Shown here in pieces: positions 1 to 64,000 of a stretch of DNA of 64,000 nt. The position numbers and the translations under genes were made by a program. Position 1 is the stretch's first letter, and every line of letters starts with the position of its first letter. Under the pieces are notes generated by a model. It ran no database searches. It was not told the DNA's origin and saw only the letters and a list, made by a program, of their open reading frames with translations. This DNA comes from Mesorhizobium sp. L2C084A000 (lineage in GTDB: Bacteria > Pseudomonadota > Alphaproteobacteria > Rhizobiales > Rhizobiaceae). Where the stretch lies: positions 432,555-496,554 of the forward strand of contig NZ_AYWX01000009.1 in the NCBI RefSeq assembly GCF_000502875.1. The letters are read 5' to 3'.

Positions 1-1175
1 GCCTTGTCCTTGACGATCTCGATCGCGCCCATCAGTCCGATCGAACGCACCTCGCCGACCAGATCATGTCCGGCAATGCGCTCCTGCAACGCCTTGGCGA
101 AATAAGGACCGGTGTCGTTCCTGACGCGGTCGACCAGCCCTTCGCGCTCGATGATCTCGAGGTTCTTCAGCGCCACGGCGCAGGCCACCGGGTGGCCGGA
201 ATAGGTGTAGCCATGGTTGAACTCGCCGCCCTTCTCGACCAGCGTCGAGGCGATGCGGTCGCCAACCAGCAATGCCGACAGCGGTTGATAGCCCGAGGTC
301 AGAGCCTTGGCGGTGGTGATCGTGTCGGGCTCGATGCCGAGCGTCTGGGCGGCGAACCATTCGCCGGTGCGGCCATAACCGGTGATGACTTCGTCCAGCA
401 TCAGCAGGACATCGTATTTGCGGCAGATGCGCTGCACTTCCGGCCAATAGCTCGCCGGCGGTATCTTCACGCCGCCCGCCCCCATGACCGGCTCGCCGAT
501 AAACGCGGCAACCTTGTCGGCGCCGGCTTCGAGGATCGCCTCCTCGACAGCCCCGGCCGCGCGCAGGCCGAAATCATGATCGCTCTCGCCGGGCAGCGCC
601 AGTTCATAGGCGTAGGGCATCATCACATGGACTATGTTGGGCACCGCTCCGTTGAGCTGCTTGTGCATACCATCCATGCCGCCGAGCGAGGTGCCGGCAA
701 CGGTCGAGCCGTGATAGGCCATCTTGCGCGAGATGATGCGGTTCTTCTCCGGCTGGCCTTCCAGCACCCAATAGTGGCGCACGAGACGCAGGGCCGTGTC
801 GTTGGCCTCCGAGCCCGACGAGCCATAGAACACCTGGTTGACGTGCTTCGGCGCGATCTCCGCCAGCTTCTTGGACAGCAGCACTGGCGTCGGCGTCGAG
901 CATTTGAAGAAGGAGTTGTAATAAGGCAGTTCCTTCATCTGGGCATAGGCGGCGTCGGCCAGCTCGTCACGGCCATAGCCGATGTTGACGCACCACAGCC
1001 CGGCCATGCCGTCGAGGATTTCAGCCCCTTCGGAATCGTAGATGAAAGGGCCGTTGGCATGGGTGATGATGCGCGACCCGGCCCCGCGCATTTCCTTGTG
1101 GTCGGTGAACGGATGCAGATGATGCGCGGCGTCGATCTGCTGAAGCTGCTTCAGCGAATAATTCTGATAGGTCAT
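1..1175 (-). CDS. Class III PLP aminotransferase (C-terminus cut by window edge)
   Basis: The reading frame starts at the ATG at 1175, behind an AGAGGAAAG ribosome site, and runs off the left edge, so about 391 residues are visible and the C-terminus is missing. It reads as an omega-amino-acid or diamine:pyruvate aminotransferase. It has the N-terminal 'HLHPFTDHKEM' region, the cofactor phosphate loop 'YGSSGSEAND', the 'LMLDEVITGYGRTG' aspartate motif and the PLP lysine in 'TTAKALTSG'. The family moves an amino group from beta-alanine, putrescine, taurine or similar amines to pyruvate. The exact substrate cannot be told from sequence alone. A nearby methylated-amine cluster makes an amine substrate plausible, but that is inference. 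Confidence 0.9.
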   Translation of the reverse strand, partial: MTYQNYSLKQLQQIDAAHHLHPFTDHKEMRGAGSRIITHANGPFIYDSEGAEILDGMAGLWCVNIGYGRDELADAAYAQMKELPYYNSFFKCSTPTPVLLSKKLAEIAPKHVNQVFYGSSGSEANDTALRLVRHYWVLEGQPEKNRIISRKMAYHGSTVAGTSLGGMDGMHKQLNGAVPNIVHVMMPYAYELALPGESDHDFGLRAAGAVEEAILEAGADKVAAFIGEPVMGAGGVKIPPASYWPEVQRICRKYDVLLMLDEVITGYGRTGEWFAAQTLGIEPDTITTAKALTSGYQPLSALLVGDRIASTLVEKGGEFNHGYTYSGHPVACAVALKNLEIIEREGLVDRVRNDTGPYFAKALQERIAGHDLVGEVRSIGLMGAIEIVKDK

Positions 1176-1222
1176 GTCTGATCTTTCCTCTGGATTCTAT
1201 CCGGCAAGCCGGGGCGAATGCT

Positions 1223-1363
1223 TCAGAGGCAGAGAGGTGGCGAATAGCCGATGCGGGCGCACAGCCGCAAAAGCTCGGCGCGCAGCGTACGCGGTGACGG
1301 CGTCACCGCGACCCGCAATGCGCGAGCCTCAAATGCGTCAATCAACATCCTGACGAGAGCCAT
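1223..1363 (-). CDS. Possible 46-residue small protein
   Basis: A short frame between the aminotransferase and the S9 peptidase encodes a basic, leucine- and arginine-rich peptide (starts MALVRML, ends YSPPLCL). An in-frame ATG also lies nine bases upstream at 1372. No convincing ribosome site is visible. Within it lies a 21 bp perfect inverted repeat (1290-1310, CGCGGTGAC arms around GGC), which may be a structured RNA instead. I do not recognise the protein, and it may not be real. Confidence 0.2.
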   Translation of the reverse strand: MALVRMLIDAFEARALRVAVTPSPRTLRAELLRLCARIGYSPPLCL

Positions 1364-1431
1364 GGAAGCCATCTTAGAGCAAAGGCTGGTCGAGGAGAAC
1401 CACCCTTTGCTTGGCCCATAACGGAATGAGT

Positions 1432-3504
1432 CTAGGCCTTGGCTGTCAGCGCCCTCTGCAGGAAGACATATTTCATCGCCGTCTGCGCCGCCTGCGGCCG
1501 GCGGTCGCCACGCCCGCCATGGCCGCCCTCGGTCTCCTCGAAGAACAGCGTCCTGGCATGGCCGGCTTCCTGCAGGCGGGCGGCCATCTTGCGCGCATGG
1601 CCGGGATGGACCCGATCGTCAGCGGTCGATGTGGTCAGCAGCACCGGCGGATAGGCGGCAGCGGCGTCGACATGCTGGTAGGGCGAGTAGGCTGAAAGCC
1701 ACTTCGCGTCTTCGGGTTTCGACGGATCGCCGTATTCGGCCATCCACGAGGCGCCGGGCGGCAATTCGGCGTAACGCAGCATGTCGAGCAGCGGCACCTC
1801 GATAATGACGGCGCCGAAAAGCTCGGGATGCTGCGTCAAGGAAACGCCGGTCAGCAAGCCGCCATTCGAACCACCCTGGATGCCGAGTGAGCTTGCTGTC
1901 GCGATGCCGCGCTTGACGACGTCCTGCGCGACCGCTGCGAAATCATCGAATCCGTTTTGGCGATTGCCCTTGAGCGCCGCTTGATGCCAGGCCGGGCCGA
2001 ACTCGCCGCCGCCACGGATGCAGGCCTGCACATAGGCATTGCCCTTTTCCAGCCATAGCCTGCCGCGCACGCCGGCATAGCCGGGCAGCAGCGGCACTTC
2101 GAAACCGCCATAGCCGTAAAGCAGCGTCGGCACCGGCCCCTTCTGATCGCGCCGCCTGACGACGAAATAAGGGATCATCGTGCCGTCCTTGGAGCGCGCC
2201 TCGAACTGTTCCGAGATCAGCGGCGAGGCATCGAAACGCGCCGGCTGCGACTTCACGGTTTCTAGCGTCTCGCCATTGTCGTCAGACCAGATGATCGAAC
2301 TCGGCGTCAGGAAATCGGTGAAGGAGAAGGACACGCTCGAGCCGAACTGCTCGGCATGGCTGATGCCGACATTGCCATTTTCGGGCAGCGCCACCGGTTT
2401 CAGCGACCAGTTGCCATCCTTGCGCTCGCAGACGACGACCTTGCCGCGCACATTGTCCATCAGGCTGATGAACAGCCGGTCCCGCGTGCGGGCAACGCCG
2501 GCTATGGAAACGCGATATGCCGGCTCGAACAAGGTTTCGACAGGCCCGAGCGCGCCGATCTTGACCCAGTGCGCGAGATCCAGCGAATAGAGGCCGTCGG
2601 GCTTGCAAACCGTGCCGTCGGGCGCCGTCCATGGACTGCGCACGCCGAACACGAGCTGATCCCTGAATATTGCCGTATCGGTCATGTCGTCCGGTAGCGG
2701 CAGTTGTTTGTTTTCGCCGGAAGGCAGCCGAAGGAAGATGTGCGAAGCGAAGAAATTCAGCGTTCGAGCCAGGACCAGATAACGTCTGTCACCGTCGTAC
2801 TCGACAGCGGCACCAACGGCGAGATCCTCTTTCTGCGCCTCGAAGATCGGCGTCGCGTCTTCCAGCTTGGTACCGCGCTTCCACAGCTTTATGACTCGCG
2901 GATAGCCGGACTCGGTCTTGTCGGCCTCGTCGAAAGCGGCCGAAACAATCAAGGTGTCCTTATCCAGCCAGCTGAAGCCCGACTTGGAAGCGGGTGCACG
3001 AAACCCACCCTCGACAAACGACTTGGTCGCGATGTCGAATTCGCGCATCTCGCTGGCGTCGCCGCCATCCGGCGACATACTCACCAGGCAACGGTTGAAG
3101 TCCGGATAGAGTCGGCTTGCGCCGCCAAAAACCCATTTTACCCCCTCCTTCGCCGCAAGCTGGTCGAAGTCGATGATCGTTTCCCAGTCGGGCTTCTCGG
3201 TCTTGTAGGAAGCGACGGTCGTGCGGCGCCAGAGTCCGAGCACATTGGTCTTGTCCTGCCAGAAATTGTAGACATGGCCGGCTTTTGCCGCGCCGACCGC
3301 GATGTTGTCCTCGGCCGTCATCAGGTCGAGCGCGGTCTGGAACGACGCCTGATAGGACGGATCGCCCTGCAATTCGCCAACCGTGACCTCGTTCTGGCGA
3401 TGTACCCAGTCCAGTGACTGCTTGGCCGTCCTGTCCTCCAGCCAGAGGAAGGGATCGTCGGTCGAGGGGGTGGAATTCGGCGTCTGGGTGGCAGGCTTGG
3501 TCAT
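1432..3504 (-). CDS. Prolyl oligopeptidase family serine peptidase (S9)
   Basis: 690 residues from the ATG at 3504, which follows GGAGACCTC. The frame stays open further upstream to 3660, but that part overlaps the next gene and is not needed. An N-terminal beta-propeller region (about residues 10-400) is followed by an alpha/beta-hydrolase domain. The catalytic serine is in 'GGSNGG' (about Ser546), the aspartate in 'TADDRVHPG' (about Asp630) and the histidine in 'EGGHGG' (about His662). The family cleaves short proline-containing peptides after proline. No signal peptide is seen, so a cytoplasmic role is likely. It lies 61 bp downstream of an MFS gene on the same strand and may be co-transcribed with it. 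Confidence 0.9.
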   Translation of the reverse strand: MTKPATQTPNSTPSTDDPFLWLEDRTAKQSLDWVHRQNEVTVGELQGDPSYQASFQTALDLMTAEDNIAVGAAKAGHVYNFWQDKTNVLGLWRRTTVASYKTEKPDWETIIDFDQLAAKEGVKWVFGGASRLYPDFNRCLVSMSPDGGDASEMREFDIATKSFVEGGFRAPASKSGFSWLDKDTLIVSAAFDEADKTESGYPRVIKLWKRGTKLEDATPIFEAQKEDLAVGAAVEYDGDRRYLVLARTLNFFASHIFLRLPSGENKQLPLPDDMTDTAIFRDQLVFGVRSPWTAPDGTVCKPDGLYSLDLAHWVKIGALGPVETLFEPAYRVSIAGVARTRDRLFISLMDNVRGKVVVCERKDGNWSLKPVALPENGNVGISHAEQFGSSVSFSFTDFLTPSSIIWSDDNGETLETVKSQPARFDASPLISEQFEARSKDGTMIPYFVVRRRDQKGPVPTLLYGYGGFEVPLLPGYAGVRGRLWLEKGNAYVQACIRGGGEFGPAWHQAALKGNRQNGFDDFAAVAQDVVKRGIATASSLGIQGGSNGGLLTGVSLTQHPELFGAVIIEVPLLDMLRYAELPPGASWMAEYGDPSKPEDAKWLSAYSPYQHVDAAAAYPPVLLTTSTADDRVHPGHARKMAARLQEAGHARTLFFEETEGGHGGRGDRRPQAAQTAMKYVFLQRALTAKA

Positions 3505-3565
3505 GAGGTCTCCGATAAACGCGTTGCTTTGAAAAGGCCAACGCCGACAGGCTGTATCGATATTC

Positions 3566-4705
3566 TCAGCGCACGATTGAGGCTTTCCGCCGACCAGCGA
3601 GGCTAGCAATAGCCAGCGCCAGGCACAGCAGCCCAAGCGTGATCGGCAGCCCGCCGGCACCCAAAATATCCATCGCGCCGCCCGCCAGCGGCGGCACGGC
3701 GATACCGCCGACGCCCCACATCAAGGAAAAGGCCGCATTACCGGCAACCAGTGCGGAGCCGGTGAAGCGTTCGCCGAGCTCAATGATCGACATCGTGTAG
3801 ATGCCGTAGGAAACCGCGCCCCAGACAAAGATCATTGGCCAGATGAGCGGCGATTCGATGAGAAGCGGAAGCAGGACGCAGCCGAGCACCGTGATCGCGA
3901 CGCAGGCGAGCCGCACCAGGCGCGCGGAAAGCCTTTCCGCCAGCAGGCCTAGCGGTACCTGCATAGCGATATTGCCGGCAATCATCACCGACAGCAGCGC
4001 CGACATGCGGATCTCGGTAATGCCGTGATGGGTGCCATAGACAGGCAGCAACGCCAGCGCGCCCTGTTCGAAACCGGCGGCGACTATGACGGCAAACAAA
4101 AGCAGCCACGCCAGCGGCACGAAACCCAGGACGGAAACTTGATGCCCGGCCTCGTCGACCTTGGGCAAGCGCGGCAGCACCAAGCCCAGGCAGATGCCGC
4201 ACAGCACGAAGGCGGAGATGCCGACGAGGAAGGGCGGCCAGCCCTCGGTGCCGACTGCAAGCAGGCATAGCGGCCCGGCCGCGAAACCGGCCGAGATGAT
4301 CGTCGAATAGACACCCATGACGCGCCCTCGCCGCGCCGGCGGCGCCAGCGCGATGACCCAGATTTCGCTCAGCACATAGAGCGGGTTGGTCACCACGCCG
4401 ATCAGGAAGCGCAGCGGAAACCACAAATAAACATTTTGCGTCCAGCCGATCAGCGCCAGCACGACAGCCGAAAGGGCCGCACAGGTAAGCGCCGTGCGCC
4501 CTGCCCCGAACCGCCGCGCCAGCGCCGGGATCAATGGCGACGACAGGATGAAACCAATCGGCGTCATGGCTGCCGACAAGCCGATCATCGCGGGCGAAAC
4601 GCCTTGGCGCTGCAGGATGAAACTCAGCAGCGGATAGGACAACCCTTGCGCGATGGCGAACACCGAGACGGTCGCGATCACACCGGTGATCGCTGCCCAT
4701 TGCAT
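3566..4705 (-). CDS. MFS transporter
   Basis: About 379 residues from the ATG at 4705, which has AAGGACGAG before it; an in-frame ATG at 4738 has no clear ribosome site. The protein is almost entirely hydrophobic, with about 12 membrane segments, and carries the MFS loop motif ('PPARRGRVMGVYST') after the fourth segment. The family exports or imports small molecules using the proton gradient; the substrate is unknown. The broken gene immediately upstream (4884-6058) is a clear paralogue. The shared 'QGLS.PL' and 'MWG(V/I)GGI' segments line up at the same positions, so this looks like a tandem duplication in which only this copy is intact. Confidence 0.85.
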   Translation of the reverse strand: MQWAAITGVIATVSVFAIAQGLSYPLLSFILQRQGVSPAMIGLSAAMTPIGFILSSPLIPALARRFGAGRTALTCAALSAVVLALIGWTQNVYLWFPLRFLIGVVTNPLYVLSEIWVIALAPPARRGRVMGVYSTIISAGFAAGPLCLLAVGTEGWPPFLVGISAFVLCGICLGLVLPRLPKVDEAGHQVSVLGFVPLAWLLLFAVIVAAGFEQGALALLPVYGTHHGITEIRMSALLSVMIAGNIAMQVPLGLLAERLSARLVRLACVAITVLGCVLLPLLIESPLIWPMIFVWGAVSYGIYTMSIIELGERFTGSALVAGNAAFSLMWGVGGIAVPPLAGGAMDILGAGGLPITLGLLCLALAIASLAGRRKASIVR

Positions 4706-4828
4706 CGTCTCGTCCTTGTTCGATTCAACCAAATTCATGTGCGCACCGCTATCGAGGCTGCAGGATTAGCGATTGAGCAACGTGGTGGTAAGCCCCTGGC
4801 AGGGGAAAACGGCTTTCTCCGGACAATG

Positions 4829-4896
4829 CCTGTCAGGAGGTTGGGCCTGTCAGGAGGTTGGGCCTGTCAGGAGGTTGGGCTCGTCAGGAAGCTCGG
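4829..4896. repeat. Three perfect 17-bp tandem repeats plus a degenerate fourth
   Basis: CCTGTCAGGAGGTTGGG occurs three times back to back at 4829-4845, 4846-4862 and 4863-4879. A fourth unit at 4880-4896 matches at about 12 of 17 positions and runs through the stop codon (4884-4886) of the broken MFS gene. Each unit contains the odd palindrome CCTG-T-CAGG. The array lies in the upstream region of the intact MFS gene. It most likely grew by slippage from the 3' end of the upstream gene; an iterated operator is the alternative. Confidence 0.9.
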
Positions 4897-6058
4897 CGCA
4901 CGGACGACCGGTACAGCGCGAACATCACCAGCACCGCGTCGAGGCCGGCGATCACGACCGGCAGCCCGAGCGGGCCGATGCCTTGCATGAGCAGGCCGGC
5001 ACCGGGTGGGCCGACGATGCCACCGATGCCCCACATCAGTGCAAAGGCAGCGTTGCCGGCGACCAGCACAGAGCCCTTGAACCGGCTGCCGAGTTCGACC
5101 AATGCCATGGTGTAGACGCCGTAACCGACCGCGCCCATCACCAGCAGCACGACCCAGATCAACGGCGTTGTGATCAGCAGAGGCAGCAAAAGCGCGCAAA
5201 CGGTTGTTGCCAGCGCGCAGACGATGATCATGGCGCGTGCGCCAAAACGCTCCGCCAGAAGACCGAGTGGTATCTGCAGCAGGATGTTTCCGAGGGAAAG
5301 CGCCATCACCAGCGAGGCCAGAACGGCTTCGGCCAGGCCGTAGCTGGCGCCGAAGACGGGGACCAGCGCATAGGTGCTCTGCTGGACCGCCGCCGAGACA
5401 AGCACGGCAAGCAGCAGCGCCGGCGCCATCCTGGCAAAGCCGACGAGGCCGCTGGCAGGCTGGCCGTCATCCTCGAAACCGGTGAGCTTAGACGAGACCG
5501 CGTGCAGGATCACCGCGCAGAGCGCGAAACCGGCGACGCCGACCATGAAGGGCGCCCAGCCCGACGTACCGAGCAGGGTCAGCGCGAATGGTCCGGCGGC
5601 GTAACCGGCGCCCATCAGCGTGTTGAACACGCCCATCACCCTGCCGCGCCGCGATGGCGGCGCCAGCGACAGTGCCCACACCTCGCCGAGAATGTAGAGC
5701 GGGTTGATGACGACGCCGATGATAAAGCGGATGACGAACCAGGCCACCCAGTCCTGCAGATAGCCGATGCCCAGGAAGCAGAGCGCGCCGATCAGCGAGC
5801 AGCCGACCGCCAGGTTGCGCCCACCGACCAGCCGCACCGCGGCCGGCACGAAGGAAGCCGAAAGGATCAGCCCGAGCGGTATCATCGCCGCCGACAAGCC
5901 GATCAGCGCCGGCGACATGCCCTGTTTCCGCATCAGCGCGTGAACAGCGGCGAGCTCAACCCCTGCGCAGCGCCGAACATGGCAAGTGCCGCGGTGACGC
6001 CGGCAAGCGCTGCCCATTGCGTTCCTGCTTCGCCTTCGCTCGAGCCGGTCGCGACCAT
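4884..6058 (-). pseudogene. Frameshifted MFS transporter, paralogue of the next gene
   Basis: Translation from the ATG at 6058 gives MVATGSSEGEAGTQWAALAG and a first membrane segment ending 'QGLSSPLF', then reaches TGA at 5933-5935. From about 5940 the next frame continues 'ALMRKQGMSPALIG' and the remaining eleven membrane segments to 4884. Adding one base at 5940/5941 (TTCA|CGCG) joins the two halves as 'SPLFTALMRKQGMSP'. That is exactly the length of the matching stretch of the intact paralogue at 3566-4705 (SYPLLSFILQRQGVSP). A long frame starting at 6215 after a good GAGGGAAG site reads through the first half in the wrong frame. Either a genuine one-base deletion or a sequencing error explains this. 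Confidence 0.8.
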
Positions 6059-6214
6059 GCTGCCATCCAAATGAACTGCTGGCCATCCGGCCGGCAAGCC
6101 GAGTAGCTATCGGTTCGATCCCGGGAAAGGAAGGGCCGGCCGCCGAAATCCGCTTAAGCCAACGAGGCGGCGGGATCAGGCCGATGTCGTGGCCGCGCAA
6201 CTGCCGTTCCGACA

Positions 6215-6241
6215 TGTCGCTTCCCTCGCCCTAGTGGTCGC
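6215..6241 (+). promoter_or_regulatory. NGTCGC direct repeat, 21-bp period, before mttB-like gene
   Basis: TGTCGC at 6215-6220 and GGTCGC at 6236-6241 are in the same orientation, 21 bp apart, with the second unit ending 70 bp before the ATG at 6311. The same arrangement occurs before three other methyl-metabolism genes in the window (29903, 33326, 47404). As I recall, Pseudomonas ArgR, a GlxA-type AraC regulator, uses TGTCGC half-sites in a 21 bp unit. This is a candidate activator site; the short motif makes a single occurrence weak. Confidence 0.4.
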
Positions 6242-6310
6242 CGCCTCCGCAATGGCTGGGCAGCCGCCGGTCCATTATGCCGCCCGCTATCGCATCCTAC
6301 GAGGACCATC

Positions 6311-7888
6311 ATGACCGCCGCCCTACAACCCTTGGAACCGGCATTGGCCACTGACCGCGCCCGTCGCGGCGGCCGCGCCGGAAAGCGCGCCGGCGGCTCG
6401 GCCGCGTTCGAGCAGCCGGCTTTTCGCCAGCTGAAGAACCCGCTGGCGCCAACCAGGCTGGTCTCCGACGACGAGCTGGAATCGATCCACCTCGCTTCCC
6501 TGCGCGTGCTGCGGGAAATCGGCGTCGACGTGCTGCACGACGAGGCCCGCAGCATCATGAAGGCGCATGGCGCCGATGTGCGCGACGGCAGCGAACGGGT
6601 GCGCTTCGACAGCGACATGATCCTGGAACTGGTGTCGCACTGCCCGTCGGAGTTCACCATCCATGCCCGCAATCCCGCTCACAATGTGCGCTTTGGCGGC
6701 AACAATGTGATCATCTCGATGATGGCGTCAGCGCCCAATTGCTCCGACATCGATCGCGGCCGCCGGCCCGGCAACCAGCAGGACTACCGCAACTTCCTCA
6801 AGCTTGCGCAGATGCACAACATCCTGAACTGCACGGGCGGCTACCCGGTCGAGCCGACCGATATCCATCCGTCCGTCCGCCACCTCGAATGTATCCGCGA
6901 TCTCAGCGTGCTGACCGACAAGGTGTTCCACATCTATTCGCTCGGCAAGGAGCGCAATGTCGACGGCATCGAGATCGCCAGGATCGCGCGCGGCATCAGC
7001 CACGAGCAGATGCTGGAAGAGCCGTCCGTCTTCACCATCATCAACACCAATTCGCCGCTCAAGCTCGATGTGCCGATGATGGAAGGCATCATCCAGATGT
7101 CGAGCAAGGGCCAGGTCGTCGTCGTCACGCCGTTCACCCTGTCGGGGGCCATGGCGCCTGTCACCATCGCCGGCGCACTGGTGCAGCAGAACGCCGAGGC
7201 GCTTGCCGGCATCGCCTTCGCCCAGATGGTGCGCAAGGGCGCGCCCGTCGGCTATGGCGGCTTCACCTCCAATGTCGACATGAAGTCCGGTTCGCCGGCG
7301 TTCGGCACGCCGGAATACATGAAGGCGCAGCTTGTCGGCGGCCAGCTTGCCCGCCGCTACAACATCCCCTACCGCACCTCCAACACTTGCGCCGCCAACA
7401 CGGTCGACGCGCAGGCGGCTTATGAAAGCGTGTTCTCGCTGTGGGGCGCCATCCAGGGCGGCGGCAATCTGATGATGCATGCCGCCGGCTGGCTCGAGGG
7501 CGGCCTGCGCTGCTCCTACGAGAAGACCATCCTGGACATCGACCTGCTGCAGATGGTCGCCGAATTCCTGACCCCCCTCGATCTTTCCGAAGAGGCACTC
7601 GGCTTCGACGCCATCCAGTCGGTCGGCCCTGGCGGCCATTTCTTCGGCACGCAGCACACGCAGGACCGCTACAAGACCGCCTTCTACTCGCCGATCCTCT
7701 CCGACTGGCGCAATTACGAGACCTGGGCGGAAGCCGGCTCGCCGACGGCGCTCGAAAAGGCCAACAAGGTCTGGAAGGAGCGGCTGGCGTCCTATGAGGA
7801 GCCTTACATGGACCCGGCCATCCGCGAGGAACTCAACGCCTTCGTCGCCAAGCGGCGGTCCGAAGGCGGCGCGCCGACCGATTTTTGA
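6311..7888 (+). CDS. MttB-family (trimethylamine methyltransferase-like) methyltransferase, non-pyrrolysine
   Basis: 525 residues with an ACGAGGACC ribosome site. It belongs to the MttB superfamily (PF06253). Characterised members demethylate quaternary or tertiary amines such as glycine betaine, proline betaine or carnitine and pass the methyl to a corrinoid protein. The frame has no in-frame TAG, so pyrrolysine is absent, as in the MtgB-type branch that acts on quaternary amines. Typical stretches include 'HLASLRVLREIGVDV', 'YGGFTSNVDMKSGSPAFGTP' and 'AAGWLEGGL'. Residues about 13-30 form an Arg/Gly-rich basic segment (RARRGGRAGKRAGG) before the catalytic barrel. It is followed by a dimethylglycine dehydrogenase-like gene and a DddP-like gene on the same strand. 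The substrate is not determined by sequence. Confidence 0.85.
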   Translation: MTAALQPLEPALATDRARRGGRAGKRAGGSAAFEQPAFRQLKNPLAPTRLVSDDELESIHLASLRVLREIGVDVLHDEARSIMKAHGADVRDGSERVRFDSDMILELVSHCPSEFTIHARNPAHNVRFGGNNVIISMMASAPNCSDIDRGRRPGNQQDYRNFLKLAQMHNILNCTGGYPVEPTDIHPSVRHLECIRDLSVLTDKVFHIYSLGKERNVDGIEIARIARGISHEQMLEEPSVFTIINTNSPLKLDVPMMEGIIQMSSKGQVVVVTPFTLSGAMAPVTIAGALVQQNAEALAGIAFAQMVRKGAPVGYGGFTSNVDMKSGSPAFGTPEYMKAQLVGGQLARRYNIPYRTSNTCAANTVDAQAAYESVFSLWGAIQGGGNLMMHAAGWLEGGLRCSYEKTILDIDLLQMVAEFLTPLDLSEEALGFDAIQSVGPGGHFFGTQHTQDRYKTAFYSPILSDWRNYETWAEAGSPTALEKANKVWKERLASYEEPYMDPAIREELNAFVAKRRSEGGAPTDF

Positions 7889-7913
7889 TCGGCCGTGTTG
7901 TTGATGAACAGTC

Positions 7914-8026
7914 GACCCCCACTCCGTCGAGCTGCGCTCGACACCTCTCCTCCAATCGACGGCGGAGAGGGAAGGCGCGAGCTTATGCCGGCTGGCGCCC
8001 TTCCTCTCCCCCCGGAGGGGTCATCC
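7914..8026. repeat. Dispersed palindromic intergenic element (rhizobial type)
   Basis: The 170 bp between two genes consists largely of nested inverted repeats. One is GTCGAG/CTCGAC (7926-7931 with 7937-7942) and another is CCTCTCC/GGAGAGG (7944-7950 with 7964-7970). A third, imperfect pair is GGAAGGCGC near 7970 with GCGCCCTTCC near 7996. The 'cccccactccgtc...cctctcc' layout resembles the small palindromic units scattered between genes in Rhizobiales, from memory. Only one copy is in this window. It may also attenuate transcription between mttB-like and the next gene. Confidence 0.5.
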
Positions 8027-8058
8027 GATTCAATCTCTTCAAAAACGGACTTATCTAG

Positions 8059-10629
8059 ATGAAATCTCACGTAAAAGCGGTTGTCATCGGCGGCGGCGTC
8101 GTCGGCTGCTCGGTTCTCTACCATCTGGCCAAGGCCGGCTGGACCGACATCATGCTGATCGAGCGCTCGGAGCTCACCTCCGGCTCGTCCTGGCATGCGG
8201 CGGGAGGCTTCCACACGCTGAACGGCGACCCCAACGTCGCCAAGCTGCAGGCCTATACGGTGCAGCTCTACAAGGAGATCGAGGAGATATCCGGCCAGTC
8301 CTGCTCGCTGCACCTGACCGGCGGCGTGATGATGGCTGATACGCCAGAGCGCATGGATTTCCTGCGGCTGGCTCACGCCAAGGGCCGCTATCTCGGCATG
8401 GACACAGAGCTGATCACCCCGTCCGAAGCCAAGGCGATGTTTCCGCTGATGGACGAGACCAATTTCGTCGGCGCCATGTGGGATCCGGTGGAAGGCCATC
8501 TCGATCCGTCGGGCACCACCATCGCCTACTCCAAGGCGGCAAAAAAACTCGGCGCCGAGATCGTGCTGCGCAATCGCGTTGTGGAACTGACACAGGAGGT
8601 CGACGGCACCTGGAACGTCGTCACCGAACAGGGCACGGTGAAGGCCGAGCATGTCGTCAACTGCGGCGGCCTGTGGGCGCGCGAGATCGGCCGCATGGTC
8701 GGCGTCGAGCTGCCGGTTCTGGCCATGGAGCACATGTATCTCTTGACCGAGCCGATGCCGGAGGTCGAGGAGTTCAACAAGTCGACCGGCCGCGAAATGA
8801 TCGGCGTGCTCGACTTCAAGGGCGAGATTTACACCCGCCAGGAGCGCAACGGCATCCTGCTCGGCACCTATGAGAAGGCCTGCAAGCCGTGGTCGCCGGT
8901 CAACACGCCGTGGGATTTCGGCCATGAATTGCTGCCGCCGGACCTCGATCGCATCGCGCCGTCGCTGGAAATCGGCTTCAAGCATTTCCCCGGCATCGAG
9001 AAGGCCGGCATCAAGCAGATCATCAACGGCCCCTTCACCTTCGCGCTCGACGGCAACCCACTGGTCGGCCCGGTGCAGGGCCTGACCAATTTCTGGTGCG
9101 CCTGCGCCGTGATGGCCGGCTTCAGCCAGGGCGGCGGCGTCGGCTTGGCGCTGTCGAACTGGATGGTCCATGGCGATCCCGGCTTCGACGTCTGGGGCAT
9201 GGATGTCACCCGTTTCGGCGAATGGGCAGGCCTGCGCTACACCAACGCCAAGGTGCGCGAAAACTATTCGCGCCGCTTCTCCATCCGCTTCCCCAATGAG
9301 GAACTCCCGGCGGCACGCCCGGCGCAGACGACCCCGCTCTACGACACGATGCTGGCCAACAACGCCGTCATGGGCGACAGCTGGGGACTTGAGACACCGC
9401 TCTGGTTCGCACCTGAAGGCAAGGAACCCAGGGATATCGTCTCCTTCCACCGCTCCAACGATTTTGGGCCGATCGGCGAGGAAGTGCGCGCCACGCGTGA
9501 GCGTGTCGGTGTCACCGAGATCGCCAATTTTGCCAAATACGAAGTCTCGGGACCCGCGGCCGAGGATTTCCTCAACCGGCTGATGACCAACCGCATGCCG
9601 AAGACCCGCCGCATCGTGTTGACGCCGATGCTCAACGAATTCGGCAAGCTGATCGGCGACTTCACCATCGCCAAGGCGGCAGAAGACCGCTTCATGATCT
9701 GGGGCTCGTCGGCGGCGCAGAAATACCACATGCGCTGGTTCGAGAAGCACCTGCCGAAGGACGGAACGGTGCGCATCCACCGCTTCGACCAGACCCTGGT
9801 CGGCCTGTCGATCGCCGGGCCGAAATCACGGGACTTGCTGCAGAAACTGGTCGATGTCGACGTCTCGACAAAAGCCTTCCGCTTCATGGATTTCCGCGAG
9901 ATGGCGGTTGGCGGGGCGCCCTGCATGGTCAACCGCATCACCTACACCGGCGACCTCGGCTATGAAATCTGGATGGTGCCGGCCTACGAGCGCCTGGTTT
10001 ACAAAGCGATCAAGGACGCCGGCGAGGAATTCGGCCTTGTCGATTTCGGCATGCGCGCGCTGCTCTCCATGCGCCTCGAAAAGAATTTTCCGACCTGGTT
10101 CCGCGAGTTGCGGCCGATCTACGGCCCGTTCGAAGGGGCGATGGACCGCTTCATCAAACTGGAGAAGAACGACTTCATCGGCCGCGAGGCTGCCGCCAAG
10201 GAACAGGTCGAGGGTCCGAAGCTGCGCCGCGTCTCCTTCATCGTCGATGCCGCCGACGCCGACGTCATGGGCGACGAACCGATCTGGGCCAAGGTCAGCA
10301 AGGACTACGGCACGGTGGAAAAGCCGCATGGCTATGGCGCGCCACGCTTCGACAAGGGCGGCAAGGAAATACGCGGCTCCAAGGCTGCCGAAGGCGCGTC
10401 CGCCGTGCGCGGCATCGTCGACGGCGACTGGCGCGTGGTTGGCTGGGTCACGTCGGGCGGCTATGCGCATTATGTGCAGAAGTCGATGGCGCAAGGCTAT
10501 GTGCCGGCGGCTCTTGCCGAGGACGAAAGCGCGGGCCTGTTCGAGATCGAGATCCTCGGACACCGCCGGCCGGCCCGCATCAACGTCGAAGCGCCTTTCG
10601 ACCCGAGCGGCGAGAAGATGCGGACCTGA
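8059..10629 (+). CDS. FAD-dependent dimethylglycine/sarcosine dehydrogenase-like protein with GcvT domain
   Basis: 856 residues. An N-terminal DAO flavin domain starts with the dinucleotide fingerprint 'VIGGGVVG'. The 'SSWHAAG' motif (about residue 48) holds the histidine that links FAD covalently in dimethylglycine and sarcosine dehydrogenases. A middle FAO_M segment follows, then a GcvT aminomethyltransferase domain (about 430-850) with 'YTGDLGYEIW'. Family members oxidise an N-methyl group to the formaldehyde level and pass it to tetrahydrofolate as methylene-THF. It lies 170 bp after the mttB-like gene and 9 bp before the DddP-like gene, suggesting one transcription unit. Dimethylglycine or another N-methyl amine left by the upstream methyltransferase is the likely substrate (inference). 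Confidence 0.85.
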   Translation: MKSHVKAVVIGGGVVGCSVLYHLAKAGWTDIMLIERSELTSGSSWHAAGGFHTLNGDPNVAKLQAYTVQLYKEIEEISGQSCSLHLTGGVMMADTPERMDFLRLAHAKGRYLGMDTELITPSEAKAMFPLMDETNFVGAMWDPVEGHLDPSGTTIAYSKAAKKLGAEIVLRNRVVELTQEVDGTWNVVTEQGTVKAEHVVNCGGLWAREIGRMVGVELPVLAMEHMYLLTEPMPEVEEFNKSTGREMIGVLDFKGEIYTRQERNGILLGTYEKACKPWSPVNTPWDFGHELLPPDLDRIAPSLEIGFKHFPGIEKAGIKQIINGPFTFALDGNPLVGPVQGLTNFWCACAVMAGFSQGGGVGLALSNWMVHGDPGFDVWGMDVTRFGEWAGLRYTNAKVRENYSRRFSIRFPNEELPAARPAQTTPLYDTMLANNAVMGDSWGLETPLWFAPEGKEPRDIVSFHRSNDFGPIGEEVRATRERVGVTEIANFAKYEVSGPAAEDFLNRLMTNRMPKTRRIVLTPMLNEFGKLIGDFTIAKAAEDRFMIWGSSAAQKYHMRWFEKHLPKDGTVRIHRFDQTLVGLSIAGPKSRDLLQKLVDVDVSTKAFRFMDFREMAVGGAPCMVNRITYTGDLGYEIWMVPAYERLVYKAIKDAGEEFGLVDFGMRALLSMRLEKNFPTWFRELRPIYGPFEGAMDRFIKLEKNDFIGREAAAKEQVEGPKLRRVSFIVDAADADVMGDEPIWAKVSKDYGTVEKPHGYGAPRFDKGGKEIRGSKAAEGASAVRGIVDGDWRVVGWVTSGGYAHYVQKSMAQGYVPAALAEDESAGLFEIEILGHRRPARINVEAPFDPSGEKMRT

Positions 10630-10638
10630 GGTTCGACC

Positions 10639-11994
10639 ATGGACAGCGCGGGGCCGAAGGGCAGCTTTGGCCGCCATCGCAAGATCATGCCGTTCGAGCC
10701 AGGCTCGATCGAGGCCCTCCGCGACGCCTCCCGCCGGAAGGCGGCTTCGCTCAACCAGCATGTGCTGGGCTATGGCGCGCAGGCCGAAGCTGAATGGGCC
10801 GCGGCAGGCATTGCCGCGCCCGATCTGCCTGCCATGCGTCAATACCGGCTGGAGCGTATCCGCGCCGAGCTGAAGCGGCGCGGCTATGCCGGCGCCCTGC
10901 TCTACGACCCCGTCAACATCCGCTACGCCACCGACTCGACCAACATGCAGCTGTGGGTGGCGCACAACCCGACGCGGCATTGCTTTGTCGCCACCGACGG
11001 CCCGGTGGTGCTGTTCGACTATTTTTCCTGCGAGCACCTGTCCGATCATTCCGGCGTCGTCGACGAGGTGCGGCCGGCGGTGTCGTGGATGTACCTCTAT
11101 AGCGGCGAGTTGACCGAGCAAAAAGTCCGCCGCTGGGCCGCCGGGATCGCCGATCTGGTGAAAGAGCATGGCGGCGGCAACAGCCGCATCGCCGTCGATC
11201 ACATCAACCCGGAAGGCGTCGAGGAACTGGCGCGGCTTGGTATCTCCATCGGCAATGGCGAAGCGGTGATGGAAAATGCGCGGCTGATCAAGTCGCCTGA
11301 CGAAATCCTCGCCATGCGCCGCGCCATCGTCGCCTGCGAGGCGGCGATGGGCGAAATGGAACAGGCGCTGAAGCCTGGCATTTCCGAAAATGAGTTGTGG
11401 GCGGAACTGCATCGCGGCAACATCGCGCGCGGCGGCGAATGGATCGAGACCCGGCTGCTGACGTCAGGTCCGCGCACCAACCCATGGTTCCAGGAATGCT
11501 CGTCACGCAAGATTGTATCAGGCGACCTCGTCGCCTTCGACACCGACCTTATCGGCCCCTACGGCTTCTGCGCCGACCTGTCGCGGACATGGCTGTGCGG
11601 CGATGCAAAGCCGACCAATGAACAGCGCGACCTGTTCCGTATCGCCGCCGATCAGATCGAGCACAACACGGCACTGATGCAGCCGGGCATCTCGTTTCGC
11701 GACCTCGTCGAGCGCTCGGCCGTGCCACCGGGAGACTGCTTCCCGACGCGATACGGCGTGCTCTATCATGGCGTCGGCCTGGCCGACGAGTATCCGACAC
11801 TACCGCATGCCAGCGACTGGACATCGGACACGCCGGACGGCGTGCTGGAACCGGGCATGGTGCTGTGCGTGGAAAGCTATATCGGCCGGCTTGGCGGGCG
11901 CGAAGGCGTCAAGATCGAGGAACAGATCCTGATTACCGAGACCGGCAACGAACAGCTCTCAACCTACCCGTTGGATGCGAGGCTGCTCGGCTAG
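10639..11994 (+). CDS. M24-fold metalloprotein closely resembling DMSP lyase DddP
   Basis: 451 residues of the creatinase/prolidase (M24) fold. Resemblance to DddP of marine Roseobacters is strong from memory: 'NIRYATDSTNMQLW', 'WIETRLL.SGPRTNPWFQEC' and 'FDTDL.G.YG' are shared. The candidate metal ligands Asp301, Asp303, Asp313, His377, Glu412 and Glu427 keep exactly the spacing I recall for Ruegeria DddP (295, 297, 307, 371, 406, 421), and Tyr372 matches its catalytic-site tyrosine. DddP cleaves dimethylsulfoniopropionate to acrylate and dimethyl sulfide. Here it follows an mttB-like gene and an N-methyl oxidase, so a nitrogen analogue or an amidino substrate (creatinase-like) is also possible. 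Its stop codon overlaps a convergent gene by 36 bp. Confidence 0.75.
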   Translation: MDSAGPKGSFGRHRKIMPFEPGSIEALRDASRRKAASLNQHVLGYGAQAEAEWAAAGIAAPDLPAMRQYRLERIRAELKRRGYAGALLYDPVNIRYATDSTNMQLWVAHNPTRHCFVATDGPVVLFDYFSCEHLSDHSGVVDEVRPAVSWMYLYSGELTEQKVRRWAAGIADLVKEHGGGNSRIAVDHINPEGVEELARLGISIGNGEAVMENARLIKSPDEILAMRRAIVACEAAMGEMEQALKPGISENELWAELHRGNIARGGEWIETRLLTSGPRTNPWFQECSSRKIVSGDLVAFDTDLIGPYGFCADLSRTWLCGDAKPTNEQRDLFRIAADQIEHNTALMQPGISFRDLVERSAVPPGDCFPTRYGVLYHGVGLADEYPTLPHASDWTSDTPDGVLEPGMVLCVESYIGRLGGREGVKIEEQILITETGNEQLSTYPLDARLLG

Positions 11995-12786
11995 CCCGGC
12001 AAGGGCCTCGCGCAACGCCCCAACCGTCTTTTCCGGTGTCACCGCGGCGGTGATGTAAGGCAGGCCTTTGCGCCGCCCGGTCCAGCCGATGACCACCACC
12101 TTTTTCGCCGCCGGCTCGAAACGCTGCGCCAGTGCCCAGCTCTCGCAGTCGATGGCCGCTATATCGGCCTTGCCCTCGGCAATTGCCACGATCGAGGAAC
12201 GGTGCCCACCGCTTTCGCTGCGCGAGGCAAAGAGGTCAAGGCTCTCGCCCATCGCCTCCAGGTCGCGCGTCAAACCGAGGAACCCCGACATCGAATCGAG
12301 GCTGTTGAAGGTGAAGCGCTTGCCACGGATGCGATCGAGTGGGACCAGCGGGCTGCCGTCATTGGGCGAGGCAACCGACGGCGCGCCATCCGCCAGCATG
12401 ACGATAGCGCTGGAATAGAGCTCGCCCTGCCCGCCTTCGTAGGCGTCGTAGCTTGGCTGGGCGACCACCTGCACATGCCTGGACAGGCCGAGTTCCATCG
12501 GCCCCCAGCAGGTCTGCGCGAACAGCAGCGCCGGGTGCAGCCACAGTCTGTGAAAATCGAGTTCGTCCGGCGGCAATGTCGCTGGATCGGGTGCGATCAA
12601 TGCACCGGCAGCATCACGAATTCCGCCCGGCACCGGCGGCAGGTCACCATTGCGACGCGCGATGGTTTCCGGCGCGTCAATGCCCTTTCCCCGGAAAGCA
12701 TCGCGCAGCAGCACCCATTGCGCGTCGACCTCGCCGCGCACTTCGGGCCAATCATACATCGGCAACGCCGCAACCAATTCACTCAT
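11959..12786 (-). CDS. PhnD/SsuA-like substrate-binding protein without signal peptide
   Basis: 275 residues resembling the phosphonate-type periplasmic binding fold: two alpha/beta lobes, with 'GKRFTFNSLDSMSGFLG' near residue 155 and 'EGKADIAAIDCESWALA' near 205, as in PhnD-like proteins. The N-terminus 'MSELVAALPMYDWPEV' is not a signal peptide, so it may work in the cytoplasm or be a stand-alone sensor. No ABC permease or ATPase lies next to it. Its last 36 bases overlap the end of the convergently transcribed DddP-like gene. Confidence 0.7.
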   Translation of the reverse strand: MSELVAALPMYDWPEVRGEVDAQWVLLRDAFRGKGIDAPETIARRNGDLPPVPGGIRDAAGALIAPDPATLPPDELDFHRLWLHPALLFAQTCWGPMELGLSRHVQVVAQPSYDAYEGGQGELYSSAIVMLADGAPSVASPNDGSPLVPLDRIRGKRFTFNSLDSMSGFLGLTRDLEAMGESLDLFASRSESGGHRSSIVAIAEGKADIAAIDCESWALAQRFEPAAKKVVVIGWTGRRKGLPYITAAVTPEKTVGALREALAGLAEQPRIQRVG

Positions 12787-12877
12787 GCCGATATCAAATC
12801 ATCATGTCGGGAAAAAGGATCGCAAAAACGCGGCGTCCAATCAGAATTGGCCGACACGGACCCCCGGATAGGCCGGA

Positions 12878-13900
12878 TTATTCCTTGGGCGGCTCGGCGG
12901 GAACCGGCGCACTGCCAAGCCCGCTGATGCTGCGCGCCCTGATGCGCGGCTTGAAGGCCCTGCCCGGCTCGGCTTGACGCCGCAGCACCGGGTGCACGAT
13001 CGGCTCTTTTGCCTTGAAGGCGTAAGCCTTGATCAGCGCGAAATAGTTCGGATAGGCATAGCCATTGTTCATCCGCAGCCATTCCTCACGGCGGTCACGA
13101 AACAGCTTGGGTAGCTTGTACCAGGCCACGGTCGGGGTCTTGTGGTGGACGAAGTGCAGATTGTTGTTGAGGAACAGGAACGACAGCGGCGAACGCTCGA
13201 CGATCACCGTGCGACCTTCCGGATGTTCCGACCATTGATGCTCGGCGAACGTGCGGATCGAGATCAGCGACTGGCCGAGCCAGACCGGCACGAGAATGTA
13301 AAGCCACAGCGGGATGCCGAAGCCGAACTGGACGATCGGCAGCACGACGGCAAGGCCGATCGCGTGCAGCAGCCACGCCTTGCGGATCGCCTTGTCGCCG
13401 GCGAACATCTGCTTGGCGTCGTCGATGAAGAAGCCGACGCAGGACAGCCACGGGCCGAGCACGAAGCGGCCGGCCATGGTGTTGTTGATCTTGAGCAGGA
13501 ATTTCATCGTCGGCGGCAGCTCGTCATGCTGCCAGAGCGCCTGGTAATAACTCTCTGGATCGTCCAACGGGTCGGTCAGCCGCTCGTCGGCGTGGTGGCG
13601 CAGATGGATGGTCTTGAAGCGGCGGAATGGCCAGACCAGACCGATCGGCAGGAACACGAAGGCTTCGTTGACCCGTGCATTGCGTGTCGGATGCCCGTGC
13701 AGCACTTCGTGCATGATCGACGATTGCAGTGCGGCGGTCAAAGCCAGGATGGCGAGCGCCAGGACGGGGTAGGATGGCCAGAGCAGGAAACCGGTGGCGA
13801 GCCAAGTTGCGTAACAGAAAAAGGCGAGTACCACGGTCGGCCACTCGATGGCCGGTGCGCTGTGTCGCCTGATGCTCTTGCTCGTCATGCTATCGACCAC
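12878..13900 (-). CDS. Membrane fatty acid desaturase
   Basis: 340 residues from the GTG at 13900, which has GAGGGA just before it; the ATG at 13888 is an alternative. It is a di-iron membrane desaturase with the three histidine boxes: HEVLHGH (64-70), HLRHH (99-103) and 'NNLHFVHH' (about 247-253). Hydrophobic segments lie near 20-65 and 175-215. The family introduces double bonds or hydroxyls in acyl chains or other lipophilic substrates using O2. A 9-bp-arm palindrome lies 31-54 bp upstream and probably controls it. It is transcribed divergently from the XRE regulator. Confidence 0.85.
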   Translation of the reverse strand: MVDSMTSKSIRRHSAPAIEWPTVVLAFFCYATWLATGFLLWPSYPVLALAILALTAALQSSIMHEVLHGHPTRNARVNEAFVFLPIGLVWPFRRFKTIHLRHHADERLTDPLDDPESYYQALWQHDELPPTMKFLLKINNTMAGRFVLGPWLSCVGFFIDDAKQMFAGDKAIRKAWLLHAIGLAVVLPIVQFGFGIPLWLYILVPVWLGQSLISIRTFAEHQWSEHPEGRTVIVERSPLSFLFLNNNLHFVHHKTPTVAWYKLPKLFRDRREEWLRMNNGYAYPNYFALIKAYAFKAKEPIVHPVLRRQAEPGRAFKPRIRARSISGLGSAPVPAEPPKE

Positions 13901-13930
13901 TGTCCCTCAGTCGCCGGAAACCCCAATTGG

Positions 13931-13954
13931 CTCCTGACAGCATAGTGTCAGGAG
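13931..13954. promoter_or_regulatory. Perfect inverted repeat, CTCCTGACA-N6-TGTCAGGAG
   Basis: Two perfect 9-base arms separated by GCATAG lie in the divergent region between the desaturase and the XRE regulator, 31 bp from the desaturase start. The shape and position fit a dimeric repressor operator. The regulator is not known; the adjacent XRE protein is one candidate. The half-site TGTCAGGAG also recurs in the tandem array at 4829. Confidence 0.6.
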
Positions 13955-14118
13955 AAATGATTCCACTCAACGAGACAAAGTGCACAAACTGTTGCGATTG
14001 CGCATTTTCGGCCGCACATGTTATACATTGTAAACAAACTTAGGGATTCATTTACGCCTGAGGCGCGCTCGGAAGCGATTCGGCGCAAATTTTTCCTCAA
14101 TCGAGGTGGAGCCCGCAC

Positions 14119-14976
14119 ATGGACAAGCGCGACCTGTCGACGATCTTCCGCGAACGCCTGAAAATGCTCTTGACACGCTCCGACCTGAACCAGTCGGCCT
14201 TCGCGACCGCGGTCGGCATCGACCGCTCGGCGCTATCGCAGCTGCTGTCCGGCGCCTCGACCCGCCTGCCCCGCGCCGAAACGCTGCTCAACATCGCCGC
14301 CGAGTTCAAAGTGTCGCTGGACTGGCTACTCGGTCTCAGCCAGGACGAGGGCCTCACCGGCGAAATCCGCGAGAGCCTGGAGATCGAGGAGGCACCCGAC
14401 GGCTTCGACCGCACCCTGCTGGCCAAATGGCATGCCGAGGCGGCCGGCACCAAGATCCGCTACGTGCCTGCCGGCATTCCCGATCTTCTGCGCACCGAAG
14501 CGCTGGTCGACTACGAAGCCGGCATCACCAACAAGAGCCGCCTGGCGCAGGCCGGAGAAACGCAATACCGCATCGACTACAACAGGCGCCCGGAAACCGA
14601 CATGGAAGTCTGCATGCCGCGCCACACGCTGGAGATCTTCGCCCGCGGGCTGGGTGTCTGGGACCGTTTCCCCGAAGCCGACCGGCGCGCCCAGTTGCTG
14701 CACATGGCGACGCTGCTCGACGACCTCTACCCGACCTTCCGGCTGTTTCTCTATGATGGGCGGATGCGCTATTCGATCCCCTACACCATCTTCGGCCCCT
14801 ATCGTGCCGCCATCTATGTCGGCGACATGTATCTGGTGCTCAACGCCACCCAGCCGATCCAGACGCTGATCCAGCATTTCGACAATCTGATCCGGGCTGC
14901 CGACATCAATGCGCACGAGGCGTCCGGCTTTGCGCACAGGCTGGCCGGCATGTCGTTCCCAACAGGCACTGTCTGA
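14119..14976 (+). CDS. XRE-family helix-turn-helix regulator with C-terminal sensor region
   Basis: 285 residues behind a GAGGTGGAG site. The N-terminal Cro/C1-type HTH (about 10-75) reads 'NQSAFATAVGIDRSALSQLL'. The rest (about 100-285) is a conserved-looking domain without a known signature to me; it contains 'RYVPAGIPDLLRTEALVDYE' and 'YTIFGPYRAAIYVGDMYLVL', which suggests ligand sensing. It lies between the divergent desaturase and the downstream homocysteine methyltransferase on the same strand. It may regulate either neighbour. Confidence 0.8.
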   Translation: MDKRDLSTIFRERLKMLLTRSDLNQSAFATAVGIDRSALSQLLSGASTRLPRAETLLNIAAEFKVSLDWLLGLSQDEGLTGEIRESLEIEEAPDGFDRTLLAKWHAEAAGTKIRYVPAGIPDLLRTEALVDYEAGITNKSRLAQAGETQYRIDYNRRPETDMEVCMPRHTLEIFARGLGVWDRFPEADRRAQLLHMATLLDDLYPTFRLFLYDGRMRYSIPYTIFGPYRAAIYVGDMYLVLNATQPIQTLIQHFDNLIRAADINAHEASGFAHRLAGMSFPTGTV

Positions 14977-15057
14977 TTTTCGGCAGCCAAGATCACCACC
15001 GCGCCATGGCTCAAGGCGCCGCATGGGCGAACTCCGTCCTAGCTATTCATTGACTAC

Positions 15058-15077
15058 ACATAAAGACTTCTTTATAT
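15058..15077. promoter_or_regulatory. Palindrome ATAAAGA-CT-TCTTTAT before homocysteine methyltransferase
   Basis: The core ATAAAGA (15060-15066), CT, TCTTTAT (15069-15075) is perfect, and the extended 9-base arms have one mismatch. It ends 18 bp before the ATG at 15096. A 22 bp version with identical core lies 16 bp before the methyl-THF:corrinoid methyltransferase at 35517. Position over the promoter suggests a repressor operator. From memory, unverified, ArsR-family SahR regulators of the S-adenosylmethionine cycle in alphaproteobacteria bind sites of this kind. Confidence 0.65.
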
Positions 15078-15095
15078 CCTTATCCGACTTCGAAC

Positions 15096-16133
15096 ATGAA
15101 AGCCAATCCGATGACGACCACCAACCCGATCGATGCGCTGCTGGCTGAAAAGGGCGTGCTGCTGGCCGATGGCGCCACCGGCACCAATCTATTCGCCATG
15201 GGTCTGGAGGCCGGCGAGGCGCCCGAACTGCTGAACGAGACGGCGCCCGACACCATCACCAGCCTGCACCAGAATTTCGTCGATGCCGGCGCAGACATCA
15301 TCCTCACCAATTCGTTCGGCGGCACCCGTCACCGTTTGAAGCTTCACCATGCGCAGGACCGCGCGCATGCGCTGAACAAGCGCGCCGCCGAGCTTGCTCG
15401 TGCCGTCGCCGACAGAGCCGGCCGCAAGGTGATCGTCGCCGGTTCGGTCGGCCCGACCGGCGAATTGCTGGTGCCGCTGGGCGCCATGACCTATCACGAG
15501 GCGGTCGACGCCTTCGCCGAACAGATCGAGGGTCTCAAGGCCGGCGGCGCCGAAGTTGCCTGGATCGAGACGATGTCGGCTCCCGACGAGATCCGCGCCG
15601 CCGCCGAGGCGGCCATCCGCGTCGGCTTGCCCTACACCTACACCGGTTCCTTCGACACCGCCGGCCGCACCATGATGGGTCTGCTGCCGAAGGATATCCA
15701 CGGCGTCACCGACGGGCTGTCGCAGGCGCCGCTCGGCGTTGGCGCCAATTGCGGCGTCGGCGCCTCCGACATCCTGGCCTCGCTGCTCGACATGACCGAG
15801 GCGAAGCCGGAAGCGACGGTGATCGTCAAGGGGAATTGCGGCATTCCCGAATTCCGCGGCACCGAGATCCATTATTCCGGCACACCCGAACTGATGGCCG
15901 ACTATGTCAGGCTCGCCGTCGATGGCGGCGCCAAAATTATCGGCGGCTGCTGCGGCACCTCGTTCCAGCACCTCGCCGCCATGCGCAAGGCGCTCGACGC
16001 GCACACCAGGGCGGATCGTCCGACGGTTGCCGCGATCGTCGAACGCATCGGTCCGATGCGCAACAAGGTGGCGACGGAAAACACCGCCGAGACCAGCGAA
16101 GCCCGCCGCGAGCGCCGCCGCAGCCGGGCCTGA
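15096..16133 (+). CDS. Homocysteine S-methyltransferase family protein (betaine--homocysteine type)
   Basis: 345 residues. It is a Zn-dependent methyltransferase of the PF02574 barrel: substrate loop 'LLADGATGTNL', zinc cysteines in 'GANCGVG' (Cys219) and 'GGCCGT' (Cys285, Cys286). The family moves a methyl from betaine, S-methylmethionine or a related donor to homocysteine, making methionine. The C-terminus ends in an Arg-rich tail (EARRERRRSRA), like other methyl-pathway proteins in the window. No clear ribosome site is seen at 15096; the ATG at 15111 is an alternative. The palindrome at 15058-15077 suggests control by methionine-cycle status. Confidence 0.8.
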   Translation: MKANPMTTTNPIDALLAEKGVLLADGATGTNLFAMGLEAGEAPELLNETAPDTITSLHQNFVDAGADIILTNSFGGTRHRLKLHHAQDRAHALNKRAAELARAVADRAGRKVIVAGSVGPTGELLVPLGAMTYHEAVDAFAEQIEGLKAGGAEVAWIETMSAPDEIRAAAEAAIRVGLPYTYTGSFDTAGRTMMGLLPKDIHGVTDGLSQAPLGVGANCGVGASDILASLLDMTEAKPEATVIVKGNCGIPEFRGTEIHYSGTPELMADYVRLAVDGGAKIIGGCCGTSFQHLAAMRKALDAHTRADRPTVAAIVERIGPMRNKVATENTAETSEARRERRRSRA

Positions 16134-16148
16134 CCCATCGGTTTTCGA

Positions 16149-16418
16149 CTATTCGCTGTTGTCGGCGTAGCTCGACTGCGCCGACTTGAAGTCGACCACA
16201 TTGTCGCCGCGCATCGTCATCAGCGCGCCTGAAGCGCTGGGGTCGGTGATCTGTTCCAGCATGATGCGGAACCGGTCGTTGGTCAGTGCCGACAGGGCGG
16301 TATGGCGCGCCTGCGCGACATCGTCACTGATACGCCTGGATTCCGATGATGGGGCCGATGAAACCGCCGAGGCGTCTGGCGCTGGGGGTATCGAGTTGGC
16401 GATAGTCCTGATCTGCAA
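16149..16418 (-). CDS. Small hypothetical protein, probable TTG start
   Basis: 89 residues if translation starts at the TTG at 16418, which has a strong GAGGGAG six bases upstream; an ATG at 16475 in the same frame has no such site. The protein starts MQIRTIANSIPPAPD and is rich in Ser, Ala and Asp with a helical middle ('ARHTALSALTNDRFRIMLEQ'). No membrane segment or known domain is seen. It converges on the homocysteine methyltransferase. Confidence 0.5.
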   Translation of the reverse strand: MQIRTIANSIPPAPDASAVSSAPSSESRRISDDVAQARHTALSALTNDRFRIMLEQITDPSASGALMTMRGDNVVDFKSAQSSYADNSE

Positions 16419-16520
16419 TTTCGGCTCCCTCAAGCCCAGTACACCTGTCCTGCGTAACAAGGAGAGGGTTGCCATCCAGTACCGGAAATGCCGCGCAATT
16501 TAACGACCCGGAAAATCCGC

Positions 16521-16554
16521 GAAAAAAGGCCGGCAAGATTTCCCTCGCCGGCCT
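16521..16554 (-). terminator. Rho-independent terminator of the VWA operon
   Basis: AGGCCGGC (16527-16534) pairs with GCCGGCCT (16547-16554). On the minus strand it is followed by six T (16522-16527). It lies 73 bp beyond the stop of the VWA gene. Confidence 0.75.
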
Positions 16555-16626
16555 GCCTCACCCGCCCGTAGGTCGGTTTCCCCTGTCAGAACGATCCCAT
16601 CTGAAAGAAACCGGCCGTCATCACCA

Positions 16627-18741
16627 CTACCGGTTACCGCCCAGCGCCGAGGCAAGGCGCACAAGTGAAAGGAACTCGGACCTGTACCCAAACGGGTCGG
16701 CTCCTCGAGCGGCAGTGGCGATCTCCATGATCTTGTCGTAGCCAAACTTCGCGGTCGCATCCTCGTCGCGCAGCTTCTGGCCGAAGGCGGCAACCGCGAC
16801 GGAGAAGCGCTGATCGGCGCTGGCCTGGTCGAAGGACGAAATCTCGTTGGCCGAGGTCACCGGCGTGGTGATCAGCTTCGAGACGTCTTCATTCGGCAGC
16901 TTGTAGCGGATCTTGACGAAGGCATATTCGTCCGCGTTGGCGACGCCGCCATTGTCCACCGACGCCTGGCCGTAGCGCAGCGGATCGATCTGCTCGCCGC
17001 CGCTGCCCTTTGGCGTGATTTCATAGATCGCGGTAACGGAATGGCCCGAACCAATGTCGCCGGCATCGACGCGGTCATTGTTGAAATCCTCGCGGTTCAA
17101 GGCGCGGGTCTCGTAGCCGATCAGGCGATATTCCGAGACCTTGTTCGGGTTGAACTCGACCTGGATCTTCACGTCCTTTGCGATAGTGAACAACGTCGAC
17201 GAAGCATCCTCGACCAGCACCTTTTCGGCCTCGGCCAGCGTATCGATATAGGCGGCGGTGCCGTTGCCGTTCTGCGCGATGGTCTGCATCATCTGGTCGT
17301 TCAGATTGCCGCGGCCGAAGCCGAACACCGACAGGAAGACACCGCTCTTGCGCTCGCTTTCGATCAGCCGCTTAAGGTCGTCGTCATCGGTCTGGCCGAC
17401 ATTGAAGTCGCCGTCGGTGGCGAGCATCACCCGGTTGACGCCGTCCTTGACGAAGGATTTTTGCGCCAGCCTGTAGGCTTCCTTGATGCCCGCCTCACCG
17501 GCCGTGCTGCCGCCGGGCGTCAGATTGTCGATGGCGCTGAGGATCTTGTCCTTTTCGGACGCCTTGGTCGGCTCCAGGACTGTGCCGGCGTCACCGGCAT
17601 AGGTGACGATCGAAATGGTGTCGTCGGCCTTCAGCTTGCTGACCAGCAGCCGGAAGGCCGATTTGAGCAGCGGCAGCTTGTCCGGCTCGTCCATCGAGCC
17701 CGAGACATCGATCAGGAACACCAGATTGGCCTTCGGCTGCTCGGTCGGCTTGACGTCAAAACCCTTGATGGCGACATGCATCAGCCTGGTCTGCGTGTTC
17801 CACGGCGTCGGCATGACGCTGACGGTCGAGTTGAACGGCGTCGCGGCGGAGTCCGGCCCCTTCCAGTCATAGGGGAAGTAATTGATCATCTCCTCGACGC
17901 GAACAGTATCGGCTTGCGGCAGAGTGCCTTGCTTCAGCGAACTGCGCACGAAGGAATAGGACGCCGTGTCGACGTCGATCGAGAAGGTCGAGACCGGGTC
18001 CTCGAGTGCCGCATGCACCGGATTGGTCTTGAAATCCTCGATACGGTCGCGATTTTCCTCCTGCGGCAGCATCTGGTCGGCCGGCGCCATAGCCGGCTGC
18101 TGCGGCGCCATCAGCTTCGACTCCGCCGCCATGCGGGCTCGCGAGGTGCTGGGTACACTTGCAGCGCCATCCAGTGCGAATTCACCTGTCGGTGCCGGTG
18201 GCGCAGGCTCGGCCAGCACACCGCGCTCCAGCGCATTTTGTTGTGCAGCGCCCCCAGCAACGGTCGATTCGGATTTCTGCGGCGAGGCCGGCGCCACAAG
18301 CGCATCGGTGGCGTCGCGGCTTTCCACATCGGCGTCCGCCTTCTTGTCCTTCTCCAACTCGCCGCGAGCCGGCTTCGGCTCGGCGGTCGTCGGCTTCACC
18401 GTCGTCGGCTTGTCGGCCAGCGTCTCGCTGATCTTCTCGTCGCCGCCGAATTTGGGCGGCTGTTCCCTCAGCAAATGGAAGGTGGCGTATCCGGCGATCG
18501 GCAGGGCGACGAGCCCGGCAAGGGCCGGCGTGGCAATAAGTTTCTTTTGCATGATCTCGCTCCAGAGCTTTTGTGCTCGCTCTGTGAGACGAAGCCCGCC
18601 AACCGATCCTTGGGAGACAGCAGAAATATTTTCCTGATCATAGGCGCGCAGGGCGGCCTCGAAGGCACGTGCCTTGGCATCCTTGGCGGGCGCCGGTGCT
18701 GCGATATCGCGCAGTCTGTTGAGTTCATTGTCGTCGACCAT
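16627..18741 (-). CDS. Von Willebrand A domain protein (YfbK type)
   Basis: 704 residues from the ATG at 18741, seven bases after GGGGAAG and three bases beyond the sigma-factor stop codon. A cytoplasmic N-terminus (about 1-70) is followed by one membrane segment ('LIATPALAGLVALPIAGYAT'), a Pro/Ala/Lys-rich linker, and a VWA domain (about 330-510) with the metal-ion site 'FLIDVSGSMD'. The C-terminal part matches the DUF3520/YfbK family. Directly downstream of an ECF sigma gene, the short N-terminal segment plus membrane anchor could act as an anti-sigma factor (inference), with the VWA domain outside binding a ligand. Confidence 0.85.
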   Translation of the reverse strand: MVDDNELNRLRDIAAPAPAKDAKARAFEAALRAYDQENISAVSQGSVGGLRLTERAQKLWSEIMQKKLIATPALAGLVALPIAGYATFHLLREQPPKFGGDEKISETLADKPTTVKPTTAEPKPARGELEKDKKADADVESRDATDALVAPASPQKSESTVAGGAAQQNALERGVLAEPAPPAPTGEFALDGAASVPSTSRARMAAESKLMAPQQPAMAPADQMLPQEENRDRIEDFKTNPVHAALEDPVSTFSIDVDTASYSFVRSSLKQGTLPQADTVRVEEMINYFPYDWKGPDSAATPFNSTVSVMPTPWNTQTRLMHVAIKGFDVKPTEQPKANLVFLIDVSGSMDEPDKLPLLKSAFRLLVSKLKADDTISIVTYAGDAGTVLEPTKASEKDKILSAIDNLTPGGSTAGEAGIKEAYRLAQKSFVKDGVNRVMLATDGDFNVGQTDDDDLKRLIESERKSGVFLSVFGFGRGNLNDQMMQTIAQNGNGTAAYIDTLAEAEKVLVEDASSTLFTIAKDVKIQVEFNPNKVSEYRLIGYETRALNREDFNNDRVDAGDIGSGHSVTAIYEITPKGSGGEQIDPLRYGQASVDNGGVANADEYAFVKIRYKLPNEDVSKLITTPVTSANEISSFDQASADQRFSVAVAAFGQKLRDEDATAKFGYDKIMEIATAARGADPFGYRSEFLSLVRLASALGGNR

Positions 18742-18743
18742 GG

Positions 18744-19307
18744 TCACACTTCCCCGGCCGCGCGCATCAGCGTCTTCAGCCGTTTCTTCGCTTCATGGAT
18801 GTGCCAGGAAACCGTCGTCTCCGAGATCGCCATCGCCTCGGCGGCGGCCGCGTGGCTCAATCCTTCGCCATAGACCAAAAGCACGGCGTCGCGCTGCTTG
18901 TCCGGCAATTGCCGCACCGCGGCCCATAGCGCTTCGGCGGGGTCTTCCGGTTCGATCGACGCCTCGCCCGAGATCAGTGCATGGACGCAATAGGCCTCTG
19001 TCTTGACTGTCTCGCGGGCGGATTTGCGCATCATGTCGCGCGCGGCGTTCAGGGTCACGGAATAGAGCCATGTGGTGAAGGCGCCGCCGCCGCGATAGTC
19101 GCGGATCGCCTTGCCCAGCCTGACGCAGACTTCCTGGGCTATGTCTTCGGCATCGGCCTTCCTGCCGCACCAGCGATAGGCAGCGCGATAGACGAAGTCA
19201 TAGTGCCTTTCCAGCAATGTGCTGAAGGCCCCCCTGTCTCCGCCCTTCGCCCGCCCGATCAGTTCGGCGTCGGAGGCTTCGCTCTCATCCAGCATCATCG
19301 CCATCAT
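18744..19307 (-). CDS. ECF-type RNA polymerase sigma factor
   Basis: 187 residues with sigma region 2 ('HYDFVYRAAYRWCGRKADAEDIAQEV', about residues 30-60) and region 4 ('LPDKQRDAVLLVYGEGLSHA', about 125-145), followed by the helix-turn-helix 'AISETTVSWHIHEAKKRL'. It directs RNA polymerase to a small regulon, usually under control of a co-encoded anti-sigma factor. The VWA gene begins three bases after its stop, so the two are one operon. Confidence 0.9.
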   Translation of the reverse strand: MMAMMLDESEASDAELIGRAKGGDRGAFSTLLERHYDFVYRAAYRWCGRKADAEDIAQEVCVRLGKAIRDYRGGGAFTTWLYSVTLNAARDMMRKSARETVKTEAYCVHALISGEASIEPEDPAEALWAAVRQLPDKQRDAVLLVYGEGLSHAAAAEAMAISETTVSWHIHEAKKRLKTLMRAAGEV

Positions 19308-19397
19308 TTGCCTGTTGGACGAAGGCTAATGGCTAATCCTTGGGGCAATGGAAAGATTTTTTTGGAAACCGCCGGATCGTGACCGCCGGCACCCCGC

Positions 19398-19426
19398 TTG
19401 ACACATCCATATCTCGGCGGTTATAC
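19398..19426 (+). promoter_or_regulatory. Sigma-70-like promoter for the arsR operon
   Basis: TTGACA (19398-19403) and TTATAC (19421-19426) are separated by 17 bp and lie 33 bp before the ATG of the ArsR gene. This is a close match to the housekeeping consensus. Confidence 0.6.
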
Positions 19427-19459
19427 GTCAATCAATAGCCACCGGGTTATCGATCCAAA

Positions 19460-19783
19460 ATGAACAACGCTCACGACGTCCTCTTCAGAACGCTCTCCGA
19501 TCCGACGCGTCGTGCGATCTTCGAGCGCCTGTGCCGGCAAGGCGAGCAGACGGTCGGTGCCCTGACGGCTCAGTCGGGGGTCTCGCAGCCGGCGGTGTCG
19601 AAGCATCTCGGCGTGCTCAGGCAGGCCGGGCTCGTGCGTGACCGCCATCAAGGACGGCAGACCCATTATAGCGCCCAGCTCGCAGCACTTTCCCCGCTGA
19701 CCGACTGGACGAACCAGATGAATGCGTTCTGGCAGAGCCGGTTCGATGATCTCGAAAATTTGCTCAAAAGAATGGACCAATGA
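19460..19783 (+). CDS. ArsR-family regulator (SRPBCC-linked type)
   Basis: 107 residues with the winged helix 'LTAQSGVSQPAVSKHLGVLRQAGLV' (about 33-58). The short form without metal-binding cysteines is the type commonly paired with an AHSA1/SRPBCC protein. The downstream SRPBCC gene overlaps it by four bases (ATGA), confirming co-translation. It probably represses its own operon. Confidence 0.9.
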   Translation: MNNAHDVLFRTLSDPTRRAIFERLCRQGEQTVGALTAQSGVSQPAVSKHLGVLRQAGLVRDRHQGRQTHYSAQLAALSPLTDWTNQMNAFWQSRFDDLENLLKRMDQ

Positions 19784-20205
19784 CCAACATCGCGACCGAA
19801 ACGCGCTCCGTCATCGTCGAACGTGAGATCCCCTATCCGCCGGAAAAAATCTGGCGCGCGCTGACCCAGCCGCATCTCATCGAGGAATGGTTGATGAAGA
19901 ACGACTTCCAGCCAGTCGTGGACCACCGTTTCAAGCTGCGAAAGGAACCGCAACTTGACGTGAGCATCGTTGTCGACTGTCAGGTAACAGCCGTCGAGCT
20001 GAACAAGACACTGTCCTACACGTGGCAGGCCTATGGCCTTGAGAGTGTCGTCACCTGGACTCTCCTGCCGACCAGCACGGGCACCCGGTTGCGCATGGAA
20101 CAGTCCGGCTTCCGGCCGGATCAGGAGCAGGCGTACCGGGGCGCGACGAGCGGGTGGCGGCAGTACCTTGCAAATCTGAGTCAAGTCCTGGCGCGGATAG
20201 ATTGA
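19780..20205 (+). CDS. SRPBCC (AHSA1-like) domain protein
   Basis: 141 residues of the START/Bet v1 fold: 'REIPYPPEKIWRALTQPHLIEEWL' at the N-terminus and 'GTRLRMEQSGF' in the later strands. These proteins form a hydrophobic cavity; the ligand is unknown. Translationally coupled to the ArsR gene. Confidence 0.85.
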   Translation: MTNIATETRSVIVEREIPYPPEKIWRALTQPHLIEEWLMKNDFQPVVDHRFKLRKEPQLDVSIVVDCQVTAVELNKTLSYTWQAYGLESVVTWTLLPTSTGTRLRMEQSGFRPDQEQAYRGATSGWRQYLANLSQVLARID

Positions 20206-20259
20206 AACCCGCCGGTGCGGATCGGTGGTCCGCGTCGGCTGTTTTGACAGGAGGAACTA

Positions 20260-20481
20260 TTGGACTGGAACATGTGGGTTCGGCAAATTCATCGCTGGCT
20301 GTCGATCATCTTTACGCTGACCGTCATCGCCAACTTCGCCACCATGGCATTCGGGCAGCCTCCCGCCTGGGTGGTCTACTCGCCGCTCCTGCCGCTCTTC
20401 CTGCTGCTGTTCAGCGGCCTGTACATGTTCGTGCTGCCCTATGCCGCCAAGGGACGCGGCGCGCAGCGTGCGCGCGGATAG
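20260..20481 (+). CDS. Small two-segment membrane protein, TTG start
   Basis: 73 residues from the TTG at 20260, which follows a strong AGGAGGAAC; an in-frame ATG lies at 20272. Two hydrophobic segments (about 14-32 and 40-60) are joined by 'FGQPPAWVVYSP', and the end is basic. I do not recognise the family. It lies in the ArsR/SRPBCC/DUF1801 run and is probably in that operon. Confidence 0.55.
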   Translation: MDWNMWVRQIHRWLSIIFTLTVIANFATMAFGQPPAWVVYSPLLPLFLLLFSGLYMFVLPYAAKGRGAQRARG

Positions 20482-20492
20482 GAGTGGGTAGA

Positions 20493-20927
20493 ATGGTCAA
20501 GACACAGGGTCAATTGACCAAGGCTGCGCCAGTGCTGCTCTCGGGCGGCAACCCGCAAATCGCCAAGGGCGATGGTGACGCCCCGGGGCAGGCCTATATC
20601 GCTGCGATGCCGGGTTGGAAGCGCGGCCTGGGCGAACGCCTCGACGCGCTCATCGAGCGCAACGTGCCGGACGTCCGCAAAGCCGTGCGATGGAACTCGC
20701 CCTTCTACGGCATCGAAGGCCAGGGCTGGTTCGTGTCGTTTCATGTCTTCACCCACTATTTGAAGGTGACCTTTTTCAGTGGCATCTCATTGCAGCCGAT
20801 CCCACCAGGCGGCACGGCAAAGAGCAAGGATGTGCGCTGGATCGACATCCGCGAAGACCAGTTCGACGAGGCGCGGATGGCGGACTGGGTCAAGCAGGCG
20901 GCCGCGCAGCCCGGCTGGATCCCGTAA
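20493..20927 (+). CDS. DUF1801 domain protein
   Basis: 144 residues from the ATG at 20493, with GGAGTGGGTAGA before it. The DUF1801 (YdhG-like) region covers about 45-140, with 'VPDVRKAVRWNSPFYGIEGQ' near the centre. A Lys/Ala-rich leader precedes it. Function is unknown; such proteins often lie beside ArsR/SRPBCC and VOC genes, as here. A second DUF1801 gene lies at 21391. Confidence 0.8.
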   Translation: MVKTQGQLTKAAPVLLSGGNPQIAKGDGDAPGQAYIAAMPGWKRGLGERLDALIERNVPDVRKAVRWNSPFYGIEGQGWFVSFHVFTHYLKVTFFSGISLQPIPPGGTAKSKDVRWIDIREDQFDEARMADWVKQAAAQPGWIP

Positions 20928-20956
20928 CGGCCGAATAACACACAGGAGAAAGAGCG

Positions 20957-21349
20957 ATGAAGATCAAGCTGACCAGCGTGTATGTGGACAACCAGGAAAA
21001 CGCACTGCGCTTCTACACCGACGTGCTGGGCCTCGCCAAAAAAGCCGATTTCAGCAACGGGCCTTTTCGCTGGCTGACAGTGATCTCAGCCGACGAGCCT
21101 GATGGAACCGAGCTGCAACTCGCGCTCAACGACAACCCGGCCGCCAAGGCCTATCAGGAAGCCATCTTCGAGCAGGGCCAGCCCGCGATCATGTTCTTCA
21201 CCGACGACGTCAAGGGCGACTACGAGCGCATCAAGGCGAAGGGCGGCGCGTTCACCATGCCGCCGACCGAGGTGACCGGTTCGACCATCGTCCAGCTGAA
21301 CGACAGCTGCGGCAATCTCGTTCAGATCACCCAACTGACGCGCTGGTGA
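20957..21349 (+). CDS. VOC (glyoxalase/bleomycin resistance) family protein
   Basis: 130 residues with paired beta-alpha-beta-beta-beta modules: 'VYVDNQENALRFYTDVLGL' at the start and 'DSCGNLVQITQL' at the end, the latter holding a usual metal-ligand region. A GGAGAAAGAG site precedes the ATG. The family includes lyases, dioxygenases and drug-binding proteins; the specific role is unknown. Confidence 0.85.
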   Translation: MKIKLTSVYVDNQENALRFYTDVLGLAKKADFSNGPFRWLTVISADEPDGTELQLALNDNPAAKAYQEAIFEQGQPAIMFFTDDVKGDYERIKAKGGAFTMPPTEVTGSTIVQLNDSCGNLVQITQLTRW

Positions 21350-21390
21350 CAGGCAGCGGTTGAACGCGTCGAGGCACAGGAAGGCACCCA

Positions 21391-21792
<402 letters not shown>

Positions 21793-21794
21793 GT

Positions 21795-22973
21795 CTAGGC
21801 CGCCTGCCCCGCCACCCAGCCCGATGACCATGCCCACTGGAAATTATAGCCGCCCAGCCAACCCGTGACATCGACGACTTCGCCGATGAAAAACAGGCCC
21901 GGCACGGATTTCGCCTGCATCGTCTTCTGGTCCAGCCCGTTGGTGTCGACCCCGCCCAGCGTCACTTCGGCGGTGCGGTAGCCCTCCGAGCCGGCAGGCT
22001 TGATGCGCCAGTCATTGACTGCGGCAGTTATGGTTTTCATCTGGGCGTCGGAAAGATCGGCAAGGTTGCCGTCGATCCCGGTGCGCTCGGCGATCGACTG
22101 CGCAAGCCGCTTCGGCAGATGATTTGCCAGCACCGTCTGTACCGCTTGCCGCCCATTGCTTCGCTTGGCCACGCGGATGAGGTCCGCCACGTCAACTCCC
22201 GGCAGCATGGCGATGCGGATTTCATCGCCCTCGCGCCAATAGGACGAGATCTGCAGGATGGACGGTCCGCTGACGCCGCGATGCGTGAACAGCATCGCTT
22301 CGGAGAACCGCGTCTTGCCGCAGGCGACTTCCGCGTCCACGGCATTGCCGGCCAGCGGCGCCAGCCGCTCGAGCGTGTTTGCGTCGAAGGTCAGCGGAAC
22401 CAGCGCCGGCCGCGTTTCGACAACAGCAAGGCCGAACCGTTCGGCAAGCTCATAGCCGAAACCGGTCGCCCCCATCTTGGGGATCGACTTGCCGCCGCAG
22501 GCCACGACCAGCGACTGGCAAGTAACCAAGCCTGTGAAGAGGGTGAGCGCAAACCCCTCCACGGTTTTGCGGACATCCTCAACGCTGGCCGAGAGCGCCA
22601 GCTCCACGCCCCTGCCCCGCATTTCCGAGACCAGCATGTCGATGATCTGGCGTGCGGAGCCATCGCAGAACAGCTGCCCAAGCGTCTTCTCGTGATAGGC
22701 AATGCGGTGGCGTTCGACGAGGGCGATGAAATCGCGCTGCGTGTGGCGGCTGAGCGCCGAAATGCAGAAATGCGGATTGCCCGACAGAAAATTCTTCGGG
22801 CTGGCATGGATGTTGGTGAAATTGCACCGGCCGCCGCCGGAGATGCGGATCTTCTCGCCAGGCATTGCCGCATGATCGAGGATCAGCACCGAACGGCCGC
22901 GCTTGGCCGCCTCCACGGCGCACATCATTCCGGCGGCACCCGCGCCGATGATCACGACATCATAGGATTGCAT
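21795..22973 (-). CDS. HI0933/BaiN-like FAD-dependent oxidoreductase
   Basis: 392 residues from the ATG at 22973; the frame is open to a GTG at 23000, but the usual start is close to 'YDVVIIGAGAAGMMCA'. The 'GRCNFTN' motif near residue 60 and 'GWLGGYNFQWAWSSG' at the C-terminus are diagnostic of the HI0933/YhiN family. Related proteins saturate carbon-carbon double bonds, BaiN in bile acids, but most have no known substrate. A single gene, convergent with DUF1801. Confidence 0.85.
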   Translation of the reverse strand: MQSYDVVIIGAGAAGMMCAVEAAKRGRSVLILDHAAMPGEKIRISGGGRCNFTNIHASPKNFLSGNPHFCISALSRHTQRDFIALVERHRIAYHEKTLGQLFCDGSARQIIDMLVSEMRGRGVELALSASVEDVRKTVEGFALTLFTGLVTCQSLVVACGGKSIPKMGATGFGYELAERFGLAVVETRPALVPLTFDANTLERLAPLAGNAVDAEVACGKTRFSEAMLFTHRGVSGPSILQISSYWREGDEIRIAMLPGVDVADLIRVAKRSNGRQAVQTVLANHLPKRLAQSIAERTGIDGNLADLSDAQMKTITAAVNDWRIKPAGSEGYRTAEVTLGGVDTNGLDQKTMQAKSVPGLFFIGEVVDVTGWLGGYNFQWAWSSGWVAGQAA

Positions 22974-23055
22974 CAGGCTATTCGTTTCCGCTCGACCCAC
23001 TCACACGGGGCCGCGCCATTTGTGCTGCCTGATACCACTTTGGCCCGACAGTTTT

Positions 23056-23643
23056 CTAGCAATTCCGTCCCAGCAGCATGGTGATCTGGAGGGTGACGAT
23101 TGTGGTGAACAGCCCGGGATCACTGAAAGCCCTCGCGGACAGCATTGCCCCATGAACCGATGCCATCAGCATCTGGGCCTCCTCCTCCGGCCGGTTGTTC
23201 AAGCGGAACAAGTCCTGCTCCATTCCAGCCCGCAGCACCGACGTAAGCCATCCCGCGAGATTTTGGAAATGGGCACGAACGCGTGATGCGACCTCTTCCG
23301 GCAGCATCTGCATCTCGCCGGCGAGCATCGCGCAGACGCAGAAGGACGGCGAGGCATCGCGAATGCATGTCCGCCAATAGTTCATGTAGGACTGCAGTTG
23401 TTCAGCAGGGCTTGAGAGTTCTCCCCGGAGAGACTCCAAACCCACTTCGGCCTGCCGCCTGTAACGATCCACCAGCACCGAAACCAGCTCGGCCTTCGTC
23501 GGAAAATGATGGTGGATGCTCGCCTTCCTGATCCCGATGGCAGCCGAGATATCGGCATAGCTGAACCCGTTGTAGCCTCCCGCGACGATGAGAGACTGCG
23601 CGACATCGAGGATCTTTTCTGAAGTCGAAGCCATTGATTCCAT
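23056..23643 (-). CDS. TetR/AcrR-family regulator
   Basis: 195 residues with an N-terminal HTH ('FSYADISAAIGIRKASIHHH', about 28-47) and a C-terminal ligand domain with 'ASPSFCVCAMLAGEMQMLP', the TetR_C type common in YxaF/LmrA relatives. It is divergent from the DUF308 gene, with two matching palindromes between them. It most likely represses both genes. Confidence 0.9.
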   Translation of the reverse strand: MESMASTSEKILDVAQSLIVAGGYNGFSYADISAAIGIRKASIHHHFPTKAELVSVLVDRYRRQAEVGLESLRGELSSPAEQLQSYMNYWRTCIRDASPSFCVCAMLAGEMQMLPEEVASRVRAHFQNLAGWLTSVLRAGMEQDLFRLNNRPEEEAQMLMASVHGAMLSARAFSDPGLFTTIVTLQITMLLGRNC

Positions 23644-23649
23644 ATCGCT

Positions 23650-23667
23650 GCCTACCTTCTGGTAGGC
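23650..23667. promoter_or_regulatory. TetR operator 1 (GCCTACC-N4-GGTAGGC)
   Basis: Perfect 7-base arms around TTCT, seven bases upstream of the tetR start. Shares the CTACC/GGTAG core and spacing with the second site at 23744. Confidence 0.75.
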
Positions 23668-23743
23668 GAACTGTCAAGGTTATGCATCGTTCCCGATTCT
23701 CACAGGGAGGTGTCCGGAGATCGGGTTGACTTAGAGGTTTTGG

Positions 23744-23761
23744 CTACCTACTAATAGGTAG
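23744..23761. promoter_or_regulatory. TetR operator 2 (CTACCTA-N4-TAGGTAG)
   Basis: Perfect 7-base arms around CTAA. It covers the probable -10 (TACTAA, 23749-23754) of a promoter whose -35 is TTGACT (23726-23731), 22-39 bp before the DUF308 start. Binding here would block transcription of that gene. Confidence 0.75.
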
Positions 23762-23782
23762 ATAGCAATAAGGAATCTGCCG

Positions 23783-24340
23783 ATGCAAAACCAATCTTTC
23801 ACCCAGTCCGGATGGCTACGATCCTATTATTTCGTACGCGCCATATTTTCTATCGCCTGGGTTGCTGCCGCCATCCTATTCAACGGGCAACCCGGTCCCA
23901 CCGCGCTTCTGCTCGTGATCTACCCCGCATGGGACGCCCTCGCCAATCTGGTTGACGCCAGGGTAAATGGCGGCCTGAAAGCCAACTCGTCCCAGGCATT
24001 GAACGTCGTGGTCAGCCTGATAACGACGCTCGCTGTCATCGTGGCGGTCGCCAACAGCATGTATGCCGTTCTGGCCGTGTTTGGGGTTTGGGCGATCCTC
24101 TCGGGCCTGCTACAGCTGAACACGGGATTAAAGCGTTGGCGCTACCAAGGCGCACAATGGGCGATGATCCTGAGTGGTGCGCAGTCGGCCCTCGCTGGCG
24201 GCTTCATGATCAGCCGATCCCTCGGCACGGCTGCGCCGACGATTCTGGACATCGCCCCTTATGCCGGGTTCGGCGCGTTTTACTTTCTGCTCTCCGCAAT
24301 TTGGCTTGTCGTAGCAGCCTATCGCAAGGCAAACGCCTAG
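23783..24340 (+). CDS. DUF308-type integral membrane protein
   Basis: 185 residues with about six hydrophobic segments (near 17-33, 40-56, 70-92, 95-115, 125-145, 152-180). It resembles the HdeD/DUF308 group: 'YPAWDALANLVDAR' between the second and third segments. Function unknown; its divergent TetR neighbour and operators suggest induction by a small hydrophobic compound. Confidence 0.75.
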   Translation: MQNQSFTQSGWLRSYYFVRAIFSIAWVAAAILFNGQPGPTALLLVIYPAWDALANLVDARVNGGLKANSSQALNVVVSLITTLAVIVAVANSMYAVLAVFGVWAILSGLLQLNTGLKRWRYQGAQWAMILSGAQSALAGGFMISRSLGTAAPTILDIAPYAGFGAFYFLLSAIWLVVAAYRKANA

Positions 24341-24481
24341 GCGCAGCCTGATCCGGCGGCGGCAAGGTGAACAGTCATCTGCCGCCGTCGAAAGGGCAAG
24401 CATCGCTCACTCTTCGCCGCATCGGCTGCCATTCTGGTTCAAAGTCACGTAGCGTCCTGCTCAGGGGCGCGACCCCTGACC

Positions 24482-25219
24482 TTAGATCAGCGTCTCGGCG
24501 AACAACGTCGTCAGCCGCTTCCAGTGGCGTTCGGCGCCGGCGGCATTGAAAACGCTATGATCGGGTACGCACCAGCCATGCGCCATCCCGGCATAGTTCT
24601 CGATGACATGATCGACTTCAGCGACCCGCAGCGCTTCGGCCAGCCGCGCCGACTGTTCCGGCGGGAAACTCCTGTCGACGCCGGATGTGCCGACATAGAC
24701 GCGCCCCCTGATGGAGGCTGCCTTGCGATGCGGGCTGTCGGCGGCGTCGCTGGCCAGATTGCCGCCATGGAAGCTTGCGGCCGCTTTTATCCGTTCGGGA
24801 TAGGTTGCAGCCGCATTCAATGATCGACCGCCGCCCATGCAATAGCCGACGGTGCCGATCGGCCCGGTAATGCCCTCGGCAGCAAGCGCATCGAGGAACG
24901 CATCGCTGTCGCTGATGGTCATGTCCTGTGTCGTGCCGGTGACCAGCGCCATCAGCGGGATTTTGGTCTTTTCCTCGGCGAAGGCGGTCTTGGCGTCGAA
25001 CGGCCCGTAGGGCGCATTGCGGTAGAATAGGTCGGGCACCAGTACCGCATAGCCTTCATTCGCCAGCCGGTTGGCCATACTGTCGAGCGCCGGCCGCGGA
25101 CCGAAGGCGTCCTGATAGAGAATGACGCCGGCCTTGGCAGGAGATGCGTTTGCCGAGCGGAAAAGCCCAGCATTGGCAACACCATCCCTGGTCTTGATTT
25201 GAAGGTCGTGTTTCGTCAT
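24482..25219 (-). CDS. Dienelactone hydrolase family protein
   Basis: 245 residues from the ATG at 25219 behind CGGAGCGGGCG; the frame is open upstream but only as antisense of the MFS gene. An alpha/beta-hydrolase with a cysteine nucleophile in 'GTVGYCMGGG' (about 110), aspartate in 'TSGVDRSF' and histidine in 'MAHGW'. Family members open lactone rings of chlorocatechol intermediates; many relatives act on unknown esters. It follows the GntR/MFS pair on the same strand. Confidence 0.85.
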   Translation of the reverse strand: MTKHDLQIKTRDGVANAGLFRSANASPAKAGVILYQDAFGPRPALDSMANRLANEGYAVLVPDLFYRNAPYGPFDAKTAFAEEKTKIPLMALVTGTTQDMTISDSDAFLDALAAEGITGPIGTVGYCMGGGRSLNAAATYPERIKAAASFHGGNLASDAADSPHRKAASIRGRVYVGTSGVDRSFPPEQSARLAEALRVAEVDHVIENYAGMAHGWCVPDHSVFNAAGAERHWKRLTTLFAETLI

Positions 25220-25323
25220 CGCCCGCTCCGTTCGACTGATGCGCGATACATATCCGCGCGAGGCCATACGGCAAGGCATTCCCCGGGCATGGCAGTCAAC
25301 ATTTCGTGCAGGATTGCGTGACG

Positions 25324-26619
25324 CTATTGCTCGCCCTCGCGCACGGTCCGCGCGCCGACATGCAGCGCACGGCCGGCACCGAGCCCCATGATGGCTACGC
25401 CAAGCCCGAGCGCGACGAACAGGAACGCCGTCCCCGAAAAACTGCCGGTCCAATCGCGGATCAGGCCCACCAGCAGCGGGCCGAATGCCGCCAGTACATA
25501 GCCGACGCCTTGCGCCATGCCTGAAAGATGCGCGGCGACATGCGAATCCGGCGAACGCAGCACGATCAAGCTCATGGCAGCCGCGATCAGGCCCCCCTGC
25601 CCAATGCCTTGCAGGACCGCCCAGAACAGCACCGTCGAGGTCGGCGCAAAGAGAATGCCGAGCAGCGCGATCACCGCTATGGCAACGAGCGCCACATTGA
25701 TGCCGCGCTGGTCCTTCAGCCGCATCGCAAAGGATGGCACGGCGAGGCACGTGATGACCTGCGCCATCACCGACACCGAAACCATCGCGCCGGCGGTGGC
25801 CGCGTCAAAGCCGCGCTCGCGCAGGATCGGCGCCAGCCAGCCGAAGATGCAATAGGCAAGTGCCGACTGCAGCCCCATGAACAGCGTCACCTGCCAAGCC
25901 AGGCGATCGCGCCAAAGCCCGACGACGTGAAAGCCGCGATGACTGACCTGCCGACGGCTGCCCAGCGCCTGCGGGATCCAGATCAGCAGCACGATCAGCG
26001 TCGGCACCGCCCAGGCAGCGAGCGCTCCCGACCATGAACCGGTGACAAAATGCTCGATCGGCAGCGTGAAGCCGGCAGCGGCAGCCGAGCCGGCGCAGAG
26101 CGCCATGGTGTAGAACCCGGTCATGATAGCGGCCCTGTCGGCGAAATCGCGCTTCACCAGGCCCGGCAGCAGCACATTGCCGATGGCAATCGCGCCACCG
26201 GCCAGGAATGTGGCGACAAACAGCAGGGGAACCGTACCGAACCAGCGCAGGCCGGTTCCCAGCACCAGCAAGGCGAGCGCCCCGAGCAAAGTGCGCTCGG
26301 CTCCATAGCGCTGCGCAAGCCTTGGCGCGAAGGGCGCGAACAGGCCGAGGCACAGGACGGGCAGCGTCGTCAGCAGGCTGGCGCCCGTCGTCGAAAGACC
26401 GGTTGCCTGCATCACCTCGGGCAACAGCACCGACAGGCTGGAAAACAGCGGCCTCAAGCTGAAGGCGATCAGCACAAGGCTTGCGCCAAGCATGATGCGC
26501 GCCGCACGGCTGCGCAGTTCAGGCGGCTGCGGCATGGGCAGGCTGTCGGCCTCGGCATCGACGAGTTCCAGACCCTCGACCTCGGCCTTCGGATCAGGCT
26601 GACGAAAACTCTGGTTCAT
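25324..26619 (-). CDS. MFS transporter, CynX/NimT type
   Basis: 431 residues. A charged 35-residue N-terminus precedes about twelve membrane segments; 'FSLRPLFSSLSVLLPEVMQA' in the first segment and 'AMSLIVLRSPDSHVAAHLSG' late in the protein match the cyanate/2-nitroimidazole transporter group. Its first 26 bases overlap the end of the GntR gene, so the two are coupled. Substrate unknown. Confidence 0.85.
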   Translation of the reverse strand: MNQSFRQPDPKAEVEGLELVDAEADSLPMPQPPELRSRAARIMLGASLVLIAFSLRPLFSSLSVLLPEVMQATGLSTTGASLLTTLPVLCLGLFAPFAPRLAQRYGAERTLLGALALLVLGTGLRWFGTVPLLFVATFLAGGAIAIGNVLLPGLVKRDFADRAAIMTGFYTMALCAGSAAAAGFTLPIEHFVTGSWSGALAAWAVPTLIVLLIWIPQALGSRRQVSHRGFHVVGLWRDRLAWQVTLFMGLQSALAYCIFGWLAPILRERGFDAATAGAMVSVSVMAQVITCLAVPSFAMRLKDQRGINVALVAIAVIALLGILFAPTSTVLFWAVLQGIGQGGLIAAAMSLIVLRSPDSHVAAHLSGMAQGVGYVLAAFGPLLVGLIRDWTGSFSGTAFLFVALGLGVAIMGLGAGRALHVGARTVREGEQ

Positions 26620-27292
26620 TGCGAAAGCAGTCTTTCAAGTTGGGCAACACCGGCGCCATGAAGGCTCGGACGGCGGCAACGGCGCGCTCGGGATCGCTCG
26701 CGGCAATGGCGTCGACGATTGCCGCATGCGCCTGGTGGTCCGGTTCGGGCAGATCGCCGTCGATGGTGGCATGGATGGTCTCGGTGATGGCGGCGGTGAA
26801 GAAGTCATAGAGCTCCATCATCGCCCTGTTGCCGGACGCCGCGACGACGGATTTGTGGAAAGCAAGATCGCGCCGGATGAAGGCTTCGCTTCCGCCGTCG
26901 GCGACGGTGCCGCGCGCGGCAAGCAATTGCCGCATCCGCTCGAGGTCGGCTGGCGTGTGACGCAAGGCGGCGAGCCTCGCGGCCTCGAGGTCCAGCGCCG
27001 CCCGCGCCTCCCACTGATCGCGCAAGCCGCTGCGTTTGACCCGGTCAAGCGCGGCAGAAGTATCGACGGCGGAGCGCACATAGGTGCCCGAGCCCTGACG
27101 CGTATTCAGCAACCCCTGCGAGACCAGCACCCGCACCGCCTCGCGGACGGTGCCCCGACTGACCGACAGAAGGTCGGTCAGAGCTGCCTCGTTGGGAATA
27201 CGCTCGCCGACACCCCAGCGGCCGCTGACGATTTCAGCCCGCAGGCTCTCGGTGGCGCTGTCGGTGAGATTGGTTCGGATAGCAGGTTGCAT
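26594..27292 (-). CDS. GntR-family regulator, FadR/FCD subtype
   Basis: 232 residues from the ATG at 27292; an ATG at 27304 and a TTG at 27307 in frame would lie inside the operator palindrome. N-terminal winged helix ('NEAALTDLLSVSRGTVREAV', about 35-55) and a C-terminal FCD helical domain with the metal-site residues 'RRDLAFHKSVVAASGN'. It probably controls the overlapping MFS gene through the 39 bp palindrome just upstream. Confidence 0.9.
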   Translation of the reverse strand: MQPAIRTNLTDSATESLRAEIVSGRWGVGERIPNEAALTDLLSVSRGTVREAVRVLVSQGLLNTRQGSGTYVRSAVDTSAALDRVKRSGLRDQWEARAALDLEAARLAALRHTPADLERMRQLLAARGTVADGGSEAFIRRDLAFHKSVVAASGNRAMMELYDFFTAAITETIHATIDGDLPEPDHQAHAAIVDAIAASDPERAVAAVRAFMAPVLPNLKDCFRNEPEFSSA

Positions 27293-27294
27293 CG

Positions 27295-27333
27295 GCCTAT
27301 TCATCAAGTCATCAGATGACTTGATGAATAGGC
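27295..27333. promoter_or_regulatory. 39-bp perfect palindrome, operator of the GntR gene
   Basis: Two perfect 19-base arms around a single A (27314). The arm runs GCCTATTCATCAAGTCATC. It ends three bases before the ATG at 27292 and so covers its ribosome site. The AAGTCATC-N-GATGACTT centre fits the GT-N-AC type of FadR-subfamily sites. Such a long perfect palindrome could also form an RNA hairpin that hides the start. Confidence 0.8.
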
Positions 27334-27392
27334 TTGCTTCTAACTGCCGTCAAGATGCTCGAAGCGAACGAGCACCACGCAATGGGAATGGA

Positions 27393-28088
27393 TCAGTTGG
27401 TGGCCCGTGCGAAGCTCGCCATGTGGAAGGCCTGAACCTCCGGCGGATAGCGATACTCCGTGCCATAGGGGCACGCATTGCGATCAAGGCAGCCGCCGCT
27501 GCGGCAAGGCGAGCCGCCGGCTCCACGCACATGCGTCAGGCAGGATTGATAAGCAAATCCTTGCGCGGAATAGGCGTCGGCCGGACAAGATTTCAGGCAA
27601 GGTTTCTCGACGCAGCTATCGCAAAGGTGAGGCGCCGTTTCGCCGGCTTGAATCGGAAGCTCGTCCTCGAACAGCAGCGCACCGCGATAGGCATGCCATA
27701 GCCCGTATTGCGGATGCATGAGGATGCCGAGCGGCGACGGCTTCAGTCCCTCCGCCCGCATCGCCCATTGCTGAAACGGCAGATAAGGTCTGTCGGAAGG
27801 GGAAACGGCTCGCGCCCCGAATGCCTCGGCCACGGCTCCGATCACTTCGCGCGACCACGTGTCGAGCGGATTGGCGATTGCCTGTGGCTGTTGCCCCCGC
27901 CAACGCAGGAAATACGGCCAGGGTGCCGCGCCCGCCTGCCCTACCAGCAGGACGGCCGCTGCCGGCGCACCAGATGATCCCGTTGGCGGCGCATTGCCTG
28001 TTGTAAAATTGAAGCCGCCGCGAAGAACAAGGCCGTTGGCGTGAAGCGCCGCAGCAATGCGGTCAACGCTGCCGGCGGGCGCAATCAT
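27393..28088 (-). CDS. Ferredoxin-like 4Fe-4S protein, QueG/reductive-dehalogenase-like C-terminus
   Basis: 231 residues starting at the ATG at 28088, immediately after AAGAAGGA. The C-terminal 65 residues hold a cluster motif: 'CDSCVEKPCLKSCPADA', then 'SCLTH', 'PCRSGGC' and 'NACPYG', enough for one or two Fe-S centres. The N-terminal two thirds resemble the region of QueG-like proteins that sits beside the corrinoid, but I see no separate corrinoid-binding motif. It lies 90 bp after the mttB-like gene on the same strand, so a role in reducing the corrinoid protein is possible (inference). Confidence 0.65.
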   Translation of the reverse strand: MIAPAGSVDRIAAALHANGLVLRGGFNFTTGNAPPTGSSGAPAAAVLLVGQAGAAPWPYFLRWRGQQPQAIANPLDTWSREVIGAVAEAFGARAVSPSDRPYLPFQQWAMRAEGLKPSPLGILMHPQYGLWHAYRGALLFEDELPIQAGETAPHLCDSCVEKPCLKSCPADAYSAQGFAYQSCLTHVRGAGGSPCRSGGCLDRNACPYGTEYRYPPEVQAFHMASFARATN

Positions 28089-28177
28089 TCCTTCTTGACC
28101 GGATCGGAGAACGCGCTCCGCCAGACTTCCTTGTGGATGATGTTGGCGACTTTAGCCCCGCCTGACTCGGGCTCCTT

Positions 28178-29752
28178 TCAAGTGAAGGCGTCGGGCATCG
28201 ACCCCTTCTTCTTGGCGATGAAGTCCTGCAACGCTTCGTCGATGCTCGGATCGAGATACGGCGCCTCGTAGCTTTCCAGCCAGCGGCGGGCAAGTTCGTT
28301 GGCACGCTGCGGCGCGGTCTTCTCGCCTTCGGCCAGCCACTGCTCGTAGGAATTGTTGTCGGCGATGTTGGAGCGGTAGAAGGCGGTCTGGAAATTGGCC
28401 TGGGTGTGGTCGCAGCCGAGATAGTGGCTGCCCGGGCCGACCTGGCGGATGGCGTCCATCGCCTGGCCGTTTTCCGACAGGTCGACGCCCTCGGAAAACT
28501 TCTGCGTCATGCCGAGCTGATCGATGTCCATCATGAACTTCTCATAACAGGACGCGAGCCCGCCCTCAAGCCAGCCGGCAGAGTGCAGCACGAAGTTGGT
28601 GCCGGCCAGGATGGTCGAGTTCAGCGTGTTGGCGCTTTCATAGGCCGCCTGAGCATCCGGAACCTTGGACGCGCAGAGCGAGCCGCCGGTGCGGAACGGC
28701 AGGCCCAGCCGACGCGCCAGCTGTGCGGCGCCATAAGACACCAGCGACGGCTCCGGCGTGCCGAAGGTCGGCGCTCCCGACTGCATCGAAATCGACGAGG
28801 CGAAGGTGCCGAACAGCACCGGCGCGCCGGGACGGATCAACTGCGTGAACGAGGCGCCGGCCAGCACTTCGGCCAGGACCTGCGTTAGCGTGCCGGCCAC
28901 CGTCACCGGGCTCATCGCGCCCGCAAGGATGAACGGCGTGACGATGCAGGCCTGGTTGTGGCGCGCATAGACTTTCAGCGCGCCGAGCATGGTCTCGTCG
29001 AACACCATCGGCGAGTTGGCGTTGATCAGGCTGGTCAGCACCGTGTTGTTCTCGACGAAATCGTCGCCGAAGACGATCTTGGCCATGGCGACGGTGTCTT
29101 CGGCGCGTTCCGGCGCGGTCACCGAGCCCATGAACGGCTTGTCGGAATATTTGATGTGGCTGTAGATCATGTCGAGGTGGCGCTTGTTGACCGGCACGTC
29201 GACGGGCTCACACACCGTGCCGCCCGAATGGTGGATCGACGGCGCCATATAGGCGAGCTTCACGAAATTCTGGAAATCCTCGATCGTCGCATAACGCCTG
29301 ACGCCATCGAGGTCACGCACGAAGGGCGGACCGTAGACCGGCGCAAAGACGGTGGCATTGCCGCCGATCTGCACCGAACGCTCGGAATTGCGCGCATGCT
29401 GGGTGTAGACGGACGGCGCGGTCTTGAGCAGCGAACGGCACAGCCCCTTCGGAAAGTGCACGCGCTCGCCCTTGACGTCGGCGCCGGCCTCTTTCCACAG
29501 TTGCAGCGCTTCCGCGTCATCACGGAAGATGATGCCGATCTCCTCGAGCACCGTGTCGGTGTTCTTCTCGATCAGCGCCAGGCCTTCCTCGTCCAGCACC
29601 TCGTAAACGTTGATCTTGCGCTTGATGTAGGTGAGCTGTGTACCCGGGCCACCGCCCGAACGTGCTGCCCGCCGGGCTGCAGCCCCGCCACTGGCGCCAC
29701 GCCCACGTCGCGCGTTTGACGCTTCCTGATCGACTGCCGCGTGTTCGCTCAT
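28178..29752 (-). CDS. MttB-family methyltransferase, non-pyrrolysine (second copy)
   Basis: 524 residues from the ATG at 29752 with AGGGAAGAACCACC before it; a longer frame from 29791 has no site. Same superfamily as 6311-7888: 'FGTFASSISMQSGAPTFGTP', 'SAGWLEGGLASCYEKF', 'VGPGSHYLGCDHTQ'. The frame contains no amber codon. Residues about 15-35 are Arg/Gly/Ala-rich (NARRGRGASGGAAARRAARS). The two copies clearly differ across most of their length, so substrates probably differ. It is transcribed divergently from the corrinoid protein, its expected methyl acceptor. Likely donors are glycine betaine, proline betaine or another betaine; sequence alone does not decide. Confidence 0.85.
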   Translation of the reverse strand: MSEHAAVDQEASNARRGRGASGGAAARRAARSGGGPGTQLTYIKRKINVYEVLDEEGLALIEKNTDTVLEEIGIIFRDDAEALQLWKEAGADVKGERVHFPKGLCRSLLKTAPSVYTQHARNSERSVQIGGNATVFAPVYGPPFVRDLDGVRRYATIEDFQNFVKLAYMAPSIHHSGGTVCEPVDVPVNKRHLDMIYSHIKYSDKPFMGSVTAPERAEDTVAMAKIVFGDDFVENNTVLTSLINANSPMVFDETMLGALKVYARHNQACIVTPFILAGAMSPVTVAGTLTQVLAEVLAGASFTQLIRPGAPVLFGTFASSISMQSGAPTFGTPEPSLVSYGAAQLARRLGLPFRTGGSLCASKVPDAQAAYESANTLNSTILAGTNFVLHSAGWLEGGLASCYEKFMMDIDQLGMTQKFSEGVDLSENGQAMDAIRQVGPGSHYLGCDHTQANFQTAFYRSNIADNNSYEQWLAEGEKTAPQRANELARRWLESYEAPYLDPSIDEALQDFIAKKKGSMPDAFT

Positions 29753-30028
29753 GGTGGTTCTTCCCTGAATCTGTTCTTGTCTGGAATCCATAGCGGCTGC
29801 ATCTCGCCGCTTCTTGCCAGATCGTAGCCATGCACCCTATTCGAAACGGCCCGCCAGCGCCAACGCCTGTCGCAAAATCGACAAGAATTCCAAGAGAGTT
29901 ACGGTCGCTTTCCTTTTGCGGGAAGTCGCAAATCAGCTATGGATACCTGCCCCCAGCGGGTTAGGTATGAACGCGAATATATTGTGCCTTGCGACGCACG
30001 TCGCGATGCCGGCAGGAGCTCGATACAA
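29753..30028. promoter_or_regulatory. Divergent control region of mttB-like and corrinoid genes
   Basis: 276 bp without a gene. It carries a 21 bp-period direct repeat, GGTCGC at 29903-29908 and AGTCGC at 29924-29929, 100 bp before the corrinoid gene start. A further TGTCGC occurs at 29868. TTTGCG-N6-CGCAAA (29915-29932) overlaps the second unit. The two NGTCGC units match those before the mttB-like gene at 6311, the MetVF operon and the GcvT flavoprotein. One activator could therefore serve all of them. Confidence 0.5.
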
Positions 30029-30727
30029 ATGGCCGACGACGAGATCATCCTTTCCGAACTTTCCGACGACGAGTTGGTGCAGCAGATGCACGACGATCTC
30101 TATGACGGGCTGAAGGAAGAGATCGAGGAAGGCACCAACATCCTGCTCGAGCGCGGCTGGGTGCCCTACAAGGTGCTGACCGAGGCGCTGGTCGAAGGCA
30201 TGCGCATCGTCGGCGAGGATTTTCGCGACGGCATCCTGTTCGTGCCCGAAGTGCTGTTGTCGGCCAATGCGATGAAGGCCGGCATGTTCATCCTGCGTCC
30301 GCTGCTCGCCGCCACCGGCGCGCCGAAGCAGGGCAAGATGGTCATCGGCACCGTCAAGGGCGACATCCACGACATCGGCAAGAACCTCGTCGGCATGATG
30401 ATGGAAGGTGCTGGCTTCGACGTCATCGATCTCGGCATCAACAATGCGGTCGAGAAATATCTCGATGCGATCGAACAGCACCAGCCCGACATCATCGGCA
30501 TGTCGGCCCTGCTGACCACGACCATGCCCTATATGAAGGTCGTCATCGACACGATGAAGGAAAAGGGCATCCGCGACGACTATGTCGTGCTGGTCGGCGG
30601 CGCGCCGCTGAACGAGGAATTCGGCAAGGCCGTCGGCGCCGATGCCTATTGCCGAGACGCGGCGGTGGCGGTCGAGACCGCCAAGGACTACATGAAGCGC
30701 AAGCACAATGTGCGCGCTTCGGCCTGA
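30029..30727 (+). CDS. Corrinoid (methylcobalamin) protein, MtgC/MtbC type
   Basis: 232 residues from the ATG at 30029 with GGCAGGAGC upstream. A helical cap domain (about 15-95) is followed by a B12-binding Rossmann domain with the base-off motif D112-x-H114-x-x-G117 ('GDIHDIGKN'), 'MSALLTTTMPYMK' and 'VLVGGAPLNEEF'. His114 should replace dimethylbenzimidazole under the cobalt. It accepts a methyl from the MttB-family enzyme and gives it to the methyl-THF enzyme at 35517. It is the only free-standing corrinoid protein in the window, so both MttB-type enzymes may share it. Confidence 0.92.
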   Translation: MADDEIILSELSDDELVQQMHDDLYDGLKEEIEEGTNILLERGWVPYKVLTEALVEGMRIVGEDFRDGILFVPEVLLSANAMKAGMFILRPLLAATGAPKQGKMVIGTVKGDIHDIGKNLVGMMMEGAGFDVIDLGINNAVEKYLDAIEQHQPDIIGMSALLTTTMPYMKVVIDTMKEKGIRDDYVVLVGGAPLNEEFGKAVGADAYCRDAAVAVETAKDYMKRKHNVRASA

Positions 30728-30753
30728 TTGGCCAATTCAGAATGGACAACAGG

Positions 30754-30781
30754 AAGCCGCGCCTTGCAGCGCGGCTTTTTT
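30754..30781 (+). terminator. Rho-independent terminator after the corrinoid gene
   Basis: AGCCGCGC (30755-30762), six-base loop, GCGCGGCT (30769-30776), then a run of T to 30781. It lies 27 bp after the stop. Confidence 0.9.
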
Positions 30782-30811
30782 GTTCCCAGATGAAGAAAGG
30801 CCGGGTGCGGA

Positions 30812-30952
30812 TCAGGGATTGTTGACGGTGTCCTCGACCGCATTGGCGGTTGATTTGACGTCCTTGCCGACGCCTCGGACGGTGTTCGCACAAGCCGTGA
30901 GGGCCAGGGCGCAGGTCAAGATGGCAATTGGCGTGATGCGTAGCAGTTTCAT
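30812..30952 (-). CDS. Entericidin-like small lipoprotein
   Basis: 46 residues from the ATG at 30952, behind GAGGGAGACACC. A signal sequence ends in the lipobox 'LTAC', followed by 'ANTVRGVGKDVKSTANAVED', the entericidin A/B pattern. It would be anchored in the outer or inner membrane. Its start faces the DUF1638 gene 64 bp away. Confidence 0.8.
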   Translation of the reverse strand: MKLLRITPIAILTCALALTACANTVRGVGKDVKSTANAVEDTVNNP

Positions 30953-31016
30953 GGACGGTGTCTCCCTCAATAGATAAATTAGCGCTACAGCAACGAAGGC
31001 CGGCTCGACGGGTTCC

Positions 31017-31646
31017 ATGGCCAAGACGCAAAAAACGAAACCGAATCAAGACGACAGGCTGCTCGTTATCGCCTGTGGGATGATTGCGCGCGAAATTCTG
31101 GCCGTCAAGGAACAGCTCGGACTGGATCACCTCGACCTGACCTGCCTGCCGGCGGAATTCCATTTCTATCCGGACCGCATCGCCCCGGCCATGGACAAGG
31201 CAATCGAAAAGGCCAAGGCCGACGGCTACAGCAACATCTTCGTCGGCTATGCCGATTGCGGCACCGGCGGCCTGCTCGACAGGGTGTGCGAGAAGCATGG
31301 CGTCGAGCGCATGGCCGGCCCGCACTGCTTTGCCTTCTATCAAGGCATGGAGGCCTATGCGAAAATCGCCGACGACGACATGATGTCCTTCTACATGACC
31401 GACTTCCTCTGCCGGCAGTTCGACGCCTTCTTCATGAGGCCGCTCGGCCTCGACAAGCATCCGGAGTTGATCAAGGACTATTTCGGCAACTACGAGAAGC
31501 TGATCTATCTGGCCCAGACCAACGATCCGGAACTCGACAAGGTCGCCGAAAAGGCCGCCAAAATGCTTGGTCTCGTCTATGAACGCCGCGCAACCGGCTA
31601 CGGCGACCTGACGGCCGGAATGGCGCTGGCGGCTGCACACGCCTGA
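31017..31646 (+). CDS. DUF1638 protein of the corrinoid cluster
   Basis: 209 residues. The N-terminal 'RLLVIACGMIAREILAVKEQ' and 'VGYADCGTGGLLDR' are the marks of DUF1638, a family of unknown function that I recall as a frequent neighbour of MttB and corrinoid genes. Several cysteines and acidic residues ('ACGM', 'YADCGTGG') could bind metal or cofactor. It is placed between the corrinoid protein and the MetVF operon, supporting a role in methyl transfer, corrinoid loading or repair. Confidence 0.8.
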   Translation: MAKTQKTKPNQDDRLLVIACGMIAREILAVKEQLGLDHLDLTCLPAEFHFYPDRIAPAMDKAIEKAKADGYSNIFVGYADCGTGGLLDRVCEKHGVERMAGPHCFAFYQGMEAYAKIADDDMMSFYMTDFLCRQFDAFFMRPLGLDKHPELIKDYFGNYEKLIYLAQTNDPELDKVAEKAAKMLGLVYERRATGYGDLTAGMALAAAHA

Positions 31647-31758
31647 AGCAATTCTTGACCCGCCATGCTCCAACCCTGGATGACAGGCCATCGAGAACGG
31701 GTAAGTTGTGCGCCACAAGGCAACAGGCCCTCCAGCCATTCGAACGTGGAAACGCACG

Positions 31759-32334
31759 ATGACCCCTCACCTCTTGATAGCCGTACTCGGTCTCCTCTGT
31801 TTCGCCCTGCCCGCTCATGCCGACGGCGAGGTGCAGAAACTCATCACCCCAGCCGACAAGGCACGGCTCGACAAATATGGCGAGACCCGCAAGGCGGCGC
31901 TCGCCGAGGCGAAAGCGGGAAACCCCGCCGAGGTCAAACAACTCGACGCCTTGCTGGCAAAACCGCTGGTAGCCTTCTCCGACAAGGACCTGACCGGCAA
32001 TTGGCGGTGCCGCACGATCAAGGCCGGCGGACCTTTGCCGCTCGTCATCTATGGCTGGTTCAAGTGCAAGGTGACCGATGACGGTTCCGGCTGGCGGCTG
32101 GAGAAGATCAGCGGCTCACAGCGCACCAAGGGCCGTTTCTTCGACGATGGCGAGAAACGCGCGATCTATCTCGGCTCCTTCTATGTCAACGACGATCCGG
32201 CAAAGCCCTATGGCAGCGCCCCGCAAACCGACCAGGTCGGCTACGCCTTCCGCAACAGCGCCAAGGAATGGCGCATCGAATTCCCGGCGCCCTACTACGA
32301 ATCGAAGCTCGATATCATCGAATTGAAGCGCTGA
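31759..32334 (+). CDS. Exported DUF4893-like protein
   Basis: 191 residues from the ATG at 31759 (GTGGAAACGCACG before it). An N-terminal signal peptide ends near 'FALPAHADG'. The mature part carries 'DLTGNWRCRTIKAGGPLP' and 'GWFKCKVTDDGSGWRLEKIS', typical of DUF4893. It would be periplasmic. Function unknown; no obvious tie to methyl metabolism. Confidence 0.75.
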   Translation: MTPHLLIAVLGLLCFALPAHADGEVQKLITPADKARLDKYGETRKAALAEAKAGNPAEVKQLDALLAKPLVAFSDKDLTGNWRCRTIKAGGPLPLVIYGWFKCKVTDDGSGWRLEKISGSQRTKGRFFDDGEKRAIYLGSFYVNDDPAKPYGSAPQTDQVGYAFRNSAKEWRIEFPAPYYESKLDIIELKR

Positions 32335-32427
32335 CCGGCATCGAAGATGCTGATCACCAAGGATTAACCCGGACGCCCTAGCATCCCGCCCATTGTCGAG
32401 AACGGTTGCTTGGAGGGGGCAAGATCC

Positions 32428-33210
32428 ATGGCAGCATCAGAATCCAGTACGCGTCCGATCGTGGTCGTCACCGGCGGCGGCCAGCATGTCTGGGTTATGA
32501 TCAATGCAATCGCCGATCGCGTTGGTCCTGTCAGCGTCGTCCTCGAAACCCCTGAATCCAAAAAGCAATTGCTGCGTGGCCGGGCTCGCCGCCAGGGCTG
32601 GATCTCCGCCATGGGCCAGCTTGGCACGATGGTGCTGAGCAGGTTGGGCAAGCGATTCCTGGCCGGCCACAGCGCGCGCTTGATTGCCGAGGAGAAGCTG
32701 GAGGTTGAGCCGCGACCAGGCCAGGAGATCATCCAAGTAGCCTCCGCCAATGGGCTTGAGTGCCTGCAGGCGATCCAGAAGATCCGGCCAGGCGTTGTAC
32801 TGCTCAACGGTTGCCGACTAATCTCGGCTGAGATGCTGAGCAAAATGCCCTGCCCGGTGCTCAACTACCATGCGGGCATCACGCCGAAATATCGCGGCAT
32901 GAATGGCGGCTATTGGGCTCTGGTATCAGGCGATGCGCAGAATTTCGGCACGACTGTCCACCTCGTCGACGCTGGCGTCGACACCGGTGGCGTGCTGAAG
33001 CAGGCGCGCGGACGATCGAAAAAGGGCGACACCATCTCAAGTCACGCGCTACGCCAGACGGCGTTCTCACGCGACATCTGCGTCGAGGCCGTCAGCGATG
33101 CACTGGCTGGAAAACTCACGACGATCGATCCCGGCCTGCCTTCGAAGCTGTGGTATCATCCGACGATCTGGTTCTACGTCTGGACGGGCCTCAGAACCGG
33201 CATCTGGTAG
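32428..33210 (+). CDS. Formyltransferase-family protein
   Basis: 260 residues from the ATG at 32428 with TTGGAGGGGG upstream. The central part (about 100-210) has the formyltransferase signature 'LNYHAGITPKYRGMNGGYWA' and a later 'VDAGVDTGGVL', which hold the catalytic Asn-His-Asp type residues. Relatives use 10-formyl-THF to formylate methionyl-tRNA, purine precursors or amino-sugars. A sugar-N-formyltransferase is one option; use of formyl-THF in this C1 region is another. Substrate undetermined. Confidence 0.75.
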   Translation: MAASESSTRPIVVVTGGGQHVWVMINAIADRVGPVSVVLETPESKKQLLRGRARRQGWISAMGQLGTMVLSRLGKRFLAGHSARLIAEEKLEVEPRPGQEIIQVASANGLECLQAIQKIRPGVVLLNGCRLISAEMLSKMPCPVLNYHAGITPKYRGMNGGYWALVSGDAQNFGTTVHLVDAGVDTGGVLKQARGRSKKGDTISSHALRQTAFSRDICVEAVSDALAGKLTTIDPGLPSKLWYHPTIWFYVWTGLRTGIW

Positions 33211-33325
33211 CGAGTTCCTCGCCCGTATCCGCATGCCGCACGCTGGCTCTTCCGGCGCGTCGAACCTGCCGCCAGCACACGCCGCAAACGAATAAACCCA
33301 CCTTTCATTTTACGACATCCAAATG

Positions 33326-33352
33326 CGTCGCTTTTGAATGCGCGCGCGTCGT
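33326..33352 (+). promoter_or_regulatory. NGTCGN direct repeat, 21-bp period, before the MetVF operon
   Basis: CGTCGC (33326-33331) and CGTCGT (33347-33352) lie 21 bp apart in the same orientation, ending 62 bp before the ATG at 33414. Spacing and distance agree with the sites at 6215, 29903 and 47404. The second unit departs at its last base. Confidence 0.35.
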
Positions 33353-33413
33353 CCCATAACAAGCGGCCCCACTGCGCTTCCGGCAATGCTCGCAGATCGA
33401 GGAGTGAGAATTC

Positions 33414-33716
33414 ATGGCCGATCTGATCGTCGTCTACTGGCGCGACATCCCAGCCCAAATCATCGTCAAGAAGGGCCGGCAGAACGCCAAGCGCGAACTG
33501 CCGCTGCGCTTCACCGAGGCGATCGACATGTGCGCGATGCGCACTGGCGCCGGCGGCACCGACGATTATCTGGCCGAATGGCGCAAGGCCGATCCCGTCC
33601 CGGTCGGCGACGACCTCGAAGCCGAGGTCGAGAAGGCATTCAACGATATCGACACGAAATACGACCGCGAGCGGCTGGTCGCCCTGGTCAAGGCAGGCGG
33701 CAAAGAAAATGTCTGA
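33414..33716 (+). CDS. PF13769 'virulence factor' small protein, first gene of the MetVF operon
   Basis: 100 residues behind GAGGAGTGAGAA. It starts 'MADLIVVYWRDIPAQIIVKK' and contains 'ELPLRFTEAIDMCAMRTG', which I recall as the 'virulence factor' family PF13769, of unknown function despite the name. It overlaps the MetV-like gene by eight bases, so it is part of the methyl-THF module. A role as an assembly or electron-transfer partner is conceivable but unproven. Confidence 0.75.
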   Translation: MADLIVVYWRDIPAQIIVKKGRQNAKRELPLRFTEAIDMCAMRTGAGGTDDYLAEWRKADPVPVGDDLEAEVEKAFNDIDTKYDRERLVALVKAGGKENV

Positions 33717-34347
33717 AACCATTCCTGCCAAGGATGGCCAAAGGGTTGTCCAGCCGGTTACCCAAGCCACTCTGGTCAAGAAGGCAGCGCCGAAATCCGA
33801 CTACAAGCCGGCCGACGTGTCGCCGCAGCGGCGCGTGCAGCGTTCCTTTGCGGTCCGGCTGTGGTCGATCAGGCACTCGCGCCTGCTCGAATGGTTCTAC
33901 GGCAAGTTCGCCGACATGTTCCTGCTCCTTCATCCCCTGTGGAAAGGCATCGGCTACGGCCGTGTCGAAGGACCGATCAAATTCGTCGAGAAGCGCGTCA
34001 AGGGCTTCATGTTCGACTGCCGCATGTGCGGCCAGTGCATCTTGTCCTCGACCGGCATGTCGTGCCCGATGAACTGCCCCAAGCAATTGCGCAACGGCCC
34101 TTGCGGCGGTGTCCGCGCCAACGGCAATTGCGAGGTCGAACCCGATATGCCGTGCGTCTGGGTCAAGGCCTGGGAAGGCTCGCAGAACATGGTGCACAGT
34201 GACAGGATCCTGACCGTGCAGAAGCCGGTCGACCAGTCGCTGCGCGAAACCTCGGCCTGGCTGCGGGTGACCGCGCAGGCGGCCGCCGCGAGCGAAGCCG
34301 CCGCTGCCGCCAAGAATGGGGCGGCAAACACCGGGGCATCGGAATGA
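33709..34347 (+). CDS. metV: MetV-like Fe-S subunit (methylene-THF reductase C-terminal family)
   Basis: 212 residues. The family (PF12225) is the partner of MetF in MetVF enzymes of acetogens. Eight cysteines in the middle (104, 107, 110, 119, 123, 132, 141, 149) appear as 'CRMCGQCILSSTGMSCPMNC' and 'NGPCGG', enough for one or two 4Fe-4S clusters. It overlaps metF by four bases (ATGA) and the PF13769 gene by eight. In acetogens this subunit feeds electrons between a carrier and MetF. Here the reaction would run in reverse, oxidising methyl-THF (inference). Confidence 0.85.
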   Translation: MSETIPAKDGQRVVQPVTQATLVKKAAPKSDYKPADVSPQRRVQRSFAVRLWSIRHSRLLEWFYGKFADMFLLLHPLWKGIGYGRVEGPIKFVEKRVKGFMFDCRMCGQCILSSTGMSCPMNCPKQLRNGPCGGVRANGNCEVEPDMPCVWVKAWEGSQNMVHSDRILTVQKPVDQSLRETSAWLRVTAQAAAASEAAAAAKNGAANTGASE

Positions 34348-35435
34348 TCGGCCGCCAGCGCGACGAGAATCCGGCCGGCATCGATCTGCCGCTCGATCCC
34401 CTGCCCGGCCATACTTCGCGCGGCCGGCTGGAGCGCGTGCTTCGGCGCGGCGAGTTCGCGGTGACGACCGAGCTCAACCCGCCCGACAGCGCCGATCCGG
34501 AAGACGTCTACAACAGGGCAAAAATCTTCGACGGCTGGGTCGACGCCATCAACGCCGTCGACGCCTCGGGCGCCAATTGCCACATGTCGTCAGTCGGCAT
34601 CTGCGCGTTGCTGACCCGCATGGGCTATGCGCCGATCATGCAGATCGCCTGCCGCGACAAGAACCGCATCGCCATCCAGGGCGACGTGCTGGGCGGGGCC
34701 GCGATGGGCGTCGCCAACATGCTGTGCCTGACCGGAGACGGTGTGCAGGCTGGCGACCAGCCGGGCGCCAAGCCGGTATTCGATCTCGACTGCATGTCGC
34801 TCTTGGAAACCTGCCGCATCATGCGCGACAACGGCAAGTTCCTGTCCGGCCGCAAGCTGACGACGCCGCCGCAGCTTTTCCTGGGTGCTGCGATCAACCC
34901 GTTCGCGCCGCCGATCGATTTCCGGCCGCATCGCCTGGGCAAGAAGATCGCCGCCGGCGCGCAATTCGTACAGAGCCAATATTGCTTCGACGTGCCGATG
35001 TTCCGCACCTACATGCAAAAGGTGCGCGACCTCGGCTACACCGAAAAATGCTTCATCCTGGTTGGCGTCGGCCCGTTGGCCTCGGCCAAGACGGCCAAAT
35101 GGATCCGCTCCAACGTGCCTGGCATCCATATCCCCGATTCTGTCATCAAGCGGCTGGAAGGCGCCCAGGACCAGAAGAAGGAAGGCAAGCAGCTCTGCAT
35201 CGACATCATCAACGAGGTGAAGGAAATATCAGGCGTTTCCGGCGTCCATGTGATGGCCTACCGGCAGGAGGAATATGTCGCCGAGATCGTCGATGAATCG
35301 GGCGTGCTCAAGGGCCGCCAGCCGTGGAAGCGTGAGATTCGCCGCGACGACCAGATGGTCGCCGATCGGCTCGAGCACATACTGCACGACGACATTACCG
35401 AAACGCAGGTGGATATGGTGAAGACCGCGCACTGA
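34344..35435 (+). CDS. metF: Methylenetetrahydrofolate reductase (MetF-type)
   Basis: 363 residues with the MTHFR TIM-barrel features: 'AVTTELNPPDSADPEDVYNR' at the start, 'PIMQIACRDKNRIAIQGDVL' and 'GDGVQAGDQPGAKPVFDLD' in the flavin/folate region. It interconverts methyl-THF and methylene-THF. It is longer than typical bacterial MetF (about 300 residues). Located between metV and the methyl-THF:corrinoid methyltransferase, it most likely oxidises the methyl group from amine demethylation. Ends 82 bp before the next gene, with the palindrome at 35479 between them. Confidence 0.88.
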   Translation: MIGRQRDENPAGIDLPLDPLPGHTSRGRLERVLRRGEFAVTTELNPPDSADPEDVYNRAKIFDGWVDAINAVDASGANCHMSSVGICALLTRMGYAPIMQIACRDKNRIAIQGDVLGGAAMGVANMLCLTGDGVQAGDQPGAKPVFDLDCMSLLETCRIMRDNGKFLSGRKLTTPPQLFLGAAINPFAPPIDFRPHRLGKKIAAGAQFVQSQYCFDVPMFRTYMQKVRDLGYTEKCFILVGVGPLASAKTAKWIRSNVPGIHIPDSVIKRLEGAQDQKKEGKQLCIDIINEVKEISGVSGVHVMAYRQEEYVAEIVDESGVLKGRQPWKREIRRDDQMVADRLEHILHDDITETQVDMVKTAH

Positions 35436-35478
35436 CGGCGCGGACGGCCACCCATTCGCTTGAACGAAAACAGACAAC

Positions 35479-35500
35479 GATATAAAGAAATCTTTATATC
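35479..35500. promoter_or_regulatory. Perfect palindrome GATATAAAGA-AA-TCTTTATATC
   Basis: Two perfect 10-base arms around AA, ending 16 bp before the ATG at 35517. The inner ATAAAGA-NN-TCTTTAT core is identical to that before the homocysteine methyltransferase (15058-15077). It probably overlaps a promoter internal to the operon. Candidate ArsR-type (SahR-like) operator sensing S-adenosylhomocysteine; this assignment is from memory. Confidence 0.75.
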
Positions 35501-35516
35501 ACGGCGGAGAGACTTC

Positions 35517-36491
35517 ATGACCCGTACCATTGTCGCCTCGGCGACACGAGAAATCATCATCGGCTTCGACCAGCCGTTCTGCGTGATCGGTGAACGCATC
35601 AATCCGACCGGCCGCAAGAAGCTGGCCGCCGAGATGATCGCGGGCAATTTCGAGACCGTCATCAGGGACGCATTGGAGCAGGCAGCCTGCGGCGCCACCA
35701 TGCTCGACGTCAACGCGGGCGTCACCTCGGTCAATCCGAACGAGACCGAACCCGGCCTCTTGGTGCAGACGCTGGAGATCGTGCAAGGGCTTGTCGACCT
35801 GCCGCTGTCGATCGACAGCTCCGTCACCGCCGCGATCGAAGCCGCGTTGAAGGTCGCCAAGGGCCGCCCGCTGGTCAACTCCGTCACCGGCGAGGAAGAA
35901 AAGCTCGAAGCCATCCTGCCGCTGGTCAAGAAGTACAATGTGCCTGTCGTCGCCATCTCCAACGACGAGACCGGCATTTCGATGGACCCGGACGTGCGCT
36001 TTGCCGTCGCCAAGAAGATCGTGCAGCGCTGCGCCGATTTCGGCATCCCCGCGCATGACGTCGTCGTCGACCCGCTGGTCATGCCGATCGGCGCGCTGGG
36101 CGATGCCGGCCGCCAGGTCTTCGCGCTGCTGCGACGCCTGCGCGAAGAGCTCAAGGTCAACACCACCTGCGGCCTGTCCAACATCTCCTTCGGCCTGCCG
36201 CATCGCCACGGCATCAACGCCGCCTTCATCCCGATGGTGATCGGCGCCGGCATGACGTCAGCCATCATGAACCCGGTGCGTCCGCAGGAAATGGAAGCCG
36301 TGCGCGGCGCCAATGTGCTGAACGGCACCGACGAGAACTGCACCAACTGGATCCGTACCTACAAGGACTATAAGCCGGCAGAAGGCGGCCAGGCCGTTGC
36401 CGCCCCGACGCAGGTCAATGCGCCGGGCGACGGCGCCGGCAATGGCGGTCGCCGCCGTGGCGGTCGTGAAGCCCGGATGGGCCGAGGATAA
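35517..36491 (+). CDS. Methyltetrahydrofolate:corrinoid methyltransferase (MtgA/AcsE-like)
   Basis: 324 residues from the ATG at 35517 behind GGCGGAGAG. A pterin-binding barrel: 'FCVIGERINPTGRKKLA', 'ATMLDVNAGVTSVNPNETEP', 'LSIDSSV' and 'TTCGLSNISFGLPHRHGINA', the last with the asparagine used in AcsE/MetH to activate methyl-THF. It moves the methyl between methylcobamide and THF. The core is about 280 residues; the remaining 40 or so form a Gly/Arg-rich tail (GGRRRGGREARMGRG) not expected in AcsE. The ASKHA gene starts 11 bp downstream. Confidence 0.88.
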   Translation: MTRTIVASATREIIIGFDQPFCVIGERINPTGRKKLAAEMIAGNFETVIRDALEQAACGATMLDVNAGVTSVNPNETEPGLLVQTLEIVQGLVDLPLSIDSSVTAAIEAALKVAKGRPLVNSVTGEEEKLEAILPLVKKYNVPVVAISNDETGISMDPDVRFAVAKKIVQRCADFGIPAHDVVVDPLVMPIGALGDAGRQVFALLRRLREELKVNTTCGLSNISFGLPHRHGINAAFIPMVIGAGMTSAIMNPVRPQEMEAVRGANVLNGTDENCTNWIRTYKDYKPAEGGQAVAAPTQVNAPGDGAGNGGRRRGGREARMGRG

Positions 36492-36501
36492 GCGCGCAAT
36501 C

Positions 36502-38592
36502 GTGAACTCACCTGCAAACATCACCGATCCGCTCGTGCTTTTCATGCCGTCCGGCAAGCGCGGGCGGTTTCCTGTCGGCACGCCGGTGCTTGATGCCGCG
36601 CGCCAGCTTGGTGTCTATGTCGAAAGTGTGTGCGGCGGACGCGCCACCTGCGGGCGCTGCCAGATCGAAGTGCAGGAAGGCAATTTCGCCAAGCACAAGA
36701 TCACCTCCTCCAACGACCACATCACGCCCAAGGGTGCCAAGGAAGAGCGCTATGAGCGCGTCCGCGGCCTGCCCGAACGGCGCCGCCTCTCTTGCTCGGC
36801 GCAGATCCTCGGCGACCTCGTCATCGACGTGCCGCAGGATACGGTCATCAACGCGCAGACCATCCGCAAGGATGCCGACACCAGGGTGATCGCCCGCGAT
36901 GCGGCGATCCGCATGTGCTATGTCGAGATCGAAGAACCCGACATGCACAAGCCGCTCGGCGATCTCGACCGGCTGAAGATCGCGCTGATGCACGACTGGG
37001 GCTTGAAAAGCCTTGATTTCGATTTTCATCTGCTGCCGCAGGTGCAAGGCATCCTGCGCAAGGGCAACTGGACGGCGACCGCCGCCATCTACAAGGATGC
37101 CGACTCAGAGACAGCGCGCGTCGTGGCGCTGTGGCCCGGCCTCAAGAACGAAGCCTATGGGCTGGCTTGCGACATCGGCTCGACCACCATCGCCATGCAT
37201 CTGGTATCGCTGCTGTCGGGCCGCGTCGCCGCCTCGTCCGGCACGTCGAACCCGCAGATCCGCTTCGGCGAGGATCTGATGAGCCGCGTCTCCTATGTGA
37301 TGATGAACCCGGATGGTCGCGAAGGCATGACGGTTGCCGTGCGTGAGGCGATCTCGGGCCTGGTCGACAAGGTCTGCGCCGAAGGCAATGTCCAGCGCAA
37401 CGACATCCTGGACAGCGTCTTCGTCGGCAATCCGATCATGCACCATCTGTTCCTCGGCATCGATCCGACCGAGCTTGGCGGCGCGCCCTTTGCGCTGGCC
37501 GTTTCGGGCGCCGTGCATATCAAGGCATCCGACATCGGCTTGAAGCTCAACCAGGGCGCCAGGCTCTACATGCTGCCTTGCATCGCCGGCCATGTCGGAG
37601 CGGACGCGGCGGCGGTGACGCTGTCGGAAGGCCCGCATCGCCAGGACGAGATGATGCTGATCGTCGATGTCGGCACCAATGCCGAGATCGTACTCGGCAA
37701 TCGCCAGCGGGTGGTTGCGGCTTCCTCGCCCACCGGCCCTGCCTTCGAGGGTGCCGAAATCTCCGGCGGCCAGCGGGCAGCACCCGGCGCCATCGAGCGC
37801 GTGCGCATCGACCCAGACACGCTGGAGCCGAAATACCGCGTCATCGGCTCGGAACTGTGGTCCGACGAACCGGGCTTCCTGGAGAGCGTCCAGGCAACCG
37901 GCGTCACCGGCATCTGCGGTTCCGGCATCATCGAGGTGGTGGCCGAGATGTATCTCGCCGGCATCATTTCCGAGGACGGCGTCATCGACGGCGGGCTTTC
38001 GGCCCGTTCGCCGCGCGTCACCGCCAACGGCCGCACCTTCTCCTATGTGCTGAAGGAAGGCTCCGCCGCATTGACGGAAGATGGGCCGAAGATCACCATC
38101 ACCCAGACCGATGTGCGCGCCATTCAGCTTGCCAAGGCAGCGCTTTATGCCGGGACCAAGCTGTTGATGGAAAAGCAGAACACCGAGCATGTCGACCGCA
38201 TCCATTTCGCCGGCGCCTTCGGCTCCTTCATCGATCCGAAATACGCCATGGTGCTCGGGCTGATCCCGGATTGCGACCTCGACAAGGTCTCGGCCGTCGG
38301 CAACGCCGCAGGTGCCGGCGCCCGCATGGCGCTGCTCAATCGCGGCTACCGCCGCGAGATCGAGGACACGGTCAGCAAGATCGAGAAGATCGAGACGGCG
38401 CTGGAACCGAAATTCCAGGAGCATTTCGTCTACGCCATGGCGCTGCCCAACAAGGTCGATCCGTTCCCAAAACTGTCGGCAGCGGTGAAACTGCCGCCGC
38501 GCAAGACGGTCAGCGAGGACGGTGTTGCCGGCGACGCTGCTCCGCGACGGCGTTCGCGCGAAGGCCACGCCGCCAGGCGTGGACGGGAATAA
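36502..38592 (+). CDS. 2Fe-2S/ASKHA corrinoid-activation protein (RACo-like)
   Basis: 696 residues from the GTG at 36502, after GAGGATAAG; the frame extends upstream only as overlap with the previous gene. N-terminal 2Fe-2S ferredoxin with Cys44, Cys50, Cys53 and Cys98 (C-x5-C-x2-C), then an ASKHA ATPase region with 'ACDIGSTTIAMHLVSL' and 'LIVDVGTNAEIVLGN' (DUF4445). RamA/RACo/AtoD-type proteins use ATP to reduce inactive Co(II) corrinoid to Co(I). In an aerobic organism the corrinoid would be oxidised often, making this step essential. The C-terminus is an Arg-rich tail (PRRRSREGHAARRGRE). Confidence 0.88.
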   Translation: MNSPANITDPLVLFMPSGKRGRFPVGTPVLDAARQLGVYVESVCGGRATCGRCQIEVQEGNFAKHKITSSNDHITPKGAKEERYERVRGLPERRRLSCSAQILGDLVIDVPQDTVINAQTIRKDADTRVIARDAAIRMCYVEIEEPDMHKPLGDLDRLKIALMHDWGLKSLDFDFHLLPQVQGILRKGNWTATAAIYKDADSETARVVALWPGLKNEAYGLACDIGSTTIAMHLVSLLSGRVAASSGTSNPQIRFGEDLMSRVSYVMMNPDGREGMTVAVREAISGLVDKVCAEGNVQRNDILDSVFVGNPIMHHLFLGIDPTELGGAPFALAVSGAVHIKASDIGLKLNQGARLYMLPCIAGHVGADAAAVTLSEGPHRQDEMMLIVDVGTNAEIVLGNRQRVVAASSPTGPAFEGAEISGGQRAAPGAIERVRIDPDTLEPKYRVIGSELWSDEPGFLESVQATGVTGICGSGIIEVVAEMYLAGIISEDGVIDGGLSARSPRVTANGRTFSYVLKEGSAALTEDGPKITITQTDVRAIQLAKAALYAGTKLLMEKQNTEHVDRIHFAGAFGSFIDPKYAMVLGLIPDCDLDKVSAVGNAAGAGARMALLNRGYRREIEDTVSKIEKIETALEPKFQEHFVYAMALPNKVDPFPKLSAAVKLPPRKTVSEDGVAGDAAPRRRSREGHAARRGRE

Positions 38593-38620
38593 GCGGCCGC
38601 GCCCACCGCCTTTCCAAACT

Positions 38621-38660
38621 CATTTGCATGCAAATGTTTCCGGATCGCTTGATCCGGAAA
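38621..38660. terminator. Palindrome plus stem-loop after the methyl-transfer operon
   Basis: CATTTGCATGCAAATG (38621-38636) is a perfect 16 bp palindrome. It is followed by TTTCCGGATC-GCTT-GATCCGGAAA (38637-38660), a perfect 10 bp stem. No strong T-run follows, so termination is only likely; it may be a dispersed repeat. Confidence 0.5.
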
Positions 38661-38774
38661 CCAAAACGCTGTTTTCGTGAAATTCGCCAGATACATGGCA
38701 GGCGCATTCAACCGGCATCGAATGGCAGGCTGGAGATATCTTTCAGCCGTCGCAACGCTCCAGAGGAGACAACG

Positions 38775-38960
38775 ATGTCAATGCTCGAAAGCCTCGGCCG
38801 CCATGGCACGGCCATCAAGAATGCTCACGACCGCAGCAAGGCGCGGCGCTTGTTGAACAGCCTGCCGCCTGAGATTCAGAAGGACATCGGCTGGCCGGTG
38901 TCGCCGCGGTCCAGCGAAAAGGCAGCACTCATCAACACCATCTGGAGCGCCGCGCGCTGA
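38775..38960 (+). CDS. 61-residue DUF1127-like micro-protein
   Basis: Starts behind CAGAGGAGACAACG. MSMLESLGRHGTAIKN is followed by a basic helix and 'NSLPPEIQKDIGWP'. It is the same length as, and clearly related to, the protein at 41286-41471: both have 'MS.L.SLGR' and 'SLP.E.QKDIGWP'. The pattern resembles DUF1127, small Arg-rich proteins that in rhizobia and Agrobacterium affect RNA turnover and phosphate or carbon metabolism. The role here is unknown. Confidence 0.75.
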   Translation: MSMLESLGRHGTAIKNAHDRSKARRLLNSLPPEIQKDIGWPVSPRSSEKAALINTIWSAAR

Positions 38961-39193
38961 TGACCTTCGCCGACAAATGCAAATTGCTCGGCATGCGCCG
39001 GGGATCTCGCATGTCCCCGGCGACCACCAGCAACCGGCTGCGTGCCGCACTTTTGCCGCGCCGCTGAGCACCGCGGCGCGGATCACACCACCGTGTAGAT
39101 ACGGCGCGAATCTTGACATTTTCGGCCACGGCACGATCTTCGAAGATAGTGGGGGTTCTCTTAGTCGGCTTTGGCCGAAGTTCGCGTATCCGC

Positions 39194-40141
39194 ATGCCAA
39201 GTTTGAAAAGCCATGTCGTGTCTTTTGTCCTGCGGCACAGCCGCAAGCAGGCATTTGCCAGTCCGGAAAATCTGCAGCGCTGGATCGCGGCCGCGCGCAA
39301 GACCGAGAACCACCGGCCGCCCGCCTCGCTGCACCAGCGTCTCGACATCGAGATGCATACGGTCGATGGCTTCCCCGTCTACGAAATCGCACCCAGGACC
39401 GGCGAAAAGAAGCGGATTCTCTACTTGCACGGTGGTGCCTATGTCTTTGAAATCACACCCTATCATTGGCACCTAATCGCCGAGATGGCGGATCGGCTGG
39501 GCTACGGGATCACGGTGCCGATCTATCCAATCGCTCCCGAACACGATTTCCATGCCATGTTCGGAATGGTTGGCGATGTCTACCGGCAGATGCTCACCGA
39601 GACGGAAGCCGAAGACATCGTCTTCATGGGCGATTCCGCCGGCGGCAATATGGCTGTGGTGTTGACCATGATGGCCGCCGAAGAAGGACTGCCCCTACCG
39701 TCGCGGCATGTGCTCATTTCGCCGGGTCTCGACGTGTCGCTCACCAATCCCGCAGTGTTCGAGGCGGAACGCAACGACCCTTGGCTGGGCATAGCTGGCG
39801 GACGAGAGGCAATTCGCCTGTACAGTGCCGGCATCGATCCCAGCGATTGGCACATCAGCCCGGTCTATGGAGATTTGTCCGTGCTGCCAAGAACGCTGCT
39901 TTTGACCGGCTCGCGCGATCTTTTGACTCCCGACAATCTGATCTTCGCCGAAAAAGCCCGCGCAGCCGGCGTTGAAATCGATCTTGTCTATGAGGAAGGC
40001 ATGTTCCACGTCTGGCCGCTGATCGACATGCCGGAAGCGCGGCGCGCCCGCGAGCGCATCGTCGAATTTCTCGGGGAGAGCCGGATCGTACAAGATACGA
40101 GATTAAGGCCTGAACAGCGCCCAGCCGAAGCGGCGGAGTAG
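39194..40141 (+). CDS. Alpha/beta hydrolase (HSL-type esterase/lipase)
   Basis: 315 residues from the ATG at 39194; an ATG at 39113 is less likely. Hormone-sensitive-lipase family: oxyanion 'LYLHGGAYVF' (about 77-86), nucleophile 'GDSAGGN' (about 150), aspartate in 'TGSRDLLTPDN' and histidine in 'GMFHVWPL'. It hydrolyses esters of short or medium acyl chains, with the substrate not predictable. It faces a convergent LysR gene. Confidence 0.85.
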   Translation: MPSLKSHVVSFVLRHSRKQAFASPENLQRWIAAARKTENHRPPASLHQRLDIEMHTVDGFPVYEIAPRTGEKKRILYLHGGAYVFEITPYHWHLIAEMADRLGYGITVPIYPIAPEHDFHAMFGMVGDVYRQMLTETEAEDIVFMGDSAGGNMAVVLTMMAAEEGLPLPSRHVLISPGLDVSLTNPAVFEAERNDPWLGIAGGREAIRLYSAGIDPSDWHISPVYGDLSVLPRTLLLTGSRDLLTPDNLIFAEKARAAGVEIDLVYEEGMFHVWPLIDMPEARRARERIVEFLGESRIVQDTRLRPEQRPAEAAE

Positions 40142-40167
40142 CTTATATAATCGTCCTTACCAGCCGG

Positions 40168-41067
40168 TCAGAACTTGCCGGTTTCCCGAAACACTTCGAA
40201 GGTCGCGCGAATGTGGTCGGCAACGGCCTTGACCGGGGCACTGGCATCCGGCGCCACAACCATCGCCAGATTGTAGGTCCCGATGTCGGGCATGCCGTCC
40301 TTCGGGCAGAGTTCGACCATGTCATTGCCGAGGAACGACTTCGGCAATGGCGCCACGGCGAGATCGGACATGATCGCGGCGCGCTGGCCGGCCGTGTGTG
40401 CGCTCATATAGGCGATGCGGTAGTTGCGGCCCTCGCGGCCAAGCGCGTCGAGCGCCCCGGCACGCCAGGCGCAGCCCTCTTCCCAAAGCGACACCGGCAA
40501 GGGCTCGCGCAAATGCGCGCAGCCGCCCTTGGCGCCGGCCCAGACGATCGGCTCGGTCAGCAGCACCTCGGCGCCGAGCGCGCTGGTCTTGTAGGAATTG
40601 GTCAACAGCGTGATGTCGAGCGCCCGGTCGTCCATGCGCCGGCGCAGATTGCTGCTCTGGTCTATGGTGACGTCGACGGCGATCGACGGATGCGACTGCG
40701 CGAAACGCTTCAACACATGCGGCAGCACGCGCTCACCGTAATCGTCCGGCGAGCCAAGCCGCACCACACCGACAATCTCGGGAATGATGAACTTCGACAC
40801 CACCTCGCGATTAATGGACAGCAGCCGGCGGGCATAGCCGAGCAGCATCTCGCCGTCCGTGGTCAGCGACACCGAGCGAGCGTCGCGCGCGAACACGGAG
40901 CGGCCGAGAATGTCCTCGAGCTTCTTGATCTGCATGGAAACGGCCGACGGCGTGCGGAACACGGCATTGGCGGCGGTGGTGAAGCTGCCGGTCTCGGCAA
41001 TCGCCACGAACGTGCGCAAAACATCGAGATCGAGCAGTGGCAGCGGATGATTGAGCGGGGCGTTCAT
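40168..41067 (-). CDS. LysR-family regulator
   Basis: 299 residues with an N-terminal HTH ('GSFTTAANAVFRTPSAVSMQ', about 27-46) and a C-terminal substrate-binding domain. Its target is unclear: the neighbours are a convergent esterase and, upstream and divergent, the 61-residue micro-protein at 41286, which LysR proteins could control across the 218 bp gap. Confidence 0.88.
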   Translation of the reverse strand: MNAPLNHPLPLLDLDVLRTFVAIAETGSFTTAANAVFRTPSAVSMQIKKLEDILGRSVFARDARSVSLTTDGEMLLGYARRLLSINREVVSKFIIPEIVGVVRLGSPDDYGERVLPHVLKRFAQSHPSIAVDVTIDQSSNLRRRMDDRALDITLLTNSYKTSALGAEVLLTEPIVWAGAKGGCAHLREPLPVSLWEEGCAWRAGALDALGREGRNYRIAYMSAHTAGQRAAIMSDLAVAPLPKSFLGNDMVELCPKDGMPDIGTYNLAMVVAPDASAPVKAVADHIRATFEVFRETGKF

Positions 41068-41285
41068 GGCAACCGACCTTCAATTTTTCTGATACAAAAC
41101 ATCATTCCATTTCGTTTGATTGAACATCAGAATGGGTGGATAGTCAACTCCATCGAAGCAGTAGCTGCCCCAAGCAGCCATGAAACGACCTCGACACAGA
41201 CCTGCATTCGACACGAAATGAAGTTGAAACAAACCCGCAGTAGCCAACTCGCTGTCTGGCACTAGCCAACCCAAAGGAGAAAGAG

Positions 41286-41471
41286 ATGTCTATCCTGTCG
41301 TCCCTTGGTCGCATCGCGACCGAATTCAGCGCGGCACGCGCGCGCTATCAGACCGAGCGCGCTATCCGCTCCCTGCCGATCGAACTGCAGAAGGACATCG
41401 GCTGGCCTGAAGCTTCCGACACCAAGACCGGTACTCGCAATGGCATCGGATCCTGGGCTGGAGCAAAGTAG
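41286..41471 (+). CDS. 61-residue DUF1127-like micro-protein (second copy)
   Basis: AAAGGAGAAAGAG precedes the ATG. MSILSSLGRIATEFSAARAR, a basic helix, then 'RSLPIELQKDIGWP'. Paralogue of 38775-38960. It is followed 20 bp after the stop by a strong terminator, so it is a single-gene transcript, as usual for abundant small proteins. Confidence 0.8.
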   Translation: MSILSSLGRIATEFSAARARYQTERAIRSLPIELQKDIGWPEASDTKTGTRNGIGSWAGAK

Positions 41472-41809
41472 ATCGTGTGTACCATGTGCTGAAGGCCTGC
41501 CGCGCAGCCCGCCCGGCAGGCCTTCTCTGTTTTACTTGTATTCAACTGAGCTTTGGAGCCATGTCGCCGGCGCATGACGCATATGAGAAAGCCGCATAGC
41601 GGCTCCTGTTTCCAATTAATGCCTTGTAAATAATCGTAAATTTTGGGCACCTTGCTCAAATCTGTCGCAATCGATGTCGCATTTCATATCAAGCGCTTCG
41701 CTTTTGCGATTTAGTTTCTACTTACACAAGCCTATATCAGCGCCAGCAAACGAGCTGCCCCACTCCATCAAGCGAAGGCGACCCGTCTAAGCAACAAATG
41801 GAGATGATT
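41472..41809. other. 338-bp gene-free stretch with terminator and TGTCGC pair
   Basis: It holds the terminator at 41492-41524 and then a relatively AT-rich region. At 41663-41668 and 41675-41680 there are two TGTCGC copies in direct orientation, 12 bp apart. AGCCGC-ATA-GCGGCT near 41590 could form a small stem. The far end presumably carries the promoter of the 44-residue frame at 41810. No other gene is evident. Confidence 0.5.
41492..41524 (+). terminator. Rho-independent terminator of the micro-protein gene
   Basis: AAGGCCTGCCG (41492-41502) pairs with CGGCAGGCCTT (41514-41524), followed by CTCTGTTTT. Confidence 0.85.
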
Positions 41810-41944
41810 ATGAAGCTTTTTGCACGCCTCTTTGCCCGCCGCGAAATGAACCTGACCACCGCTCTCGAGCGTCAGCGTCTTGCCAACACCATGCCCGGCC
41901 AGACCGGCGCCATGAATGCGGCGCGCCTCGGCTTCATCGCCTGA
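41810..41944 (+). CDS. 44-residue small protein
   Basis: ATG at 41810 with GGAG about nine bases upstream. The product MKLFARLFARREMNLTTALE..., ending 'MNAARLGFIA', is a basic amphipathic peptide. A clear terminator starts 45 bp after the stop, so the transcript is about 200 bases long and may encode only this peptide. It may be related to the micro-proteins nearby by style but not by visible sequence. Confidence 0.55.
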   Translation: MKLFARLFARREMNLTTALERQRLANTMPGQTGAMNAARLGFIA

Positions 41945-41988
41945 AGATTTCTAGAGGCAGCGCATCCCTGCCGCTGCTTTAAAATTGC

Positions 41989-42023
41989 AACGCCGCCTGG
42001 CTCCAGCCAGAGCGGCGTTTTGT
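41989..42023 (+). terminator. Rho-independent terminator of the 44-residue gene
   Basis: AACGCCGC (41989-41996), a loop containing CTGGC/GCCAG, and GCGGCGTT (42012-42019), followed by TTGTT. Confidence 0.8.
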
Positions 42024-42100
42024 TCTGTGCGCAGGCCGTACGTTGCCCGTCCCTTGAACAGTTCGTGCCACTTCCAGGGCTCGCTGCACGCCGATTGCCC

Positions 42101-42196
42101 ATTTGCGACCCATGTCGCAAATTTAATCTTGTCGTAGCGGCGTAGCCGATTGACAGACATGGTTTTTCCTGATGTCGCTATGCTATTCGCGACATC
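42101..42196. promoter_or_regulatory. Two inverted TGTCGC-type repeats before the GlxA regulator
   Basis: ATTTGCGAC-CCAT-GTCGCAAAT (42101-42122) has perfect 9-base arms. GATGTCGC-N10-GCGACATC (42171-42196) has perfect 8-base arms and ends 30 bp before the start. Both contain TGTCGC or GTCGCAA units, the half-site type expected for GlxA/ArgR/GbdR regulators. Autoregulation is likely. Confidence 0.6.
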
Positions 42197-42226
42197 CTGT
42201 TCGCGCCATGGCTGTGTGAGGTTCCC

Positions 42227-43228
42227 TTGAACGCGGTAAAGCATCCGATCAAGCGATCGTTTGTATTCTTCCTTATTCCCGATTTCACCATGATCGCTTT
42301 TGCGACCGCGCTCGACCCGCTGCGCTCGGCCAATCGCATGCTCGGCTACGAGGCCTATCGCTGGCGCCTCGCCAGCATCGACGGCAAGCCGGTGCGCGCC
42401 TCGAACGGGGTCGAATGCGCGGTCAACACCTCGCTCGAGGATGAGCGCAAGAAGATGGCAGGTCCCGACCGGCCGAACATGGCCATCGTCTGCAGCGGCA
42501 TCAACGTCGAGCGCTACCAGAACAAGTCCGCCTTCGCCTGGCTGCGCGAGGAATACAATCGCGGCGTCGCCGTCGGCGGCCTGTGCACCGGCGCGCATAT
42601 CCTCGCCGCCGCCGGCCTGTTGTCCAACAAGCGCTGCGCCATCCACTGGGAGAACCTGCCGGGCTTTTCAGAGGCGTTTCCGAAGGCCAATGTCTTTGCC
42701 GACCTCTTCGAGATCGACCAGAATATCTACACCTGCGCCGGCGGCACTGCCGCGCTCGACATGATGCTGAAGCTGATCGGCGACGACTTTGACGAGAACC
42801 TCGTCAACCGCGTCTGCGAGCAAGTGCTGACCGACCGCGTACGCAGCCCCACCGACCGCCAGCGCCTGCCGTTACGCGCCCGCCTCGGCGTCCAGAACTC
42901 AAAGGTGCTGACCATCATCGAACTGATGGAGGGCAATCTGTCGGAGCCGCTGTCACTGATCGAGATCGCCGACCATGTCGACCTGTCGCGCCGCCAGATC
43001 GAGCGGCTGTTCCGCACCGAGATGGGCCGCTCCCCCGCCCGCTATTATCTCGAAATCCGGCTCGACCGCGCCAGGCATCTCTTGATCCAGTCCTCGATGC
43101 CGGTGGTCGAGGTGGCGGTCGCCTGCGGCTTCGTCTCGGCATCGCATTTCTCCAAATGCTACCGAGAACTCTACGCCCGCTCGCCGCAGCAGGAGCGCGT
43201 CGACCGCAAGCAACTGCTGGCGGCCTGA
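42227..43228 (+). CDS. GlxA-family AraC regulator (GbdR-like)
   Basis: 333 residues from the TTG at 42227, behind GTGAGG. N-terminal DJ-1/PfpI-like amidotransferase domain (about 10-190), with 'GLCTGAHILAAAGLL' around the nucleophile-like cysteine and 'CAGGTAALDMM'. C-terminal double helix-turn-helix: 'LIEIADHVDLSRRQIERLFR' and 'VAVACGFVSASHFSKCYREL'. This architecture is shared with GbdR (glycine betaine), CdhR (carnitine) and ArgR of Pseudomonas. Given the methyl-amine genes on both sides it probably activates them in response to a betaine or its product (inference). Confidence 0.88.
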   Translation: MNAVKHPIKRSFVFFLIPDFTMIAFATALDPLRSANRMLGYEAYRWRLASIDGKPVRASNGVECAVNTSLEDERKKMAGPDRPNMAIVCSGINVERYQNKSAFAWLREEYNRGVAVGGLCTGAHILAAAGLLSNKRCAIHWENLPGFSEAFPKANVFADLFEIDQNIYTCAGGTAALDMMLKLIGDDFDENLVNRVCEQVLTDRVRSPTDRQRLPLRARLGVQNSKVLTIIELMEGNLSEPLSLIEIADHVDLSRRQIERLFRTEMGRSPARYYLEIRLDRARHLLIQSSMPVVEVAVACGFVSASHFSKCYRELYARSPQQERVDRKQLLAA

Positions 43229-43304
43229 TCCGATACGCCCACGGACAAACAGGCTAGTGTCATGATATCGTCAGGCAGCGGCGCCCCGCTGCCTGGAACC
43301 AACC

Positions 43305-43646
43305 TCAGTAATCGTCGCAGGTGCATTCCGCCGAGGAGATACGGTCGTTCCAGTCGCTGCCGCCCAAATTGCGGATCCTGCGCGTGATCTCGATCGAGCG
43401 GCCGCCCATCCTAGAATCCTCATAGGCCACGAGCGTGCAGCCGCGGCGAACGATCACCGACGACACACGGTCATTCCAGAACTGGCCGCCACGAAAATTT
43501 ACGGAATCCTCGGCACCCATGCCGATGGACCGCCCGCGAAAATTCCCGTTCTCGAACATGATACAGGCAGCCTGGTTGTATTGGGCGCTGGCGACGTCGG
43601 CATACAGCACGGACGCGACTGCGGTCAGGATGGCAAGACGTCTCAT
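43305..43646 (-). CDS. Secreted beta/gamma-crystallin-like protein (I36 inhibitor type)
   Basis: 113 residues behind GAGGAAAAACCG. A signal peptide ends 'DVASAQ'. The mature 92 residues contain two Greek-key-like repeats: 'IMFENGNFRGRSIGMGAEDS' and 'VAYEDSRMGGRSIEITRRIR', each followed by 'W.DR.SS'. Such proteins bind Ca2+ or inhibit metallopeptidases (SMPI-type I36). Three cysteines near the end may form disulfides. Confidence 0.75.
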   Translation of the reverse strand: MRRLAILTAVASVLYADVASAQYNQAACIMFENGNFRGRSIGMGAEDSVNFRGGQFWNDRVSSVIVRRGCTLVAYEDSRMGGRSIEITRRIRNLGGSDWNDRISSAECTCDDY

Positions 43647-43812
43647 CGGTTTTTCCTCGGTTCGGCAGCGCTCCTGGCTGGGTCACGCGGCCTGCCCAGT
43701 TTGCCACTGCTTCGGTCGCGGAGGCAAGCCTGGAGCGTAAGCCCGAACAGGTAGGCAGCGGGGCAAGAGCGGGAGCCGGTTCGGCAAAGATCACGCTCAA
43801 TGGGGAAGAGCT

Positions 43813-44661
43813 TTAGCGGCTGTCGAACATCCAGCTGCGGTTTCGCCACATTTTCTCGCCGACCAGACAATCGGTGGTGGATCTCTCCTGTGCCAATATC
43901 ACCGGCGGATGCGCGGCTTCTTCCGCCGCCCATTGCGGCGAGGCCGGACCGGCGAGTTCCAACACCAGCTTGCGGCGAATGGCTTCGGGAAACTGCGTCC
44001 AGTCATTGACCGGGATCATGAAGGCTCCGGGACCACCAATGACGCAGTCGCTGTAGTAGCGATCGAGATTGCTGACGTCGTAGGCGCCGATGAAGCCGCC
44101 TCGCGTCATCAGCGGCAGGCCGTTGATGACGATGCCTTGCTTGATCAGCTCGTCGCGGGTCAGGTTGACCGGCGCGCCCTGATTGTTGGGGCCGTCGCCC
44201 GAAATGTCGATGACCCGCTTCGTGCCTCGGTAGCCGCTTTCGGCGAACAGGTCGTTGCCGAACTCCAGCGCTCCGGAGATCGAGGTGCGCCGCGCGCTGT
44301 TGGGCGGCTGCGCCGACAACTGCGCAACCACGCGCTCGGCGTCGGTGCGGCTGGCGATCACCGTCCACGGCACGATGACGCGCTGCCAGGTGGTACCGGC
44401 CCATTCGACATAGGTAACGGCGATCTTGCCATGGGCGCCGTCGGCAATGGCCTGCAGCACATTGTCGTGCGTCAGCGCCGCTGCGTAGCCGTGACGCTGG
44501 ATCTCGAGTTCGTCCGGAGACATCGACAGCGAGACATCGACGGCCAGCACCAACTCGACATCGACGGGCTCGTCAGCTTGGGTCGCGGGCGTCAACCAGA
44601 GCGTCAGCGCGAACGCGGCGCAGCTTGAAAGGAAATGTCTTGCGCAGGCAAAAGCAGACAT
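43813..44661 (-). CDS. Exported DUF1194 (VWA-fold) protein
   Basis: 282 residues with a signal peptide ending near 'TPATQADE'. 'ELVLAVDVSLSMSPDELEIQ' is the metal-ion adhesion site of the DUF1194 family and 'VIDISGDGPNNQG' is its second signature. It would be periplasmic. Common in Rhizobiales; function unknown. Confidence 0.85.
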   Translation of the reverse strand: MSAFACARHFLSSCAAFALTLWLTPATQADEPVDVELVLAVDVSLSMSPDELEIQRHGYAAALTHDNVLQAIADGAHGKIAVTYVEWAGTTWQRVIVPWTVIASRTDAERVVAQLSAQPPNSARRTSISGALEFGNDLFAESGYRGTKRVIDISGDGPNNQGAPVNLTRDELIKQGIVINGLPLMTRGGFIGAYDVSNLDRYYSDCVIGGPGAFMIPVNDWTQFPEAIRRKLVLELAGPASPQWAAEEAAHPPVILAQERSTTDCLVGEKMWRNRSWMFDSR

Positions 44662-44699
44662 GCCGCAAGGGTAAGCGAAAACAGCCTGTTTAAAAAGGG

Positions 44700-44725
44700 A
44701 AAAGCCCGGCCAAGGCCGGGCTTTT
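44700..44725 (-). terminator. Terminator of the GcvT flavoprotein gene
   Basis: AAAAGCCCGGCC (44700-44711), AA, GGCCGGGCTTTT (44714-44725) is a perfect 12 bp stem 20 bp after the stop at 44746. The A/T ends make it bidirectional in form. Confidence 0.85.
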
Positions 44726-44745
44726 CGTTCTCAAATTCTGCGGCT

Positions 44746-47307
44746 TCAACTGCGCGGCTTCAAATTCTCCGGATCATAAAGCGGCTTGTAACCGACAGCG
44801 GCGACTTCAACCGGATAGGTCTCGCCGAAATACTCGATAATGAGCTTGCGGCCTTCCTGGGCGTAGGCCCATGGCAGATAGGCGAGGCCGATGTTCTTGC
44901 CGATGGTCGGGCCATAGGCCATCGACGTGGTGAACGACCGGCGGCCGAGTTCGTCGACCAGCGTCTCGCCGGTCTTCGGGTCCATCACCGGCATCGTGCC
45001 GACAGGATAGCGGGCAACGCCTTTGGAATCGACATTACTGGTCATCACCAGCGTGCACAGCATGGCCGGTTGGCGCTCGCGGGCGCGGTATTCGACATGC
45101 TTGGCCTTGCCGCAAAAGTCGTTCTCCTTGACCTTCGGACGCGCAAGATCGGCTTCGAGCAGATTGTACTCGGTCAAAAGGTCGGCGTTCTGCAGGCGCA
45201 GGCTCTTTTCCATGCGGCGGGTGTTGGCATAGGTCTCGACGCCGAAGGGCATCACGCCGGTCGATCGCAGCGCGTCCCAGACAGCGAGACCGTCCTCGTA
45301 GCGCATATGCAGTTCCCAGCCCTGCTCGCCTACATAGGAGATGCGGAAAGCGGTGACATCCTTGCCGCCGATCCGGACCGGCTTGATCGCCGCGAATGGG
45401 AAGTTCTCAACAGAGAGCCCGTCCGGACTTTCGACCACCTTCTGCAAGGTCGCCCGGGCATTCGGCCCCCAGATGCCGATGGTGACATACTTCTCGGTCA
45501 CGTCGGTGATGGTGACATCGAAACCTTTGTCCTGTGCCGTGCGGCGCATGTACTGGAAGTCGCGCGGACCGGCGTCGGCGCCATCGATCAAACGGCAGCG
45601 GTCGGCCATGCGGATGACGGTAAAGTCGGCGCGCACCATGCCTTCCTCGTCGAGGAAGTGGGTGTAGATACCCTTGCCGATGTTGTTGTCGCCGCCGATC
45701 TTGGCCGCGCAGAGCCATTCCAGCAGCGCGACATGGTCGGGACCCTCGATGTCGTACATGGCGAAATGCGACAGGTTGACGATGCCGCAATCCTCGCTCA
45801 TGGCGAGGTGTTCGGCATTGGAGACGCGCCAGAAATGGCGGTTGTCCCACTCGTTCTCACGCACCGGCACCCGGTTGCCGTATTTCTCCAGCAGATGCTC
45901 GTTGGCGGCGTAGCCATGGGCGCGCTCCCAGCCGCCAAGCTCCATGAAATAGCCGCCGAGTTCCTTCTCGCGTTCCCAGAACGGCGAGCGCCTGATGTTG
46001 CGGGCCTTGGAGAACGGCTCGCGCGGATGCACTGCCGGATTGTAGACCTTCATCGCCGTCTCGGTGCAGCGATCCCAGATGAACTGCTCCTTTGTCTGGT
46101 GCGGATAGAAGCGCGCATAGTCGACGGCGTGGTGATCGATCGCGGTTCGGCCGTCGGTCATCCAATCGGCGATCAGCTTGCCCATGCCGGGGCCGTCCTT
46201 GACCCAGATGGCGACGGCATACCAAAGGCCCCGCACCTTCTGGCTTTCGCCCATCGACGGGCCGCCATCCGCGGTCACCTGCAAGAGACCGTTGAAGGAA
46301 TGGCTTTCGTTATAGCCGAGTTCGCCGAGAATCGGCGTCAGCTCCATGGCGCGTTCGAGCGGCGCCAGGATCTGTTCCATGTCGAGATCGCGCTGCGAGG
46401 GTGAAAGCCGCGCCTGGTCCTTCTCCAGCAGGTCGCGCGGATGGCAAAGGCGCGGGTTGGTCTCTTCGTAATAACCCCATTCGACCTGCCCGCCCTCGGC
46501 GGTCCTGGGATCGCCTGTGTCACGCATATAGGCCGAGTTGCCCTGGTCGCGCAGCAGCGGCCAGCCGATCTCCTTGCCGGTGCCGGCAAACTCGTTGTAG
46601 GGGCCGAAAAAGGTCAGCGGATGGTCGATCGGCATGACAGGCAGATCCTCGCCGACCATTTCCGCGATCAGCCGGCCCCATATGCCGGCGCAGACGATGA
46701 CATAGTCGGCCTCGATGGTGCCGCGATCGGTCACCACGCCTGAAATGCGGCCGTCCTTGACGACAAGCGACCGAGCCGGCGTGTTGGCGAAGGATTTGAG
46801 CTTGCCCGAGGCTTCCGCCTGGTCGACCAGCTTGCCGGCGACCGTCTGCGAGCGCGGGATGACCAGACCGGCATCGGGATCCCACAGGCCGCCCTGCACC
46901 ATCGCTTCTTCGATCAGCGGAAATTTTTCCTTGATCTCGGCCGGTTCGATCAGACGGGCGCGCGTGCCAAACGCCTTGGCGGAGGCGATCTTGCGCTTGA
47001 TCTCTTCCATGCGGCTGTCGTCGCCGACACGCGCAACCTCAAGGCCGCCGATACGCGCGTAATGACCCATCTTCTCGTAGAAATCGATGGAGTAGAGCGT
47101 CGTCCAGCACGACAGGAAATCGTGGCTGGTGGTGTAGCAGAAGTCGGAGGCGTGCGCGGTCGAGCCGATATCGGTCGGGATGCCTGATTTGTCGATGCCG
47201 ACAATATCGTCCCAGCCGCGTTCGATCAGATGATGGGCGATCGATGCGCCGACAATACCGCCCAGGCCGACGATGACGACCTTCGCCTTTTTCGGAAACT
47301 CTGCCAT
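44746..47307 (-). CDS. FAD-dependent oxidoreductase with GcvT domain (DMGDH-like, divergent)
   Basis: 853 residues from the ATG at 47307 with GGAGTCGCGGGCA upstream. N-terminal DAO domain ('VVIVGLGGIVGASIAHHLIE'), a 'GSTAHASD' segment with the histidine at the place of the covalent-FAD histidine of dimethylglycine dehydrogenase, and a C-terminal GcvT domain (about 430-850) with 'YVGEQGWELHMRYE'. It is paralogous in layout to 8059-10629 but differs in sequence, so the substrate differs. It would oxidise an N-methyl group and form methylene-THF. An NGTCGC repeat lies 71 bp upstream. Confidence 0.85.
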   Translation of the reverse strand: MAEFPKKAKVVIVGLGGIVGASIAHHLIERGWDDIVGIDKSGIPTDIGSTAHASDFCYTTSHDFLSCWTTLYSIDFYEKMGHYARIGGLEVARVGDDSRMEEIKRKIASAKAFGTRARLIEPAEIKEKFPLIEEAMVQGGLWDPDAGLVIPRSQTVAGKLVDQAEASGKLKSFANTPARSLVVKDGRISGVVTDRGTIEADYVIVCAGIWGRLIAEMVGEDLPVMPIDHPLTFFGPYNEFAGTGKEIGWPLLRDQGNSAYMRDTGDPRTAEGGQVEWGYYEETNPRLCHPRDLLEKDQARLSPSQRDLDMEQILAPLERAMELTPILGELGYNESHSFNGLLQVTADGGPSMGESQKVRGLWYAVAIWVKDGPGMGKLIADWMTDGRTAIDHHAVDYARFYPHQTKEQFIWDRCTETAMKVYNPAVHPREPFSKARNIRRSPFWEREKELGGYFMELGGWERAHGYAANEHLLEKYGNRVPVRENEWDNRHFWRVSNAEHLAMSEDCGIVNLSHFAMYDIEGPDHVALLEWLCAAKIGGDNNIGKGIYTHFLDEEGMVRADFTVIRMADRCRLIDGADAGPRDFQYMRRTAQDKGFDVTITDVTEKYVTIGIWGPNARATLQKVVESPDGLSVENFPFAAIKPVRIGGKDVTAFRISYVGEQGWELHMRYEDGLAVWDALRSTGVMPFGVETYANTRRMEKSLRLQNADLLTEYNLLEADLARPKVKENDFCGKAKHVEYRARERQPAMLCTLVMTSNVDSKGVARYPVGTMPVMDPKTGETLVDELGRRSFTTSMAYGPTIGKNIGLAYLPWAYAQEGRKLIIEYFGETYPVEVAAVGYKPLYDPENLKPRS

Positions 47308-47377
47308 TGCCCGCGACTCCAAAGTGATAAAGCGGGCGGACTATAGGGCGGAGCGGCAGGCCGATTGAAGCCTGTTT

Positions 47378-47404
47378 GCGACATTGGCAAAAAGCCGAGC
47401 GACC
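47378..47404 (-). promoter_or_regulatory. NGTCGC direct repeat, 21-bp period, before the GcvT flavoprotein
   Basis: On the minus strand GGTCGC (47404 to 47399) and TGTCGC (47383 to 47378) lie 21 bp apart, the second ending 71 bp before the ATG at 47307. The following AAACAG resembles the AAATCAG after the corrinoid-gene site at 29924. Confidence 0.45.
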
Positions 47405-47461
47405 AGACGGCAGAATGCTTCACACCGGCGCCTGGGGCGGTTCGCTTTTCGGTGGGCTAAC

Positions 47462-48220
47462 TCAGGCGAAGGCCCAGATGTCCTCGGCCTGAAAGCCGAC
47501 CTGATAACCTGATGTCTTCAGCTTGACCACGACCTGGCCGATCTCCGGGGCGGGCAGCGCGCCGACCTCGACCTTGATCATGCCGGGGCGGTAGCGCTTG
47601 AGGTCCAGCTGTTCGAAGACGATCCAGTCGGCGCCCTCGCAATCGACGAGGAAAGCGTCGATATGGCTGATGCCGTTGCGATCGAGCAGCGTCTGCAAGG
47701 TCTCGGATGGCACCTCGATGTCCCTGAGATGCGGCGCGAACTTGTTGAAATTGGCGTCGGCCTCGCCCCAGGCATTCTTGCCCGACATCAGATTGGTGTC
47801 GGTGACCGACGAGCAGCCGATAAATTCGATGGGCAACGTGCCGGCCTCGAGGGCGGCGGCATCGAAGGTGTGGACGGTTATCGTGCCCTTTGTCTTCGTC
47901 ACCGCCACCGGCTCGATGATGAAGCGGTCCGTGTCTGGATAATTGGCGCGCAGTCTCTTCTGGTTGTACGGGATCGGCTCGACCAGCATGGCCCGTGCAC
48001 CGGGAATCCTGTGCAGCCAAGGCGTCACATCGTCGAACAGTGCGCCGTCGCAGGCGCCGACATTGACCATCTGGAACGGTCGCCCTGCACCACCAAAACG
48101 CGCCTTCAGCGCCGCCCTGGCCAGGAACTTGGTGCCGCGCAGCGACGGGCCGCGATCGAGAACGCCCTTGGGAAGAGCAAGCGACAGGGCAACGCGCGCC
48201 AGGCTGGATAGCGAACTCAT
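47462..48220 (-). CDS. FkbM-family methyltransferase
   Basis: 252 residues from the ATG at 48220, overlapping the previous gene by four bases (ATGA). Rossmann SAM-binding region 'QMVNVGACDGALFDDVTPWL' and the acidic motif 'AFLVDCEGADWIVFEQLDLK' fit FkbM. These enzymes O-methylate sugars or other hydroxyls. As the last gene of the glycan cluster it probably decorates a surface sugar (inference). Confidence 0.85.
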   Translation of the reverse strand: MSSLSSLARVALSLALPKGVLDRGPSLRGTKFLARAALKARFGGAGRPFQMVNVGACDGALFDDVTPWLHRIPGARAMLVEPIPYNQKRLRANYPDTDRFIIEPVAVTKTKGTITVHTFDAAALEAGTLPIEFIGCSSVTDTNLMSGKNAWGEADANFNKFAPHLRDIEVPSETLQTLLDRNGISHIDAFLVDCEGADWIVFEQLDLKRYRPGMIKVEVGALPAPEIGQVVVKLKTSGYQVGFQAEDIWAFA

Positions 48221-49449
48221 GACTTGTCTCCGGGAATGATTTGCATGGCAGCGCGATTCTGGCCGCGAGCCACGGCTGCCCACAGCGCCATGAACGGCGT
48301 CGCCAGCAGCAGGAATGGCGGAATCAGATGGGGGAAATAGATGCGCGTGTCGTGGATCGGGAAGACGGTGAACTTCGCCAGCGCACCGAGCACCAGCGCC
48401 GCAAACAGGATGCCGGCGCGGCGATCGAGGCGGAAGCCGGCGCGGGCGGCAGCAAACCAGCCGGCCAGTGCCAGCACCGACACGCCGACCCAACTGTTCA
48501 GGCTGACGGCGCGCAGCAGCGAGGTGGCAAACGCCCTGAGATAGGTGGTGACCGAGAATGGCGGCTCGAATCCGTCCATATTGAAGTGCTGCTCGATGCT
48601 GGAGAACCACAGATGCGGCGCCCAGCCGGGATGATGCGCCCAGTGAGAGATGGCGAAGTAGGCCACGAAGGAAGCGGCAAAACCGGCCAGCGCACCCCAT
48701 GCCCTCTGCCGGTACGCGACCAGCAGCACAGCGAAAATCGCCAGGAAAACAATGTTGTCCGGCCGTACCATGAAGGCGAGGAAGAGCAGGATCGCCGTTG
48801 CCACCTCGAGGCCGCGGACATAGGCATAGAGCCCGCCGAGCAGCAGCGCTGAAGTGAGCAGATCCGGTGTCGAAGCGCGTGCCGCATCGCCGAAATCGGC
48901 CATGATCAGCACCGCGCCGACGATAGGCGCCAACGCCAATGCCCCTGTGGAGCGTAGCCACATCAACGCGATCGCGCCAAACAGCAGCACGGAGAACACT
49001 GAGACCAGTCGCATTGCCTCGACCGGCGACATCACCGCGCTCAGTGTCGACAGGATCTCGGCATAGAGGAACTTGATCCGGTACATGCCGAGCAGTGAAT
49101 GGAAGTCGGCGGCATTCTCCGTCATGTGACTGCGGAAGCCGCCTCCATCGTCGGTCAGCGCCTTATAGTCGCCTGCGGACACGCCCGATTTGACAGTGTT
49201 GTAGGCATAGTCATGCAGCGCCTGCGCATCGGGATAGGTGCCTTCCTCCGATATAGCGAGATAGGGCAGCATGTCCCAGTTGGCGTCGGGCATCACCCAG
49301 GCGGTGAACGCTGTAAAAAGAATGTAGAGCGCGAAGGCCGCCGCGCCGATCGGTGCTGCCAGCCGCGCATAAGTCCCCTCGCCCCACGCCAGACCGGCTC
49401 CGATGAGGCGGTCGAGCGGGTTTTGTGGATCGGGCGACTTGGTCAGCAT
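48217..49449 (-). CDS. Multi-span membrane protein, GT-C glycosyltransferase-like
   Basis: 410 residues with about ten hydrophobic segments and a long soluble loop after the first (about 55-120) starting 'PDANWDMLPYLAISEEGTYP', whose Asp sits where GT-C enzymes keep the catalytic acid. Such proteins use a polyprenyl-phosphate sugar and act on the periplasmic side. Assignment rests on topology and neighbours: UbiA and DprE1-like proteins that would make polyprenyl-phosphate pentose. Coupled to the FkbM gene. Confidence 0.6.
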   Translation of the reverse strand: MLTKSPDPQNPLDRLIGAGLAWGEGTYARLAAPIGAAAFALYILFTAFTAWVMPDANWDMLPYLAISEEGTYPDAQALHDYAYNTVKSGVSAGDYKALTDDGGGFRSHMTENAADFHSLLGMYRIKFLYAEILSTLSAVMSPVEAMRLVSVFSVLLFGAIALMWLRSTGALALAPIVGAVLIMADFGDAARASTPDLLTSALLLGGLYAYVRGLEVATAILLFLAFMVRPDNIVFLAIFAVLLVAYRQRAWGALAGFAASFVAYFAISHWAHHPGWAPHLWFSSIEQHFNMDGFEPPFSVTTYLRAFATSLLRAVSLNSWVGVSVLALAGWFAAARAGFRLDRRAGILFAALVLGALAKFTVFPIHDTRIYFPHLIPPFLLLATPFMALWAAVARGQNRAAMQIIPGDKS

Positions 49450-49470
49450 CGTTGTACCCAGCGAACTCGC

Positions 49471-50943
49471 TTAACGAACCTGGCTTTTGACGAAATCCTT
49501 GACGATCGACACGATGCCGCGCGACAGCAGGCTGTCGAAGGCGTCGACGAAGCGGTCGACATGCTCGCGCTGGCAGATCAGCGGCGGCTCGAGCCGGATG
49601 ACGTTGCGGTTGTATTCGGTGAAGGCGACCAGCACATCGTAGTCGCGCAACAGCAGCGCCCCGATGAAGCCCGACAGCGAACCCTTCAGCTTGTCGTCGA
49701 GCACGCTGACGATCGGCCGCAACACCATCGGCAAGGTCTGCGAGAAGTCGTGGAACTCCAGGCCGATCATAAAACCCCTGCCGCGCACCTCCTTGATGAT
49801 CTTCGGGTACTTTTCCCTGAGCGTCTGCAGGCGCTGCAGCAAATAGTCGCCGGTGATGGCGGCATTGTCGATCAGCCCTTCATCATAGAGTACATTGAGC
49901 CCCTCGATCGAGGTGACGCAGGCCTCGCCCATGCCGCCGAAGGTCGCCATGGCATGGATCATCGCCGTTTTCGGCGTGCCATAGGCCTTCATGTAGACCT
50001 CGCGCCGCGCGATCATCGCGCCGACCGCCGCCTTGCCGGCGCCAAGCGATTTGGCCAGCGCCGTCACATCGGGAATGACGCCGTAATGCTCGAAGGCATA
50101 GAAGCGGCCTGACCGGCCATAGCCGCACTGCACTTCGTCGGCGACCCACAACACGCCATACTGGTCGCACAGCGCCCTTAGCTTCTGCCAATATTCAGCA
50201 GGCGCCTGGATGATGCCGCCGCCGCCCTGGATGGTTTCCAGCACGATGACGCCGACCTCCGGGTCGGAACGGAACAGGCGCTCGACCGCCTCGATGTCGG
50301 CAAACGGGATGCGGACCGTGTTTTCGGCCACCTTGAAGTCGGCGCGGTAGAGCTGGCCGTCGGTGATGCCCAGCACGCCCTTGGTCTTGCCGTGGAAGGA
50401 ATTCTCGGCATAGACGATCTTCGGTCGCTTCGGACCGGCGGCGCGCTCGGCGAGCTTAACCGCCGCTTCCATCGCCTCCGAGCCGGACGAACCCAGAAAC
50501 ACCATGTCGAGATCGCCGGGCGAGCATTTGGCGATGTTGTGCGCAAGTGCCGCCGCATATTGCGACATGAAGGCGATGGCGATTTCCTGGCGCTTCTCCT
50601 CCTGGAATTTCTTGCGTGCTTCCAGGATGCGCGGATGATTGTGGCCGAAGGCCAGCGATCCGAAACCACCGAAGAAGTCGAGGATCTTGCGGCCGTTCTG
50701 GTCGATGTAGAACATGCCTTCGGCACGCTCGATCTTGATCTTGTGGAAGCCGAGCAGCTTCATGAAGTGCAGCTGGCCGGGGTTGAGATGCGCCTTGAAC
50801 AGGTCGGTCATGCGGGCGACGTCCATCGCCTTGGCCTGCTCGACGCTGATCAAATCGGGCTTGGCGATGGTCGCTGGCGACAGCGACGGCGCGCTGACCA
50901 TGGTGCGCAAATTGGTCTGTTCGGGCTTGGCCATGACGGTCAT
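49471..50943 (-). CDS. Class III PLP aminotransferase
   Basis: 490 residues behind AGGAGATTGAA. 'FLGSSGSEAMEAAVK' binds the cofactor phosphate, 'VLWVADEVQCGYGRSGRF' holds the aspartate and 'TALAKSLGAGKAAVGA' the lysine. A 65-residue N-terminal extension ('MTDLFKAHLNPGQLHFMKLL') precedes the usual start. The group resembles aminotransferases that act on lipid-linked or polyol substrates, for example hopanoid aminotransferase HpnO, but no hopanoid gene is nearby. In this cluster it may aminate a sugar or polyol. Confidence 0.8.
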   Translation of the reverse strand: MTVMAKPEQTNLRTMVSAPSLSPATIAKPDLISVEQAKAMDVARMTDLFKAHLNPGQLHFMKLLGFHKIKIERAEGMFYIDQNGRKILDFFGGFGSLAFGHNHPRILEARKKFQEEKRQEIAIAFMSQYAAALAHNIAKCSPGDLDMVFLGSSGSEAMEAAVKLAERAAGPKRPKIVYAENSFHGKTKGVLGITDGQLYRADFKVAENTVRIPFADIEAVERLFRSDPEVGVIVLETIQGGGGIIQAPAEYWQKLRALCDQYGVLWVADEVQCGYGRSGRFYAFEHYGVIPDVTALAKSLGAGKAAVGAMIARREVYMKAYGTPKTAMIHAMATFGGMGEACVTSIEGLNVLYDEGLIDNAAITGDYLLQRLQTLREKYPKIIKEVRGRGFMIGLEFHDFSQTLPMVLRPIVSVLDDKLKGSLSGFIGALLLRDYDVLVAFTEYNRNVIRLEPPLICQREHVDRFVDAFDSLLSRGIVSIVKDFVKSQVR

Positions 50944-51005
50944 TTCAATCTCCTGTCTGCACGCACGACCAGGATCGGGCGCAACGAAAGCTGTTTTGCG
51001 AGCCG

Positions 51006-52013
51006 CTATTCGGCGGGCACATGTTTGGTGGCGACTGCGTGGCCGGCTTTCTTTGCGCGGTACTCGCTATAGGCGGCGATCAGCATGTCCTCGTCGCGAT
51101 ATTGCGCCACCCAGCCGAGCTGGCGCCCGGCCTTGGACACGTCGAGCACGCAGTCCTCGTCGGCGATCAGATACTGTTCCGGGTCCATGATCGGCATGTT
51201 GAAGAGGTCGAGCAGGTCGAGCGTGCGCTTGACCGCCCAGCCCGGTGTCGGGATCAGGATCGATTTCGAGCCGGCATGCCGGATCAAATCGCCGAGCAAT
51301 TTCTTGACCGGCGGCGGGTTGAGCGAACCCAGATTATAGGCCTCATTAGGCACACCGGCCTTCCAGGCCGCGCGCGCGGCCTCGGCGCAGTCGAACACCG
51401 AGATGAACTGATAGGGGTTCCTGCCCGAACCGATCATCGGCACGGGAAGGTTCCAGTCGATCAGCTTGAACAGCTTTTCCAGGATGCCGAGCCGGCCTGG
51501 GCCGATGATCAGGCGCGGGCGAAACAGCGAGATCGACATGCCGCGCTTGCGCCATTCGGCCGCCAACTCCTCTGTCTTCTGCTTCGACCAGCCATATTCG
51601 CCCAGCGGCGCCACCGGGTGCTCCTCGGTCATCGGCTGCGTGACCGTGTGGCCGTAGATCATGTCGGTCGTGTAGTGGACGAGTTTTGTCGCACCGGCTC
51701 TGTCCATGGCCTGCATGATGTGCTCGGTGCCGTGGAAATTCACCGGGAAAAAGAAATCGTGCCGCTTGGCCCGCACCTGGATCGGCGACAGCATCTTGGC
51801 CGACAAATTGTAGACCATATCATCGGCCTTCAGCCCGACCGCCGCGACCGACGCCGGATCGGTGACGTCGCATTGGATAAAGCGGACGGTGCGGTACTGC
51901 GGCAGGTCGCTCTTGACGACGTCGGCGACGACAACCTCTTCACCATCGGCCACAAGCTTCGGAGCAAGGTGGCGGCCGACGAAACCGTCACCGCCGAAAA
52001 TCACATGTCTCAT
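51006..52013 (-). CDS. NAD-dependent epimerase/dehydratase (extended SDR)
   Basis: 335 residues. N-terminal 'MRHVIFGGDGFVGRHLAPKL' (GxxGxxG) and the active-site 'YGWSK' (about 150). The family changes sugar-nucleotide or polyprenyl-linked sugar stereochemistry. It overlaps the SMR-type gene upstream by four bases. In a DprE1-like pathway a reductase step (DprE2) is needed after DprE1; this SDR is a candidate, though DprE2 proper is a classical SDR. Confidence 0.85.
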   Translation of the reverse strand: MRHVIFGGDGFVGRHLAPKLVADGEEVVVADVVKSDLPQYRTVRFIQCDVTDPASVAAVGLKADDMVYNLSAKMLSPIQVRAKRHDFFFPVNFHGTEHIMQAMDRAGATKLVHYTTDMIYGHTVTQPMTEEHPVAPLGEYGWSKQKTEELAAEWRKRGMSISLFRPRLIIGPGRLGILEKLFKLIDWNLPVPMIGSGRNPYQFISVFDCAEAARAAWKAGVPNEAYNLGSLNPPPVKKLLGDLIRHAGSKSILIPTPGWAVKRTLDLLDLFNMPIMDPEQYLIADEDCVLDVSKAGRQLGWVAQYRDEDMLIAAYSEYRAKKAGHAVATKHVPAE

Positions 52014-52459
52014 CGAATGATCTCGTTTGCTTGGATCTTGTCGGGCATGATGGAAGCGGTCTGGTCCTCATGCCCTTGCTTACCCAAATCCCGGCCACTT
52101 TGCGCGATCAGCACCGTGCCGACGCAGATGAAGGCGATGCCGGCGATCCGCCAGCCATTGAGGTCCTCGCGGAAGACGAAATAAGCGAAGATGGCGACGG
52201 CAACATAGGCGAGGCTGAGGAACGGATAAGCGAAGGAGAGCTCGACCTTGGACAGCACATAGAGATGCGAGGCCATCGAGATGACGAAGGTGCAGAGGCC
52301 AAGGAACACCCAGGGGCTGAAAACGATCTGCAACAGCTTGACGAGCGGATTGACGCCCTCGAACGAGATCGGCCCGAGCGACATCATGCCTTGCTTCAGC
52401 ATCAGCTGTGCGGCGGCATTGGTCATGACCGTAAAGAGAATGAAGACGATGTATTTCAT
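52010..52459 (-). CDS. Small EamA/SMR-type four-segment transporter
   Basis: 149 residues with four hydrophobic segments: 'MKYIVFILFTVMTNAAAQLM', 'VFSPWVFLGLCTFVISMASH', 'LSFAYPFLSLAYVAVAIFAY' and 'GIAFICVGTVLIAQSG'. Like ArnE/ArnF and related flippases that move polyprenyl-phosphate sugars across the inner membrane. Its place in the cluster supports flipping of a lipid-linked pentose. Confidence 0.75.
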   Translation of the reverse strand: MKYIVFILFTVMTNAAAQLMLKQGMMSLGPISFEGVNPLVKLLQIVFSPWVFLGLCTFVISMASHLYVLSKVELSFAYPFLSLAYVAVAIFAYFVFREDLNGWRIAGIAFICVGTVLIAQSGRDLGKQGHEDQTASIMPDKIQANEIIR

Positions 52460-52582
52460 GTGTTCCGAGCCACCCCTTCATGCTTCCTATTACAAACCAG
52501 CAAACATTTCGTGAAGCCACAAGAATGTTTTGAGTGAATCATGGATTTAACGATCGATAACCAAGAATTACTCAAGTTATAT

Positions 52583-53935
52583 CTATTCCGCTGCCTCGGC
52601 TACGCAGCGCCGCGTGTCGAGCTTCCTTGCCGTCCGCGCCCAGAAACTCGATAGGAAGGCGGGATCGCGAAGCAACTCCAGCCGCGGCCATTCGGGAAAG
52701 GACGAAGCGAAGATGTCTGCGCCCATACGAGCATCCTTGTAGGGATTGACGGCGCCGCCTGCCTCGACGGTGATGCGATCGAGTTCCCGCAACAAGGCCA
52801 GCGTCGCAGCCCCCCTGTTGGGGAAATCCAGCGTCAGCGTGTAGCCGGGACGCGGGAACGACAGCAGCGCCGGCGAGCGGATGGAGCCGAAGCGTTTCAA
52901 TACGGTGAGGAACGAGCCCTGCCCGGCTTGCCTTGCAGCCGCAAGCAATGCCGGCACGGCCTCGCGCGCCGCCGCTTCCGGCACCACGCTCTGGTGTTGG
53001 AAAAGCCCTTTCGGCCCATAAAGCCGGTTCCAGTCGCGCACGCCGTCGAGCGGGAAGAAGAAGCCCTGGTAGCCAACCTGGCGCGGCGCCGTCGACCGCC
53101 CCTTCTTCCACCTGTAGGCGGCGTTGAAGGCGGTCAGGAACGGCCGGTTGAGCACATTGAACGGCGGCTGGACCGGCACCGAGAGATTGCCACCGGCGCG
53201 CGAGGCGGCATGCGAGCCGTGCTCGGCATGATTGCCTGTAAACAGCAACCCGCGACCGCTATTGCGGCCGCCGGCAAGTTGGTCGATCCAGGCGACCGCA
53301 TATTCATTGGCCTGATCGGCCGCCTCGGCCAAACCGAAGAACTCGTCGAGATCGCGAAACGGCGTCGCCTTTTCGACGATGTCGAGCGAATGAACCCGCA
53401 TCAACCGGATCGAGGCAGACAGGATGAGACCGGTCAGCCCCATGCCGCCGATCGTCGCCGCAAACAGGCGCGCATTGTCTGCTGCCGAGCAGCGATAGGT
53501 CCTTCCGTCGGACCTGAGCAGCGTGAAGCTCTCGACATGGCAGCCGAAGGTGCCGCGCCGGTGATGGTTCTTGCCATGCACGTCATTGGCGATGGCGCCG
53601 CCGAGCGTGACGAATTGCGTGCCTGGCACAACCGCCGGAAAGAAGCCGTAAGGGGCGGCGTGGGCGATGATGTCGGACAACAGCACGCCGGCATCCGCCT
53701 CGAGAACACCGGTTTCGGCGTTGAAGGCGTGGATGCGGTTCAGCGATCGCATATCGACGACCGCTCCGGCCTCGTTCTGGCAGGAATCGCCGTAGGAGCG
53801 GCCATTGCCATAGGCAAGCAGCGACGCCGGCTTGGCCCGACCGCCCTTCAGCAGCGCGATCGCCTCATCGGCCCCGATGGCGCGCGGCGCCGGCGGTGTG
53901 GCAAGGCCAAAGCTTGGGAAACGTCCGGCGGCCAT
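52583..53935 (-). CDS. DprE1-like FAD-binding oxidoreductase
   Basis: 450 residues. FAD-binding segment 'YGNGRSYGDSC' and 'QFVTLGGAIANDVHGKNHHR' followed by 'GTFGCHV' are the DprE1 signature. In mycobacteria DprE1 oxidises decaprenylphosphoryl-ribose at C2', the first half of the epimerisation to the arabinose donor. It ends three bases from the UbiA gene and is co-transcribed with it. Substrate in this organism is inferred. Confidence 0.8.
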   Translation of the reverse strand: MAAGRFPSFGLATPPAPRAIGADEAIALLKGGRAKPASLLAYGNGRSYGDSCQNEAGAVVDMRSLNRIHAFNAETGVLEADAGVLLSDIIAHAAPYGFFPAVVPGTQFVTLGGAIANDVHGKNHHRRGTFGCHVESFTLLRSDGRTYRCSAADNARLFAATIGGMGLTGLILSASIRLMRVHSLDIVEKATPFRDLDEFFGLAEAADQANEYAVAWIDQLAGGRNSGRGLLFTGNHAEHGSHAASRAGGNLSVPVQPPFNVLNRPFLTAFNAAYRWKKGRSTAPRQVGYQGFFFPLDGVRDWNRLYGPKGLFQHQSVVPEAAAREAVPALLAAARQAGQGSFLTVLKRFGSIRSPALLSFPRPGYTLTLDFPNRGAATLALLRELDRITVEAGGAVNPYKDARMGADIFASSFPEWPRLELLRDPAFLSSFWARTARKLDTRRCVAEAAE

Positions 53936-53937
53936 GC

Positions 53938-55371
53938 CTACCAGCCCCCGATGACCAGCATCACCGCACCGATCAGCACCACGATCTGGCTGCGCCAGTC
54001 GCGGATGATGAACACGACCGGATCGTCATGCATCTCGTTGCGGCGCGCCAGGATCCAGACGCGCATGGTGAGATAAAGCACGATCGGCGCCAGCGGCCAG
54101 ATCAGCCATGGATGCGGATAGAGCTCCCGCACCGCGACACTGTCCATGTAGAGCGCCAGCACCAGCGCCGAGGAGAAGGCCGAGGCCATGCCGGCCTGGG
54201 CGACGATCTCCTGGTCTTCGGTGCGATAGCCGCGGCCGGCAATGCGCTCGCCAGGCGGAATGGCGGTGGTGCGCAATTCGACGAAGCGCTTCACCAGCGC
54301 CAGCGACAGGAAGAAGAAGATAGAGAAGGCCAGCAGCCAGAACGAGACGTCGACGCCGGTCGCCGCCGCACCGGCCAGGACGCGGATCGTGTAGAGGCCG
54401 GCGAGCGTCAGCACATCGACCAGCAGCATGCGCTTGAACGACAGCGAATAGGCCGTGGTGACGACCATGTAGCCGCCAAGCACAGCCAGAAATTCGTGCG
54501 ACAAGAACAGCCCGGTGCCGAAGCCGATCGCCAAAAGCATCGCAATCGCGCCAAGTCCGAACGGGATGGACAGCGCACCGCTGGCGAACGGCCTGTTGCG
54601 CTTGGTGAGGTGTTTGCGGTCGAGCGCGAGGTCAAAGAAATCGTTGAGGATGTAGATGGCCGATGCCACCGCACTGAACGAGACGAATGCCAGCAGGCAT
54701 TGCCAGATCATGTCGGTGTTGAAATATTCGTGCGAGAGCACCATCGGCACTGCGATCAGCGAATTCTTCAGCCACTGATGGACACGCAGCATCTTGACGA
54801 TGGTCCGCAAAGTCGGCTTCGGCGCCGGCATCGTCTCGGCGCCATGTGCCGCCTGCCAGCGCGCGGCATGGCGGTCGGGCGCGACGACGATCGCGTTGCG
54901 CGCTGCATCAAAGACTTGGAGATCGTGACGGCTGTTGCCGGCATAGTCGAAACCGCCATCACCATAGGCTGCGATCAGCGAAGCGCGCTTCCTGCCCGAG
55001 GTGAGATTGGCGAGACCATCGGTGGCCAGCACCTGGTCGAAAATGCCGAGATGGACCGCGATGGCATCGGCGAACTTGCGCGGCGTGCCGGTCGCCAGCA
55101 CGATCTTGCGGCCTTCGGCATGCTCGGTCCGGAGGCGGCAAAGCAGCACCTCGCGATAGGGCAGCGATGCCGGATCGATGTCGATGCGCTGCGCGATTGC
55201 CTGCTTCAGCCGCGCCGGTCCGCCGGCGGCCCAGAAAGGCACGAGGAAGATATAGAGCGGGTTCTTCTTGAGAAGGATGAACAGCCCTTCCCACAACAGG
55301 TCGGTCGCGATCAGCGTGCCGTCGAGATCGACCGCAAGCGGTATTGCGTTCCTGTCCGACCGCGCATCCAT
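53938..55371 (-). CDS. HAD-UbiA fusion, polyprenyl-phosphate phosphoribosyltransferase-like
   Basis: 477 residues. The N-terminal 190 form a HAD phosphatase ('LAVDLDGTLIATD'), the rest a UbiA membrane domain with the metal motif 'NDFFDLALDRKH' and eight or so membrane segments. Rv3806c-type UbiA proteins join phosphoribose to a polyprenyl phosphate; a phosphatase then removes the 5-phosphate. This protein carries both activities in one chain. With DprE1-like next to it, the pair could make polyprenyl-phosphate ribose or arabinose. Confidence 0.82.
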   Translation of the reverse strand: MDARSDRNAIPLAVDLDGTLIATDLLWEGLFILLKKNPLYIFLVPFWAAGGPARLKQAIAQRIDIDPASLPYREVLLCRLRTEHAEGRKIVLATGTPRKFADAIAVHLGIFDQVLATDGLANLTSGRKRASLIAAYGDGGFDYAGNSRHDLQVFDAARNAIVVAPDRHAARWQAAHGAETMPAPKPTLRTIVKMLRVHQWLKNSLIAVPMVLSHEYFNTDMIWQCLLAFVSFSAVASAIYILNDFFDLALDRKHLTKRNRPFASGALSIPFGLGAIAMLLAIGFGTGLFLSHEFLAVLGGYMVVTTAYSLSFKRMLLVDVLTLAGLYTIRVLAGAAATGVDVSFWLLAFSIFFFLSLALVKRFVELRTTAIPPGERIAGRGYRTEDQEIVAQAGMASAFSSALVLALYMDSVAVRELYPHPWLIWPLAPIVLYLTMRVWILARRNEMHDDPVVFIIRDWRSQIVVLIGAVMLVIGGW

Positions 55372-55525
55372 GTCCTACCCTGCCCGCGTAGAGTTGCGCG
55401 CCGCTTTTCGGCGTCTTGAGGCTGGTATAGCGGGCGATGACGTAGCGAACGTTAAAACGCACGGTTGCAGACGGCTGCCATGGGGGTATTTCCGGCGTCA
55501 TTGTTAAACAACCGCTACCGGAAAC

Positions 55526-55554
55526 GATAAAAGGCCGGGCAAATTCCCGGCCTC
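55526..55554 (-). terminator. Rho-independent terminator
   Basis: GGCCGGG (55533-55539) and CCCGGCC (55546-55552); on the minus strand TTTT follows at 55532-55529. It closes the small exported-protein gene at 55574. Confidence 0.75.
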
Positions 55555-55573
55555 CGCAATCGTGACGCCAGGA

Positions 55574-55837
55574 TTACTTGATGCGGGCGACACCGCCCGA
55601 AATCTCGACGGTTTCCGAACCGGTCAGGGCTTCGAGGTCGCCATTGGGCAAGGTGACGAAGCAGCCATTCGGGCAGAACTCAACCGTTTCGCCACCGGCC
55701 AACGCAAGGTCGGTCTTGCTGCCGCCCTCGGTGACGACCAGCGTTCGGGTCTCGGCGTCCTTGTTGACCGCGCTCGCGGCATGGACCGAGCCGATAGCGG
55801 CGACCAGGGCGACGGCAGCGACGAGAGACTTCCACAT
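55574..55837 (-). CDS. Small exported protein of unknown function
   Basis: 87 residues from the ATG at 55837 (MWKSLVAAVALVAAIGSVHA); a longer frame from 55948 lacks a site. The signal peptide ends near 'VHAAS'. The mature part contains 'GETVEFCPNGCFVTLPNGDL', with two cysteines that may bridge. It resembles small rhizobial periplasmic proteins of unknown role. Confidence 0.65.
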   Translation of the reverse strand: MWKSLVAAVALVAAIGSVHAASAVNKDAETRTLVVTEGGSKTDLALAGGETVEFCPNGCFVTLPNGDLEALTGSETVEISGGVARIK

Positions 55838-55991
55838 GGTGCAATATCGGTGTTCCCACCGCCTCTGTTGCATTTCGCAAGGCATTTTCGCCTTTGCATG
55901 GAGCTTATATGAGATGGAAGCTGAACCGCAACTGAATGCCCCATTCATGCCGCAATCGGCTTTCGATGGTTGAGACCCACCGATTCCCAGC

Positions 55992-58496
55992 CTAGTCCGG
56001 ATCTGGCTTCCTGGTTTTGCGGGACTTGACTAGTCGCTTCTTCTCCGCCTCGGCTTCGGCCTTCACCTGCTCCTGTTCGGCGAAGTCGGCCTCGATCTTG
56101 TCGTCGTCTGTCGGCCAGGCCTTGGGCTTGTGGGCCTCGACCACGGCGCGTGGCGTCGAGGGCATCTCGATGTGTTCGCTGCTGAATTTTTCAAGCACGG
56201 CAAAACGGATGTCGTTCTGCGCGATGTTGCCGTTCATCACATCGGCCAGGAACACGCGGATCTCGAATTCCAGGGCGGCAGGGCCGAAATTGGAAAACAG
56301 CACGAAGGGTTCGGGGTTCTTCAGCACCATCGGGTGGCTGCGGGCGATCTCCAGCAGGACGGCATGAACCTGCTTGACGTCGCTGCCATAGGCGACGCCG
56401 ACCTTGATGTCGATGCGGCCGAGCTTGTTGCGGTGCGTCCAGTTGCCGACGGCATTGTTGATCAGGTTCGAGTTGGGCAGGATCACCGATTGCCGCTGGA
56501 AGGTTTCGATCTCGGTGGCGCGCACGCTGATCTTCTTGACTGTGCCGCTGACATCGCCGGCAACGATCCAGTCGCCCACCTTGAACGGCCGTTCGGCCAA
56601 CAGGATCAGGCCGGAAACGAAATTAGACACCACGTTCTGCAGGCCAAAGCCGATACCGAGGGAAAGAGCGCCGGCGACCAGCGCCAGGCTGGACAGGTCG
56701 ATGCCCGCCGCCGAGATGCCGACCAGTGCCGCGAGCGCGACGCCGGCATAGCCGACCGCCAGCCGGATCGAGTTGCGCACGCCGGTATCGACCTTGCCAC
56801 GCGCCATCACGGAACCGTCGAGCCAGCCCTGGAACCAGCGTGTCAGGAAATAGCCTATGACGAAGACGACGATGCCGGAGAGGATGCCGGTGACCGAGAT
56901 CGTCACCGAGCCGATGTTGATCCCGGTTGCGAGCTTGTAGGCCCAGGCCTGGATATCGCCGGGCTGGAAACCCCACATCAGCAGGATCAACGGCAGGAAC
57001 ACCAGCACGATCATCACATTGATGGCAACGCTGACGACAAGGCCGAGCTGGTCGAGGGCTGTATCCTCGTAGCTGGATTTGGCCGACAGCCAGCGCCCGA
57101 CGGTCGTGTTGGCGAAAGCACCCTCCTCGCCGATCGCCTGCGCCGACAGGAAGCCGATATAGGCGGTGATCAGCACGGTGCCGGTAACGACGACCTGCAA
57201 CGAAACGAACAGAGCAAGGCCGATGTAACCGAGCAGCGCCGCGACGATGGTGAAAAGACCGAGCGCAAGCGCCGTATAGCGCAGCCATGCCGGCCAAGGC
57301 CGCCAGCTTCCGTCACGCGCCTTGAACGGCCTCAGCATCGCCATCAGGATCAGGATGACGCCGACGATGATGGTGGCGCCGAAACTGCGGGCGATGGTCA
57401 GCGACAGCGGCGAGCCCATTTTGTCGTTGATGACCGACAGGAAATAATTGACGCCGATGACCACGGCCATGGCGGTCGTCAGCCGCACCAGCCAGCGCGC
57501 CGGACCTGTCTCGACGGGGATAAGGCGCCAATTCGGCAGCCGCGGCTCGAGCGCCGCATTGGTCAATCGGTTGACGCAGAACACCACCCCGATGACGGCC
57601 GCGAGCGCATTCAGGAAGAGGCCGATGTCGCCACGCAACACATTGTAATAGTTGAAAAAGAACACCGTGGAGGCCAAGAACACGCCAACCGCCAGCGTCG
57701 GCAGCAAGGTCGACCAGAAGGCCACCGACAAGCGGCTGAGATAGGATGGATCCTCATTGGCAGGGTCGGCTTCGAACACGCGCCCGAACAGGCGCCGGCC
57801 ACCGACCAGCAGCACCAGCGCCAGCCCGAGCGCCACGAAGGTTGCCGCCAGAATGGCCTGGAACTTGAACTTGAAAGCGAAGCTTAGCCATGACGACACC
57901 GCTTTGTAGAAATTGCCGAATTCGTCCCTGGCGTCCGAAAAGACCTGCGGGCTGAGCGCGTCGGACAGCACATAGCGCTTGGTGAGCACATTGCGGAACA
58001 GCTCGCTGCGCATGTTGCCGATCTTGTCGATCAGCCCGCTGATGCGGATCGAAAGCGATTGGGCTTGCGCAATGACGGCATTGATCTCCGCCTTTTCCGA
58101 CACCAGCGCCTCGCGTTCGCCGCTGACGATGTCGGGCTCCGGCGGCTGACCCGCGGCAGGTGCCGCGCCAAGCTGCTCAAGACGGCTGTTGATCTCGCCA
58201 AGACGCGTACGGAAGGCCAGTGCGCTGTTCAGCGATTGCCGCGACAGCTCCTCGAGTTGCAAGCGGATATCGACAAGGCTGCTATCCTCCTCGCCGTCCT
58301 GCTGTATCTGCTTCTCGAAATTGTCGGTCTTGGTCGTCAGCGCCTGGATGATCTTCTGCTGGTCGGCGACCAGTCCGGCAGGCGCCTGGCCAAGCCCCTG
58401 TGCCACCGCATCGAACGACAGCGGCGCCGAGACGACAAGCGTGAGGATCAAAATGAGACGAAGCAATCGGAAAAGCATGATTTGTTGGCGACTCAT
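55992..58496 (-). CDS. Large MscS-type mechanosensitive channel (DUF3772 domain)
   Basis: 834 residues from the ATG at 58496; a TTG at 58511 and an ATG at 58478 are alternatives. Signal peptide ('LRLILILTLVVSAPLSFDAV'), then a periplasmic helical DUF3772 domain (about 35-200), about ten membrane segments, and the MscS core with 'GIGFGLQNVVSNFVSGLILL' near residue 630. The C-terminus is charged and Lys-rich. It would release solutes on osmotic downshift; fits an organism that accumulates betaines, though the link is inference. Confidence 0.85.
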   Translation of the reverse strand: MSRQQIMLFRLLRLILILTLVVSAPLSFDAVAQGLGQAPAGLVADQQKIIQALTTKTDNFEKQIQQDGEEDSSLVDIRLQLEELSRQSLNSALAFRTRLGEINSRLEQLGAAPAAGQPPEPDIVSGEREALVSEKAEINAVIAQAQSLSIRISGLIDKIGNMRSELFRNVLTKRYVLSDALSPQVFSDARDEFGNFYKAVSSWLSFAFKFKFQAILAATFVALGLALVLLVGGRRLFGRVFEADPANEDPSYLSRLSVAFWSTLLPTLAVGVFLASTVFFFNYYNVLRGDIGLFLNALAAVIGVVFCVNRLTNAALEPRLPNWRLIPVETGPARWLVRLTTAMAVVIGVNYFLSVINDKMGSPLSLTIARSFGATIIVGVILILMAMLRPFKARDGSWRPWPAWLRYTALALGLFTIVAALLGYIGLALFVSLQVVVTGTVLITAYIGFLSAQAIGEEGAFANTTVGRWLSAKSSYEDTALDQLGLVVSVAINVMIVLVFLPLILLMWGFQPGDIQAWAYKLATGINIGSVTISVTGILSGIVVFVIGYFLTRWFQGWLDGSVMARGKVDTGVRNSIRLAVGYAGVALAALVGISAAGIDLSSLALVAGALSLGIGFGLQNVVSNFVSGLILLAERPFKVGDWIVAGDVSGTVKKISVRATEIETFQRQSVILPNSNLINNAVGNWTHRNKLGRIDIKVGVAYGSDVKQVHAVLLEIARSHPMVLKNPEPFVLFSNFGPAALEFEIRVFLADVMNGNIAQNDIRFAVLEKFSSEHIEMPSTPRAVVEAHKPKAWPTDDDKIEADFAEQEQVKAEAEAEKKRLVKSRKTRKPDPD

Positions 58497-58734
58497 CGGC
58501 GGCGAAGGCAATTTGAAAGCCTGTCCTTGATAAAGACGGCCCTATCATGGGGCAAGCCGTCGCATCGCGGACTCATCCGATCATTGACCTCACTGATCCT
58601 GACTCTCATTGAGCCCAGACCCCATTGATCCCCTGACCGATGCGTCGGCCAGTCGAAAGGCGATGGCGCAATATTGGCTTTGCCGGTGCGGCCTGCTCTA
58701 TAGTCTGCCGCATCGCCCGAACCGGATGACATCA

Positions 58735-59994
58735 ATGGCAGAGTACTCGGCCTTTTCGCTGCTCGCGAACGCGCTCAAGGGAAACAAGGATTGGAAGCCG
58801 GCATGGCGCAAGCCGGACCCGAAGGCGTCCTATGACGTCATCATCATCGGCGGCGGCGGTCATGGGCTGGCGACCGCCTATTATCTTGCCAAGGAACACG
58901 GCATCACCAATGTCGCCGTTGTGGAAAAGGGCTGGCTCGGCTCCGGCAATGTCGGCCGCAACACAACGGCGGTGCGCTCGAACTATCTGCTGCCGGCCAA
59001 CACCCGCTTCTACGAACACTCGATGAAGCTGTGGGAAAACCTTTCGCACGAGCTCAACTACAATGTCATGTTCTCGCAGCGCGGCTGCCTGAACCTGGCG
59101 CACACGCCGGCCCAGTTCGACGACTATGCAAGACGCGGCAATGCCATGCGCCATCTCGGCGTCGATGCCGAACTGATGACGAAGGCTGAGATCAAACGTC
59201 TGATTCCGGCGCTCGACATCTCCGACAGCGCGCGCTTTCCGGTGGTTGGCGGCCTGATGCAGCGACGCGCCGGCACCGCCCGCCATGATGCGGTGGCCTG
59301 GGGCTATGCGCGCGGCGCCGACCGTCGCGGCGTCGACATCATCGAAAACTGCGAGGTCACCGGCTTCCTGCGCGACGGCGACCGCATTTCAGGCGTGACG
59401 ACGTCCCGTGGCGACATCCGCGCCAGGAAGGTGGCCGTTGCGGTCGCCGGCAGCACCGGGCGTGTCATGCAGCTTGCCGGTATCGAGACAATGCCGATCG
59501 AGAGCCATGTGCTGCAGGCCTTCGTCACCGAATCGCTGAAACCCTTCATCGACACGGTCGTCACCTTCGGCATGGGCCATTTCTACATGTCGCAGTCGGA
59601 CAAGGGCGGCCTCATCTATGGCGGCGACATCGACGGCTACAACAGCTACGCCCAGCGCGGCAATTTGCCCGTCGTCGACGAGGTGATGAGCGAAATGCTG
59701 GCGCTGTTTCCGGGCCTTGCGCGCGTGCGCATGCTGCGCTCCTGGGGCGGTGTTTGCGACATGTCGATGGACGGCTCGCCGATCATCACCACCGGCCCCC
59801 TGCCCGGCATGTATCTCAACTGCGGCTGGTGCTATGGCGGCTTCAAGGCGACGCCGGCTTCCGGCTGGTGCTTCGCCTGGACCATCGCCAAGGACCAGCC
59901 GCACGATCTCAACGCCCCCTTCACCCTCGACCGCTTCCACCGCGGCCTGGTGATCGACGACAAGGGCCAGGGTGCAAACCCGCGGCTGCATTAG
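58735..59994 (+). CDS. soxB: Sarcosine oxidase subunit beta
   Basis: 419 residues from the ATG at 58735; an ATG nine bases upstream is possible. 'YDVIIIGGGGHGLATAYYLA' binds FAD and 'GTARHDAVAWG' holds His184, matching the covalent-FMN histidine of heterotetrameric sarcosine oxidases. It oxidises sarcosine to glycine and a methylene group delivered to THF by the alpha subunit, with H2O2 made. First of soxBDAG. Confidence 0.95.
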   Translation: MAEYSAFSLLANALKGNKDWKPAWRKPDPKASYDVIIIGGGGHGLATAYYLAKEHGITNVAVVEKGWLGSGNVGRNTTAVRSNYLLPANTRFYEHSMKLWENLSHELNYNVMFSQRGCLNLAHTPAQFDDYARRGNAMRHLGVDAELMTKAEIKRLIPALDISDSARFPVVGGLMQRRAGTARHDAVAWGYARGADRRGVDIIENCEVTGFLRDGDRISGVTTSRGDIRARKVAVAVAGSTGRVMQLAGIETMPIESHVLQAFVTESLKPFIDTVVTFGMGHFYMSQSDKGGLIYGGDIDGYNSYAQRGNLPVVDEVMSEMLALFPGLARVRMLRSWGGVCDMSMDGSPIITTGPLPGMYLNCGWCYGGFKATPASGWCFAWTIAKDQPHDLNAPFTLDRFHRGLVIDDKGQGANPRLH

Positions 59995-60011
59995 GCATTA
60001 GGTAGAGTTCA

Positions 60012-60326
60012 ATGTTGATCACTTGCCCCTATTGCGGCCCGCGCGACGTCATCGAGTTCACCTATCAGGGTGACGGCAACCGTGAGCGCCCCGACCCCGC
60101 CTCGCAGAATTTCGAGGCGTGGAACGCCTATGTCTATGACAGGCTGAACCCGGCCGGGGATCACAACGAGATCTGGCAGCATTCCGGCGGTTGCCGCACG
60201 CATCTGCGCGTCGTGCGCAACACGCTGACGCATGAGATTTCCAGCGTTGCTTTTGTGCGCGGTGATCATCAAGGGCGCGGCGATCATGGCTCCGCCGCGC
60301 GCCGCAAGGCGGAGGACAAGTCATGA
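60012..60326 (+). CDS. soxD: Sarcosine oxidase subunit delta
   Basis: 104 residues with the zinc-site start 'MLITCPYCGPRD' and 'HSGGCRTHLRVVRNT'. It lies 17 bp after soxB and overlaps soxA by four bases (ATGA). Structural zinc subunit of the tetramer. Confidence 0.93.
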   Translation: MLITCPYCGPRDVIEFTYQGDGNRERPDPASQNFEAWNAYVYDRLNPAGDHNEIWQHSGGCRTHLRVVRNTLTHEISSVAFVRGDHQGRGDHGSAARRKAEDKS

Positions 60327-63300
60327 GCCCGCGCCGCACCGACACCGGCGGCCGCATCGACCGGCTGAAAACCATCCGCTTCACCTTCGATGGCGCGGCC
60401 TACACCGGCCATGCCGGCGACACGCTGGCGTCAGCCCTGCTGGCCAAGGGCGTCACGCTTTACGGACGTTCGTTCAAATACCACCGCCCGCGCGGCCTGC
60501 TCACAGCCGGCGTCGAGGAACCCAACGCGCTGGTGACGGTGCTGAAGGGCGAGGTTCGTGAACCCAACATCCCAGCGACCATGGTCGAGATCCATGACGG
60601 CCTGGTTGCCATCAGCCAGAACCGCTTTCCCTCGCTTGCCTGGGACATCAACGCCGTCAACCAGCTCGGCGGCAAGATCCTGTCGGCCGGGTTCTACTAC
60701 AAGACCTTCATGGGACCGGTGTTCGGTCCGCTCAAAGGCACGCGCTTCTGGATGTTCTGCGAACACTTCATCCGTCGCGCCGCCGGCCTCGGCAGCGCCG
60801 GATCGGCAAAGGACCCGGCCCGCTACGAACGCATGAACGCCTTTTGCGACGTGCTGGTGGTCGGCTCCGGCCCCGCCGGCCTGATGGCCGCCAAGGCTGC
60901 CGCCGATCAGGGCGCCCGCGTCATGCTGGCCGATCTCGAGCCGCGTTTCGGCGGTTCGGCCAACTGGTCCGATGAAACGATCGACGGCGCGCCTGCCGCC
61001 GATTGGGCCCGTCGCACGGTCGCCCAGCTCGAAGGCCGAGACAATGTCCGCCTTTTGCCGCGCACCACGGTCTGGGGTTACTACGACAACAACACGCTTG
61101 CCGCGCTCGAACGGGTCAGCGACCATAAGGATCAGCCAGGCAAGGGCGAGCCGCGCCATCGCTATTGGGCGATCCGCGCCAAATCCGTGGTCCTGGCCAC
61201 TGGTGCGTTCGAGCGGCCGCTGGTCTTCCCCGGCAATGACAGGCCCGGTGTGATGCTGGCGCATGCCGCCGAGCGCTACGCCAACGAATTCGGCGTGCTG
61301 CCGGGCGAGCGGATCGCACTGTTCACCAACAATGACAGCGCCTATCGGGCGGCGGTCGCCTTGAAGAAGGCCGGTGCCGCGGTCGTCGCCATCGCCGATG
61401 TCAGGCCGGAACTTTCGCCGGAGATGCGCAAGCTGGCCGCGGAAGCCGAGGCCGAGATCTTCGCTGGCCATGCCGTCGTCGCCACCGAAGGCGGCAAGGC
61501 GCTGTCCGGCCTCAAACTGCAGCGCTTCGACATGACCAACGGCACGCTCATCGGTGATGCACGCAGCATCCATGCCGATTGCCTGCTGATGTCGGGCGGC
61601 TGGTCGCCGACCATCCATCTGGCCAGCCAGGCCGGTGCCAAGGCGGAATGGAACGCCGCCCGGCAAGCCTTTCTGCCGCCGAAGCCGACACAAAAGTGGC
61701 CCCCACAGCAATGGATCGGCGCCGGTGCCTTCACCGGCAGTTTTTCCACCACCGAAGCCATCGCCGAAGGCCGCGCCGCCGGCCTCGCCGCCGCCGGCGG
61801 GCAGAGCACACCGTCCATGCTGCCGACCGTCGAAGCAGTGCCCGGCGATCCCGATCCCGCCCCGGTGTTCGAGATCAGGGCCAAGGGCAAGAGCTTTGTC
61901 GATTTCCAGCACGACGTCACGGCTGAGGACGTGCGGCTGGCCCACCGCGAGGGCTTCGTCTCGGTCGAGCATCTGAAACGCTACACCACGCTCGGCATGG
62001 CGACCGACCAGGGCAAGAGTTCCAACGTGCCTGGCCTCGCAATCATGGCCGAAGCGCTGGGCAAGCCGATCCCCGAGGTCGGCACGACGCGCTTCCGGCC
62101 GCCCTTTGCACCGGTGTCGATCGGCTCGCTGGCGGCCGAGCGTTTTGGCGACCTGAAGCCCGAGCGGCTGACTCCGATGCATGACTGGCATCTGGCCAGT
62201 GGCGCGACGATGTATTCCGCCGGCCTCTGGTACCGGCCGATGATCTACGGTCATGCCGGCGAGACGGTCGAGCAGGCCTATGTGCGCGAAGCCAAGGCGA
62301 CGCGCGAAAGCGCAGGGATCGTCGATGTCTCGACGCTGGGCAAGATTGCCGTGCAAGGCCCTGACGCCGCCGCATTCCTCGACCGCGTCTACACCAACAT
62401 GTTTTCGACGCTCGCCGCCGGCAAGGCACGCTACGGGCTGATGCTGCGCGAGGACGGCCTAGCCTTCGACGACGGCACCACTTGGCGGCTCGGCGATCAG
62501 GATTTCCTGATGACCACCACCACGGCCAATGCCGGCAAGGTGATGCAGCATCTGGAGTATTTCCTCGACGTGATCTGGCCGGAGCTGAAAGTCCACGTGA
62601 CCTCGGTGACCGACGAATGGGCGGGTGCCGCGATCGGCGGGCCGAAGGCCAGGCAGATCCTCGCCGCCTGTGTCACCGGCACGTCGGTCGACAACGCCGC
62701 CTTGCCCTTCATGGGCATCGTGCGTGGCGATATAGCAGGCGTGCCGGTGATGATTTGCCGGCTGTCCTTCTCCGGTGAAATGGCCTTCGAAGTCTATTCC
62801 GGCGCCGGCCACGGCACCCATGTCTGGGAAGCGCTTATTGAAGCCGGCAAGCCGTTCGGGCTGGCCACCTATGGGCTCGAGGCACTGGGCACCATGCGCA
62901 TCGAAAAGGGCCATGTCACCGGCGCCGAGATCGACGGCCGCACCACGGCACGCGACCTGCATCTCGACTGGATGCTGTCGAAGAAGAAGCCTTTCATCGG
63001 CTCGGCGATGATGGACCGCGAAGGCTTGATCGCATCGGACCGCCTTGAACTGGTCGGCCTGATCGCCCTCGATAACCGGCCACTCAACGGTGGCGCCCAC
63101 ATCGTCGAGGAGGTTGACGAAGCCAATCCGCACGACTCCATCGGCCATATCACCGCCTGCTGCTATTCGCCGGCGCTCGGCAAGCATATCGCGCTGGCGC
63201 TGGTCAAGGGCGGCAAGGCACGGCAGGGCACGCGCGCCCATGTCTCCGATCCCTTGCGCAACCGCTTTGGACCGGTCGAGATCGTCTCCAACCACTTCTT

Positions 63301-63331
63301 CGATCCGGACGGGAGCCGCATGCATGGTTGA
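60323..63331 (+). CDS. soxA: Sarcosine oxidase subunit alpha
   Basis: 1002 residues. The N-terminus (about 1-100) is the ferredoxin-like domain without cluster cysteines ('GRSFKYHRPRGLLTAGVEEP'), then an NAD-binding region ('VLVVGSGPAGLMAAKAAADQ') and a C-terminal GcvT domain (about 590-990) that binds THF. It overlaps soxG by eight bases. Together the subunits feed methylene-THF, the same C1 pool reached by MetVF. Confidence 0.95.
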   Translation: MSPRRTDTGGRIDRLKTIRFTFDGAAYTGHAGDTLASALLAKGVTLYGRSFKYHRPRGLLTAGVEEPNALVTVLKGEVREPNIPATMVEIHDGLVAISQNRFPSLAWDINAVNQLGGKILSAGFYYKTFMGPVFGPLKGTRFWMFCEHFIRRAAGLGSAGSAKDPARYERMNAFCDVLVVGSGPAGLMAAKAAADQGARVMLADLEPRFGGSANWSDETIDGAPAADWARRTVAQLEGRDNVRLLPRTTVWGYYDNNTLAALERVSDHKDQPGKGEPRHRYWAIRAKSVVLATGAFERPLVFPGNDRPGVMLAHAAERYANEFGVLPGERIALFTNNDSAYRAAVALKKAGAAVVAIADVRPELSPEMRKLAAEAEAEIFAGHAVVATEGGKALSGLKLQRFDMTNGTLIGDARSIHADCLLMSGGWSPTIHLASQAGAKAEWNAARQAFLPPKPTQKWPPQQWIGAGAFTGSFSTTEAIAEGRAAGLAAAGGQSTPSMLPTVEAVPGDPDPAPVFEIRAKGKSFVDFQHDVTAEDVRLAHREGFVSVEHLKRYTTLGMATDQGKSSNVPGLAIMAEALGKPIPEVGTTRFRPPFAPVSIGSLAAERFGDLKPERLTPMHDWHLASGATMYSAGLWYRPMIYGHAGETVEQAYVREAKATRESAGIVDVSTLGKIAVQGPDAAAFLDRVYTNMFSTLAAGKARYGLMLREDGLAFDDGTTWRLGDQDFLMTTTTANAGKVMQHLEYFLDVIWPELKVHVTSVTDEWAGAAIGGPKARQILAACVTGTSVDNAALPFMGIVRGDIAGVPVMICRLSFSGEMAFEVYSGAGHGTHVWEALIEAGKPFGLATYGLEALGTMRIEKGHVTGAEIDGRTTARDLHLDWMLSKKKPFIGSAMMDREGLIASDRLELVGLIALDNRPLNGGAHIVEEVDEANPHDSIGHITACCYSPALGKHIALALVKGGKARQGTRAHVSDPLRNRFGPVEIVSNHFFDPDGSRMHG

Positions 63332-63926
63332 GCGCCAGTCACCCGAACCCTTGTCGCCACTCGAACCGGAATTTCACGTCGGCTCACACGGCAATTTCGA
63401 GCATGGCGTCGAGATCATCCTGACCGAGACGCGGCCTGGCTCGATCGTGCAGCTGGCAGCGTGGCCCGGCGAGGAGAAGAAGCTGATAGCAGCCATCCGC
63501 ACCGTCACCGGGCTTGCTCTGCCCGATGGCGCAGGCGGCGGCTTGAGCGACGGCGTGAAATCGGTGTTCGGCTTCGCGCCGGGAAAGTTCACTATCGCCG
63601 ACGAGGCCGAAGGGTTGGCCCCCGCCTTTGCCAAAGTGGTAACGCCGGCCATCGGCACCGTGACCGATCTTTCACATGGCCGCACCGCCATCCGCATTGC
63701 CGGGCCTAAGGCTGAATGGGTGCTGGCGAAATTCTTCGCCATCGACTTTTCGCTGCCGGCCTTTCCCATCGGCGCCGGCCGCTCGACCACCCATCACGAC
63801 ATCTTCGCCCAGATCCAGCGCACCGGCGCCGACCAGTTCGACATCTATGTCTTCCGCTCATTCGCACGCTCGTTCTGGAAGGCGCTCTGCCATGCCAGCG
63901 AGGAAGTCGGCTACGAGGTGCAGTAG
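63324..63926 (+). CDS. soxG: Sarcosine oxidase subunit gamma
   Basis: 200 residues from the ATG at 63324, overlapping soxA by eight bases. 'SDGVKSVFGFAPGKFTIADE' and 'FPIGAGRSTTHHDIFAQIQR' fit the gamma subunit, a GcvT-like fold. Last gene of the operon in view. Confidence 0.92.
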   Translation: MVERQSPEPLSPLEPEFHVGSHGNFEHGVEIILTETRPGSIVQLAAWPGEEKKLIAAIRTVTGLALPDGAGGGLSDGVKSVFGFAPGKFTIADEAEGLAPAFAKVVTPAIGTVTDLSHGRTAIRIAGPKAEWVLAKFFAIDFSLPAFPIGAGRSTTHHDIFAQIQRTGADQFDIYVFRSFARSFWKALCHASEEVGYEVQ

Positions 63927-63949
63927 GCGCCCTGTCGGCCAGGGCGCCG
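63927..63949 (+). terminator. Stem-loop after soxG
   Basis: GGCGCCCTG (63927-63935) pairs with CAGGGCGCC (63941-63949), starting right after the stop codon. No T-run follows, so it may terminate weakly or protect the 3' end. Confidence 0.45.
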
Positions 63950-64000
63950 CGTCACTTCTGGCATCAACGCCAGCCGGTTCTGCCGCTAGAGAATCGCGCC

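Follow-up and report, generated by a model that had tools for sequence, protein, structure and literature searches.

A corrinoid methyl-transfer gene cluster conserved in Mesorhizobium, probably a hub for betaine demethylation and methionine synthesis

The window considered here, a stretch of 64,000 nucleotides from the genome of Mesorhizobium sp. L2C084A000, carries a cluster of genes whose products resemble the parts of a corrinoid methyl-transfer pathway and whose reading frames are intact (Table 1). The families named in a first-pass annotation do lie together where it placed them: the methyltransferase matches the MTTB profile at 774 bits, MtgD matches PRK07535 (methyl-THF:corrinoid methyltransferase) at 394.7 bits against a cut-off of 259, the activase matches RACo_C_ter at 306 bits along with RACo_middle, RACo_linker and Fer2, and the PF13769 protein scores 89.9 bits. 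The profile search also gave Pterin_bind 95.6, MTHFR 106.8, DUF5981/MetV 95.7, B12-binding 93.5, B12-binding_2 61 and DUF1638 84.7 bits. Three genes absent from the annotation's list are also present, those encoding the DUF4893, formyltransferase-like and Fe-S proteins, the last of which coincides at 27393 with the first base of the annotation's range; MtgE, outside the cluster, is missing from that list as well. The longest open frame for MtgC begins at 29939. The activase frame as drawn begins with TTG and overlaps MtgD; its true start is probably later.

Table 1. Genes of the cluster and related genes nearby (positions within the window)
Feature	Position	Strand	Basis or remark
Second MttB	6311..7888	+	belongs to a clade found next to DAO-GCV_T enzymes
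DAO-GCV_T (dimethylglycine/sarcosine dehydrogenase-like), partner of second MttB	8059..10629	+	
MtgE-type homocysteine S-methyltransferase (PF02574), methyl acceptor module	15096..16133	+	209.7 bits
FadR-type GntR regulator (GntR + FCD)	26594..27307	-	weakly linked; 7/80 loci
Fe-S protein, candidate corrinoid reductase or electron donor	27393..28088	-	8 invariant Cys, weak CblC/MMACHC-like motif
MttB-superfamily methyltransferase without pyrrolysine, MtgB candidate (betaine:corrinoid methyltransferase)	28178..29791	-	MTTB profile
Corrinoid protein MtgC (B12-binding cap + B12-binding, GDIHDIG motif)	30029..30727	+	profiles and motif
DUF1638 protein	31017..31646	+	DUF1638 profile
DUF4893 protein, passenger	31759..32334	+	31/80 loci
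Formyltransferase-like protein (PF00551)	32428..33210	+	46/80 loci
PF13769 ('Virulence_fact') protein, 100 aa, conserved core member	33414..33716	+	69/80 loci
MetV (PF12225)	33709..34347	+	profile
MetF (PF02219) paired with MetV, the genome's second MTHFR	34344..35435	+	profile
MtgD, methyl-THF:corrinoid methyltransferase (pterin-binding)	35517..36491	+	profiles
RACo/RamA-like 2Fe-2S + ASKHA corrinoid activase	36397..38592	+	profiles

A second MttB, which the annotation had put 20 kb away, was found 20.3 kb off, and the region is indeed shared with enzymes of sarcosine and dimethylglycine metabolism: the window contains DAO-GCV_T enzymes and a sarcosine-oxidase alpha subunit preceded by a DAO protein. 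The small gene between these last two was named by eye. MtgE sits 11 kb to the left of the cluster. Among the scanned neighbours of the cluster MttB (a subset of open reading frames), there was no betaine transporter, and nowhere in the window did a riboswitch or other RNA family reach its Rfam gathering score. Riboswitch control was rejected; a permissive scan of 26000-39500 offered only a sub-threshold PYLIS_3 inside MttB (30.9 of 38 bits) and four further matches with E values of 0.54-0.88.

The genome of the strain encodes seven MttBs, diverse in sequence, some of them in gene contexts like those of proline betaine use. The MttB of the cluster is not the pyrrolysine-containing trimethylamine methyltransferase, since it scores 280.9 against TIGR02369, below the cut-off of 525, and carries Leu372 at the pyrrolysine position of 7XCL. 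It is the closest of the seven to 9YCE, 'Glycine betaine methyltransferase', with 46.0% identity (30.0-39.3% for the other six). 9YCE and PDB 2QNE ('Putative methyltransferase') are presumably both from Desulfitobacterium hafniense. The cluster MttB also matches PDB 4YYC ('Putative trimethylamine methyltransferase'), which we take to be from S. meliloti 1021, at 974 bits over 513 residues, which puts the two in one orthologue group; the name of the 4YYC entry assigns no function. A tree of 15 MttBs has long branches and was used for paralogue groups only.

For these seven MttBs there is one protein of the MtgC type and one activase, the latter being the only PF14574 match in the genome. MtgC has the stand-alone cobalamin-binding form, with DxHxxG, and a search with PF02310 found one B12-binding protein of its size, the other four places being MetH and three longer open frames (436, 544 and 756 aa). 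At the M. sophorae locus L058, an MtgC 98% identical to that of the window lies inside an MttB-SBP-racemase locus. The NCBIfam scores for the CODH/ACS methyltransferase and AcsV (NF040758, 123.1 of 370; NF040756, 394.9 of 800) speak against the methyl branch of the Wood-Ljungdahl pathway (AcsE/AcsV).

A search with MtgC gave 591 candidates, of which 80 loci were kept. MttB, MtgC, DUF1638, PF13769, MtgD and the activase occur together in 66 of them, so that conservation of the core is far above chance, and its synteny spans Rhizobiaceae and Phyllobacteriaceae. MttB shares the locus with MtgC in 75 (including L058, with a different MttB), and MtgC lies outside the block in four (L058, L077, L082 and L084). 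Per-locus counts of 'MttB2' reflect cross-matching of the cluster MttB and were left out. The GntR regulator, an MFS protein and an alpha/beta hydrolase were rejected as members of the cluster, occurring in 7, 8 and 8 of the loci, the hydrolase gene lying near the edge of the fetched flank. In a survey of 81 Mesorhizobium genomes, 78 of them good, MttB was found in all 81 and the activase in 80; every one of the good genomes has both.

MetV and MetF come and go as a unit: 56 loci have both, 13 have neither and none has one alone (n = 69). In nine of the 13, another MTHFR-like gene occupies the same slot; that of L075 is a match to PF02219. Two copies of PF02219 are found in 77 of the 81 genomes, three in three and one in one. 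In the strain considered here, the other copy, on contig C13, scores 300 bits, above the cluster MetF, which rules out MetVF as a sole MTHFR forced in the anabolic direction and leaves it free for the oxidative one.

With a probability of about three in four, the cluster encodes an MtgBCDE-type hub for corrinoid methyl transfer in an aerobe, combining betaine demethylation with a split methionine synthase. According to this model, the cluster MttB would demethylate a quaternary amine, for which glycine betaine is the likeliest candidate, and place the methyl group on the Co(I) of MtgC; MtgD would pass it to THF, and MetVF would oxidize methyl-THF to methylene-THF for C1 oxidation. In the reverse direction, MtgD and MtgC would deliver methyl groups to MtgE, the three acting as a split methionine synthase. 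The cobalt would be kept reduced by DUF1638 and the ATP-dependent activase, and electrons or cobalamin may come from the CblC-like Fe-S protein. The six remaining MttB paralogues probably act on other betaines, with this one MtgC as their shared methyl acceptor.

The model has a precedent. Genetics in the aerobe Ruegeria pomeroyi show that it needs both MtgC and MtgD to grow on glycine betaine, and the text of the 2025 report names the S. meliloti locus among MtgBCDE systems (PMC12478193), so the system can no longer be called underdescribed, as the first-pass annotation had it. The flow that the annotation foresaw, from betaine methyl to Co(I) corrinoid to THF to methylene-THF, agrees with the R. 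pomeroyi genetics described there, with the match to 9YCE and with the second MetF. A hub that is catabolic only, as the annotation presented it, does not agree, since the methionine synthesis of R. pomeroyi also depends on MtgC and MtgD (PMC12478193) and MtgE is nearby here. The window strain and R. pomeroyi DSS-3 have in common a pfam06253 MttB (here a non-pyrrolysine form), a stand-alone MtgC, MtgD, MtgE, a RamA-like activase, DUF1638 and an extra MetF, as far as the text of that paper goes; it gives up to seven MttB paralogues, the number found here. The window strain differs in that its genes are clustered, MetV lies beside MetF, PF13769 and the Fe-S protein are in the block, and both MetH and MetE are kept. 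MtgBCDE is usually found without MetH and MetE but not universally, Hyphomicrobiales being among the exceptions (PMC12478193). A word search of the main text of PMC12478193 found none of PF13769, virulence, ferredoxin, 4Fe-4S, iron-sulfur or MetV.

The split methionine synthase of P. inhibens likewise has separate PF02574, pterin and B12 modules, with DUF4445/RamA-like and DUF1638 proteins for reactivation. The genetics described in PMC5764234 indicate that the activase and DUF1638 are needed in aerobically grown cells, the DUF1638 homologue for methionine synthesis. The P. inhibens genes do not all lie in one place, and the passages of PMC5764234 used here describe no MttB part. The window MttB is also a homologue, without pyrrolysine, of the MtgB of D. 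hafniense, and the methyl flow is to THF in both, but D. hafniense is an anaerobe with an MtgC of another lineage (PMC12478193). New here are the genus-wide counts, the seven MttBs per one MtgC, the replacement of MetV-MetF in its slot and the presence of the Fe-S protein in the block. They take what was described in marine bacteria in 2025 into a much-studied genus of soil dwellers and symbionts.

Perhaps the cluster is instead chiefly a split methionine synthase, with MttB an accessory supplier of methyl groups and betaine catabolized mainly by Rieske oxygenases. MtgE, like the activase, is in 80 of the 81 genomes (twice as pieces at contig ends), though MetH (PF02965) is in 40 and MetE (PF08267) in 30, fragments included. 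Also, the genome encodes three Rieske oxygenases (on contigs C17, C6 and C1), which speaks, as to the organism, against the annotation's view of an aerobe doing without a Rieske monooxygenase. One of the three adjoins an MttB, and the one on C17 is GbcA-like and paired with a GbcB-like reductase. Both members of the C17 pair, however, fall below their equivalog cut-offs (GbcA, 525.8 of 670; GbcB, 364.9 of 500), and the oxygenase matches PDB 3VCA, presumably a stachydrine demethylase, at 532.6 bits, its scores being near-equal for chains of 3N0Q, 3VCA and 4QUP. The sharing of a locus by MttB and MtgC in 75 of 80 cases, and a MetVF that is not obviously needed for methionine beside a higher-scoring MetF, further make this reading unlikely.

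The hub is not the strain's only methionine synthase, as the genome also encodes MetH and MetE in full length. In S. meliloti, loss of metH brings a need for methionine that betaine relieves (PMC12366255, citing Barra 2006), hence the split synthase appears to be no substitute for MetH there unless betaine is supplied. Of the 78 good genomes, 28 match neither the MetH nor the MetE models (only G141 among them has a PF01717 fragment) and keep MtgE, the activase and MttB. They provide a clean natural test, since in them a loss of mtgC should cost both methionine synthesis and the use of betaine.

It is similarly improbable that MtgE alone serves as a betaine:homocysteine methyltransferase while the corrinoid genes handle some other donor, such as proline betaine, carnitine, DMSP or a methoxylated compound. 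The diversity and gene contexts of the seven MttBs would suit this idea, and in vitro the Bmt of P. inhibens, of the MtgE type, needs no cobalamin to make methionine directly from betaine (PMC12366255). Against it, the text of PMC12478193 states that residues needed to bind betaine are missing from the S. meliloti-type protein and that, given methionine, an S. meliloti bhmt mutant can grow on betaine. In the hub model, MtgE stands with the corrinoid genes, and at L095 and L101 it is directly beside MttB.

That the cluster is a relic of an anaerobic pathway, functionless under air, is very improbable: its families are known from anaerobes and Co(I) is oxygen-sensitive, but the frames are intact, the core synteny crosses two families and the activase and MttB are in 78 of 78 good genomes. 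Both Ruegeria and Phaeobacter, the latter grown aerobically, moreover depend on the system, by the accounts of PMC12478193 and PMC5764234.

How corrinoids might be held at Co(I) in air brings attention to the Fe-S protein, of 231 aa, whose gene is 3' of MttB in 69 of the 80 loci and whose family is known to databases only as ferredoxin or 4Fe-4S protein. It has eight invariant cysteines and two 4Fe-4S-type motifs, and it likely holds two 4Fe-4S clusters. PFGxxxxPFQ-like and GxxxHPxxGxWxxxR motifs give it a weak resemblance to CblC/MMACHC, from which it differs in having the Fe-S motifs, in the distance between the two CblC motifs (about 15 residues, compared with about 120 in CblC) and in scoring below the Pfam cut-off: against a gathering score of 27 for PF16690, the window protein scores 14.7 and a relative at L108 scores 25.4. 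Precomputed PF16690.11 matches are recorded for five of 120 listed relatives of the L108 protein, one of them that protein itself, and for none of the 120 relatives listed for the window protein. In QueG, the Fe-S module follows the cobalamin-binding part, and here too it comes after the cobalamin-type motif.

The Fe-S protein may be a corrinoid reductase. It could also, though this is less likely than not, be a ferredoxin of the CblC/QueG type that has so far gone undescribed, with cobalamin or MtgC as its binding partner; by giving a low-potential electron or loading the cofactor, it would let Co(I) methyl transfer run in air. Together with DUF1638, PF13769 and the activase, it would then make up an oxygen-tolerant corrinoid service module for the seven MttBs and the split methionine synthase. 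A literature search judged by titles and the starts of abstracts, its scope mostly outside subscription journals and preprints, found no paper on a CblC-like Fe-S partner of MttB. Three specific candidates for keeping corrinoids at Co(I) in aerobes emerge: the Fe-S protein, DUF1638 and PF13769.

The gene families named in the first-pass annotation are present on contig C9 of the 6.65-Mb genome of Mesorhizobium sp. L2C084A000, with open reading frames throughout the cluster, and its corrinoid protein, MtgC, has its nearest named relatives in Mesorhizobium, at 99% identity. According to a 2025 report (PNAS 2025, PMC12478193), Ruegeria pomeroyi needs MtgC and the methyl-THF:corrinoid methyltransferase MtgD to make methionine and also to grow on glycine betaine, their partners being the MttB-family protein MtgB, the homocysteine S-methyltransferase MtgE, RamA, DUF1638 and an extra MetF; a colocalised set of such genes in S. 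meliloti is named there as well. Methionine synthesis in Phaeobacter needs the activase and DUF1638, as Price et al. 2018 (PMC5764234) had shown. Every one of those parts is present at the window locus, which is therefore a further member of the Ruegeria/Phaeobacter system rather than a new one. The cluster is real, intact and conserved, and it is probably functional. The chemistry originally proposed for it, removal of a methyl group from betaine through a corrinoid, was mostly right but incomplete, as the MtgC-centred hub also serves methionine synthesis, and the label "underdescribed" does not hold for a system published with its S. meliloti set in 2025.

Features of the window and of the other loci discussed
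Feature	Location	Strand	Remark
Second MttB and DAO-GCV_T enzyme	6311-10629		
DddP-like M24 protein	10639-11994	+	follows the preceding pair
MtgE	15096-16133		11 kb left of cluster
Fe-S protein	27393-28088	-	left end of cluster
MttB (MtgB candidate)	28178-29791	-	next to Fe-S protein
MtgC, DUF1638, DUF4893, formyltransferase-like, PF13769, MetV, MetF, MtgD, RACo/RamA-like activase (in that order)	to 38592	opposite to MttB	
PF13769 protein	33414-33716	+	100 aa
Sarcosine-oxidase-type genes and another DAO-GCV_T enzyme	right of cluster		
DAO-GCV_T-like enzyme, then second PF02574 protein	L039:3573-6952		just right of window
Divergent MttB, then GbcA-like Rieske oxygenase	L038:8006-11015		contig C6
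MtgC between MttB with binding protein and racemase	L058:6652-11902		M. sophorae
MtgE directly 3' of MttB	L095:7015-9717; L101:6815-9727		

Conservation was gauged in named loci from a search with MtgC, the best 80 of 591. MttB accompanies MtgC in 75 of these and DUF1638 does so in 74, and 69 loci contain the Fe-S gene, 69 PF13769 and 69 MtgD. The activase is present in 67, MetV and MetF in 56 apiece and MtgE, counted inside the fetched flank, in 53; contig ends account for some of the absences. Of the 67 loci longer than 20 kb, 64 contain all six core genes (MttB, MtgC, DUF1638, PF13769, MtgD and activase). The PF13769 protein is a highly conserved core member of this methyl-transfer cluster, and its Pfam name, "Virulence factor", is probably misleading.

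MetV and MetF come and go together: both are present in 56 and neither in 13 of the 69 loci (from the same best 80 of 591) with PF13769 and MtgD, and never one alone. Nine of the 13 have another MTHFR-like gene in the same slot (that of locus L075 matches PF02219 with 34.9 bits), and in four the slot is empty. On a tree of 67 MttBs, read by eye and with support of only 86-94 at some deep forks, replaced loci fall in four separate places and empty loci in two; an automatic count, which ignored 54 ungrouped rows, gave one change. The repeated exchange of the slot's gene suggests that its job is the conversion between methyl-THF and methylene-THF. A higher-scoring MetF lies elsewhere in the window genome, and a pair of MTHFRs is the rule in the genus (77 of 81 genomes); this gene content favours an oxidative, catabolic direction for MetVF.

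Against its seven MttBs, the window strain has a single activase and a single B12-binding protein of MtgC size; the four remaining PF02310 places are MetH and three open frames (436, 544 and 756 aa). The MttBs form groups that agree with their gene surroundings. The cluster MttB stands alone. It is an orthologue of PDB 4YYC (974 bits), and its identity to 9YCE, "Glycine betaine methyltransferase", is 46%, against 30.0-39.3% for the other six, so glycine betaine is the best guess for its substrate, though not a proven one; leucine stands at the position that is X in the pyrrolysine MttB 7XCL. A second group, on C11 and C16, has OpuAC-type and family-5 binding proteins nearby, and the C11 member adjoins a racemase best matched by 4E8G, 4IZG and 4J1O, which we take to be proline-betaine enzymes. 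Each member of the third (at 6 kb on C9 and at 88 and 200 kb on C13) adjoins a DAO-GCV_T-type dehydrogenase, and these three dehydrogenases resemble each other (45-59% identity) more than they do three further ones located inside the window or close to it. The fourth is the divergent MttB on C6, beside a Rieske oxygenase.

In M. sophorae, MtgC (98% identical to that of the window) is flanked on one side by a binding protein and an MttB sharing 95% identity with the C16 protein, and on the other by a C11-like racemase; the binding protein and the racemase were named by eye. This is what one would expect, at that one locus, if MtgC serves other MttBs. Three loci (L077, L082 and L084) have MtgC without MttB or DUF1638 within the fetched stretch. 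The DAO-GCV_T-like enzyme just right of the window is 32-36% identical to those adjoining MttBs, and the homocysteine methyltransferase after it is nearest to PRK09485 (149.8 of 215 bits). The M24 protein scores 483.7 bits with the model of the DMSP lyase DddP, below the cut-off of 600; a link to DMSP or another sulfonium or betaine compound is possible.

The idea that the organism would manage without a Rieske monooxygenase is not supported by its genome, which has three Rieske oxygenases (PF00848), on C17, C6 and C1. That on C17 scores 525.8 with the GbcA model (cut-off 670), precedes a GbcB-like reductase (364.9 of 500), and matches 3N0Q, 3VCA (presumably the S. meliloti stachydrine demethylase) and 4QUP about equally. 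The first-pass annotation had allowed that other enzymes fully explaining betaine use would count against it, and this is partly the case, since the Rieske enzymes may explain some of that use. On C6, the MttB (355 bits) directly before the Rieske oxygenase would place a corrinoid-type and an oxygen-dependent demethylase side by side.

Of the Mtg parts, the genus survey covered activase (80 of 81 genomes), MtgE (80) and MttB (all 81, in 3-13 copies, with a median of 7 among the 78 good genomes, which have a completeness of 90% or more and a contamination of 5% or less). For the classical synthases, fragments included, the counts are 40 of 81 for MetH (PF02965) and 30 for MetE (PF08267). Neither model matched in 28 of the 78 good genomes; 27 of these are without any PF01717, and G141 has a PF01717 fragment containing a stop. 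Among the matches listed, which extend to lower scores, none in the 28 reaches the similarity of the MetH homocysteine domain (34-38% identity). About one genome in three of the genus would then have Mtg as its sole methionine synthase of the MetH, MetE and Mtg families. Against this, PMC12366255 describes, citing Barra 2006, an S. meliloti metH mutant whose auxotrophy betaine relieves, and also a P. inhibens enzyme, Bmt, that makes methionine from betaine in vitro without cobalamin. Because MetH and MetE are both encoded in the window strain, the hub is redundant for methionine there. The loss of the classical enzymes by part of the genus deserves a closer look. In six genomes (G151, G156, G164, G168, G171 and G184) MetE is in pieces, a short fragment or interrupted by a stop, as is MetH in G196; these may represent ongoing loss or sequencing errors.

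Also worth a second look is the Fe-S protein as a CblC-like partner of MttB. It matches no Pfam family at the usual threshold, and its listed relatives are named ferredoxin, 4Fe-4S dicluster or hypothetical protein. The gene is on the same strand as MttB and 3' of it in all 69 loci having it (best 80 of 591), at 90-240 bases in 60, and an alignment of 63 sequences shows eight invariant cysteines. The only family matching most of an alignment of its relatives is MMACHC (CblC), with 57 of 74 members at E <= 0.1 (best 5.4e-6; next family 8), in a sample biased by the many rows found with L108, the member nearest that model. This match covers a short stretch of about 25 residues and stays under the cut-off of 27, with 14.7 bits for the window protein and 25.4 for L108. 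All seven PDB chains hit by a profile of L108's 20 nearest relatives were of CblC type, at a non-significant E of 0.07-0.25; with broader profiles, CblC and QueG ranked among ferredoxin-type proteins, again non-significantly. Residues G121, H125, P126, G129, W131 and R135 align with CblC G147, H151, P152, G155, W157 and R161 (numbers counted from the profile alignment). Both proteins have a PFGxxxxPFQ-like stretch, but the motifs are about 15 residues apart in the Fe-S protein and about 120 in CblC. Of 122 distinct aligned sequences, 111 have HPxxGxWxxxR and 121 have PFQ. These motifs provide a lead to a candidate cobalamin- or MtgC-directed reductase. Perhaps a CblC/QueG-like ferredoxin binds cobalamin or MtgC as low-potential electron donor or cofactor loader for Co(I) methyl transfer in air, and would make up with DUF1638, PF13769 and the activase an oxygen-tolerant corrinoid service module. 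We give this about one chance in three, a figure lowered slightly because the MMACHC domain (PF16690.11) is precomputed for none of the window protein's 120 listed relatives; for L108 it is on five of 120, L108 itself included. Nor is the gene indispensable, as L058, L095, L096, L099, L101 and L120 have MttB without it (some at contig ends). In L095 and L101, MtgE occupies its usual place, adjoined by a formate-dehydrogenase-like gene and a betaine-type binding protein, both named by eye.
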